DNA from: Xestospongia bergquistia
Lineage: Eukaryota > Porifera > Demospongiae > Haplosclerida > Petrosiidae
Assembly (NCBI GenBank): GCA_963965975.1
Contig: OZ014411.1
Span: 9,983,501 to 10,047,500 of the forward strand
Direction: 5' to 3'
DNA: 64,000 nucleotides
The notes under the pieces are model-generated. The model saw nothing but the letters and a program-made list of their open reading frames with translations, searched no databases and was not told where the DNA came from. Positions 1 through 64,000 of the stretch are shown one piece after another; position 1 is the stretch's first letter; each line of letters begins with the position of its first letter. The position numbers and the translations under genes are program-made.

Positions 1-786
1 TTGCTAAAGCATTCAAAATAAGACTTGTGAAAGTGGATAGATAAAATCATAAGTTTCAACATTAAATAATCCTTCTAGTTTTACAGTTATTGGAAGGTGA
101 AAAGAATGACAAGAACAACATCATGTCAAATCTACGTAGGTACTGCTACCACCTCTCTGATATGTGTGTATATAAACATGTTGTCCAAAACATTAGAAAT
201 ACCTGTCACACTGCACATGGCAGAGAGTAAAGACTATTGACAAGCTAAATAGCAAGATCTATTGGCTTGATAATGGCAAATGTTAGAGAACAGTGTCAAA
301 TCTGCACTATCTGGCAAGAAAATAACCCATTTCTTAATCAAAGTTTCATTTACTACATTGCAATTGCTGTGGATACATCCATGTAATAATATGGGAAATA
401 CATACCTTAATTATGTCAATTTACAATAGAAAAAAAAAAAAACAATATATAATAATAGTAGTTCGCTCTATAGTTAATAAAGCTAGTTAAGGCCATGTTG
501 TCAACTTTCAATCAAAGCAAAAATGTAAAGACTGTTGCTGTATTGTGAACATTGTTATGTTAATGAATAAATTTCTGTGAGAATTTAATTTTGTGTCCTT
601 TTATGGTCAGTAATTAGTTAATAATAAGTAAAAACAAGTGAGAATATTGTTTTTACATTGCACAAAGCTCTTTTGTACAAGTACAACAAATTAAAAATTG
701 CTTGTATTTTTAAGGAAGAAGATATTACATTCTTCAAATATAAAGTGTTTCTAACACTACATATCAAAAAAGAAATAGATGCTTAC
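1..786. other. intronic sequence, no gene seen
   Basis: AT-rich sequence downstream, in the minus-strand sense, of the last visible ankyrin exon of gene A. I read both strands for the ankyrin exon pattern used elsewhere in this gene and found none, so it is most simply the next intron, with further exons off the left edge. A short A-run lies near 429-441. Confidence 0.5.
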
Positions 787-3700
787 TTTGTTAACATGGT
801 TAAGAGTGGCTCCTCTCTGTGTTAAAATCAAAACGATATCTTTGTGTCCCTTCTTTGTTGCTAACATTATAGAAGTATATCCTTCCTAAACAGAACATAA
901 TAAAACCATTAATGTACATAATGAATCAGAATTATGACTGCTATACATTATCTGTACTAGATCAATAGTCATTACACTACAATAGGTATATTTTTCAAAA
1001 GTCTTGATCACAATTATACATAATAAGTATAAAAGTTGACATTATCCAGTAGCAAAAGTGAATACACTGAATTTTTGGTAGAATTGACAAAGCTGGCATC
1101 CCAAGACAATGCAATCATATGTTTTAACTTTAACATACACGTCATGCTTAATATACAAATAAAAGGAATTTTAAAGACTATGTTTTTTATCATTACAATA
1201 TAAGACAAGTGTAGAACTACTGTCACAGTTTAAGTGATTAACAAACATCAGGACAATAAGACCAAATCACTGCTAACAACATAATAACAAAACAAAATAA
1301 AAAACACTAATTTTTGTGTATAGAATTGCAAACAACCTTCAAATATCTTATATTATACTCATAACAGTTATCATCTATTATGAAAAAAATCAAGTATACA
1401 TTTGTAAATACATAACTAATTATTCACACATGTACCAATATTAACACCTACAATAAACAAACAAATTCAATTTAGTAATACAGTAGTCTGGTAGTAATGC
1501 CATTAATATCACTGTTACAATCAATATTCATAACAAATTCACTACTACAATACAGTAATATATATAATTAGAAGTTGTACTATAAAATATTAAACTTACC
1601 ATCTATTAGTTTATAAATACCACATTTATAAGACAGGCGACCACAGCACCATAGAAGTGGAGACAAACACAACAATCAACAATAATGCATTGAATATATT
1701 TGCAAATTATGCTACATTATATAATACTTACCTCCTATTATATTTTAAAGACCACATTCAAAAGGCAAGCAATCACACCACCATAAAAGTGGAGACAAAA
1801 AACAATATAGTACAAACAACAATTGGAACATTACATTGAATACACAAACAAATTGTATTACATTATATCATACTTACCGACTATTAGATTATAAAGATGA
1901 CATTCCAAAGACAAGAAGTACAACAACATAAAAGTGGAGAGAACATATTATACAAACAACATTGCATTGAATCAGGCAAGCAGCGGTTATGTAGGGATGA
2001 CCCAGATTGTCCATTGAAATGCATTGGTAGAAACACTGAATATCTCATCCAAAACACAACAGAATATCTCAATACTGATCAGTCTTCCACCCTATGAAAA
2101 TGCCCATGTTTGACCTAACATATATATTTATATAGGCTAAAGCAATGATTCTAAGTATCACACCAAAACATGGTGAAAATATTGAATTGTCTGTGTCTCT
2201 TATTCTTTCTTTGTCCACAACAATAACTCAGTAAATAAAAAATGATTTGTCACCACTTCCAAATATGCAGCACAATCTGAAATGAACTGTTTGGTTTTGT
2301 ATACTACATTTTGATGCTTTAGAAATCAAACCAAGTAATTATTTAGTTGTTATGCTATTTTCAGATGATGTTAGGGAGGACAAAGGGGTCCATTGAATAT
2401 GTAAGCCTGTCTCTTGTATACTGATTTACAATTGACTCATGACAATTTTCCTGCTTCTTCTTCTTCTTAAAGATGATGTTTGTTTATTAACTGTGCCAGC
2501 TAAGCTAACCGAGTTTGTGACTTGTTAATATGGTGTCATCAATCATTGTAGAATTTAGGAAAATTATTTATTACAACTTTCTTATTGTATTTTATAGGAC
2601 ATCCTTGTTGTCCACAACTCATGAAACAATTCCAGGCTCCCAGCTAATTTCTTGTTATCATTTGTCATATTAAAAATAATAATTATTATTTCTTCATCAC
2701 AAATATGTAAGAACACTTTTGTATCAGTGATATATTCATGAATTCTATGCATGAGTATGCTATTATAACATTACAATACAAACCAAAACAATACATTAAA
2801 TACACTTACAAATTATACAATATTATATCATACTTACCTCCTATTATATATATATTATAAAGACCACATTCAGAAGACAGGAATTTGCAATACCATGAAG
2901 TGGAAACAAAAACAACAATATATTATAAACAGCAGTATCACATTTAATGCATGCATAAATTGTACAACATCATATTACACTTACCCTCTATTACAATTAT
3001 TATATAGTCCACATTAAGAGACAAAAAATCACAACACCATAAATGGGGAGACCAAAAAATTAGATAAATTAGAAACAACAGCATTACATTCAGTACACTT
3101 ATGAATTATATTACATTATATTATACTTACCAACTATTATATTATAAAGACCACATTCAGAAGATAATAGTTTACAAACCATAAAAGTAGAGATGGAAAA
3201 AACAATAATATATTATAAGCAACAGCATTACACTCATAAATTGTAATATATTATATCATACTTACCAACTATTATATTATAAAGACAGCATTTGGAAGAC
3301 AGGAAATGACAATACCATAAAAGTGAAGACAACAAACAATAATATATTACAAACAACAACATTACAATTATCAATTATACTACATCACATAATACTTACC
3401 GACTATTAGATTACAAAGACCAAATTCATAATACAAGAAATCACAACACCATAAAAGTGGAAAACAAAAATTAATATAATACAACCAAAATTGCATTTGT
3501 AAATTGTACTACATTTCATAAAAATCTTTCTACAATATATATCACATGTTTGTTGCAAACTGTGACAATTTTATATCAAAGAGGATTGAAATTATAAACT
3601 GGACTATTAGAAAGTATACTATTAAGTTATGAGTAATAATTACATTTATAGTACCTGACTTAATTTAGTTTATATACTATCACTGAATGGAACTATAATA

Positions 3701-4952
3701 TAATATGATGAAATCATTTTTAAGGTTTTATAGAAGCCAATAACTAACGACTGTGAGTCTTTTCAAAAAGATGACAGGATAACTTCACATGAAGAGGGGT
3801 GGTTAATGTCTAAGCTCACTTAATTCATTAACATTTCATATACTATACTATACTAATACACACATTAATGTGTAGTCAAGTACTTTGGTCTATTACCTCA
3901 TTATAAATATATTACAATTGCAGCATATAAACGAGAAAAGTCAGTAAAAAAAACTGTAACAATGTGGTTATCTAATAATGACCATCAAGCTACAATTTAT
4001 ACATTAACAAATTATAGACAAAACACACTCATTTATATAATCTGAATTACCTTAGTAGTGATAATATTGATATCAGCACCATTATCAAGTAATGTTTCCA
4101 CAATGTCTGAGTATCCTTTATAAGCTGCATAATGAAGGGCAGTCCATCCATCCTATTAAATATAAAATTAAACTACTAACAGTCTATCTTTAACAAACAC
4201 AACACTGTAATATAATATTATGCTAACTACATATATCTACATAACATACTTACATAGTACATGAACAATATGACTGTCATCAACACAAGGTATGATTGTG
4301 GTGTATGTACAATAATGTTAGTGTAGTAACATTGAGCAACTACATATACATGTATCTTTTGTACAAGTGTTTGTATAGTTATTAATATCAATTCAATCAT
4401 ACAAGATGGATTTATGCACAAACAGTGAAACAACCAATTGATTTAATTATTAACAACACAAACACAAAATTACTTTAAATTGAATGTACTATAAAATGAA
4501 TGGTGGAGTGTCTGAAATAACTCTAATATGAAGCACTTTATGTCCGTGTATTAATGAAATCCCTGTATTGACTGCCTATTACAAATAATCAAAGGTAATC
4601 AGTATATACAGTAAGTAAAGCAGGCATGAAAAACATGAACTAGTTCACAACAGCAACAGATATATCAATGTAACTATAGAACAAGATGTGATTCCTAAAA
4701 AATGATTAGTGTTAGTAGTCATAACAACAGATGAACAACAAAAGCAAAAATACAAAACACCCAAACATTACTTTTAATAACATTCACGGAAATCAGTTTA
4801 ATTGTATAAGATTAAATTGTGTTTTATAGATTAAAGAATTTTTTTAACTGCACATTTTTAGTTAAATGTGTGGTATATTAATGTCCTCTATCTCAGTATC
4901 AACAACAACCTTGTTGTAGATAACATATATAAGTACATCATGTATGTGCACA

Positions 4953-5015
<63 letters not shown>

Positions 5016-8000
5016 GTGTTATGATAAAAATATCTCTCTGTGGTATCCAATAAGAAAAAGTATATGGTATAAGAAATGCAATGACACAATGTTATAATGA
5101 TACCTTCAATATATATCTTATATTATGCTATAGCTTTGTATTAACATTGATGTATTAATAGTGTAATTTATTCTTTGGCAGACAATAAATGACATCACAA
5201 ATATGAGTGCAACAAAATTACCTACCTTTAAGGAAGGAGGAACTATCTTAAGTCTTCAGTTATAAACAATTTTAATGGTACATATCAATCAAGAAATAGA
5301 TACTTACTTTGTTAACAATGTGTTGATTGGCTCCTCTCTGTATTAAAATCAAAATGACATCTTTGTGTCCCTTCTTTGCTGCTAACATGACAGCAGTATA
5401 TTCCTCCTAAACACAACATAATAAAATGATTAATTATGACAAAAAAGAATTTAACTGTTGTACATTATCTGTACCATATCATTAGTCATTACACTACAAT
5501 AGACATATTTTACAAAATTCTTGATTATAAGTACTATACATAATTATAATTCTAAAATTTGATATTACCCAACAATACACTAAATTTCTTAGCAAAGAGA
5601 AAAAGCTGCCATCCCTTATAAAGATAATGAAATCAGACTTTTAAGTTCGTTTAACAAACACTTCATCTCTCAAATACAAATAAAAGCAAATTTAAAGACT
5701 AGGTTTTACAAACCTAGCCTTTAAATCTAGGTTTGTAAAGTCTAGGTTTTTTATGATACAAGACAAATGTATGTAAAAGTAATGTTGCAATTAAAAAAAT
5801 TTAAAAATATCAGAATAAGAATATATAGAGAATTAAATAGTCACAAATGTATCAATATTAACTGTTAACTATAAACAGTCATACTACATTACTACGAAAA
5901 AAATAAATATACTTAGGAGTTGTACTACATTATATAAAACTTACCGGCTATTATATTATAAAAGAAAGATTCAAAAGAAAAGAAAAGACAATACCATAAA
6001 GTGGAGACATAAGAACGATAGTATAATACAATCAAAACATTACATTAAATACACTTACAAAGTACATTACATTATATATTACTTACCCGCTATAAGATCA
6101 CATTCAAGAGAAAAGTAATCATAACATCATAAAAATGGAGACAAACAATAATTTGATACAGACAACAACATTATACCGAAAACATTTTTAAATTCTATTA
6201 TACTTACCGACTGTTAGATTATAGAAACCACATTCAGAAGACAAGAAATCACAGCACCATAAAAGTGAGACAAAAATAATAATATAATATAACAAAAAAA
6301 TGCATTTACAAATACATCTGTATTATATGTATGTTTGCAAATATAATGACAATGGTATGTTTATATCAAAGAAATTGATAAAACCATTTAAATTTATTTA
6401 AGAAACCAGTAAATGGTTGTTTGCAAATCTTTCAAAAAGATGACAGGATAATTTCACGTAAAGAGGTTTGCTTATTAATTACATTTAAGCTCGATTAAAT
6501 TATTTTTGTTAAGCTACATGTTTTATATGCTATACTATCGTAATAAGCATGTTAATACTATAAACCAGTACTTTTCTATTGTAAATGTGATACAGTTGCA
6601 GTATATAAACTTCATAAAGTCAGGAAAAATACTTGAAACATAATAACAATCTATTTTCTAATAGCAACTATCTAGTCACAGCTTATACAAAATAAATTAC
6701 GTAGAATAAAAACACACTTATTTTTATAATTTAAATAACCTCAGTAGTAGCGATGTTGACCTCAGCACCATTATCAAGTAATGCTTCCACAATGTCTTGA
6801 TGTCCCCTATCAGCTGCATAATGAAGGGCAGCCCATCCATCCTATTAAAATATAAAATTAAGCTATTAACACTCTATCTTCAATGCACAGAATAAAATTA
6901 TCAGTCTTATACATGTTAGTTATACATATCTAAACAATACGTTTATATAGTGCATGGACAAAATGATTGTCAAGGCATGAATGTCATATAATTATATATA
7001 ATAATGCTAGGGTTTAAATAGCTTTTAAGCAACTTTCTAGCTGGAGTGTATCATAACTGCTTAGGTTGTCTCCTTAATTTTATCCAGTGTATTGGCCACC
7101 TCAAAGCCCTCATTTAAACCCAATAATCAATTGAACTTCTGTAGGTACACCTGGAAAGAGAGTTGAAATACTTTTCAGTTATAAACAATCTATATAGGGT
7201 AAGAATGACTTCTGTACTTGTATGGCTATCCCTTGCTTTAAATATTGCATGAATACTTGAGGGTATTAAATTTACCAGGTTACTCAGGATTTCTTGGGGA
7301 ATTTGTGCCCAGATCTATCTAAATTTCCTGACATTTCATCCATGGCTATGGTTGTTGTAGTTTAACAATAATATATTTACCTTTATTCACTTTCTTGTAT
7401 ATAACTCATACTATTAGTAATACAATAACACTCAAACTACTAGAAATACCAGTAACCAGCACTTGATTTTATATCTACACATACTTGCTATTTTTAAGGA
7501 GTAATGCAAAGAGGCTTGTTCACAATTTAAGTGAGTTGTTACATGATCAACATAATAATTAACAAGAAATATAGCAACATTTGTTTAAGCAATGTTGGAT
7601 AATTATCACAAAATTTCTAAGCATAATCATTAAATTAAGTTAAATTTTAAGCCATAACATTACTTTATAGACGAACAAGATATCTTTTAGTCAACTGAAA
7701 TGATAAAGGATAATATTGATCATATTCAAAGGATAAGTTTTTAGACTGACTGTCAAATTAATAAAGTATACCAAATGATTCTAGCTTACCAAGTGATCTT
7801 TACTATTTATATCTGCCCCTTTTGAAAGAGCATCTTTCACTCCTGACAAGTCACCTTTCTTAACTGATTCAATCTATAGCAAAAAAGAAATGACCATTTA
7901 TCATATTAATACTGTAATTATTATCAGATTTCTATGAACTCAGATGTTTTAAATAAATATTATCAGCAATTTATTATTCATTATTTATTATAATATAAAT

Positions 8001-10271
8001 GACAATTAAAACTTTTATTGCCTATCTTGCAGTCTAAAGTTTGTACAATAAGATTATTAATTCTCTAAAATATTAACTTGATGCTGATATATAGCGGTGA
8101 ACAACTAACATTCCTTAATATTGAAGATGACACAAAAAATGAATTGTAACTTGGTCACAATTTGTACGGAGGTCAAACTATGCCATTTTATTTCATTAGT
8201 CATCTTTGATAGTCTATTCAACATCAAAATAAAATTTTCTAATTAGACAAAATCAATATAACATCAATCAACTCCCATGTGTGTATCATATATGCCATTA
8301 CTACTGTACATGTAAACAGGAAGTGGTATACTCCTCCCTTTCTTAGCTATACTATCATGATATTATTAATAAAAGTTCTCTTGGAATTAAGAGTAATATT
8401 TTTAACAAAAACCTTCCTTGCACTGATAAATACGAGGATTACAAGTAAATAGTCAGGGCAATAGGTGAATAAGGCAGTAATTTGACACTTTCATAACTTG
8501 AATCGCCTTAAACTGAGAGTAACTTTGCTCATAGTACTGGTTTCTGTTCTACAGGTATAATTTTGAAGGTTATGTCTAACTTTAATTAATTTATAATAGC
8601 ATTTTCTTTTTAATGCAAGAGTTTATATTGCAAAGTCCAAAAGACAAAAACTTGACAAAACAAAACAAAACATGGTAAATATGACATAAACAAATGTCAG
8701 AAGTGCTACAGTGTCAGCAAATGTCCAGGCATAGAACTAAGACATTGCGCATAAAAGAGGCTACCACAAGAAAACTTGCTATATTGTCTAGATCAATTTG
8801 TACATGTGATACTCGGATGATTTTTCAAATTGTCATTGCTCTTAACATGTGCAGAGAAGTAAAATAACATCTGTGTAAAATGCAAAGCTATTCAAACTTT
8901 AGAAAGCATAAAAGTAGATGAAACTTAGGACATTTCTATGTAGGGTAAGAACTTTAGAACTGTGGGGTCTTGTTTAACTATGATATCTGCAGCCATAGTC
9001 AAGCTTGTGACAACCTGTAACAAGCCCAAAACATACTTTGCAGGGCTCATCAAATTTTCAATTCAATGCCAAAGTACACACATGTAATGAAAACATACCC
9101 CAATAAAAGGCTGTCAAAATAACCAAAGATTATACGATTGTTTAAATATTGAAATGGCTGTCTACAGGAATGAAGTGCTAACAAATCCACCAGACTATGA
9201 GTAAAAAGTCCATTATGGGTTTACAATAACCTTATGCTAATGTCTATCAAGTTTCTCACTAAATGCATGCACCAAATACCAAATGTGTATTCTAACATTG
9301 AGTATTAGATTATGTGTATTCCTATATATATATATATATATATATATAGATAGATATAGATATAGATATATATATATATATGTCACCTTAAATATAAAAA
9401 TGGTACTTAACAGACAAGTGAATTTTGAACAAATGCTTGTGTAAAATGATTGCTATACATCCTTTTTGAGCAGGAAGTCAATGTTATTTTATATACATAA
9501 AGGTCAAGCATTGAACTTGTCACAAATTGAATTTTAGTAACTTCCTGTTCAAGATTGCTGCATAGCAATGATTTATACACAAGTATTCCTTTGAAATTTG
9601 TTTAAGTGTTTAACACTATACTATTATTGATTCAAGTTAACATATTTAATTCATTTTAATTTTAGTAGTAAAAAATATCAGGTTACATTTCAGCTCCCCC
9701 CCCCCCCCCCCAAATTTTTTTATGACCCTGTGTTAGGTACCATTTTTGTATTTATGGTCACATATATATTATATATATATATACAAGTAATATGAGCTTA
9801 CAAAACATTGGAAAGCAAAAAGTAGATGAAACTTTTCTATGTAGGGTAAGAATTTTAGAACTCAACAAGCTCAAAACAAACTTTGCAGGGCTCATCAAAT
9901 TTTCCAAAAGTACACACATTTAATGAAAACATACCCCAATAAAAGGCTGTCAAAATAACCAAACATTATAGCATCTTTTAAAATCATTTAATATTGAAAT
10001 GGCTATCTACAGGTTTAGGTTAATGAAGTGCTAACAGATCCACCAGACTATGAGTAAAAAGTCCATTATGCATTTACAATAACCTTATGCTGATGTCTAT
10101 CAAGTTTTACACTAAATGCATGCACCAAATACCAAATGTGTATTTTTAAAGTTGAGTATTAGATGATATGTATTCCAATAGATATATATATAATAATATT
10201 ATACACACATACGTACATACATACATAAAATATAAATATACATACAAGTAAGATGAGCTTACCAATGCCAT
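787..10271 (-). CDS. ankyrin-repeat protein, 5' part (gene A)
   Basis: Six exons on the minus strand, each with AG acceptor and GT donor: 10263-10271 (three codons, MAL), 7790-7873, 6740-6841, 5308-5406, 4051-4152, 787-885. All introns are phase 0, and the exons encode 3, 28, 34, 33, 34 and 33 residues. Exon 2 encodes a capping ankyrin repeat starting [16 protein letters not shown]. The next four are complete ankyrin repeats, alternating a type 1 form (DGWAALHYAADRG, DGWTALHYAAYKG) with a type 2 form (EEYTAVMLAAKKG, EGYTSIMLATKKG). Ankyrin repeats bind protein partners; the partner is unknown. The gene continues off the left edge, so its C-terminal domain is not visible. By homology with gene B (29744-56936) a ROCO GTPase and Death domain are possible but not shown. 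The start ATG is the only one near a donor and matches gene B. Confidence 0.82.
1585..2000 (-). repeat. three diverged copies of the 143-bp intronic repeat
   Basis: Three tandem, diverged units whose splice-like cores (plus strand cttac-NNN-ctatt) lie near 1597, 1730 and 1877. On the transcribed minus strand each reads AATAG, a triplet (ATG, GAG, TCG) and GTAAGT. They sit in the gene A intron between the type 1 exon at 4.1 kb and the type 2 exon at 0.85 kb. Confidence 0.8.
2800..3500 (-). repeat. five diverged copies of the 143-bp intronic repeat
   Basis: Five tandem units in the same gene A intron as the group at 1585-2000. Cores near 2836, 2980, 3128, 3265 and 3398 carry the minus-strand triplets GAG, AGG, TTG, TTG and TCG between AATAG and GTAAGT. 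The rest of each unit is clearly more diverged than in the gene B array, so these copies are old. Confidence 0.82.
4953..5010. repeat. (TA)n microsatellite
   Basis: An uninterrupted alternating TA tract of more than 50 bases inside a gene A intron. The open reading frame across it (mostly Ile-Tyr) is an artefact of the repeat. Confidence 0.95.
5698..5752. repeat. short nested inverted repeat
   Basis: Two inverted copies of a segment of about 22 bp (ctaggttttacaaacctag and ctaggtttgtaaagtctag), each itself a small palindrome, separated by about 9 bases. It lies in the gene A intron between the exons at 5.3 and 4.05 kb on the distal side of exon 5308-5406's neighbourhood and could form a hairpin or cruciform. 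No function is evident. Confidence 0.6.
5925..6290 (-). repeat. three diverged copies of the 143-bp intronic repeat
   Basis: Three units in the gene A intron between the type 1 exon (6740-6841) and the type 2 exon (5308-5406), with cores near 5941, 6084 and 6206 and minus-strand triplets CCG, CGG and TCG. The position after a type 1 exon matches the other arrays. Confidence 0.8.
7000..7360. other. unidentified insert in gene A intron
   Basis: A stretch with somewhat higher GC than its surroundings, in the intron between exons 7790-7873 and 6740-6841. It shares the phrase ctccttaattttatcca with the Tc1-like relic near 54.7 kb, so it may be a fragment of a related element, but I see no terminal repeats or transposase motifs here. 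Confidence 0.25.
9381..9762. mobile_element. foldback or MITE-like element with long inverted repeats
   Basis: The left arm starts GTCACCTTAAATATAAAAAT and the right end, read in reverse complement, starts GTGACCATAAATACAAAAAT, followed on both sides by GGTACYTAACA. Further inward the arms continue to pair: the segment at about 9427-9480 matches the complement of 9538-9600, including a shared GAACAAAT and AGGAAGT. The right arm carries an extra insert with a poly-C tract. The element is embedded in TA repeats, so a TA target duplication cannot be resolved. No coding sequence is present. Confidence 0.65.
9696..9710. repeat. poly-C tract
   Basis: A run of about 14-15 C residues inside the right arm of the foldback element. 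Confidence 0.9.
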
Positions 10272-10400
10272 GATAACGGGTAATGCTTAGATACCAACAC
10301 AGTGAACGCTATGTTACAATTGAACAGATGTCAAAGGATCACTGGAGGCCGGCATCGCTTTAACTCTTAGAGGACCACGCCTATTTAATTTACTAAGATC
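10272..10400 (-). promoter_or_regulatory. 5' flank and UTR of gene A, shared with gene B
   Basis: The sequence directly upstream of the gene A start codon aligns with that upstream of gene B (56937-57096). Both contain a block like TAATGC/GTGTAGATAC, then CACAGTGAA or GACAGTAAA, GTTATGTTACA, GATGTC and GGATCAC. Conservation of the 5' flank suggests a shared 5' UTR and promoter copied with the gene. No clear TATA box or initiator can be assigned. Confidence 0.5.
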
Positions 10401-10870
10401 ACGTAAGAGCAAGTAAAAAACGGGAGTTTATCGAGGAAGAAAAGAAGCATATATAATACGCTTGAATTTCACTTTTCTCAAATAGATGAGTTGCCTTGGG
10501 CCATCAACCAGAATGATAGGTTTGTCGTTCTGACTTATCGGGACATTACTTTGGATATTTGAATGCGCGTGGTGTCCATAGCAACATGGTAGTTTTGTAC
10601 GTTCTTTTATTTGCATAACCTTATATGTAATAAATGAATATGTAATAAATGAAGGACTATGATCAATGAGTGTCTACAGGTATGAACACTCGTCTGGACA
10701 TGTCTGACAGAAAAACAATGTTAGTCTTCAATTCTATCACTACAGATGACACAGTCAATCACTCCTCTTCATTGTCTTTTCCAAGTAACGAGCACCCTTT
10801 TGATTTTTGGTAGCAGCAGCAGAGACTGATGGTGTTACAGATGGTGATACTTCTCTCCCTTCAAATAATG
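10400..10870. other. intergenic between gene A and piggyBac relic
   Basis: No gene recognised. A 62-codon open frame on the minus strand (10428-10616) has no familiar motif and I do not call it. The C-terminal boundary of the piggyBac relic lies at the right end. Confidence 0.4.
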
Positions 10871-10872
10871 GT

Positions 10873-12327
10873 TCAACAAGATAGACATTGAATAATAGCT
10901 CTTTGGAATTGAAGAGTCATTCTGCCTTTGTTAGCGTCTTGATAAATAATATATGTATTCACAACAACCACTTCTAGCATCCAAAAGAATACTTTTCTCC
11001 ACCATTTTATAGACTTGTGTAAGAAAGAGTAAGATCCCATTAACTGGTCAAGTCTGTCTACTCCAAGCATATAATTCATGCACACAACCAGTGATTTCTC
11101 TTTTATAGAATCTGTTGACCCTCTATTGATATAGAAAATAAGAAACACTAAACCATCATTATACATATCATCATTATAATAATTACATAATGTTACCATT
11201 ATCATTTTACCAGGATTATATTTCTGTCATCTTGTTATTGTGTTTTGTTGAAATCATTAGAAAGTTTCTCTTATATTGCCATTCCGTGCAAAGCCATCAT
11301 ATTACTACATCTGTAGCTTTCAGTTGAACCATTTGATCTTTTCTATTATCTTTTGAATTCTACAGGTAATCCTCATTTGTTTGATAACACAGTACCAGTG
11401 ACAGTAATTTCCATTTGTTCTAGTGCATCAGCTAACAAAGGACTAGTGTAAAATCGATCTGTGTAGAGATCATATCCTTTGTCCCTAAGATGATCTGTCA
11501 AGGTTTTAACAACTTTGACTGTATGTGATGCTTCAGGATTGTCAATAAGGTTAGTGTCTTTTCCATAATATATTCATAAATTGTGCATATATCCTGTTTT
11601 ACTGTCGGACAGAATATATGCTTTTAGTCCCCATGCATGGGTATGGCTTGCCTTTCAAATACTGACAAAATGATACTCTCCCCTTGAATGAAATGACAGA
11701 TTCATCTGTATAATTCCAATGTTGAGGATAGCACTTACAAATGCTTTCATTTCAGTTATTGCAACAGGTTTCCAATTCCAATAAGGAGAGCACCTCTTGG
11801 TATACCTTTCCAACTTGTGCTGAACAAATTCATTTGTCTTTTCCACTAGAAAGGTCCAAATAGTACTGGTAAAGAGAAAACTAAAGCATTGCATAGGGTT
11901 TAAGCGAAGCACAGACAATGATGTTGGGTCTGGTTTTATAGTAAAGCTTTTTTTCAGTTGGTGCTTTGTCATTAGCCGTATCAGAGAATGTTTTTCTAAT
12001 AGTTTATATACATTTACTTGTAATTTTACTTCACTTGTATTTATCATTAATTCCATCTCTCTCTTCACTTTCTCCTCTACCTCCTCTTCCTCCTTCCCTT
12101 GTTCCTCTTACTCCCATGCCTCTTCCTATACCTCCTTCTATACCTCCTTTCCTAATACCACATCTCCCTGCTGTAATGTCCATTAGATTACTCTCTATGC
12201 CATCCTCTTCAGACTCACTAAACTACAATTTCATTATCTAGTTCATCATTGTTACTATTCTTATACTCATCATTGCTCTCTTCCTCAGATCGTCTGACCA
12301 ATTTTCAAACACCTGATCAGCATTCAT
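10873..12327 (-). pseudogene. piggyBac-family transposase relic
   Basis: Three collinear minus-strand fragments of a PGBD4-like transposase. The N-terminal part (about 11655-12068) contains NPMQCFSFLFTSTIWTFL and WNWKPVAITEMKAFVSAI, typical of the start of the DDE_Tnp_1_7 domain. The middle part (about 11330-11650) encodes GYDLYTDRFYTSPLLADAL, including the catalytic-type Asp before the F-Y-T-S motif. The C-terminal part (10873-11205) has GVDRLDQLMGSYSFLHKS and KWWRKVFFWMLEVVVVNTYI. An acidic and then Gly/Arg-rich leader, with a possible ATG at 12327, precedes it. Frameshifts separate the fragments and a TGA interrupts the middle part, so it is dead. Terminal repeats and TTAA target sites could not be assigned. 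Confidence 0.88.
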
Positions 12328-12880
12328 GGTTGCTCTATATTAGTAATTTTTTCAATATTATATATATGTATATATTTTTAAAAAAGAACAAACTTTATAA
12401 GAACAAGTAAATGGTGGGTTGACAGAGAAAGTCACTAAAAATAACACACTATATTCTCACAGCTGGTCACCGTATTGTGACAATGGTTGTTAATTAACAT
12501 TCCGCGTGTTACAAAATCGTGACTGTGGTAACTCCGGGAAACCCCTAATTTCAGTACTTTAACGTCAACAGGCAGTGGTTGCTAATCATTGTATTGTAAA
12601 GTTACGGTTTCATAAAGGAAATGAAAGTTTCTTCAGTCAGCATGCTGTGGATACTTTGCAAGATTTGCAGTCGAGATTGTGGGACTGTGATGAAACAGAT
12701 TTTTGCACATTAAAAGTAACGTATTGCTAGGAAAGGATCGTGAATGGTCATGAATGTTTTTTGGCTTTAGAAGTGCTTCATTAAAAGGAATCCGTTACTG
12801 TATAGAAGTGAGGGTAGATATTCCAATTTAAATTCTATTTTCCAAATGCCAATGCTATTTTCCAAAAGAACGTTATGGAA
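12328..12880. other. noncoding flank of piggyBac relic
   Basis: A somewhat GC-richer stretch with no recognisable gene. TTAA occurs near 12492, the target-site sequence of piggyBac elements, but no matching terminal repeat was found. The last 60 bases contain degenerate forms of the adjacent minisatellite unit. Confidence 0.35.
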
Positions 12881-14290
12881 ACCAAGGGGGGGAGTACAAA
12901 AGCCAAAGGCAGACATTCTAATTCCAAATCTATTTTATGGAAGCCAAGGGGGGGAGTACAGAAGCCGAAGGCAGACATTCTAATTCCAAATCTATTTTAT
13001 GGAAGCCAAGGGGGGGAGTACAGAAGCCGAAGGCAGACATTCTAATTCCAAATCTATTTTATGGAAGCCAAGGGGGGGAGTACAGAAGCCGAAGGCAGAC
13101 ATTCTAATTCCAAATCTATTTTATGGAAGCCAAGGGGGGGAGTACAGAAGCCGAAGGCAGACATTCTAATTCCAAATCTATTTTATGGAAGCCAAGGGGG
13201 GGAGTACAGAAGCCGAAGGCAGACATTCTAATTCCAAATCTATTTTATGGAAGCCAAGGGGGGGAGTACAGAAGCCGAAGGCAGACATTCTAATTCCAAA
13301 TCTATTTTATGGAAGCCAAGGGGGGGAGTACAGAAGCCGAAGGCAGACATTCTAATTCCAAATCTATTTTATGGAAGCCAAGGGGGGGAGTACAGAAGCC
13401 GAAGGCAGACATTCTAATTCCAAATCTATTTTATGGAAGCCAAGGGGGGGAGTACAGAAGCCGAAGGCAGACATTCTAATTCCAAATCTATTTTATGGAA
13501 GCCAAGGGGGGGAGTACAGAAGCCGAAGGCAGACATTCTAATTCCAAATCTATTTTATGGAAGCCAAGGGGGGGAGTACAGAAGCCGAAGGCAGACATTC
13601 TAATTCCAAATCTATTTTATGGAAGCCAAGGGGGGGAGTACAGAAGCCGAAGGCAGACATTCTAATTCCAAATCTATTTTATGGAAGCCAAGGGGGGGAG
13701 TACAGAAGCCGAAGGCAGACATTCTAATTCCAAATCTATTTTATGGAAGCCAAGGGGGGGAGTACAGAAGCCGAAGGCAGACATTCTAATTCCAAATCTA
13801 TTTTATGGAAGCCAAGGGGGGGAGTACAGAAGCCGAAGGCAGACATTCTAATTCCAAATCTATTTTATGGAAGCCAAGGGGGGGAGTACAGAAGCCGAAG
13901 GCAGACATTCTAATTCCAAATCTATTTTATGGAAGCCAAGGGGGGGAGTACAGAAGCCGAAGGCAGACATTCTAATTCCAAATCTATTTTATGGAAGCCA
14001 AGGGGGGAGTACAGAAGCCGAAGGCAGACATTCTAATTCCAAATCCATTTTATGGAAGCCAAGGGGGGAGTACAGAAGCCGAAGGCAGACATTCTAATTC
14101 CAAATCCATTTTATGGAAGCCAAGGGGGGAGTACAGAAGCCGAAGGCAGACATTCTAATTCCAAATCTATTTTATGGAAGCCAAGGGGGGAGTACAGAAG
14201 CTGAAGGCAGACATTCTAATTCCAAATCTATTTTATGGAAGCCAAGAGGGGAGTACAGAAGCCAAAGACAGACATTCTAATTCTTATTTG
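12880..14290. repeat. 62-bp minisatellite, about 22 copies
   Basis: Tandem copies of a 62-bp unit containing TTTATGGAAGCCAAGGGGGG and ACAGAAGCCGAAGGCAGAC. The copies up to about 13990 are almost identical and have seven Gs in the G-run. Those to the right have six Gs (61 bp) and carry more substitutions, so the array has an old, diverged right edge. Because 62 is not a multiple of three, the open frames here rotate through the unit and are not a real gene. Confidence 0.97.
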
Positions 14291-15330
14291 GTCGATGCTG
14301 CAATAAGTAGTCACTCGCGCATTCCTCCTTTGCAAAGTCATGGCCACCTGCATGTCTAACCTGAATAAATAAGGAATCGATGGAACACTAAAAATGCCAG
14401 TGATAGTTTCAAGACATCTTCAGAGTCATAAGAATCTTGATCTTCTGTCTATATAAATCAAATAGAATGCTTAGATTTAGCTAACACTGTGTATATAATT
14501 ATATTCTTTGCATACATCGACAGCTGTTCTTCTGTTAATCTATTTGAGCATTCAGCATATTCTATAATGAAGGTTTTGGCTTGGTAGGGTACATTTTAAA
14601 AGCATAATCAAGCAATTCCATGTAGACACTGCACTTGTAATCAATTGTCCTTGTATGATTAGCAATGTGATTTGTACATGTCATTATGATAGATATAAAA
14701 CCCATTTGTTCAGTGAAAATTTCATGAATTCCACATGGATTTTCAGTATTAGTACTCTCTCGTAAGTAGTAGTAGTTTCATTCATATATTAAGTTATTTA
14801 ATTCTTTCTGACAGACTGAGATAAAGAATACCTGAGAACTTCTCTATAATAATGAAGACAGATTATTGGAGTTAACCAACTTTGTTATATTACAACGTTG
14901 CATCAATTATCAAAGCAGCAGTCATTTTAAATATCGTAATTGACTCAAACACTTAATTGATATTGATATAAATTCCACCAGTCAGTCATTCTTGTTCTAA
15001 GATAACCCCATCAACCATCTATCTTTTCTTTGAATAATAATAAAATGAAATATAATAAAAGTAGATATAGCATACTTAATTGGAAGTTAATATGCCTATT
15101 GTATAACTCTTCTAAGCAGTTAATTCATCACAATTAGTACCAGTACTTATACAACCTGCTACGTATATGTATTAAGACAATATGCATTACTTGGACTATT
15201 GATGAGTTTATGTGATGATCATATAAATATTATATATCCTGTAGTTACAATAATGTTTTGTTAAAGAGGGTCACTCTATAGGTGAAATTTGTTACGGTAG
15301 AAATGGAAATAATATTGTGAGTCACTGTAT
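14290..15330. other. intergenic, no gene recognised
   Basis: AT-rich sequence between the minisatellite and the first, deleted copy of the duplicated block. Nothing coding or structured was identified. Confidence 0.4.
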
Positions 15331-15339
15331 TATGCCATT

Positions 15340-16530
15340 TAAAGCTAAAGAGTATATAAATGTTCAAGGTCAGTACACCTGAAATATAAAGTAGTTAGTA
15401 GCTCATTACAACGTCCAAACAAAGGTGATATATTTTTAAGAGGAGTAATGTATTGTTAGGACAATAGAGTAATAAGGTGTCCTGACATTATAATTGTCCT
15501 AGTACATAACTATTGTACATTTCTTGCTCATAAAACATAATACATTTCCAATCAAACAATGACATGTGACATTCTGTGTTGACAGAGATAGTTATTTGGC
15601 TGAAATTGTTAGTGCTTGTGTTATTCAATACTTAGAAGATTCTGTTAGGGAACTCAAGTCAAAAAAATAAAAAAATAACTGAACATAATCAAGAAACGTT
15701 GTTAGTTCTTCACACCAACTAGATATTTTTTAATGTCTCTTTCATAAAGTAGAGAGTATGTCCACAGTCCACACACACACACACACCATGTACACACACA
15801 ACATGTACCATATAGTACATGTGATAATGTAATCTGTTCTTGTATAGTTGGTACAGTGATGACTTATTACAACATATGTCATATTGGTATTCTACTAGCA
15901 TTTCCAAAGTTATCTCTTTAAGCTTTGAGAGAAGGGTACCCTTCATGTTCTCCTCTACATTGGACTTTAAGTCTAGTCTCATTGACAAAGACTCCAAAGT
16001 ATGTTATATGTACAATAACATATATTAGATGTACATGTATAGGTTGATGATCCTATGATCATTGCTGCTGGTATTGAGTGTAATGTTGATCCACTTCTGT
16101 TTAATACTATAAAAGCTCATTGTGGTAAGATAGAACTAGACAGTACTTTATTACTACATCTCTCTCTCTCTCTTTTTCCTTCTCCACTTTACATAGAAGT
16201 ATAGATAACAAGCAAAACTGATTTCTTTTTTCGTATGTGTACTTACCTGAATTATCAATGACAGAATAGTCGCAATTTTTACCATATTTGAAGGTAAATA
16301 CTCAATACTATCAATTCTATATAGTCTATGTACTAATGTATTGATGATAATAACACATTATTATCAATAGTTATATCCTATAGCAGAAAATAACAGGAAA
16401 TTTGATAATCAAAATACATGCAAAATGTTACTATTGACAAATTTATACAGCCTAGCAACTTCACATGGTAGTATTGTTTTAGGTCAGGTGTTATGTACCA
16501 TACGTGTATTTTATTTTATATTTTATATTC
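15340..16530. repeat. deleted third copy of duplicated block X
   Basis: This segment aligns piecewise with X1 (about 17600-18200 and 19525-19650) and X2. It has the same CT-rich microsatellite near 16160, the same exon-like segments near 15860-16130, and the same closing stretch near 16390-16500, but lacks about 1.3 kb found in the full copies. It is the most diverged of the three. Confidence 0.75.
15857..16130 (+). pseudogene. exon-like remnants of an unidentified gene in block X
   Basis: Two open segments on the plus strand are joined in phase by a candidate intron of about 50 bp (donor GTATGTT near 15999, acceptor TATAG near 16044). The first ends TLDFKSSLIDKDSK and the second encodes VDDPMIIAAGIECNVDPLLF. 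The corresponding segments of X1 (near 17790-18080) and X2 (near 24340-24620) keep VADPMITAAGIECEAGPLLF-like sequence but have frameshifts or stops in the first segment. I do not recognise the family. It may be a decayed gene triplicated with the block, or chance open frames. Confidence 0.3.
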
Positions 16531-17077
16531 TGTATGTTAACAAGAAATAAAATCCTGCACATACCTAAGTAAGGTGGAGTCATTACTTTTGCATTATCAA
16601 CTAGTCTCAAACTACCATGCCCCAAAGTGAAAAGGCAGTCTAATACTTTTGCTCAACTTTCTTGATCCTAACATCACAAATGTGATGTATAAGCTATAGC
16701 CAATCATTTGACTTGACAACTGCCATTAAAAAAATTTGTAAACTTCAAGTAAAGAGCTACTTACCCTTATTACCTTGTAGATCAGATTAGCTTGATTAAC
16801 TGAGGTACTACTAGTCAGTGTTACTTCTGACATTAAAGTTTGTTATAACAGCAAACTTTTTTTTGTATTGAATTTAGAAAGGAATGTCTTCATATCACTG
16901 AGTTTGACTGTAACCTATATGTGACAAAATTTTAAAAAAGGTGTTAAAATAGGAAGTTGATTTCTACAATAACACAAACAGTTTACAATAAAGAATAAAA
17001 ATTAACCTTTTAGGTTTAACTTTAAATAAACTTAATATGATAGATCATTACTCCTAGCTGAGTGATATTCTTACATA

Positions 17078-18100
17078 TGTGTAGAGAGGATTATGGCAGC
17101 GTGTCCTGAAGAGGAGTCTATTTTAATGGCATCTTTTGTTGATATCTGTCTCATTTACATGGCAAACAAAGTAAGATGAAAATCTACTAATGCTAAGTAC
17201 AACAACAAGATTTATAATACATGTTTGTAATATTAACATTACATGTATATGCTTTACAATATATAATGGATGATTACATTGAATATGACTTTGACGAACT
17301 ACATCTAGATTGATTTAGACTACAAGTAGTAACCAGTGTCCATAAAACTTCATTGAACTAAGTACATGTCCTATGAAATGATTTATAATATGAGATTGTG
17401 TAGGTTATAGGAACAAGCTAATCATTAGTAGCTTACAATGGCTGAGTTTCTTTTGGTATCTGTCTAGGATTACACCTTTACTCCAAGGTAATATCTTCAC
17501 TCTCATGTAGATCTCTTTATAAGGTAAGTCATATCACACAATGTTAAGTGTTACTTATTGTTTATTGTTTTTATTTGAAATGTTGTAGCTATTGTCATAT
17601 CATGCTAATTAAAGCCGAAGAAAATTAGATGTTTAAGGTCAATAGGGCAGTAGTGTAATAAGGTGTCCTGATATTAGAACTGTCCTTGTAAATAGACTTG
17701 TTCCATGAAGATTAGATCCCAACACAAGCGCACAACAAGTGACATATGGTTCATGTAATAATATAATCTCTTCTTGTATAGATGATGAGGACTTAATTCA
17801 GTGTACTATCATTATTGGTATTCTACTAACATTTAGAAAGTTATCTCTTCAAGGTTTGAGAGTAGTCCTTGAGAGTAAGATATCCTTCTGTTCTTGATAT
17901 AGGACTTTAAGTCTAATCTCATTCACAAGGACTCCAGGCCGTCCAGGGTAAGTTACATGTATAATAACATATATTACATGTACATGTATAGGTTGCTGAT
18001 CCTATGATCACTGCTGCTGGTATTGAGTGTGAAGCTGGTCCACTTCTGTTTAATAGTACGAATGCTAATTGTGGTAAAATGGAGGGAAAATGAAGTAGAC

Positions 18101-18141
<41 letters not shown>

Positions 18142-20452
18142 CTGTAGATAAAAGTATGGATGAGAAACAAATCTGGTTCTCATTCTTGCATTTGTGAGTG
18201 TGTACTTAGATCTACCTGAATTAGCAATGAAAGGAAAGTCAAAGGTATTTTTTTACTATCAATACCATATAGTCCATGTATTAGTGTATAGGTAATAATT
18301 TTATTTTTCCTTTAATTTAATGAGAGACTGTACCTTATATAATGTATATTCTGAAAATAATGTACTATTAGTTGATCTTTCTCTTTCAACTTTGGGAAAC
18401 AAATCTGATTTCTCTTTCTTGTATTTGTGGGTATGTACTTACCTGAATTAGCAATAAAAGGAAACTCACAATGTTTACCAAGTTTTAAAGGTACATATTC
18501 TCTACTATTAATACTATATAGTCCATGCACTAGTGTATAGATAATAATGTTATTGTTCTTGTTAATTTAATGTAAGCCTTCACATTACATAATGTAGGTC
18601 ATAAAATTAATGTCTTACTATCAATGCTATTGTTTGAACTGTGTTTGTATACTATGGAGAAAAGAACAAAAGAGAGAACAAAAGATTTCATTATTGTGAG
18701 TACATACCAGTTAACTATTAGTGATATACTACATTCATAATAATGATGACTTAATTATAGGGCTATATCATTGTAGCCATATGTTATTTAATTAAACTCC
18801 TAGTTCACTTCATCTTGTATTATGACATTTACCAAAGAATTTGATATTTTGAGCTAGAGAAACCATATATGTTGTACTTAATTTAGTAGGTAATAGATTA
18901 GTGTGTGTTGCTATAGTAGTATTTTTTTTGGACTTTAGTTATAACTTAGTTTGTAGTATTTTAACTAGTTAATATTATAGATTATTACTGTAGAATACTA
19001 TAATTACGTATATGAACTGTGTAATTTTAGTTTGTGTGTGTATTCAAGGATACATTTTTATTATTTCAATTTTTGAGTATCTTAATATTTATACAGTTGT
19101 AATTATCCTCTTAAAACCACATCCAACAACATGAGATAAAGATAAAGAAGTACTTTTCCATTAATTAAGCTATGTGGAGTTACTAATACTGTAATATCAA
19201 TTCTTTAGTCAAGGTAAGGAGTTGATGTAATCCAGTTATAGTATTTGAGTTTATTAGAACTCAATAAAATTTAAAGTATTGAGATTACTTATTAATTATT
19301 ATTGTTTGTCTCTTTTCTCTAGAGATGATCAATAATTTCCCATATTTAGTACAGATATCACATGACTGATGTATTTCAATCTCTATCAAAGGTATTATTG
19401 TAATGTAATGTGACTAAATTAATGAAGATCATTTTTTAATGAAGTAATTTTATGGATAGAAATTCAGTGACATGTTGTCTCTTGGATATGTTATCTATTT
19501 TTTATACAAAGTGGTTCCGTATACACAATAATAGAAAATAACAGTAAATTTGATAATCAAAATGCATACAAAACATTATTATTGACAATTATATAGTCTG
19601 GTATACTTTACTTGCCAAATAGTCTAAGTATTGTTTTAGGTCATGTGTGAATCATATTTGAATAATTCATTTTGATGTTTGAACACTTATTAGAGATCCA
19701 TGTAAATCTTGCTCAATGCTAAGTTGAAATGAGAACTTCTATGCTATCAGCAGTGCAACCACAGTCTTTTATAAGATAAGATAAGATCAAATGCTTGACA
19801 ATAACTCTTCAAGTTGAGGTTGCTCATTTGTAGAATTTTTAATAATGCAGACGTGCCTCAAAATTTAAATGTTCTTCAATGCTGTTTTTCCCTCGTTCTT
19901 ACTTTTACTATATTTCCCACTTTTTAAGTTGAATATTCTGCTATAGTTAAGAATTGTTATTCGAGTATTGATAATAATATGCAAATTTAAGTGATATTAT
20001 GTCATGGTGGAATGGGAAGAATGTCATTCTTTTGTTTTGTCATCTGCTATTTCAATACTTTACTGAAGAGCTAGTACTATTGTTTTCATATATCATTATG
20101 TGATAGTGTAAGACCTATTGAACAAAACAAATGATTTTCTTTAGCTTATTCCTAACCTGAGTTATAACACTGAATTAAGTCTCAAACTCAAACTGAACAA
20201 AGTATAAGATAAGACTGATGACTCAGTCAAACAAGTTATGAGCATATATGGTTTAAATAGATTACGTACGTATCTGTTTGGTTTAAAAATATTTAACTAC
20301 TTGAGGTATGCATTCAGTTACTTAAATGGCCTTACTACCTTATAAGAGATATAATACTTAATTATCTCATTCCTTATCTTTCTATTTTATTGTTATATAG
20401 GATATTTAAAGCCAATTAATATATTTTAACAACATTATTTAATTGCTAATAT
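17078..20452. repeat. duplicated block X, copy 1 (3.4 kb)
   Basis: This block matches 23622-27034 along essentially its whole length in the same orientation, with scattered substitutions and short indels. It contains a CT microsatellite (18105-18139) and several splice-like pieces, such as a short open segment at 17094-17170 ending in a GTAAGA donor. No gene could be assembled. Confidence 0.93.
18105..18139. repeat. (CT)n microsatellite
   Basis: A CT dinucleotide run of about 34 bases in X1, present in homologous positions at 24641-24679 (interrupted) and, shorter, at 16160. The minus-strand Arg-Glu open frames across it are artefacts. Confidence 0.95.
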
Positions 20453-20825
20453 GTATAGCAACCAATTAACTTTCTGTAAACGTTTAGTGTTTTGCTGTGA
20501 TAGCATTGTTATTTTGCAATTTCTTTAAACCATGTGTTTGTACCATATAATATATAAGTAGTTATTAGCCATGACTCTCATTTTCCAGTTTAATTAGTAC
20601 ATCTGACAGCTTTATAACTCCAGTTATTCGTCAATTTTGTTTGAATGTGATAGTCATGGAAAGTATATGATCCAAACACATAGTTTAACATAAATTTATT
20701 TAAAATATCTATTTGACAGCTTTAATAACAAAAGTTAATTTCTTTATCAATAATTATAATATAAAGTACAAATTACTAAATCACTAAAAAGCAAAATCAA
20801 TGTCTAACAGTTTATAATTTTTTGT
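20453..20825. promoter_or_regulatory. 3' flank of the collagen gene
   Basis: Noncoding AT-rich sequence downstream of the collagen stop codon. A minus-strand AATAAA lies near 20697, about 125 bases after the stop, and is a plausible polyadenylation signal. Nothing else was recognised. Confidence 0.4.
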
Positions 20826-21716
20826 TTACTTGGTACACACCACACAGGCTAACTCTTTCTCCTGGTCATAAGGAGGACAGAGGAGACCATTACATTGAGT
20901 TTGAACATGATAGAATAAAGCACCATTAGTGCTAGCAGCACTTCCAGGAATAGATTCAGCATCTTTATCAACACATTCATAGACTGCATTATGCTTGTTG
21001 GAATGTTGTTCAGCCATGAGGTAACCTTGATATTCTGTGGTCCATGTTATTGGACATGTAATCTTTGCTGGTATCATTAGATATGATAATCTAGTGGAAA
21101 CATAACATACAACACAAGGGACATTGTGATCATAAACTGGAGAGAAAGGACCACTGTTTCCATGAGCTTCATACTCTGCTCCATAGATGTAGGACTGGTG
21201 CTCAGACATACCAGGTGTATAAGAGAGAAACTCAGGTTCATCAGGTAGACAAATGTAGTTAGCTCCACCTCCATATTGATCATAAGAACTTCCTGCAGCT
21301 TTCCCTTTATAAAGAAATTCTGTATCATTGGTTGTAGGACAGGTGGTACGTCCCCATCTAGTAAAGACAACACCTCCATTTCTTGGTCCAGGAGGTCCTT
21401 GTAGTCCAGGTTCTCCTTTGTCTCCTTTAATGCCATCTTTGCCATTGATACCATCTCTTCCAGGTGTACCAGCTGGTCCGGAAGGACCTTGTATACCATC
21501 ACGACTATCACGTCCTTGTAGTATTTGAATATAAGGTGTGTTGTTAGTGACATTTCGTGTAGGAGAAGTGCATCTCTTATCTTGACTGGTTTCTGTAATA
21601 AATGGATTGGAATTGAATACTTTTTAAACAATATGATTACCTTGTACAGCAGCTGTAGTACATTGTTCTACAGTTAGTAAGAGGATAACCAACAGTGATA
21701 GTATCTGTATCGTCAT
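20826..21716 (-). CDS. short-chain collagen C4-like secreted protein
   Basis: Two exons on the minus strand: 21642-21716 and 20826-21592, separated by a 49-bp phase-1 intron (donor GGTAATC, acceptor ATTACAG). The protein is about 280 residues. It begins with a hydrophobic signal peptide (MTIQILSLLVILLLTVEQC), then a short linker, a collagen segment of about 13 Gly-X-Y triplets (including GPSGPAGTPGRDG and GLQGPPGP), and a Cys-containing C-terminal domain with WGRTTCP, YGGGANYICLP, NVPCVVCYVSTR, ESIPGSAASTNGALFYHV, GLLCPPY and a terminal CVVCTK. This C-terminal domain matches the freshwater-sponge short-chain collagen C4 family, an extracellular matrix or spongin-type protein. The start is the only ATG preceding a signal peptide. 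An adjacent broken copy lies at 22.08-22.59 kb. Confidence 0.94.
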
Positions 21717-21779
21717 CTTTAGAGTTAGTTTGATATAGAAGGATAAATTTCCTTGAATTTTAAGCAATGTCTTCAGATA

Positions 21780-23045
21780 TTTAAGTTTCTATCTGTAAAT
21801 TCTTTATATAGTCAGCAGTTGTTGATAAGCATTTAAAATTTAAACATTGTGAAGTAAAGAGACTATTTCCTAATGGGTGGACCATAGTGACCAAAATGAA
21901 ACAGGAGAACAGGTACATCAAAGGCTGGGTGTGAACCAAGAGGGTGTAAGTGAAATAGGTCATTCCCTTATGTGTGTTTTGTCATCCTTGACCAAAGAAG
22001 ACAGGAGGACATGTACATCAAAGGTTGAGGTTAAAGAAAACCATCCTCTACAATGACAGAGGTGTGGGTAGATGTGACCTTCCCCTGTCTCATAGATAAA
22101 ATAGTTATGAGTGGTTAGATTAATATTGACTAACACCAGGTGTATAGGATAGAAGTTCAGGTTCTTCAAGTAGACAAATGTATTTAGCTCCACCTCTATG
22201 CTGATTGTAATGACTCCCAGCACCTTTTCCTTTGTAAAGTAATTTTGTATCATTGGTTATAGGATAGGTGGTTCGTCCCCATCTAATAAAGACCACACCT
22301 CCATTTCTTTGTCCTGGAAGTCCTCGTGGTCCTGGTTATCTCTTATTCCCTTTATCGTCAAATTTATAATTGTTACCATCTCTTCCAGGTGTACCAGCTG
22401 GTCCAGGAAGACCTTGCATACCATCATGTCCTTGCAGTATTTGAATGTAAGGCTGTGTTGGTAATGACATTTGGTATAGTAGAGGTACTTCTCTTATCTT
22501 GACTTTAAAACAATATGATTACCTTGTACAGCAGTTGTAGTACATTGTTCTACAGTTAGTAGCAGGACAACCAAAAATGATAGTATCTAGTTTAGTGTAG
22601 AAGGAGAGAATTGTTTGAAGAGCTTGAAACTTCACTTTACTTGAATTTTAACAAATTTGTTCTGATATTTAAATATCTCTCTGTCAGTTCTTTATGTAGT
22701 CATATATACTAAATTTTCTCTTTGTACAGAGATGAATACCTCTTAATTCATAATGCATTTGAAAGAAAATAAAATTAACGTATGGTTTGATTTTATCAAA
22801 TTTTGGAATGTAAACATGTTTGTGAGTGAAGAGGCAATTCCTTACTGGGTTGGATATCTTGACCAAAGGAGACAGGAGGACAGATACATCAAAGGCTGGG
22901 TGTGAACAAAGAAGTTTTGAGTGAAAGAGGCCATTCCCTTATTGGTTGGATATCTTGACCAAAGGAGACAGGAAGATAGATAGGTCAAAGGATAAGGTTA
23001 GGAATAACTATCCTCAATAATGACAAAGGATCATTCCCTGTCTCA
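21780..23045. repeat. dispersed short repeats between collagen copy and block Y1
   Basis: A phrase around gacaggaggaca followed by catcaaaggctgggtgtgaac recurs near 21900, 22000, 22870 and 22970 with changes. The repeats flank the collagen pseudogene on both sides, suggesting that local tandem duplication created it. No additional gene is seen. Confidence 0.6.
22085..22592 (-). pseudogene. broken copy of short-chain collagen gene
   Basis: The exon 1 homologue (about 22525-22592) keeps the sequence up to the same donor but has lost the initiator ATG region. The exon 2 homologue keeps the collagen stretch (GPAGTPGRDG) with a shortened, interrupted Gly-X-Y region and a stop. It continues into GGVVFIRWGRTT, where the following Cys is replaced by Tyr, then YICL and LSYTPG, and stops near 22115. 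The rest of the C-terminal domain is missing. With no start, in-frame stops and a lost Cys it cannot make the family protein. Confidence 0.88.
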
Positions 23046-23099
23046 TAGATAAAGTACAGCTATCAGTACATGTAATGGTTATGCTACTTGAAAAAACAT

Positions 23100-23520
23100 G
23101 GTCAGGGAAGACCTAGCTCATTTAGTGATTTTCAATTATTTATTTCATCTTATATAGAAAGCATTCTTGATGATCTTAAGGTCCAATGTACATTGCCATG
23201 TGAGATACATTAAGTTTCAAAAGTGAATTTCAAATACCTCCACACTATTGTGGTTAATTGTTGTAATTGTGTCTATCATGAAAATGTAAATATAATTTTC
23301 TTTTCAAATCATTTGTCTCCAAAGCAATTTAGTATTTAGTTTAGTCTGCCAAATTTGATTTGCAAGTATCATTTGACATTTGAAGTTCAGTTTTTAATCT
23401 AAATTTACTGTAACAATAAATATAACCTTCAATATCTTTATTAATACGTTCTTGTTATCTCCTCTAGATTGTTGTTCAAGCTGATATTGGGTTCCTTAAG
23501 TAGGGACTTGGTATGCACAA
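23100..23520. repeat. duplicated block Y, copy 1
   Basis: About 0.4 kb aligning with 27070-27480: both contain tcatttagtgatttt, ggtccaatrtacat, gtgagatacatta, a tctatcatga-aatgtaa phrase and a closing cctctagattgttgttcaag. No coding content was recognised. Confidence 0.8.
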
Positions 23521-23621
23521 TGTGTATTATCCTTATCTTGGTTCTGTACTTTTTGTCATTGCTATCACTATATCCACTTTCATTTTTTAAAATATTTTTA
23601 TTACTTGTTACATAATAATAT

Positions 23622-24643
23622 GTGTAGAGAGGATGACATTGTGTCCAGAAGAGGAGTCTATTTTAATGGCATCTTTTGTTGATAGTCTGTCTCATTTATA
23701 AGGCAAACAAAGTAAGCTGACAATCTACTAATGTTAAGTACAACAACAACATTTATAATACATGTTTGTAATATTAACATTACATGTATATGTTTTACGA
23801 TATATAGTGGATGATTACATAGAATATGACTTTGGGGGACTACATCTAGATTGGTTTAGACTACAAATACTAATCAGTGTTTATAAAACTCCATTGAATT
23901 AAGTACATTTCCTATGAAATGATTTATAATATAAGATTGTGTAGGTTATAGGAACAAGCTAATCATCAGTAGCCTACAGTGACTGACTTTCCTTTGGTAT
24001 CAGTCTAGGATTACACCTTTACTCCAAGGTAATATCTTCTCTCTCATGTAGATCTCTTTATAAGGTAAGTCATATCACACAATGTTAAGTGTTACTTATG
24101 TTGTATGTTGTTGTTGTTTGAAATGTTATATTTAATTAGCATGATATTGTCATATCATGCTAATTAAAGCTGAAGAAAATTAGATGTTTAAGGTCAATAG
24201 GGCAGTAATGTAATAAGGTGTCCTGATATCAGGACTGTCCTTGTAAATAGACTCATTCCATGAAGATTAAGTCCCAACACACGCGCACAACAAGTGACAT
24301 ATAGTACATGTAATAACATAATCTCTTCTTTTATAGATGATGATGACTTAATTCAATGTACTATCATTATTGGTATTCTACTAACATTTAGAAAGTTATC
24401 TCTTCAAGGTTTGAGAGTAGTCCTTGAGAGGAAGATATCCTTCTTTTCTTGATATTTGACTTTAAGTCTAATCTCACTCCAGGGTAAGTTACATGTATAA
24501 TAACATATATTACATGTACATATATAGGTTGCTGATCATATGATCACTGCTGCTGGTATTGTGCATGAAGCTGGTCCACTTCTGTCTAATAGTATGAATG
24601 CTAATTGTGGTAAAATGGAGGGAAAATGAAGTAGACAATACTC

Positions 24644-24678
<35 letters not shown>

Positions 24679-27034
24679 TTCCACTGTAGATAAAAGTATG
24701 GATGAGAAACAAATCTGGTTCTCATTCTTGCATTTGTGAGTGTTTACTTAGATCTACCTGAATTAGCAATGAAAGGAAAGTCAAAGGTATTCTTTTATTA
24801 TCAATACCATATAGTCCATGTATTAGTGTATAGGTAATAATGTTATTTTTCCTTGAATTTAATGAGAGACTGCACCTTATATAATGTATATTCTGAAAAA
24901 TAATGTACTATTAGTTGATCTTTCTCTTTCAACTATGGGAAACAAATCTGATTTCTCTTTCTTGTATTTGTGGGTATGTACTTACCTGAATTAGCAATGA
25001 AAGAAAACTCACAATTTTGGCAAATTTTAAGGTATATTCTCTTGACTATCAATACCATATAGTCCATGTTCTAGTGTATAGATAATAATGTTATTGTTCT
25101 TATTAATTTAATGTGAACCTTCACATTACATAATGTAGGTCATAAAATTAATGTCCATTGTCTTACTATCAATGCTATTGTTTGAATTGTGTTTGTATAC
25201 TATGGAGAAAAGAACAAAAGAGAGAACAAAAGATTTCATTATTGTGAGTACATACCAGTTAACTATTAGTGATATACTACATTCATAATAATGATGACTT
25301 AATTATAGGGCTATATCATTGTAGCCATATGTTATTTAATTAAACTCCTAGTTCACTTCATCTTGTATTATGACATTTACCAAAGAATTTGATATTTTGA
25401 GCTAGAGAAACCATATATGTTGTACTTAATTTAGTAGGTAATAGATTAGTGTGTGTTGCTATAGTAGTATTATTTTATGATTTAGTTTGTACTTTAGTGA
25501 TAACTTAATTTGTAGTATTTTAACTAGTTAATATTATAGATTATTACTGTAGAATACTATAATATGTATATGAACTACGTAATTTTAGTTTGTGTGTGTA
25601 TTCAAGGATACATTTTTTATTATTTCAATTTTTAAGTATCTTAATATTTATACAGTTGTAATTATCCTCTTAAAACCACATCCAACAACATGAGATGAAG
25701 ATAAAGAAGTACTTTTCCATTAATTAAGCTATGTGGAGTTACTAATACTGTAATATCAATTCTTTAGTCAAGGTAAGGAGTTGATGTAATCCAGTTATAG
25801 TATTTGAGTTTATTAGAACTCAATAAAATTTAAAGTATTGAGATTACTTATTAATTATTATTGTTTGTCTCTTTTCTCTAGAGATGATCAATAATTTCCC
25901 ATATTTAGTACAGATATCACATGACTGATGTATTTCAATCTCTATCAAAGGTATTATTGTAATGTAATGTGACTAAATTAATGAAGATAATTTTTTATGA
26001 AGTAATTATATGGATAGAAATTCAGTGACATGTTGTCTCTTGGATATGTTATCTATTTTTCTATATAAAGTGGTTCCATATTATCATCAGTAAATACACT
26101 ATACTAGAAAATAGCAGTAAATTTGATAATCAAAATACATACAAAAACATTATTATTGACAGTTATATAGTCTGGTATACTTTACTTGCCAAATAGTCTA
26201 AGTATTGTTTTAGGTCATGTGATATGCATTATATGTAGATGTAATCATATTTGAATAATTCATTTTGATGTTTGAACACTTATTAGAGATACATGTAAAT
26301 CTTGCTCAATGCTAAGTTGAAATGAGAACTTCTATGCTATCAGCAGTGCAACCACAGTTTTTTTAAGATAAGATAAGATCAAATGCTTGACAATAACTCT
26401 TCAAGTTGAGGTTGCTCATTTGTAGAATTTTCAATAATGCAGACTCGCCTCAAAATTTAAATGTTCTTCAATGTTGTTTTTCCCTCATTCTTACTTTTAC
26501 TATATTTCCTACTTTTTAAGTTGAATATTCTGTTATAGTTAAGAATTGTTATTCAAGTATTGATAATAATATGCAAATTTAAGTGATATTATGTCATGGT
26601 GGAATGGGAAGAATGTCATTCTTTTGTTTTGTCATCTGCTATTTCAATACTTTACTGAAGAGCTAGTGCTATTGTTTTCATATACCATTATGTGATAGTG
26701 TAAGACCTATTGAACAGAACAAATGATTTTCTTTAGCTTATTCCTAACCTGAGTTATAACACTGAATTAAGTCTCAAACTCAAACTGAACAAAGTATAAG
26801 ATAAGATTGATGACTCAGTCAAAACAAGTTATGAGTATATATAGATTACATATGTATCTGTTTGGTTTAAAAATATTTAACTACTTGAGGTATGCATTCA
26901 ATACTTAAATGTCCTTACTCCCTCATAGGAGATATAATACTTAGTTGTATCATTCATTATCCTTCTATTTTTTGTTACATGGTATATTTAAAGCCAATGA
27001 ATATATTTTAACAATATTATTTAACTGCTAATGT
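23622..27034. repeat. duplicated block X, copy 2 (3.4 kb)
   Basis: Second full-length copy of 17078-20452. Relative to copy 1 it has further frameshifts in the exon-like pieces, for example near 23680. Together with Y1 and Y2 and the two collagen copies, it shows this locus grew by repeated segmental duplication. Confidence 0.93.
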
Positions 27035-27069
27035 AACCTGGTCAATTTGTTGTATCATATGTCTCTTTT

Positions 27070-27480
27070 TCATTTAGTGATTTCCAGTGACTTATTCTAT
27101 CATATATACAAGATATTTTGGGTCCAATATACATTACTTTGTGAGATACATTAGGATTCAACAAAATGCTGTGTAAGCATAGCTTAGAACTTCAGAATTC
27201 TTATCAGCGAATTTCAAATAACTCCACACTATTTATTATAATTAATTGTTATGATTGTGTCTATCATGATAATGTAACCTATATAATTTTCTTTTTAAGA
27301 TCATTGTGTTCAAAGGAATTTATTAATTAGTTTAATCTGCCAAATTTTGATTTGTGTGTATCATTTGACATTTGAAGATCAATTTTATTTTGTTTTATTT
27401 AAATTTATTATAACAATAGATAATCTACACATTTATTAATTCATTGTTGATATCTCCTCTAGATTGTTGTTCAAGCTATC
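27070..27480. repeat. duplicated block Y, copy 2
   Basis: Second copy of 23100-23520, here lying immediately to the right of X2, while Y1 lies immediately to its left. Confidence 0.8.
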
Positions 27481-29046
27481 TTATCTTTGTATAAAGTGTT
27501 CTTGAGACATAACAGTCATTAGAAGACACTGTGTAAGAATAATTATATCTGTACTTCATTGCTTTCAGTAGTATTTGTGTAATGTCTTGTTGTCATACTA
27601 GTAGTCCTTAATATGGAATGCCAGTAGGACAGTTCAAACCTCAAGACTCATACTTTAACAGAGCATATGGTTGAAATTATTTAGATGATTAAGTGAATTG
27701 AGAAATTTGTATGTAATTAAAAGCAGCTATTTTCTGACTGAATTCTTTGTTCATAGATTGTTTCTAAGCAAGTACGAGGGTTTGACATTATAGTTGATTG
27801 TGTATAGGGGTTGAATAACCTCACAACAAAGAAAAACTGCTCATTCCCCATAAGCCATATTGCATTTTTAGTTATGTCCAAACTAGCATCATCTTACTTG
27901 TTGGTAGATGTCAGTTGTTTTACCTTAATTTGTAACCCATTTCTTACATTCAATTATATTTCAATTATAATATTAGTGTGGCTTAATCACCATTTTGACA
28001 CCAAATGTTAAGCAAATGGAGGCAGCATGGATTGGGTTAATCTAGCTGGTAGAACAATCAGTTGTCTTTCAAATCATTTTGGGCCTCTCTATTAGTAATG
28101 AGTGCAAATGTGATGTTATAATAACTCGAGTGGTTGTACAAGAAGTCTCTATGTTGCAAGCTAAGTAAATCCACTTACTGAGAACACACATATAAAAATG
28201 GCATAAACAGGTTGGGGTTGGATGATGACAATAATGGAATGTGTTTCTGCTCTTTTATTGACTTTCTGTGAAGTGTATTGTTCTCTGAGCAGCATTGTAG
28301 AGGTTACCAAGATAAGATTTGCCCTTCATTGTAATATTAACATCTTGAGTAGGTAAGATATCTTCTACCATATCCCAAGTTTTAGAGGCTGGCACTAACA
28401 TGAAAAGCCTTACTTAGGACTAAGGGAGATCAGATTATTCCACCATTCATATAAAGTACTAACATGGACAATGACTGTGGCATTGTTGGCATTCCAAACT
28501 TATTATTTGAGTGATTGATTTATTACTGTGAATTAGTGAGAGGGTAGACATAGTTCATTGTTGGCATTCATAGGCTTGTATAGGCAGAGTCAGAGGGTCC
28601 CTTTGAGTTGATAAAGTAAAAGTTTCTATTACTAAGAAACACTTTTACTAAATAAGTTAAAAACAGAACAGATTTTACTTAAGAAAACAATATATAGTTA
28701 AATAGTATAACAAAATTCAAAGTTCGATATGTTAGCTAATGTTTGTATAGTAAACAATGCAAACGTATGTAGTAAAAACTAAACCAAGTTCGGAAGTTCC
28801 ATCACACTAATTTCGATACACCAACAAAAATCTGTCAAAGAAATAACACATTGTGTTAAAATTATGATATTTCAAACTACTTTTCTAATAAGTAATAAAA
28901 TTAAAAACTACACTTTCTTATTTGCAAAAGAAACAAAACGATTTCCAGTATTGTAACTATATGCATTATTTAACATTTATAATTTTAAAAAAGTGAATAT
29001 AAATAGTCACAATTCTATACACACAAAGTGCAGAGGACAATCTTAC
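27481..29046. other. intergenic, no gene recognised
   Basis: AT-rich sequence with short open frames (for example 27811-28011 on the plus strand) that have no recognisable motif and no splice-site support. I see no repeats shared with other parts of the window. Confidence 0.4.
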
Positions 29047-29138
29047 ATCTGGCATGTGAAGTATCTCAGGCAGTCCCATTATTGTTTTGAATGATAATTG
29101 CTTTGGACCACATGGTATGTTAATAGGTTGTATCATAT
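29047..29138 (-). other. candidate orphan exon
   Basis: A 92-base open segment bounded on the minus strand by ATAACAG acceptor and GTAAGA donor, encoding a peptide that includes MIQPINIPCGPKQLSF and GLPEILHMPD. It lies downstream of the gene B stop codon. It could belong to another minus-strand transcript or be an alternative 3' exon, or be chance. No family was recognised. Confidence 0.3.
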
Positions 29139-29743
29139 CTGTTATAGACACTGAAAAGCATAGCAACCAATAAACTTAATTTCCTTCGACATAAGTGCTA
29201 CTACAATCAGTGTGATGCATTGCAGAAACTCTCCAATATTTTTTGTGACAACAGCTTCTTCACAATAATGATAAGGCATGTTTTATAAACTATTAGCATA
29301 AAAATTGGTGCAAGATAAAAAAAATTATAATAAAATTTATGTCAACTTGGGTATGATTGTAATCCAAATTATTGTTAAAATAAATGCACACTGTATATGA
29401 ATATATTAATAGATGCAATTAATAGTGGAGCTGAGTTAATATGTTATCAACTTTACTAGCTGACATTAGAGGTTTTCTTATTGCAAATTTATGTGGTATA
29501 TATAAGATCTTTCTCATCAAAAATATTAATACATAATACATTCAAGGAAAATTAGTCAAATATTATGGAGTATTACTTATCAAATTTTTGTAAGGATGAT
29601 ACATGTATATATCCACTCAATTAAGGTATGTTTAGTAATTAAATAAGCAGTTTCAGTGACTACAAAGTATAGCAGACAATAAGTACAAGAAAGTACTAAT
29701 TTATAAATATGGAAATAGTGTTCATACCTTTATGTGATCACAG

Positions 29744-32700
29744 TTAAGTACTAGAAGTAGGTGTGGTCTCACCATCTACAAAGGAGACAAAAAAATCAGT
29801 ACATAAGGCAGAAATGATAATGCATGTACTATGAGAATAACGCATGTACTATTGATTTTAAAAAATTCTTATGTACTGTAACCACAATGCTAGTAAAACA
29901 TAATGTATATAATATACCTGGATATTCCTTCAAAAATTGACAGATTTCAATTGCTAGTGATCTCTTCTGTAAGGGACCCTCTATAACTGTGATAAGATTA
30001 TGCCATGTCACTGGAGTAGGCTCATTGTCCAACCAGCTCTGTAACATCTTAGACAACTTAACTTGTTCTGAAAAGTTGGAATAGCACAATCCCTCAATAG
30101 TGTCTGAATTAACACCAAGTAGATCACCAATCTCTTGCCATTTACTAGTGACAGAAGAGAGCAGCCTTAGCATCACATGTTTCTGTGGCTTACTAGCTGT
30201 AATAGAATAAGAATTAGAAACATAACATTATGACCAAAGTTAGAGCACAATTTCTATAGAAAACTATTACTAATACCTAAGTGGTTTTAGTGGCAAATGT
30301 GTACTAACATGTACAGTATATCTGTAAATAACAATACATTAAAAAACTAATGATAGAATTATCAAAGATAATGTAATGTTCATTAAGTCTCAATGCTTTC
30401 TTAGTAATTTTTATTGGGAACATCTACATGTAATAAAATACATCACCATTCATTTAAAACTCTGACTTACAAAGTATAGAATTAGGTGGCATAGATAGCA
30501 CAGAGGCTTCTGCACTAGCTGTATGTGCTTCAGGAATAGAATCTAGCATTTAAGAAAACAAAAGTAAATAAGATGTTACTATGTGATAAATGAACTCAGT
30601 CATACACTCACCTTTTAGCCAGCAAAGTTGCCTCTCATCAATTACTTTAAAGGCAGCTATCTCAGACTCAACTAAGCAATTTCCAAAAATGCAACCTTTA
30701 TCATATTTAAAGGAGATGCCATGCAACTTGCCATCATCTTTTCGATGCTTCTGTTGACAAACTAGAGTTGCCACAGGCTTCAACTGATCAACATCATATA
30801 GCAACAACTCTGTACATGTTGTCATTGCCTTTGTTATAGCTATGCGTACTTGAGGGCATTCTTTTTGAGGGCCAGTGAAGTAAACTTCGATACATTTAAA
30901 ATTATCTACTAGGAGAACAGTGCCAAAGAGATCTTTGGAGTAAAGCTTAACACCATAACGAAGTTGTCTTTCATAGGTACGGGATTCACTGTCAATAGAG
31001 AATTGAGGCGATCCTTGTCTTTGTAACAAAGATATCACAAGAGCAGGAAACATGCCCTAAAAATCAACATTTTTGTTATTGTAAGTACACTTAGTAGATG
31101 TATGTTGTCCAAATGCTGTTGTCATAAAGTAGTTTGTAAATATATCTTTAGTAGTAATAATAACGTAACAACTGAAGAGAAAGCTTATCTTGGACTTGTA
31201 TGAAATGTATAAGATAGAAATATGTGAAATAAAATCATTACTTTGGTTTAAAGGCAACACTATGAAATCTAAATAATGGCTTGGCATAATATTATACTTT
31301 AAGGAGGTAGGACTTTTTATTAAGATATTGAGAGTTAAAAATACTTAATTGGACCCATTAAGGAGAATCTAAACAATAGTGTGATTATGGCATAATGATA
31401 AGAGTAGCTCTCCTATTTGACTTAATTACTCATTACTTTTGATTTATAAATACAAATAAATCATGTGTAAATATGGCAAATGAATTGATAATATCACTAT
31501 AAAAATTTAAATGAATAATTAAGGGTAGCTAAATATATTAAATGGAGCAATATAATGGATTAATGCTTGCTTACACAATTACAGAACAAACATGACACTT
31601 AGCCATACCTGAGGGACAACTCGACCACTAAATTCAATAATCATTGGATCACAAGATTTAGCAAAGATCAGTTTATCCTCATCTGTCAGCTGACTAGGTG
31701 GCAACACAATAGGAAGGAAATAACGGTTCAGAGAGGCTTCTGGAGCAGAGAGAGGAGCAATAATGCAAAGAGAACAAAGTAGATTTAGAAAATCTTCTTT
31801 AGTGAAGAGTGGAGGTACAAAGGAAAGAGAGAGATCATCAAGTAGAGAATCTTCAAATATACCATCTTCACGAAGGAGCCATTGGGTCTCTGGAGATATA
31901 GAGCAACTACCAGGTAGTATTTCCTCCATCAAATCTACAAAGGAGACACTTATCAAACGAGAGAGCATGTCTAGAAGAAACTGAGGATCTGTGAATACAA
32001 CATTCGGCAACACTCTTGGAAAATGTAAAAATGAACTGAAGGAGTCGAGGTAGACAGCACACTGTAACACTTCACTTCTATCCATTCCTAATTGAAAACC
32101 AATGTTGTAACAAGTCTCTAGGGAGATGATGCCATGTTGATTTTCTGTAATCTTGGTAACCTCTTCCAAAACATTTATTTCAAACATATACCAACGTACA
32201 GGTATAGGAACACTAAAGGCAATGCCAACTTTAGACGTAATTCGCTCACGAATAGCAGAGGACACTTTTTTTCGACTCCACCAGCAGAGATTATCAACAG
32301 GAAAGATCACCTCTTGAGAATCGTCATCATAAAAAATAAACTGACTTTTAAACTCGTGCAGTGTTGACAAAAGATGTGCATTTTTATCTCTTAAAGTTTT
32401 ATCAATTAGTGATTGCTTTTTAAGCTGCTTCTTTAACTTATCAAAATACGAGCCAACTATGACAAAGAGAGGCTTGGAGGCTACAACCATCTTTCCTGTT
32501 GATGCAACAATATTTTTAGATGACATTATGGAACGTACAAAACTTTCGATTAGCTCAAGATTGGTCATCTTTAACTCACTTGGCTGATGAAGTATTTTTC
32601 CATCAAGTGAATAGCAGAAACGAGGCTTATCAAAAAGACTTTCTGTTAACTTGGTAATAATGACATGGATTGCATTACCATGAAGGAAGAACCGAGATAC

Positions 32701-34275
32701 ATCAGCAAATTGAGGTTGACCACCACTATCGAGAACATGTATCCACGTGGCTTTATGAAGCTGCTCGGATTTTTTGCGATTTAAAAGAAGATCAACCATT
32801 TCTTTTGAGTGGGAATTAAATTTTGTAGAGCTCAGCAACTGGGAACTGTCGTTCATTGGAGATTCTGTGTGAGATGGAGGAAATGTGGGTATGGCTTGCT
32901 GAGAATGAATATCATGATCACAAAATTCGGAATTGCTGTTGTTTAGAATGTCCATTGTAGTTATAGATATTGATTCGTTTGATAAAGCATCACCCACATT
33001 TTCCTTCTGCGTTAAAAGAACAGATGATTTCATGATATTATCATTTGACTTTATACTAATGTGACCTGGAGGTACAGCTTCTTGGGAATTACGATCAAGA
33101 TCTTGAACAGCATCTGAAAGCATCTTTAATAAATCAGGCCCAGTAATAGGTACCCATATTTTGCCTTCCTTCATATCTGCCACTCTTTCCATACCACGAA
33201 TAGGACGGGTAGATATGGCTGTGCTGTGGTGCTTTTTTGGAGCAGGCCAATTAAAAAGAAGACTCTTGAATGCTGTTTTCCCAACACATGGTGGCCCAAG
33301 AAGAACCAATTTCAGACTTGTAATAAATACATAGCCTTAACGAAGACCACGTCTAAACATAAGCTGATATTCTCCTACAAAATAGAGATATTGCATTTAT
33401 TTATTACTGTAATGAATACATAATTAGTTTGTAAGGAACTACTACAAATGGTGTTTGCATAATTACTTTACATGTATATATAACAACTCATAACCTATCT
33501 GCCTATCTTTTAATCATGACTACAGATAATAATTATGATTAAGAAAAAGTGATGGTAAAGTCTCTTAAGATGGAAAAATGTCTACTGACATATTATTCCT
33601 AATTTGAGTATGTAAAAATTTGACATTGACACAGTTTCATTTAACAAGTGACATCGCCTACTATCTATCAAGGAATGTTTCTACCTATACATTCCTACAC
33701 ATTCCTTACTTCTTTCAAACACTACTTTAAAATACTGCTCGTCTTCAATGTAGTCAAGTAAAGTTTTGCCATCCTAAAATTGAAAAAATGTTATTGATAC
33801 TTACAAGGTAAAACACTGCAAAAAATTAATGCAAATATAACTCCTAACTTAAGGTATTTAGATCATTCTATTATCAATACACACAAAGTATTATTTACTG
33901 AATAATTGGATTATATGCACAAACAGTGATATGCTACAGGTTATGTACCTGTCATATACTTAATTGTTTCCCAATGAAATCATTTTAATTTAGATATATT
34001 TAAGCCACAAATCCCAAGCCAAGTATCAAGAATTTTGAATATATATTTTAATGGGTATCTGTCAAATATCTCATTTTATAAACATCTGCACTATATCAAT
34101 AGGTAGATACCTTATGTTTCTCATTAATATCAATGGGAATTATTTATAACATGTATGTATGTATGTATTGTATTATGTATGTATGTATGTATATATATAT
34201 AATTTTGTTATATATATAAACATTCTTAGATAATATCTTTTACATATCCCTGAGCTGGCCAGCTTATATATATAT

Positions 34276-34334
<59 letters not shown>

Positions 34335-34369
34335 TAGATATAGATATATATATATATATATATGTATAT

Positions 34370-34417
<48 letters not shown>

Positions 34418-34430
34418 GCATGTATGTATA

Positions 34431-34463
<33 letters not shown>

Positions 34464-37400
34464 GAATATCTGAACCTTGATATCTCTGATATAACTTATC
34501 ATGAGATTCATCACTAAACTGCAGTTGCCACTATCATATAATAATATAGTATGTGGCGTAGTAATCAATATTCTTTTAAAATCATGAATATGTAATATAT
34601 ATGGATCCATCAACAATGAAAGATCTGACAAAGCTTATCATTAGATTCACATAAACATTTTACATTATAGAACTGACACCTGATTCAAAATAAAAGGACT
34701 ATGAATAAAGAATAAGAAATGTATGTTGGATTATGAGTGTACATTGAATATCCTATACAACAGAGCAATGGTATAATTACTTCACATAGCACCATTTTCT
34801 ATTAAAGCTTCCACAATATCTCTATGTCCTTCATAAGCTGCATAATGAAGGACAGCCCACCCATTCTATTGAAATATAAAATATATCTTCATTACACACA
34901 ACAAAGTATCAATATTATACATATTAGCTACACATACCTAAATCATATACTTATATAGTACATGTACAATATGACTTGTCATTACACTAGGTATGACTGT
35001 GATGTATATATATTGATGTTAGTGTAGTAATATTGAACAACTACATATAAATCTTTATATCTTCTATATAACTGTCTGTATAGGTATTACTACCAATAAA
35101 ATCAGGTCAGCCAATACAAGATGCTTTTATGTATAACATTAAAACAACAAATTTAAAGGACTATTAACAAAACACTAACACAAAAAATTACTTTGAATAG
35201 AAAAATATACTATGAAATGAATGGCTGAGTGTCTGAAAACAATTCTATTATGAAGCTCTTTATATCACTCGTATTATTATAATGTCTATATGAAACAGTT
35301 CATTGCAAATAATCAAAGGCAATAAAGACTACATTAAATGCAGGTATTTAAAGGATAAACTTGTTGACTATAGAAATAGATTTACTAATGTAATAATAAA
35401 ACAAGTAGTTGATATCACTACTAAAATAATTATCTGTCACAGCAATAAAATGAACAATAACAACAGAAATGTAGAACATCCAAGCATCGTAGTCTAAGTA
35501 TTTGTGGGTTTTGTACACAGTTATAAGCTGGATCTAATAAGATTTAATTGTATTGACAGACAAAACATTTTATCTATGCCTTCAACTACATATATGTAGT
35601 TAAATGTGTAGTATATTACTGTCCTCCATTTCAGTTGGAATAACATCTTACTCATAAAGTTAGGTATATTAATAAATTCTCTAATAAGTATATCATGTAA
35701 TGTGTACTATATTACTCTGATATATACATATATATATATCAATGTTAATAAAAAAGTATGGTGTTTATCTATCTGTAGGTATATAATGAGAATGGCTATA
35801 TAGAATATAGAAAATTGATTGATGTGAATGTTATAGTGACACTTTCAGCAATATTATTTTATATATTATGTTATAGCTTTGTATCAATAAGAATAATTTA
35901 ATTCATTCTATTGGTATAGTCTTACAAAAATACAACAGATGTAGATAAGAATATACCAAAAATACCTATCGTCAAAGATGGAGGAACTACATTTTCAGTT
36001 ACATAACGTTTCTAACACTATATACTAACAAACATATACATTCTTACTTTGTTAACAAGGTCTACATTAGCTCCTCTCTGTATTAAAAACAAACTAACAT
36101 CTTTCTTTCCATTCATTGCTGCTAACATGACAGCAGTAGATCTTTCCTAAACACATCATAATAAAACAAATTAATGCAAAAGAAAGCAGAGTTATAACAG
36201 AGTTGTAGATTACTGTACTGGATCAGTAATTATTATGCTGCAATAGACATGTTTTACAAGCCTTCTTTATCACAAGCATTATATATATAACAATGGTATT
36301 TGATAGTCAGTAGTAAAAAAAGATACATTAATTTATTTGTAGGAGAGAAAAACCTGACATTCCTTTTAAAGAATCAGATGTTTACAAAGCTGATATTTCT
36401 CAGATTCACAAAGAAACACTTTTAAAGACTAGACTCTATACCATTAAAGTACATTTAAGATATACAACTACAGCTACAGCTAAACACCATTAATGAACAT
36501 CAGGCAAATAGAAACAAACTAGCCTATATTTACATCATGTCTTTGACAATAGTGGAAAGCACAAAGGTTTCTTTAGGTCACCACAGTGTTAACAAATTAA
36601 CAAAACATTAACTCTTGTGTATTTATTAATTTAGTTTTAATAACACACACTTTTCATGATAATTATAGTTTAAGAAATTTGAGAGTAGGTTGTCATGTTT
36701 ATACAAAGAATTACATAGTAAAGCAAGAACCTACAATATCATTGTTACAAACAATATCAATCAAAAATTCACTAATATGATAAAACAATAAAAATACTTA
36801 AAAGTTATACTACATTAAAATAAACTAACCGGCTATTATAATTATTTAAAGACCATGTTTAGAAGAAAAGCAAACACAACACCGTTAAAATAGAGACAAA
36901 AAATAATAATATAGTTTAATACATTCAAAACAATACAAAATATATTACATTATATCATAATTACCTTCTATTATATTACGAAGATGAAATTTAGAAGACA
37001 AGAAGTCCCAACACCAGAAAAGTGGAGACAAAAAAATAAAAAGGACAACAACACATTCAATACATTTATAAATTGTACCAGATTATATCATACTTACCTC
37101 CTATTATATTACAAAGAAGACAAGCAATTATAACACCATATAATTGAAGACAGAAAAGAATAATATATTACAAACAAAATCATTACATTTAAAATACTTA
37201 CAAAATATATTACATTATATCATACTTACCCACTATTATATTATAAATATGACATTCAGAAGACAAGCAATTATAACACCATAAAAGTCAAGACAAAAAA
37301 CAATAATATATTACAAACAAAATCATTACATTCAACATATTTTCAAAATATATTACATTATATCATACTTACCAGCTATTATATTATAAAGATGACATTC

Positions 37401-40400
37401 AGAAGGCAAGCAATTATAACACCATAAAAGTGAAGACAAAAAACAATAATATATTACAAACAAAATCATTACATTCAAAATATTTACAAAATATATTACA
37501 TTATATCATACTTACCTCCTATTATATTATAAAGATGACATTCAGAAGACAAGCAATTATAACACCATAAAAGTCAAGACAAAAAACAATAATATATTAC
37601 AAACAAAATCATTACATTCAAAATATTTTCAAAATATATTACATTATATCATACTTACCCGCTATTATATTATAAAGATGACATTCAGAAGACAAGCAAT
37701 TATAACACCATAAAAGTCAAGACAAAAAACAATAATATATTACAAACAAAATCATTACATTCAAAATACTTATAAAATATATTACATTATATCATACTTA
37801 CCTCCTATTATATTATAAAGATGACATTCAGAAGACAAGCAATTATAACACCATAAAAGTGAAGACAAAAAACAATAATATATTACAAACAAAATCATTA
37901 CATTCAAAGTACTAACAAAATTTATTACATTATATCATACTATGAGACAAGGTATGAGAAGAACCATCCTTCAAAATTTATCTCAGAAAGTAGTAATTGA
38001 GCATTTGTAAGTCTTTTAAAAAAGGAATTATTTCACATGAAGAGGTGTGGTTATTAATCCATCTAAGCATACTTAATGTATTTCTGTTAAGTTACATATT
38101 CACATGCTATACTATCCTAATATAAAATTTTTAATGTTAATACTATAATTAATTTGGTCTATTACTTTATTATAAAGATATCAAATTTGCAGTATATCAA
38201 CTTGATAAAGTCCTGAACAATATTTTAAACAATATAACAATATATTATCTAATAGTGATCATCCAGTAATAGCTTACATATTACCAATGTAAGAAACACT
38301 TATCTAAATTACCTCAGTAGCAATGTTGATATCAGCACCATTTTCTATTAAAGCTTCCACAATATCTCTATGTCCTTCATAAGCTGCATAATGAAGGACA
38401 GCCCACCCATTCTATTGAAATATAAAATATATCTTCATTACACACAACAAAGTATCAATATTATACATATTAGCTACACATACCTAAATCATATACTTAT
38501 ATAGTACATGTACAATATGACTTGTCATTACACTAGGTATGACTGTGATGTATATATATTGATGTTAGTGTTGTAATATTGAACAACTACATATAAATCT
38601 TTATATCTTCTGTATAACTGTCTGTATAGGTATTACTACCAATAAAATCAGGTCAGCCAATACAAGATGCTTTTATGTATAACATTAAAACAACAAATTT
38701 AAAGGACTATTAACAAAACACTAACACAAAAAATTACTTTGAATAGAAAAATATACTATGAAATGAATGGCTGAGTGTCTGAAAACAATTCTATTATGAA
38801 GCTCTTTATATCACTTGTATTATTATAATGTCTATATGAAACAGTTCATTGCAAATAATGAAAGGCAATAAAGACTACATTAAATGCAGGTATTAAAGGA
38901 TAAACTTGTTGACTATAGAAGTAGATTTACTAATGTAATAATAAAACAAGAAGTAGTTGATATCACTACTAAAATAATGATCAGTCACAACAATAAATGA
39001 ACAATAACAACAGAAATATAGAACATCCAAGCATCGTAGTCTAAGTATTTGTGGGTTTTGTACACAGTCATAAGCTGGATCTAATAAGATTTAATTGTAT
39101 TGACAGACAAAACATTTTATCTATGCCTTCAACTACATATATGTAGTTAAATGTGTAGTATATTACTGTCCTCCATTTCAGTTGGAATAACATCTTACTC
39201 ATAAAGTTAGGTATATTGATAAATTCTCTAATAAGTATATCATGTAATGTGTACTATATTACTCTGATATATATATATATATCAATGTTAATAAAAAAGT
39301 ATGGTGTTTATCTATCTGTAGGTATATAATGAGAATAGCTATATAGAATATAGAAAATTGATTGATGTGAATGTTATAGTGACACTTTCAGTAATATTAT
39401 TTTATATATTATGTTATAGCTTTGAATCAATAAGAATAATTTAATTCATTCTATTGGTATAGTCTTACAAAAATACAACAGATGTAGATAAGAATATACC
39501 AAAAATACCTATCGTCAAAGAGGGAGGAACTACATTTTCAGTTACATAACGTTTCTAACACTATATACTAACAAACATATACATTCTTACTTTGTTAACA
39601 AGGTCTACATTAGCTCCACTCTCTATTAAAAACAAACTAACATCTTTCTTTCCATTCATTGCTGCTAACATGACAGCAGTAGATCCTTCCTAAACACATC
39701 ATAATAAAACAAATTAATGTAAAACAAAGCAGAGTTATAACAGTTGTAGATTACTGTACTGGATCAGCAATTATTATGCTACAATAGACATGTTTTACAA
39801 GCCTTCTTTATCACAAGCATTATATATATAACAATGGTATTTGATAGTTAGTAGTAAAAAAAGATACATTAATTTATTTGTAGGAGAGAAAAACCTGACA
39901 TTCCGTTTAAAGAATCAGATGTTTACAAAGCTGATATTTCTCAGATTCACAAAGAAACACATTTAAAGACTAGACTCTATACCATTAAAGTACATTTAAG
40001 ATATACAACTACAGCTACAGCTAAACACCATTAATGAACATCAGGCAAATAGAAACAAACTAGCCTATATTTACATCATGTCTTTGACAATAGTGGAAAG
40101 CACAAAGGTTTCTTTAGGTCACCACACAGTGTTAACAAATTAACAAAACATTAATTCTTGTGTATTTATTAATTTTTTTTAATAACACACACTTTTCATG
40201 ATAATTATAGTTTAAGAAATTTGAGAGTAGGTTGTCATGTTTATACAAAGAATTACATAGTAAAGCAAGAACCTACAATATCATTGTTACAATCAATATC
40301 AATCAAAAATTCACTAATATGATAAAACAATAAAAATACTTAAAAGTTATACTACATTAAAATAAACTAACCGGCTATTATAATTATTTAAAGACCATGT

Positions 40401-43400
40401 TTAGAAGAAAAGCAAACACAACACCGTTAAAATAGAGACAAAAAATAATAATATATTTTAATACATTCAAAACAATACAAAATATCATTATATCATAATT
40501 ACCTTCTATTATATTATGAAGATGAAATTTAGAAGACAAGTAGTCCCAACACCAGAAAAGTGGAGACAAAAAAATAAAAAGGACAACAACAAATTCAATA
40601 CATTTATAAATTTTACCAGATTATATCATACTTACCTCCTATTATATTACAAAGAAGACATTCAGAAGACAAGCAATTATAACACCATATAATTGAAGAC
40701 AGAAAAGAATAATATATTACAAACAAAATCATTACATTTGAAATACTTACAAAATATATTACATTATATCATACTTACCGGCTATTATATTATGAAGACA
40801 ACATTCAGAAGACAAGCAATTATAACACCATAAAAGTGAAGACAAAAAACGATAATATATTACAAACAAAATCATTACATTTGAAATACTTACAAAATAT
40901 ATTACATTATATCATACTTATCGGCTATTATATTATGAAGACAACATTCAGAAGACAAGCAATTATAACACAATAAGAGTGAAAACAAAAAAAAGGACAA
41001 CAACACATTCAATACACTTATAAATTGCACTATATTATATCATACTTACCCACTATTATATTATAAAGATGATATTTAGAAGATAAGCAACAAAAACAAC
41101 ATAAAAATGGTGAGACAAAGAACAATAATATATTACATTCAAAATATTACATTATATTATACTTACCCGCTATTATATTATGAAGACAACATTCAGGAGA
41201 CAAGCGATTACAACACCATACAAGTGAAGACAAAAAACAATAATATATTACAAACAAAATCATTACATTCAAAATATTTACAAAATATATTACATTATAT
41301 CATACTTACCCCCTATTATAGTATAAATATGACATTCAGAAGGCAAGCAAATATAACACCATAAAAGTGAAGACAAAAAACAATAATATATTATAAAATC
41401 ATTACATTCAAAATATTTACAAAATATATTACATTATATCATATTTACCTGCTATTATATTACGAAGGCAACATTCAGAAGACAAGCAATTATAACACCA
41501 TAAAAGTGAAGACAAAAAACAATAATATATTACAAACAAAATCATTACATTAAAGATACTTACAAAATATATTACATTATATCATACTTACCTCCTATTA
41601 TATTACGAAGGCAACATTCAGAAGACAAGCAATTATAACACCATAAAAGTGAAGACAAAAAACAATAATATATTAAGAACAAAATCATTACATTCAAAAT
41701 ATTTACAAAATATATTACATTATATCATACTTACCCGCTATTATATTATAAAGATGACATTCAAAAGACAAGCAATTATAACACCATAAAAGTCAAGACA
41801 AAAAACAATAACATATTACAAACAAAATCATTAAATTCAAAATATTTACAAAATATATTACATTATATCATACTTACCTCCTATTATATTATAAAGATGA
41901 AATTCAGAAGACAAGCAATTATAACACCATAAAAGTGAAGACAAAAAACAATAATATATTACAAACAAAATCATTACATTCAAAATATTTATAAAATATA
42001 TTACATTATATCATACTTACCCACTATTATATTACGAAAGCAACATTCAAAAGACAAGCAATTATAATACCATAAAAGTGAAGACAAAAACAATAATATA
42101 TTACAAACAAAACTATTACATTCAAAATATTTACAAAATATATTACATTATATCATTCTTACCTCCTATTATATTACGAAGACAACATTCAGAAGACAAG
42201 TAATTATAACACCATAAAAGTGAAGACAAAAAACAATAATATATTACAAACAAAATCATTACATTCAAAATATTTACAAAATATATTACATTATATCATA
42301 CTTACCGCCTATTACGGTATAATTATGACATTCAGAAGGCAAGCAATTATAATACCATAAAAGTGAAGACAAAAAACAATAATATATTATAAAATCATTA
42401 CATTCAAAATATTTACAAAATATATCACATTATATCATACTTACATCCTATTATATTACGAAGGCAACATTCAGAAGACAAGCAATTATAACACCATAAA
42501 AGTGAAGACAAAAAACAATAATATATTACAAACAAAATCATTGCATTCAAAATATTTACAAAATATATTACATTATATCATACTTACCGCCTATTATAGT
42601 ATAAATATGACATTCAGAAGGCAAGCAATTATAACACCATAAAAGTGAAGACAAAAAACAATAATATATTACAAAATCATTACATTTAAAATATTTACAA
42701 AATATATTACATTATATCATACTTACCTCCTATTATATTACGAAGGCAACATTCAGAAGACAAGCAATTATAACACCATAAAAGTGAAGACAAAAACAAT
42801 AATATATTACAAACAAAATCATTACATTCAAAATACTTACAAAATATATTACATTATATCATACTTACCCACTATTATATTACGAAGGCGACATTCAGAA
42901 GACAAGCAATTACAACACCATAAAAGTGAAGACAAAAAACAATAATATATTACAAACAAAATCATTACATTCAAAATATTTACAAAATATATTACATTAT
43001 ATAATACTTACCTCCTATTATATTATAAAGATGACATTCAAAAGACAAGCAAATATAACACCATAAAAGTGAAGACAAAAAACAATAATATATTACAAAC
43101 AAAATCATTACATTCAAAATATTTACAAAATATATTACATTATATCATACTTACCTCCTATTATATTATAAAGATGACATTCAAAAGACAAGCAATTATA
43201 ACACCATAAAAGTGAAGACAAAAACAATAATATATTATAAACAAAATCATTACATTCAAATTATTTACAAAATATATTACATTATATCATACTTACCCCC
43301 TATTATATTATAAAGATGACATTCAGAAGACAAGTAATTATAACACCATAAAAGTGAAGACAAAAAAATAATATATTACGAACAAAATCATTACATTCAA

Positions 43401-46400
43401 AATATTTACAAAATATATTACATTATATCATACTTACCCGCTATTATATTATAAAGATGACATTCAGAAAACAAGCAATTATAACACCATAAAAGTCAAG
43501 ACAAAAAACAATAATATATTACAAACAAAATCATTACATTCAAAATACTTACAAAATATATTACATTATATCATACTTACTCGCTATTATATTATAAAGA
43601 TGACATTCATAAGACAAGCAATTATAACACCATAAAAGTCAAGACAAAAAACAATAATATATTACAAACAAAATCATTACATTCAAAATATTTACAAAAT
43701 ATATTACATTATATCATACTTACCGGCTATTATATTATAAATATGACATTCAGAAAACAAGCAATTATAACGCCATAAAAGTGAAGACAAAAAACAATAA
43801 TATATTACAAACAAAATCATTACATTCAAAATATTTACAAAATATATTACATTATATCATACTTACCCGCTATTATATTATAAAGATGACATTCAAAAGA
43901 CAAGCAATTATAACACAATAAAAGTGAAGACAAAAAACAATAATATATTACAAACAAAATCATTACATTTAAAATACTTACAAAATATAGTACATTATAT
44001 CATACTTACCCGCTATTATATTATAAAGATGACATTCAGAAGACAAGCAATTATAACACCATAAAAGTCAAGACAAAAAACAATAATATATTACAAACAA
44101 AATCATTACATTCAAAATATTTACAAAATATATTACATTATATCATACTTACCCACTATTATATTATAAAGATGACATTCATAAGACAAGCAATTATAAC
44201 ACCATAAAAGTCAAGACAAAAAACAATAATATATTACAAACAAAATGATTACATTCAAAACATTTACAAAATATATTACATTATATCATACTTACCGGCT
44301 ATTATATTATAAAGATGACATTCAAAAGACAAGCAATTATAACACAATAAAAGTGAAGACAAAAAACAATAATATATTACAAACAAAATCATTACATTCA
44401 AATACATTATATCATACTTACCCGCTATTTTATTATAAAGATGACATTCAGAAGACAAGCAATTATAACACCATAAAAGTCAAGACAAAAAACAATAATA
44501 TATTACAAACAAAATCATTACATTTAAAATACTTATAAAATATATTACATTATATCATACTTACCCCCTATTATATTTTAAAGATGACATTCACAAGACA
44601 AGCAATTATAACACCATAAAAGTCAAGACAAAAAACAATAATATATTACAAACAAAATCATTACATTCAAAATATTTACAAAATATATTAGATTATATCA
44701 TACTTACCCGCTATTATATTATAAAGATGACATTCAGAAGACAAGCAATTATAACGCCATAAAAGTCAAGACAAAAAACAATAATATATTACAAACAAAA
44801 TCATTACATTTAAAATACTTACAAAATATATTACATTATATCATACTTACCCGCTATTATATTATAAAGATGACATTCAGAAGACAAGCAATTATAACAC
44901 CATAAAAGTCAAGACAAAAAACAATAATATATTACAAACAAAATCATTACATTCAAAATATTTACAAAATATATTACATTATATCATACTTACCCGCTAT
45001 TATATTATAAAGATGACATTCAGAAGACAAGCAATTATAACACCATAAAAGTCAAGACAAAAAACAATAATATATTACAAACAAAATCATTACATTCAAA
45101 ATATTTACAAAATATATTACATTATATCATACTTACCCGCTATTATATTATAAAGATGACATTCAGAAGACAAGCAATTATAACGCCATAAAAGTCAAGA
45201 CAAAAAACAATAATATATTACAAACAAAATCATTACATTTAAAATACTTACAAAATATATTACATTATATCATACTTACCCGCTATTATATTATAAAGAT
45301 GACATTCAGAAGACAAGCAATTATAACACCATAAAAGTCAAGACAAAAAACAATAATATATTACAAACAAAATCATTACATTCAAAATACTTACAAAATA
45401 TATTACATTATATCATACTTACCCGCTATTATATTATAAAGATGACATTCAGAAGACAAGCAATTATAACACCATAAAAGTCAAGACAAAAAACAATAAT
45501 ATATTACAAACAAAATCATTACATTTAAAATACTTACAAAATATATTACATTATATCATACTTACCCGCTATTATATTATAAAGATGACATTCAGAAGAC
45601 AAGCAATTATAACACCATAAAAGTCAAGACAAAAAACAATAATATATTACAAACAAAATCATTACATTCAAAATATTTACAAAATATATTACATTATATC
45701 ATACTTACCCCCTATTATATTTTAAAGATGACATTCAGAAGACAAGCAATTATAACACCATAAAAGTCAAGACAAAAAACAATAATATATTACAAACAAA
45801 ATCATTACATTCAAAATATTTTAAAAATATATTACATTTTATCATACTTACCCGCTATTATATTATAAAGATGACATTCAGAAAACAAGCAATTATAACA
45901 CCATAAAAGTCAAGACAAAAAACAATAATATATTACAAACAAAATCATTACATTCAAAATACTTACAAAATATATTACATTATATCATACTTACTCGCTA
46001 TTATATTATAAAGATGACATTCATAAGACAAGCAATTATAACACCATAAAAGTCAAGACAAAAAACAATAATATATTACAAACAAAATCATTACATTCAA
46101 AATATTTACAAAATATATTACATTATATCATACTTACTCGCTATTATATTATAAAGATGACATTCATAAGACAAGCAATTATAACACCATAAAAGTCAAG
46201 ACAAAAAACAATAATATATTACAAACAAAATCATTACATTCAAATACATTATATCATACTTACCCGCTATTTTATTATAAAGATGACATTCAGAAGACAA
46301 GCAATTATAACACCATAAAAGTCAAGACAAAAAACAATAATATATTACAAACAAAATCATTACATTTAAAATACTTATAAAATATATTACATTATATCAT

Positions 46401-49400
46401 ACTTACCCCCTATTATATTTTAAAGATGACATTCACAAGACAAGCAATTATAACACCATAAAAGTCAAGACAAAAAACAATAATATATTACAAACAAAAT
46501 CATTACATTCAAAATACTTACAAAATATATTACATTATATCATACTTACTCGCTATTATATTATAAATATGACATTCAGAAAACAAGCAATTATAACGCC
46601 ATAAAAGTGAAGACAAAAAACAATAATATATTATAAACAAAATCATTACATTCAAATTATTTACAAAATATATTACATTATATCATACTTACCCACTATT
46701 ATATTATAAAGATGACATTCAGAAGACAAGTAATTATAACACCATAAAAGTGAAGACAAAAACAATAATATATTATAAACAAAATCATTACATTCAAATT
46801 ATTTACAAAATATATTACATTATATCATACTTACCCACTATTATATTATAAAGATGACATTCAGAAGACAAGTAATTATAACACCATAAAAGTGAAGACA
46901 AAAAAATAATATATTACGAACAAAATCATTACATTCAAAATATTTTAAAAATATATTACATTTTATCATACTTACCTCCTATTATATTACGAAGACAAGC
47001 AATTATAACACCATAAATGTGAAGACAAAAAACAATAATATATTACAAACAAAATCATTACATTCAAAATATTTACAAAATATATTACATTATATCATAC
47101 TCACCCACTATTATATTATGAAGGCAACATTCAGAAGACAAGCAATTATAACACCATAAAAGTGAAGACAAAAAACAATAATATATTACAAATAAAATCA
47201 TTACATTCAAAATATTTACAAAATGTATTACATTATATCATACTTACTGGCTATTATATTACGAAGGCAACATTCAGAAGACAAGCAATTATAACACCAT
47301 AAAAGTCAAGAAAAAAAAACAATAATATATTACAAAGAAAATCATTACATTCAAAACATTTACAAAATATATTACATTATATCATACTTACCTCCTATTA
47401 TATTATAAAGATGACATTCAGAAGACAAGTAATTACAACACCATAAAATTGAAGACAAAAAACAATAATATATTACAAACAAAATCATTACATTCAAAAT
47501 ACTTACAAAATATATTACATTATATCATACTTACCCCCTATTATAGTATAAATATGACATTCAGAAGACAAGCAATTATAACACCATAAAAGTCAAGACA
47601 AAAAACAATAATATATTACAAAAAAAATCATTACATTCAAAGTACTTACAAAATATATTATATTATATCATACTTACCGCCTATTATAGTATAAATATAA
47701 CATTCAGAAGACAAGCAATTATAACACCATAAAAGTGAAGACAAAAAACAATAATATATTACTAACAAAATCATTACATTCAAAATACTTACAAAATACA
47801 TTACATTATATCATACTTACCGCCTATTATAGTATAAATATGACATTCAGAAGACAAGCAATTATAAAACCATAAAAGTGAAGACAAAAAACAATAATAT
47901 ATTATAAACAAAATCATTACATTCAAAATATTTACAAAATATATTACATTATATCATACTTACCCACTATTATATTATAAAGATGACATTCAGAAAACAA
48001 GCAATTATAACACCATAAAAGTCAAGACAAAAAACAATAATATATTACAAACAAAATCATTACATTCAAAATACTTACAAAATACATTACATTATATCAT
48101 ACTTACCTCCTATTATATTATGAAGACAACATTTAGAAGACAAGCAATTATAACACCATAAAAGTCAAGACAAAAAACAATAATATATTACAAACAAAAT
48201 CATTACATTTAAAATATTTACAAAATATATTATATTATATCATACTTACCGCCTATTATAGTATAAATATGACATTCAGAAGGCAAGCAATTATAACATC
48301 ATAAAAATGAAGACAAAAACCAATAATATATTATAAACAAAATCATTACATTCAAAATATTTACAAATTATATTACATTATATCATACTTACCGTCTATT
48401 ATATTATAAAGATGACATTCAGAAGACAAGCAATTATAACACAATAAAAGTGAAGACAAAAAACAATAATATATTACAAACAAAATCATTACATTCAAAA
48501 TATTTACAAAATATATTACATTATATCATACTTACCCCCTATTATATTTTAAAGATGACATTCAGAAGACAAGCAATTATAACACCATAAAAGTCAAGAC
48601 AAAAAACAATAATATATTACAAACAAAATCATTACATTCAAAATATTTTAAAAATATATTACATTTTATCATACTTACCCGCTATTATATTATAAAGATG
48701 ACATTCAGAAAACAAGCAATTATAACACCATAAAAGTCAAGACAAAAAACAATAATATATTACAAACAAAATCATTACATTCAAAATACTTACAAAATAT
48801 ATTACATTATATCATACTTACTCGCTATTATATTATAAAGATGACATTCATAAGACAAGCAATTATAACACCATAAAAGTCAAGACAAAAAACAATAATA
48901 TATTACAAACAAAATCATTACATTCAAAATATTTACAAAATATATTACATTATATCATACTTACCGGCTATTATATTATAAATATGACATTCAGAAAACA
49001 AGCAATTATAACGCCATAAAAGTGAAGACAAAAAACAATAATATATTACAAACAAAATCATTACATTCAAAATATTTACAAAATATATTACATTATATCA
49101 TACTTACCCGCTATTATATTATAAAGATGACATTCAAAAGACAAGCAATTATAACACAATAAAAGTGAAGACAAAAAACAATAATATATTACAAACAAAA
49201 TCATTACATTTAAAATACTTACAAAATATAGTACATTATATCATACTTACCCGCTATTATATTATAAAGATGACATTCAGAAGACAAGCAATTATAACAC
49301 CATAAAAGTCAAGACAAAAAACAATAATATATTACAAACAAAATCATTACATTCAAAATATTTACAAAATATATTACATTATATCATACTTACCCACTAT

Positions 49401-52400
49401 TATATTATAAAGATGACATTCATAAGACAAGCAATTATAACACCATAAAAGTCAAGACAAAAAACAATAATATATTACAAACAAAATGATTACATTCAAA
49501 ACATTTACAAAATATATTACATTATATCATACTTACCGGCTATTATATTATAAAGATGACATTCAAAAGACAAGCAATTATAACACAATAAAAGTGAAGA
49601 CAAAAAACAATAATATATTACAAACAAAATCATTACATTCAAATACATTATATCATACTTACCCGCTATTTTATTATAAAGATGACATTCAGAAGACAAG
49701 CAATTATAACACCATAAAAGTCAAGACAAAAAACAATAATATATTACAAACAAAATCATTACATTTAAAATACTTATAAAATATATTACATTATATCATA
49801 CTTACCCCCTATTATATTTTAAAGATGACATTCACAAGACAAGCAATTATAACACCATAAAAGTCAAGACAAAAAACAATAATATATTACAAACAAAATC
49901 ATTACATTCAAAATATTTACAAAATATATTACATTATATCATACTTACCCCCTATTATATTTTAAAGATGACATTCAGAAGACAAGCAATTATAACACCA
50001 TAAAAGTCAAGACAAAAAACAATAATATATTACAAACAAAATCATTACATTCAAAATATTTTAAAAATATATTACATTTTATCATACTTACCCGCTATTA
50101 TATTATAAAGATGACATTCAGAAAACAAGCAATTATAACACCATAAAAGTCAAGACAAAAAACAATAATATATTACAAACAAAATCATTACATTCAAAAT
50201 ACTTACAAAATATATTACATTATATCATACTTACTCGCTATTATATTATAAAGATGACATTCATAAGACAAGCAATTATAACACCATAAAAGTCAAGACA
50301 AAAAACAATAATATATTACAAACAAAATCATTACATTCAAAATATTTACAAAATATATTACATTATATCATACTTACCGGCTATTATATTATAAATATGA
50401 CATTCAGAAAACAAGCAATTATAACGCCATAAAAGTGAAGACAAAAAACAATAATATATTACAAACAAAATCATTACATTCAAAATATTTACAAAATATA
50501 TTACATTATATCATACTTACCCGCTATTATATTATAAAGATGACATTCAAAAGACAAGCAATTATAACACAATAAAAGTGAAGACAAAAAACAATAATAT
50601 ATTACAAACAAAATCATTACATTTAAAATACTTACAAAATATAGTACATTATATCATACTTACCCGCTATTATATTATAAAGATGACATTCAGAAGACAA
50701 GCAATTATAACACCATAAAAGTCAAGACAAAAAACAATAATATATTACAAACAAAATCATTACATTCAAAATATTTACAAAATATATTACATTATATCAT
50801 ACTTACCCACTATTATATTATAAAGATGACATTCATAAGACAAGCAATTATAACACCATAAAAGTCAAGACAAAAAACAATAATATATTACAAACAAAAT
50901 GATTACATTCAAAACATTTACAAAATATATTACATTATATCATACTTACCGGCTATTATATTATAAAGATGACATTCAAAAGACAAGCAATTATAACACA
51001 ATAAAAGTGAAGACAAAAAACAATAATATATTACAAACAAAATCATTACATTCAAATACATTATATCATACTTACCCGCTATTTTATTATAAAGATGACA
51101 TTCAGAAGACAAGCAATTATAACACCATAAAAGTCAAGACAAAAAACAATAATATATTACAAACAAAATCATTACATTTAAAATACTTATAAAATATATT
51201 ACATTATATCATACTTACCCCCTATTATATTTTAAAGATGACATTCACAAGACAAGCAATTATAACACCATAAAAGTCAAGACAAAAAACAATAATATAT
51301 TACAAACAAAATCATTACATTCAAAATATTTACAAAATATATTAGATTATATCATACTTACCCGCTATTATATTATAAAGATGACATTCAGAAGACAAGC
51401 AATTATAACGCCATAAAAGTCAAGACAAAAAACAATAATATATTACAAACAAAATCATTACATTTAAAATACTTACAAAATATATTACATTATATCATAC
51501 TTACCCGCTATTATATTATAAAGATGACATTCAGAAGACAAGCAATTATAACACCATAAAAGTCAAGACAAAAAACAATAATATATTACAAACAAAATCA
51601 TTACATTCAAAATATTTACAAAATATATTACATTATATCATACTTACCCGCTATTATATTATAAAGATGACATTCAGAAGACAAGCAATTATAACACCAT
51701 AAAAGTCAAGACAAAAAACAATAATATATTACAAACAAAATCATTACATTCAAAATATTTACAAAATATATTACATTATATCATACTTACCCGCTATTAT
51801 ATTATAAAGATGACATTCAGAAGACAAGCAATTATAACGCCATAAAAGTCAAGACAAAAAACAATAATATATTACAAACAAAATCATTACATTTAAAATA
51901 CTTACAAAATATATTACATTATATCATACTTACCCGCTATTATATTATAAAGATGACATTCAGAAGACAAGCAATTATAACACCATAAAAGTCAAGACAA
52001 AAAACAATAATATATTACAAACAAAATCATTACATTCAAAATATTTACAAAATATATTACATTATATCATACTTACCCGCTATTATATTATAAAGATGAC
52101 ATTCAGAAGACAAGCAATTATAACACCATAAAAGTCAAGACAAAAAACAATAATATATTACAAACAAAATCATTAAATTCAAAATATTTACAAAATATAT
52201 TACATTATATCATACTTACCCGCTATTATATTATAAAGATGACATTCAGAAGACAAGCAATTATAACACCATAAAAGTGAAGACAAAAAACAATAATATA
52301 TTACAAACAAAATCATTACATTTAAAATACTTACAAAATGTATTACTTTATATCATACTTACCAACTATTATATTACGAAGGCAACATTCAGAAGACAAG

Positions 52401-55400
52401 CAATTATAACACCATAAAAGTGAAGACAAAAAACAATAATATATTACAAACAAAATCATTACATTCAAAATATTTACAAAATATATTACATTATATCATA
52501 CTCACCCACTATTATATTATGAAGGCAACATTCAGAAGACAAGCAATTATAACACCATAAAAGTGAAGACAAAAAACAATAATATATTACAAACAAAATC
52601 ATTACATTCAAAATACTGACAAAATTTATTACATTATATCATACTATGAGGCAAGGTATGAGAAAAACCATCCTTCAAAATTTATCTCAGAAAGTAGTAA
52701 TTGAGCATTTGTAAGTCTTTTAAAAAAGGAATTATTTCACATGAAGAGGTGTGGTTATTAATCCATCTAAGCATACTTAATGTATTTCTGTTAAGTTACA
52801 TATTCACATGCTATACTATCCTAATATAAAATTTTTAATGTTAATACTATAATTAATTTGGTCTATTACTTTATTATAAAGATATCAAATTTGCAGTATA
52901 TAAACTTAATAAAGTCATGAACAATATTCTAAACAATATAACAATATATTATCTAATAGTGATCATCCAGTAATAGCTTACATATTACCAATATAAGAAA
53001 CACTTATCTAAATTACCTCAGTAGCAATGTTGATATCAGCACCATTTTCTATTAAAGCTTCCACAATATCTCTATGTCCTTCATAAGCTGCATAATGAAG
53101 GACAGCCCACCCATTCTATTGAAATATAAAATATATCTTCATTACACACAACAAAGTATCAATATTATACATATTAGCTACACATACCTAAATCGTATAC
53201 TTATATAGTACATGTACAATATGACTTGTCATTACACTAGGTATGACTGTGATGTATATATATTGATGTTAGTATTGTAATATTGAGCAACTACATATAA
53301 ATCTTTATATCTTCTGTATAACTGTCTGTATAGGTATTACTACCAATAAAATCAGGTCAGCCAATACAAGATGTTTTATGTATAACATTAAAACAACAAA
53401 TTTAAAGGACTATTAACAAAACACTAACACAAAAAATACTCTGAATAGAACATGTTGACAATAGATATACCAATGTAACAATAGTAAAAAAAATTAGTTA
53501 ATTTGGTTCCTAAAATGATTAGGTTAATAGTTACAACAAAAAAATGAACAATAAGAGCAGAAGTATAGAACATCCTAGCATTACAGTGTAAGAGCATTAG
53601 TGAGCTTTGAATAATTACATTCAAAGAAATCTGTAATTAACCTTGATGTGCGTGGGCTCATAGCGAGGGCTACTGTAGTCTGTCAGTGTGTGTGTGTGTG
53701 CTACCCAGGCAAGTGGCTTTGAACTGCTTTAACTCAGCAAACAAGGCACTAGTAGCCATCAAACTATAGAGGACAGTAGCAAAACTTCTGTACTTCTTAA
53801 GAATACTGCCAAAAGGAGCGTCAAATGAACAAAAAGCTTTGAAAGTCTGAAAACCTTTGAAAAAAAGCACAGCTTTCAGTGAAGACTCAAGAATTCAATA
53901 AAAACCTCCTGAATACAGCTTATGGCATTTTCCAACTTTTTAAAGTGAGAATTTTGGAAAAATTATTTCTTTGGAAAGTTATGACAATTTTACTAACTTT
54001 TGGCAGTTATCTTTGTTGATACATTGAGCACGAACTAAAAATACTAGCACCATAGCTGTCATTGGAGAATCACTGGGTTTTACTAAGAAGTTGGAAAGTA
54101 TTGGGCCTTTTGTCAATTAGAGTGCAAAGTACCCAGTAGACGCACTAAAAGGCAAAGCTTTTTCCCCTTTGATGAAGAGAAATGCTGAGTCATCGATAAT
54201 CATCTTGCGCACATGTAAGATTACATCACTTGAGGAGAATAAGGAAGTCTCTGGATAATACCGCAGCGAGGTTAAGCACTTTAGTGCATTTCATTTATAA
54301 CAGGATTCAGTTTTGTTTGACAGGGAAAACAGTTTGTTAAAGCCCTTAAATGCACATGTACTATGTGTAGTCAACTATATGGCATATTACTATGTTTCAT
54401 CTCATTTTGAACAGACAGAACTAATTTGTAAATGCTTTTAACTGTACATGTGTAGTATACTACTGTCACTCATGGACATAACATAAGATATATTAACAAA
54501 GAAATAACTTCTCTCGTGTACATTATATTATATATTATATACAGGGGGGCAAAAATAATTGAATGACTCCTTTATATTACTTGTAATAGTTAAATATTTG
54601 TAAAACCACATGCACATTTCCACTTAAAGCATTTAAAACATTACAACTGCACACTATTTTCAGTGTAATCCCTTTTTAGCTGTATAATAACTGTTTATAT
54701 CTAGTCTCCTTAATTTTATCCATTTAACCTAAAGTCCCTACTTTTTAGTTATGCATGGAGGCAAGCCAACTAATGAATACAAAAAAATAAAATTATTACT
54801 TAAAAAAGAAGGCATGTCCTACAGAGATGTAGAGAAAAGTTCATGTTCCCAAGTCAACAGTTATTGATGTTTGGATTTGATATAATGAAATGTATAGCAC
54901 TAAAATTAAGTAAAATTCCAGGTAGACAATTATCTTCAATGTCAAGACAAATAGACTATAAACTAGGATGTCTCTGCAAAAACATACTTACTGCTCCTCC
55001 ACTTTGGCTTGCCTGGCAAGATGCCCATGTATCTTAACAAGTACAATTAAGTCTCAATTGGCATCTTCTAGGCTAAGGGCTGCGTTGCCAGATAGAAGCC
55101 CCTATATTAACACTACACCATTGGCAGTTCCACCTTCAATTCACTCAAGAATAATTATAATGACTGGACCAGAGATGATTAAATGAAAATAATATGGAGT
55201 AATGAGAGTAAATTCAATCTAATTAGAATCAATGAAAGGACATACATCAGGCAATTAGTGTCAGAGGAGTTCAGAGATGAGCTTGTATATATTCAAAGAA
55301 AATATTTTAAGATTACTGTCACATTAATGAGAAGAATATATAATTAATGAAACTAACTTACCAAAAAATCTCTACTATTTACATCTTCCCCCTTTGAGAT

Positions 55401-56936
55401 AGCATCTTTTACACCTGACAAATCCCCTTTCTTAACTGATTTAATCTATAGCAAAACAAATAAACACTCATTATAGTACCAAAAATTCTTTTGAATAAAC
55501 ATTATCAGAAACTTGTTAAATGATTAACTTATTATAAATGACAATTAAAAATTAAAACCTTTATTATCTATCTTGCATTCTAAAAGATTGTACAAGAATA
55601 TAAATTCTCCCATAATATTTTAGTGATGCTGATATAGCAGTGAACAACTATATAGCATTACCTTAACATTGAGGACAAGAAAAGATAATGTTGGTTCAGA
55701 GTGTTTTTTTTTCAAATCACTTCAAGCTAATTATTTCAACCAAAGTTGAAGCATTTGCAGTTAAAGTAAATTGGTTACAATATACACAGAGGTCAAACTA
55801 TGTCATTTAATTTCATTATTCACCTTTGATAATCCATTCAACATTAAAATAAAACTTTGTAAGTGGACATACAAATATACAAAATTATATATAACAGTTA
55901 ATTGGTCCAAAACAATTTTAAACCTGTCTATCATGGTTCAAATGTTAGGAAAAAAGGCTTCTTGCTTTAAATCTAAGCATGTATTGTGTCCCCTAGAATT
56001 TAAATTTAACAAAGCAGTAGTCATAACTTGCAATGCTTTTACGAAGCAGTTTTAAAAGAAATGTTATTCACTACAAAATACTATTGTGTCTAATTTTCCC
56101 TAAGTGGTTATTGACTTTTCCACAATGTTGCTAATTATTAACATTAACCACTCCTACATAAATTTTTATCAAACAGAAGTTATAATACAGCTTTATCCCT
56201 CAACGTTAGGTTTGTAGGTTTGAGATAAACACTTTACATGTAAAATAATCATGTTTAATAATCTTCTGCTTCTATCTTCTTCTTTGGTTATAATCATGAA
56301 AAGTGTGCTAACACAAGGCATCATATTACAATTACCATGATTTTAACAACCTTCCTTGTACTAATAAATGGCATTAGCTCAATACGGCAGCAATGTGACA
56401 CTTTCATGACATGAATCAACTTAAACTGAGACTGACTTTGTTCATAGTAGTGGCTTTGTTCTGTATGTATCTTTTTGAGAGGTACATCAAACACTTTATT
56501 AATCTTTTACTATTTATTACTTGATATTGCAATGTCTTTTAGGAAAGACTCCAAAAAACAAAAAAAAAATTGACAAGTAGTAAAAGTTAACAAGAGGGTT
56601 GATGAACAAATGCAAATATAAATAAACACCTGTTGTTTTACTAATTCAAAAGTATTACAGTGTAAATAAATGTCCTGATATAGAATTGAAGGCATTGGGC
56701 ATTAAAGAGGCTACCACAAACAAACTTACTGTATTCTCTAGATCAACATGTATCTATGTTATATTAAGGCCTTTTAAATTTGCCATTGGTCTTATAGAGG
56801 AGTCGAATGTGTACCAAATTTACCACGTCTATCTGTGCCTTACAGTATTATTAAATATAATATAATAGTATTATTAAACAATATATATCTATGCATAAAG
56901 ATAATTATACAAGGAAGACGAGCTTACCAATGACAT
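29744..56936 (-). CDS. ankyrin-ROCO GTPase-COR-Death domain protein (gene B), interrupted
   Basis: Minus-strand exons with consistent phases: 56928-56936 (MSL), 55362-55445, 53017-53115, 39591-39689, 38313-38411, 36048-36146, 33710-33773, 31609-33374, 30612-31056, 30471-30542, 29918-30196, 29744-29775. They total 3147 nt, 1048 codons plus stop. Order of domains: five ankyrin repeats and a short cap ([13 protein letters not shown]); a Roc-type GTPase with P-loop GPPCVGKT, a switch II-like DSGGQPQF and a G4-like VGSYFDK; a COR-like region with [16 protein letters not shown]; a 148-residue C-terminal COR exon; and a Death domain (about 30196-29918, with [10 protein letters not shown] and WHNLITVI). 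Likely a cytoplasmic signalling GTPase; partners are unknown. Codon 197 is an in-frame TAA (33337-33339), 20 codons before the P-loop Gly region, so the locus is a pseudogene, a polymorphic null, a sequencing error, or uses a downstream acceptor. A truncated ankyrin exon at 34.8 kb must be skipped. Confidence 0.85.
33337..33339 (-). other. in-frame TAA upstream of the P-loop, with possible rescuing acceptor
   Basis: In the large exon the frame reads [31 protein letters not shown]. The residues on both sides of the stop look like the normal lead-in to the GTPase. The stop lies within TTAAG; using that AG as acceptor (exon start 33335) would remove 39 bases, keep phase 1 and delete the stop. 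The pyrimidine tract there is weak. Confidence 0.85.
34150..34465. repeat. GTAT/AT/GATA microsatellite cluster
   Basis: A compound simple repeat in a gene B intron: GTAT units near 34150-34190, GATA units near 34278-34335, and long TA tracts to 34462. The 152-codon Ile-Tyr-rich minus frame across it is an artefact. Confidence 0.95.
34782..34865 (-). pseudogene. truncated type 1 ankyrin exon of gene B
   Basis: After a good acceptor (CAATAG) this copy is identical to the exons at 38313-38411 and 53017-53115 for [13 protein letters not shown] through LIENGA. It then runs into unrelated sequence reading Met-stop. The last codons (DINIATE) and the donor are gone. The break coincides with the left boundary of the tandem cassette duplication. 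The intact exon 36048-36146 can splice directly to 33710-33773 in phase 0, so skipping this remnant restores the frame. Confidence 0.9.
34785..38340 (-). repeat. exon-intron cassette, left copy
   Basis: A unit of about 3.55 kb holding a type 1 exon (truncated here), an intron, a type 2 exon (36048-36146) and an array of about 8 copies of the 143-bp repeat. It is nearly identical to 38340-53045 apart from array length, and duplicates single exons with their introns. Confidence 0.93.
36820..37945 (-). repeat. 143-bp intronic repeat, about 8 copies
   Basis: Tandem units with cores near 36826, 36961, 37095, 37226, 37368, 37511, 37655 and 37798. Minus-strand triplets between TAATAG and the donor are CCG, AAG, GAG, TGG, CTG, GAG, CGG and GAG. 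The left and right borders are the same sequences that bound the large array at 40365-52645. Confidence 0.93.
40365..52645 (-). repeat. large intronic array of a 143-bp repeat, about 85 copies
   Basis: Head-to-tail copies of a 143-bp AT-rich unit; adjacent units at 45012, 45155 and 45298 give the exact period. The array fills the gene B intron between exons 53017-53115 and 39591-39689. On the transcribed strand nearly every unit contains TATAATATAATAG, a variable triplet and GTAAGTATGATATAATG, i.e. an acceptor-like end, three bases and a strong 5' splice site. Common triplets are CGG, GAG, TGG, GGG, CCG and GCG; rarer ones are CGA, TTG, ACG, GAT, CCA and CAG. Two units carry GTGAGT instead of GTAAGT. 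Higher-order copying is obvious: segments near 44245, 49486 and 50899 are identical. Small open frames in it are not genes. Confidence 0.97.
48530..51355. repeat. higher-order repeat of about 1.41 kb inside the array
   Basis: Ten-unit blocks repeat with an offset of 1413 bases (48530 region against 49943 region; 49486 against 50899). A wider match has an offset of 6654 (44245 to 50899; the rare variant tagattatatc at 44687 recurs at 51341). Shared private variants mark recent block duplications. Confidence 0.9.
53640..54300. other. unidentified GC-richer insert in gene B intron
   Basis: Base composition is visibly less AT-rich than the flanks, with a short GT microsatellite (53685-53700). 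A minus-strand open frame of 66 codons lies here (53670-53870) but has no recognised domain. The sharp change from the cassette homology at 53440 suggests an inserted, possibly transposon-derived, sequence. No terminal repeats were found. Confidence 0.35.
54542..55330 (+). mobile_element. Tc1/mariner element relic, right end missing
   Basis: The left end begins after a TA with CAGGGGGGCAAAAATAATTG, typical of Tc1-like terminal repeats. Plus-strand transposase fragments follow: [12 protein letters not shown] (helix-turn-helix), KIPGRQLSS and [20 protein letters not shown]-like second DNA-binding part in shifted frames, then [20 protein letters not shown], matching the catalytic WSDESKF region. 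The Asp of that motif is Asn here (codon at 55201-55203) and frameshifts and stops abound, so it is inactive. No right terminal repeat precedes the ankyrin exon at 55362-55445, so the 3' part is lost. It lies in the gene B intron between exons 2 and 3, in antisense orientation. Confidence 0.82.
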
Positions 56937-57100
56937 GATAACAACTAATGCGTAGATACAAAGACAGTAAAGACACGGATCACTCGAACTCTGAAAGTTG
57001 GAATTACTCAGCTAATGTGTAGATACAAAGACAGTAAATGTTATGTTACATCCAACCGATGTCCAAAAGACACGGATCACTTGAGCCCTGAAAGTCCTAA
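56937..57100 (-). promoter_or_regulatory. 5' flank and UTR of gene B with a short internal duplication
   Basis: Homologous to the gene A 5' flank. Within it a segment beginning ctaatg-gtagatacaaagacagtaaa and ending near cctgaaagt-type sequence occurs twice (about 56946-57010 and 57012-57096). The left copy lacks the GTTATGTTACA block. It may change spacing of 5' UTR or promoter elements. Confidence 0.5.
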
Positions 57101-58955
57101 TAAGCTAGCTCCTCCTACTTCTTGATAAGGTGTTGTGTGGAGGAGGGTCTACAAAGTTGTCATAGTGGTTATGAAATTGGTAATAATTTTAATTGGAATA
57201 TAACATTTTAACACTGAAATTTGATAAAAGTTCAAACATCGCTCATGGAAGCTTGTATAAATACTTTAGTTAGCTTGGATGGAAAAATTCTAGACCATGC
57301 AATAACTTACAAATATTTGTAGAAATAATAATTTGGTATAATTTTTAACAGATTTGCTGACTGTGTAACATCAACTGTTATAGTTGATTAACTCAGGATT
57401 ATTAAATAGACACTGTTGCATTATATAAGTCATTAAATTCAATGTTGAAATGATTTTAAAGCCATTTACGTGAAAGGAAATCAACATTAAGTTTCATGAA
57501 GTCATTGCAAAATTACTAATCAAAACATGTTGTGTGTTCAAAGAAATAGGAAGTAAGTGCAAGATTATTAATCAGAGCTAATGCAATTTATGTGCACTAA
57601 TATCAACTTTTACTGTTTGTAATGTTATAGTGTCTATTTGTATGTCCTAAATACAATGGTAATATCTATCATGAAACATGGTACTAACATGGTATCCACT
57701 TGTATTTACCAGAAAATACTGGTATTCTGCAGCACAATATACCAAAACTACTGATTCATATATAATAATGCATTATTATGTTATATTTCCAATAGTATTC
57801 ATGGTTCTGTACTAATATGCTAACTGCTGGGTGTTGCTAGTATCCAATAGTGTTGACTGTTGGTATCTACAATACTATAAATACTAATTACTGGGTCTTT
57901 CTGGTGTCCAAATGCTCACCATTTTATTTTCCACTGCTGTTTTTTTAATTTGTTAAATTTGTCCACTTGTTTGTTTCATTACTTGGGCCAAAGCATGTTC
58001 ATGTTGGACTCAGATCCTTATAACAATACACTAGCAACTTGTGACAAATAACAATACTTGTCCCTAGAGTAGATTTTATTGTATATAAAATTGTATGTAT
58101 GCTTTGATTTTTGGAGTTTTATAGATAACAGAAACATAGGATAATAATATGATGAGTATGTATACCACCATATAGTATTAATATTATATGATTGTAAATG
58201 TCATATCTTTAGTATATTTGCTCAATACTAACTATATTACTATATATATATCAAGATAATATAGTATATGGAATATACTTAGAAGATCAAGATTAGTTAA
58301 AGTAAATATAATGATTGTGAATCCATGACAAAATAAATAATACTGTTTTATTCCACTTAGAACATTTCCACCTCAATGATAGTAAAGTCATAGACAGTGT
58401 TTTCCTAGGTATGAGATATTATTAACAAAGTAAGAATATTATTATAATTTTGGGCTTTAAATATATAAGTACACGTACATTAATAATATGTATGAATGTA
58501 TAAATTAAAATATTTAGCAAACCTGATGTACATTGCTTCATATTATCATCATCAATAAACAAAACAGTTTATAGTATATATGAATAGATGATTCAGAAGT
58601 GACCATGTGTTAACTATAGTAATAGATATAAATGGTTACTACTAGTAATGTATGAAATGTACTTTATAGTTCAATAAGTACTCCAGTTCAATTCATGAGC
58701 TTATTACTTCTGAGATTTCTAATACTATTATATCATGCTGTGTTATACTATATTATACTATTATATACCACACACATATACTATCCTCAAATCTGATTCA
58801 TTAACACATCTATTTTTATATACAAAATATAAAAAATGACAGGCAGAATGACACATGTACACATATACATATTCTCACATCACTTTACTCATTTATTGAA
58901 TTTAAATATCAGCTAAAATAAAAGCATGACATATTTTTGTATACAATACTTTTTT
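57100..58955. other. intergenic between WDR5 and gene B
   Basis: About 1.9 kb of AT-rich DNA separating the WDR5 3' end from gene B, transcribed in the same direction. It should hold the gene B promoter at its left end. I saw no gene; short phrases such as actggtatt recur near 57720-57900 without clear structure. Confidence 0.4.
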
Positions 58956-58960
58956 GACAT

Positions 58961-58966
58961 TTTATT
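58961..58966 (-). terminator. candidate WDR5 polyadenylation signal
   Basis: AATAAA on the minus strand, about 215 bases downstream of the WDR5 stop codon; another AATAAA follows at about 58892. Confidence 0.45.
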
Positions 58967-59181
58967 ACAGTTTTCTCAAAGTGACTCTCTTGATGAAAGA
59001 ACAGAATTGTGGTTGATGTAATCTGACAAACCTGAAGCTTCTTTACAATTATTTGTCAAAATTTGAGAGATGATGTTGAAAAAAGAAAACAAAAAGAAAC
59101 ACAACAAAATAAGGAAATTGTTCAAAAAGAAAGAAGATAATAACTAATTTATATCTCAACACAGTTCATGATATAAATACA

Positions 59182-63720
<4,539 letters not shown>

Positions 63721-64000
63721 CTAAAGGAAAAATACACAATAAAATTATTAAAGAAACTAAATCAATACCTTCTGGGAGTTACTAACTGACAAAAGTATTT
63801 GTGAACAATTATACATTTAACACTACTAGTTAACACAGGTATTGATGTAACAGAGTTGATCAAATCAACTTAAATGTAACTATATCTTCAACACAAATTA
63901 TAGGTTGTAGTAAAGCTTAAATTTAACAGCACATTTATACTTTCTTTGTAACATAGTCATAACAACCATAGAAATATGCATGACTTCATGCTAACATAAC
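63721..64000 (-). other. WDR5 intron, upstream exon not in window
   Basis: Sequence upstream of the first visible WDR5 exon, ending in the acceptor TTCCTTTAG. No start codon with a WDR5-like N-terminus is visible, so the first coding exon lies beyond the right edge. Confidence 0.6.

Follow-up and report, generated by a model that had tools for sequence, protein, structure and literature searches.

Analysis of the sequence revealed that introns of ankyrin-repeat (ANK) genes in the sponge Xestospongia bergquistia carry arrays of units in which an acceptor AG and a donor GTAAGT enclose three variable bases at a constant spacing. These triplets avoid stop codons and, in the C1 arrays, change faster than the rest of the unit and sit at one position of the host genes. 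The window analysed is a stretch of 64,000 nt (contig OZ014411.1, positions 9,983,501 to 10,047,500). A preliminary description of this DNA had proposed that each unit could be a one-codon microexon, and this reading is strongly supported by the near-absence of stops, the constant 3-nt spacing, the phase-0 host introns, and the accelerated, GC-rich triplets. We consider it probable that the one-codon exons are translated and diversified, and that splicing includes one or few of them per transcript; their inclusion in mRNA, a choice among units, and a receptor or immune-like role are what we infer. If the triplets are spliced in, hundreds of one-codon exons would serve to vary a receptor by single amino acids. 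An early-branching animal would thereby possess a combinatorial repertoire that needs no gene rearrangement, and its spliceosome would face a severe natural test on 3-nt exons, with a choice among about 86 near-identical acceptors.

Anatomy of the arrays and their host genes

As listed in Table 1, two arrays occupy successive type-1/type-2 introns of one apparent gene. The AG-NNN-GTAAGT array reported earlier in the sense of transcription proved real, and arrays A and B were both found to read in the sense of an ankyrin-Roc/COR-Death-like gene. The core TATAATAGNNNGTAAGTATG matched 81 times within the window, every time on the minus strand, while dinucleotide shuffles gave 0.01, which ruled out a chance origin. 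No known RNA family reached its gathering score in 36000-53500. The units of array A are mostly 143 bp long, and its one broken site, at 40922-40924, has AT in place of GT. The diverged terminal CCG microexon with donor GTTAGT recurred in array B, at 36830-36832, and at C1:9956229.

Table 1 Features of the window
Feature	Position	Strand
ANK exon of type 1 (99 bp, phase 0) upstream of array A, with weak donor GAG/GTAATT	53017..53115	-
Array A of putative 3-nt exons, 87 junction sites, AG and GT intact in 86	40372..52508	-
Terminal diverged microexon CCG (Pro), donor GTTAGT, downstream end of array A	40372..40374	-
ANK exon of type 2 (99 bp, phase 0) downstream of array A, with donor GTAAGA	39591..39689	-
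Type-1 ANK exon upstream of array B	38313..38411	-
Array B, 8 junctions, next type-1/type-2 intron, same apparent gene	36830..37804	-
Type-2 ANK exon downstream of array B	36048..36146	-
Partial type-1 ANK repeat after array B	34788..34865	-
585-aa open stretch similar to Roc and COR-A, each under its Pfam gathering score	31582..33336	-
Death-like domain stretch, below gathering score	29832..30227	-
Small array, 3 junctions, second gene, between ANK exons 6743-6841 and 5308-5406	5945..6210	-
Two small groups (3 + 5 junctions), second gene, ANK exons 4054-4152 / 787-885	1600..3402	-

The spacing from AG to GT was 3 in 433 of 434 paired sites, and the sole other row was a mispairing that itself reads AG-CCA-GTAAGT. 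Beside these pairs, 66 acceptor-like sites lacked a scored donor and 34 donor-like sites lacked a scored acceptor; among the matches listed, which cover 40 of the 66 acceptor-like sites, the unpaired sites inside arrays were also mostly spaced by 3 nt. Unit length differed from 143 in 202 of 395 cases, 180 of them by a non-multiple of 3, and units were seen to multiply through block duplication. From 492 candidate junctions, 464 were kept for the analysis of units (AG before, GT after, and at most 7 mismatches). The 28 excluded fell into three kinds: opposite-strand or chance matches, genuine units whose donor or acceptor is broken, and diverged units carrying 8 mismatches, which include four TTG units of the 19.53-Mb array. 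Units of the second kind number several in the analysed pieces, the one at 40922-40924 being an example, and one match of the first kind reads TAA but has neither AG nor GT.

At least four contigs of this 146-Mb genome carry the same junction. The number of kept units in the one intron class ranged from 1 to 85 between places. Of the 32 C1 groups, 28 lay downstream of a type-1 exon and upstream of a type-2 exon, and the remaining four had the right exon type on the one side seen; the host at C2:1.18 Mb showed just a short ANK-like exon. In all 32 C1 groups the arrays had the orientation of the host ANK exons. Host introns were phase 0, as had been claimed, since a codon border coincided with the donor in 72 and with the acceptor in 70 of the 73 ANK exons of the analysed C1 pieces. 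A GTAAG donor was carried by 437 of the 464 microexons and by 39 of 41 type-2 and other ANK exons, versus none of 31 type-1 exons. When the two window exons were joined without microexons, they aligned gap-free to ankyrins and DARPins, and the joint fell between the two x of DxxG. The C1 arrays lie, in phase 0, at the hairpin where residue 33 of one ankyrin repeat meets residue 1 of the next, the place where designed ankyrin proteins are also varied.

The Ank repeat passed its curated cut-off (40.7 and 27.9 bits vs 21.1). Roc scored 20.6 bits in the window gene and 35.4 bits in a relative at 19.5 Mb (gathering score 27), and COR-A 19.7 and 20.6 bits, respectively, against a cut-off of 35.3; the Death-like domain of the relative was above its gathering score. 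The best other genome matches of the 585-aa Roc/COR stretch were 92% and 63-64% identical and had no inner stops, and a search for sequence relatives of this stretch in the PDB returned none up to E = 1.

Triplet content and stop avoidance

The 17 triplets given in the preliminary description for arrays A and B were exactly those of the arrays in the window (19 scored types minus two low-scoring chance matches), but only 14 of them occur in A and B, the other three, TCG, AGG, and ATG, belonging to the short arrays at 1.6-6.2 kb. Its count of 14 of the 16 NNG forms was right for the window. GTG, one of the two forms reported as unseen, was indeed missing from the window but is common elsewhere (40 of 549 units); the other, TAG, was found neither in the window nor among the 549 units or the 916 genome-wide NNG matches.

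That no triplet is a stop held in the window arrays and in all 549 units of 37 groups, where permutation gave a mean of 35.3 stops and a minimum of 21 over 5000 rounds. Raw unit counts overstate independence because units of one array share duplication ancestry; among 219 array-distinct triplets, stops were again absent (permutation mean 12.5, minimum 3). Genome-wide, exact matches to the pattern numbered 916 for NNG, 344 for TNG, and 205 for NAG, with positions taken from the first ~100 matches listed per pattern; if the positions were independent, about 77 TAG would be expected, versus 0 counted. A single TGA was found among the 211 NNA exact matches, at C1:9612266. The GC content of the three triplet positions was 69, 40, and 77%, vs 22% in the flanks.

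Two other readings from the preliminary description met difficulty here. Conserved flanks around a variable core would fit a DNA- or RNA-binding motif whose 3-nt spacer varies and which has no part in splicing. However, nothing would make such a motif shun TAA, TAG, and TGA, and the flanks fit the splice-site consensus in an orientation that follows the host ANK exons in 32 C1 groups, so that this reading is almost certainly wrong. The second reading, zero-length recursive-splice ratchet points that aid removal of the 12-kb intron and leave nothing in the mRNA, is very improbable. The units do resemble ratchet points in having an acceptor near a strong donor inside a long intron, but ratchet points as described have zero spacing and are usually traceless in mRNA (PMC8605326), whereas AG and GT here are 3 nt apart and not juxtaposed. 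A discarded triplet would not need to avoid stops, and such a role gives no reason for groups of 1 to 8 units. Splicing that proceeds stepwise in a recursive-like manner and keeps the codons may still occur.

Rate of change at the triplet

The entropy check suggested earlier was borne out, as among 140 columns the entropy peaked at triplet positions 1 and 2 (1.89 and 1.83 bits; column median 0.64; 464 units). On a tree built without the triplet, each of these positions showed 134 changes, and the remaining columns reached at most 54 (median 17). Positions 1-2 outpaced mid-intron columns in every one of the 10 C1 arrays that had 14 or more units; the rate ratio was 2.3-13.9 per array and 5.98 when pooled (bootstrap 95% 4.0-9.0). 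The excess persisted on left-only, right-only, and held-out-column trees, with one exception in the right tree of C1:19700891, where 1 of 70 other-side columns equalled the triplet. Recombination at the unit border was rejected as the source of inflated triplet change, as the excess stays in these control trees.

Splicing noise could account for stop avoidance and constant spacing, if the units of an AT-rich intronic minisatellite were good splice sites by chance and their occasional, functionless inclusion made stops harmful enough to be purged, and the block duplication of units fits this explanation as well. Under noise, however, the codons should at best evolve neutrally, whereas the rate of change at positions 1-2 is 4 to 9 times that of the intron body. 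Together with triplets that are GC-rich against a 22% background and a host position limited to one intron class in the C1 groups, this makes noise improbable.

The C4 arrays behaved differently. In 25 of the 29 triplets analysed the codon was TTG or TTA (Leu, if coding), and the triplet was not accelerated, position 1 having changed twice and position 2 once against a mean of 2.0 changes in other columns (29 of 30 units, one being out of register; the seven C7 units, locus L038, stand outside the rate analysis). This argues that selection on the residue, and not mutability of the site, drives the other arrays. The rival here is a hypermutable triplet, owed either to targeted mutation or to some replicative process acting at the unit border, with coding secondary. 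It is favoured by units with identical 120-nt flanks, whose triplets differ in 27 of 124 pairs, 22 of them by 2 or 3 nt. We nevertheless give it little chance, as the C4 arrays have the same junction without acceleration and mostly Leu codons, and hypermutation alone would not avoid stops. Hypermutability as a cause of the diversity could hold together with the one-codon-exon reading.

Proposed splicing and comparison with known systems

In the mechanism that we propose, each unit would be a 3-nt, one-codon exon that has an acceptor of its own, TATAATAG, and is followed by a near-perfect donor, GTAAGT; introns of about 140 nt would lie between neighbouring units. In the C1 clusters studied, the arrays occupy one phase-0 intron class of ankyrin-Roc(/COR)-Death genes, at the residue 33/1 junction of the repeat, which falls at the tip of the beta-hairpin. 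Because every exon would be a whole sense codon, any number of units could be spliced in without frameshift or stop. The weak upstream donor may commit to one or few among the many acceptors, after which splicing would continue stepwise or go straight to the type-2 exon, and each transcript would gain one or few array-drawn residues in a potential binding loop. The single variable residue suggested in the preliminary description would then be a valid outcome, but as one inclusion mode among several. The codons would be diversified by selection and the units multiplied by unequal crossing over. Solitary 3-nt exons are spliced in known genes (PMC11162997, PMC8042270).

Alternatively, all microexons might always be included by successive splicing, giving a hairpin peptide of 1 to ~86 residues. 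The strong GTAAG donor of most units and the stop avoidance across all sampled units agree with such a constitutive chain, and a 3-nt exon would regenerate a strong donor for the next step, in line with recursive splicing as described in PMC8605326. However, with 1 to 85 kept units per intron, and 86 vs 8 intact junctions within one apparent gene, the hairpin insertions would differ wildly. Array A would yield a peptide with a very high arginine content (30 CGG and 6 CGA of 87 codons), and the chain offers no clear reason for faster change at each codon. We therefore regard it as unlikely.

A bolder form of the one-codon-exon reading, which we put forward tentatively and rate at somewhat less than an even chance, is that of a codon lottery. 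A large ankyrin-Roc-Death receptor family, with up to 86 one-codon exons per array and several such introns per gene, would place residues in the ankyrin fingertip loops, so that the binding surface could vary per cell or transcript without DNA rearrangement. The copy number of a codon would set its odds, and diversifying selection would be strong.

No description of arrays of one-codon exons was found in the open-access titles and abstracts listed. The arrays resemble the mutually exclusive Dscam1 clusters of arthropods in having tandem homologous, putatively alternative exons that would diversify a receptor, and tandem homologous units between constant exons are present here. Dscam variable exons encode parts of Ig domains, whereas each putative exon here is one codon. 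Dscam relies on docking/selector RNA pairing, according to PMC8042237. Duplex energies of one unit with both array A flanks gave no signal of such pairing, as 50 and 26 of 60 shuffles were as good or better for the two flanks.

Brown-algal ROCO genes, which the putative Roc-type, receptor-like hosts here would resemble, have tandem repeat-encoding exons that are described as alternatively spliced, LRR-shuffled, and under diversifying selection; their variable exons are 72 bp long and encode whole LRRs, whereas those here are 3 bp and lie between ANK exons (PMC11378527). Schistosome micro-exon genes share very small symmetrical exons and protein variation by a few residues through splicing, but there the very small exons are described as making up most of the coding region (PMC4350168), unlike the hundreds of homologous one-codon units found here in one intron class between ordinary exons. 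NAGNAG acceptors also add or remove one codon at an exon joint, with faster protein change there, but as described they consist of two adjacent acceptors without a separate exon and offer one codon per site (PMC3250501). The 3-nt exons of Ncam, Drosophila TnT, and RPS24 show that the spliceosome can include an exon of this length, but they are described as solitary, in contrast to the arrays here (PMC11162997, PMC8042270). The many repeated codons in one array, such as the CGG of array A, speak against the proposed reading in that they would be wasteful if a single unit were picked evenly.

Arrays in the window and their host gene

The preliminary description put about 85 AG-NNN-GTAAGT units in the longer of two rows of junctions, array A, and the count agreed with it. 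Shuffled sequence would give 0.01 matches to the core junction pattern; the window, which is C1:9983501-10047500, has 81. The earlier list of 17 triplets was correct for the window as a whole, but not for arrays A and B alone, which hold 14 of the 17. The two arrays apparently occupy two successive introns of one gene, and the order and strand of the ANK, Roc/COR-A and Death-like exons suggest that they would form a single transcript.

Features of the array-bearing gene (window positions)
Feature	Position	Strand	Remark
ANK exon	53017-53115	-	
Array A	40372-52508	-	87 junction-like sites, AG and GT intact in 86
ANK exon	39591-39689	-	
ANK exon	38313-38411	-	
Array B	36830-37804	-	8 junction-like sites
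ANK exon	36048-36146	-	
Partial ANK repeat	34788-34865	-	
585-aa open stretch, Roc and COR-A similarity	31582-33336	-	Pfam match below curated cut-offs
Death-like stretch	29832-30227	-	Pfam match below curated cut-off

A relative at 19.52 Mb passed both thresholds, with 35.4 bits for Roc (cut-off 27) and 27.4 bits for Death (cut-off 22.6). The Roc/COR stretch had 111 genome matches (from 75 scored among 492 candidates), and so belongs to a large family. The window holds a second ANK gene, with exons at 0.8-6.8 kb and short arrays only. Downstream of it, at C1:9978012-9979842, Roc/COR similarity was also seen in three pieces, two of them with in-frame stops; this is possibly a decayed gene. Upstream of the ANK gene in the table, a WD40 stretch on the - strand (61929-62210) matched part of the WDR5 beta-propeller model, and the adjoining open stretches, as far as 63720, were similar in look.

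Distribution of the arrays and predicted position in the protein

Pattern searches of the 146.46-Mb genome (21 contigs) showed the same junction on contigs C1, C2, C4 and C7. The gene content hints that the genome may belong to an early animal, perhaps a sponge. Thirty genome pieces were analysed besides the window. The window and the C1 pieces together yielded 492 candidate junctions. Of these, 464 were kept; they form 32 groups, the smallest with 1 unit and the largest with 85. Another five loci, on C2, C4 and C7, added 85 units, giving 549 in total. A type-1 ANK exon (..GWTALHYA..GADIN..) lay upstream and a type-2 ANK exon, recognised by a ten-letter protein motif, downstream in 28 of the 32 C1 groups, and in the remaining four the expected type was found on the single side fetched or recognised. 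No array was found in type-2 to type-1 introns among these 32 groups. The host introns had been described as phase 0, and splice sites of the ANK exons indeed fell on codon borders at 72/73 donors and 70/73 acceptors. The array at C2:11.17 Mb was flanked by ANK exons of the same kinds; at C2:1.18 Mb a short ANK-like exon was the only host exon seen. Among the matches listed, many junctions at C1:17.37-17.45, 20.37-20.40 and 21.01-21.03 Mb were about 630-650 bp apart, which suggests candidate arrays with a longer unit.

With no microexons (the putative 3-nt, one-codon exons) between them, the two window exons gave a gap-free alignment with ankyrin-1/2 and with PDB entries of designed ankyrin proteins. 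By this alignment, inclusion of zero microexons gives a normal ankyrin pair, and the exon joint falls between the two x positions of the DxxG motif. These are presumably the hairpin-tip positions randomised in DARPins. Each microexon would add one residue at the hairpin tip.

Probable coding character and diversification of the triplets

Stop triplets were absent from the 464 C1 and window units (25.6 expected with the first base shuffled), from all 549 units (5000 shuffles gave 35.3 on average and never fewer than 21) and from 219 array-distinct triplets (12.5 on average, never fewer than 3). TAT, TGT, TTT and TTA were seen. Genome-wide exact matches comprised 916 NNG, 344 TNG and 205 NAG triplets, from which about 77 TAG would be expected (344 x 205 / 916) and none was found. 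The earlier statement that no triplet is a stop held for all 549 units; the 211 exact NNA matches in the genome include one TGA and no TAA. No other exact junction match carries a stop. This TGA (C1:9612266) opens a cluster at 9.61-9.64 Mb where spacing, among the matches listed, is mostly in multiples of about 136 bp. Of 434 paired sites, 433 had an AG-to-GT spacing of 3; the remaining one is a mispairing and also reads 3. Unit lengths ranged from 98 to 197, with 180 of 395 differing from 143 by a non-multiple of three. GC content at the three triplet positions was 69, 40 and 77%, in surrounding DNA of 22% GC. The lack of stops in the units, the TAG deficit, the fixed spacing and the high triplet GC make the triplets look like codons.

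The triplet had been called the most variable part of the unit, and in an alignment of 464 units its positions 1 and 2 showed the highest entropy of 140 columns. On a tree of these units made without the triplet, positions 1 and 2 changed 134 times each and position 3 changed 67 times (other columns: median 17, maximum 54). Position 1 changed 141 and 149 times on left-side and right-side trees, where columns outside the tree reached at most 83 and 84. With held-out column blocks (216 units, four arrays), the triplet showed 65, 56 and 23 changes; the median for 66 control columns was 4 and their maximum 28. The ratio of changes at triplet positions 1 and 2 to those at mid-intron columns was 2.3 to 13.9 in all 10 C1 arrays with at least 14 units, and 5.98 when pooled (bootstrap 4.0-9.0). 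The C2:1.18-Mb array was similar (13, 11 and 8 changes; other columns median 1, maximum 10), and the C2:11.17-Mb array less sharp (5, 6 and 5; maximum 6). Since entropy and tree changes at positions 1 and 2 exceed those of other columns, the triplets look diversified.

Hypermutation at the triplet may also produce such a pattern: in 27 of 124 unit pairs with identical 120-nt flanks the triplet differs, by two or three bases in 22 of the 27. However, the C4 arrays (L036, C4:2.68 Mb; L037, C4:3.13 Mb) carry the same junction with TTG or TTA, both Leu, in 25 of 29 analysed codons, and their triplet is not accelerated (2, 1 and 5 changes; other columns mean 2.0, maximum 8). If the C4 triplets are codons too, this contrast points to residue selection rather than a mutable site.

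Possible splicing route and role

None of the 31 type-1 exons that feed arrays had a GTAAG donor, most having GTAATT or GTACGA instead; GTAAG was found in 39 of 41 type-2 and other ANK exons and in 437 of 464 microexons. We infer that the weak entry donor would delay commitment, leaving time for a large part of the array to be transcribed before one among the many equal acceptors is used. The strong donor of the chosen microexon would then be joined either to the following unit or to the type-2 exon. Splicing of solitary 3-nt exons is known in other genes (PMC11162997, PMC8042270). In Dscam, choice involves docking/selector pairing; no such pairing was found for one unit against the flanks of array A, so a Dscam-type ordered, mutually exclusive choice is unsupported in that comparison. 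As the number of units at one protein position ranges from 1 to about 86, and as the triplets are diverse, we favour that one or a few units, rather than all, would enter a given mRNA.

An immune-like role of the array-bearing genes may be proposed by analogy with brown-algal ROCO genes, whose LRR exons, as PMC11378527 describes, are shuffled, alternatively spliced and diversified; the variable exons there encode LRRs. No description of an array of one-codon exons was found among the open-access literature matches listed.

Elsewhere in the window, a 62-bp tandem repeat (12873-14283) comprises about 23 copies with 99% matches. Two adjoining collagen-like open stretches (20829-21623, with a Pfam Collagen match just under cut-off, and 22123-22335) have similar C-terminal parts, and a short open stretch at 11376-11573 may resemble a piggyBac-type transposase.
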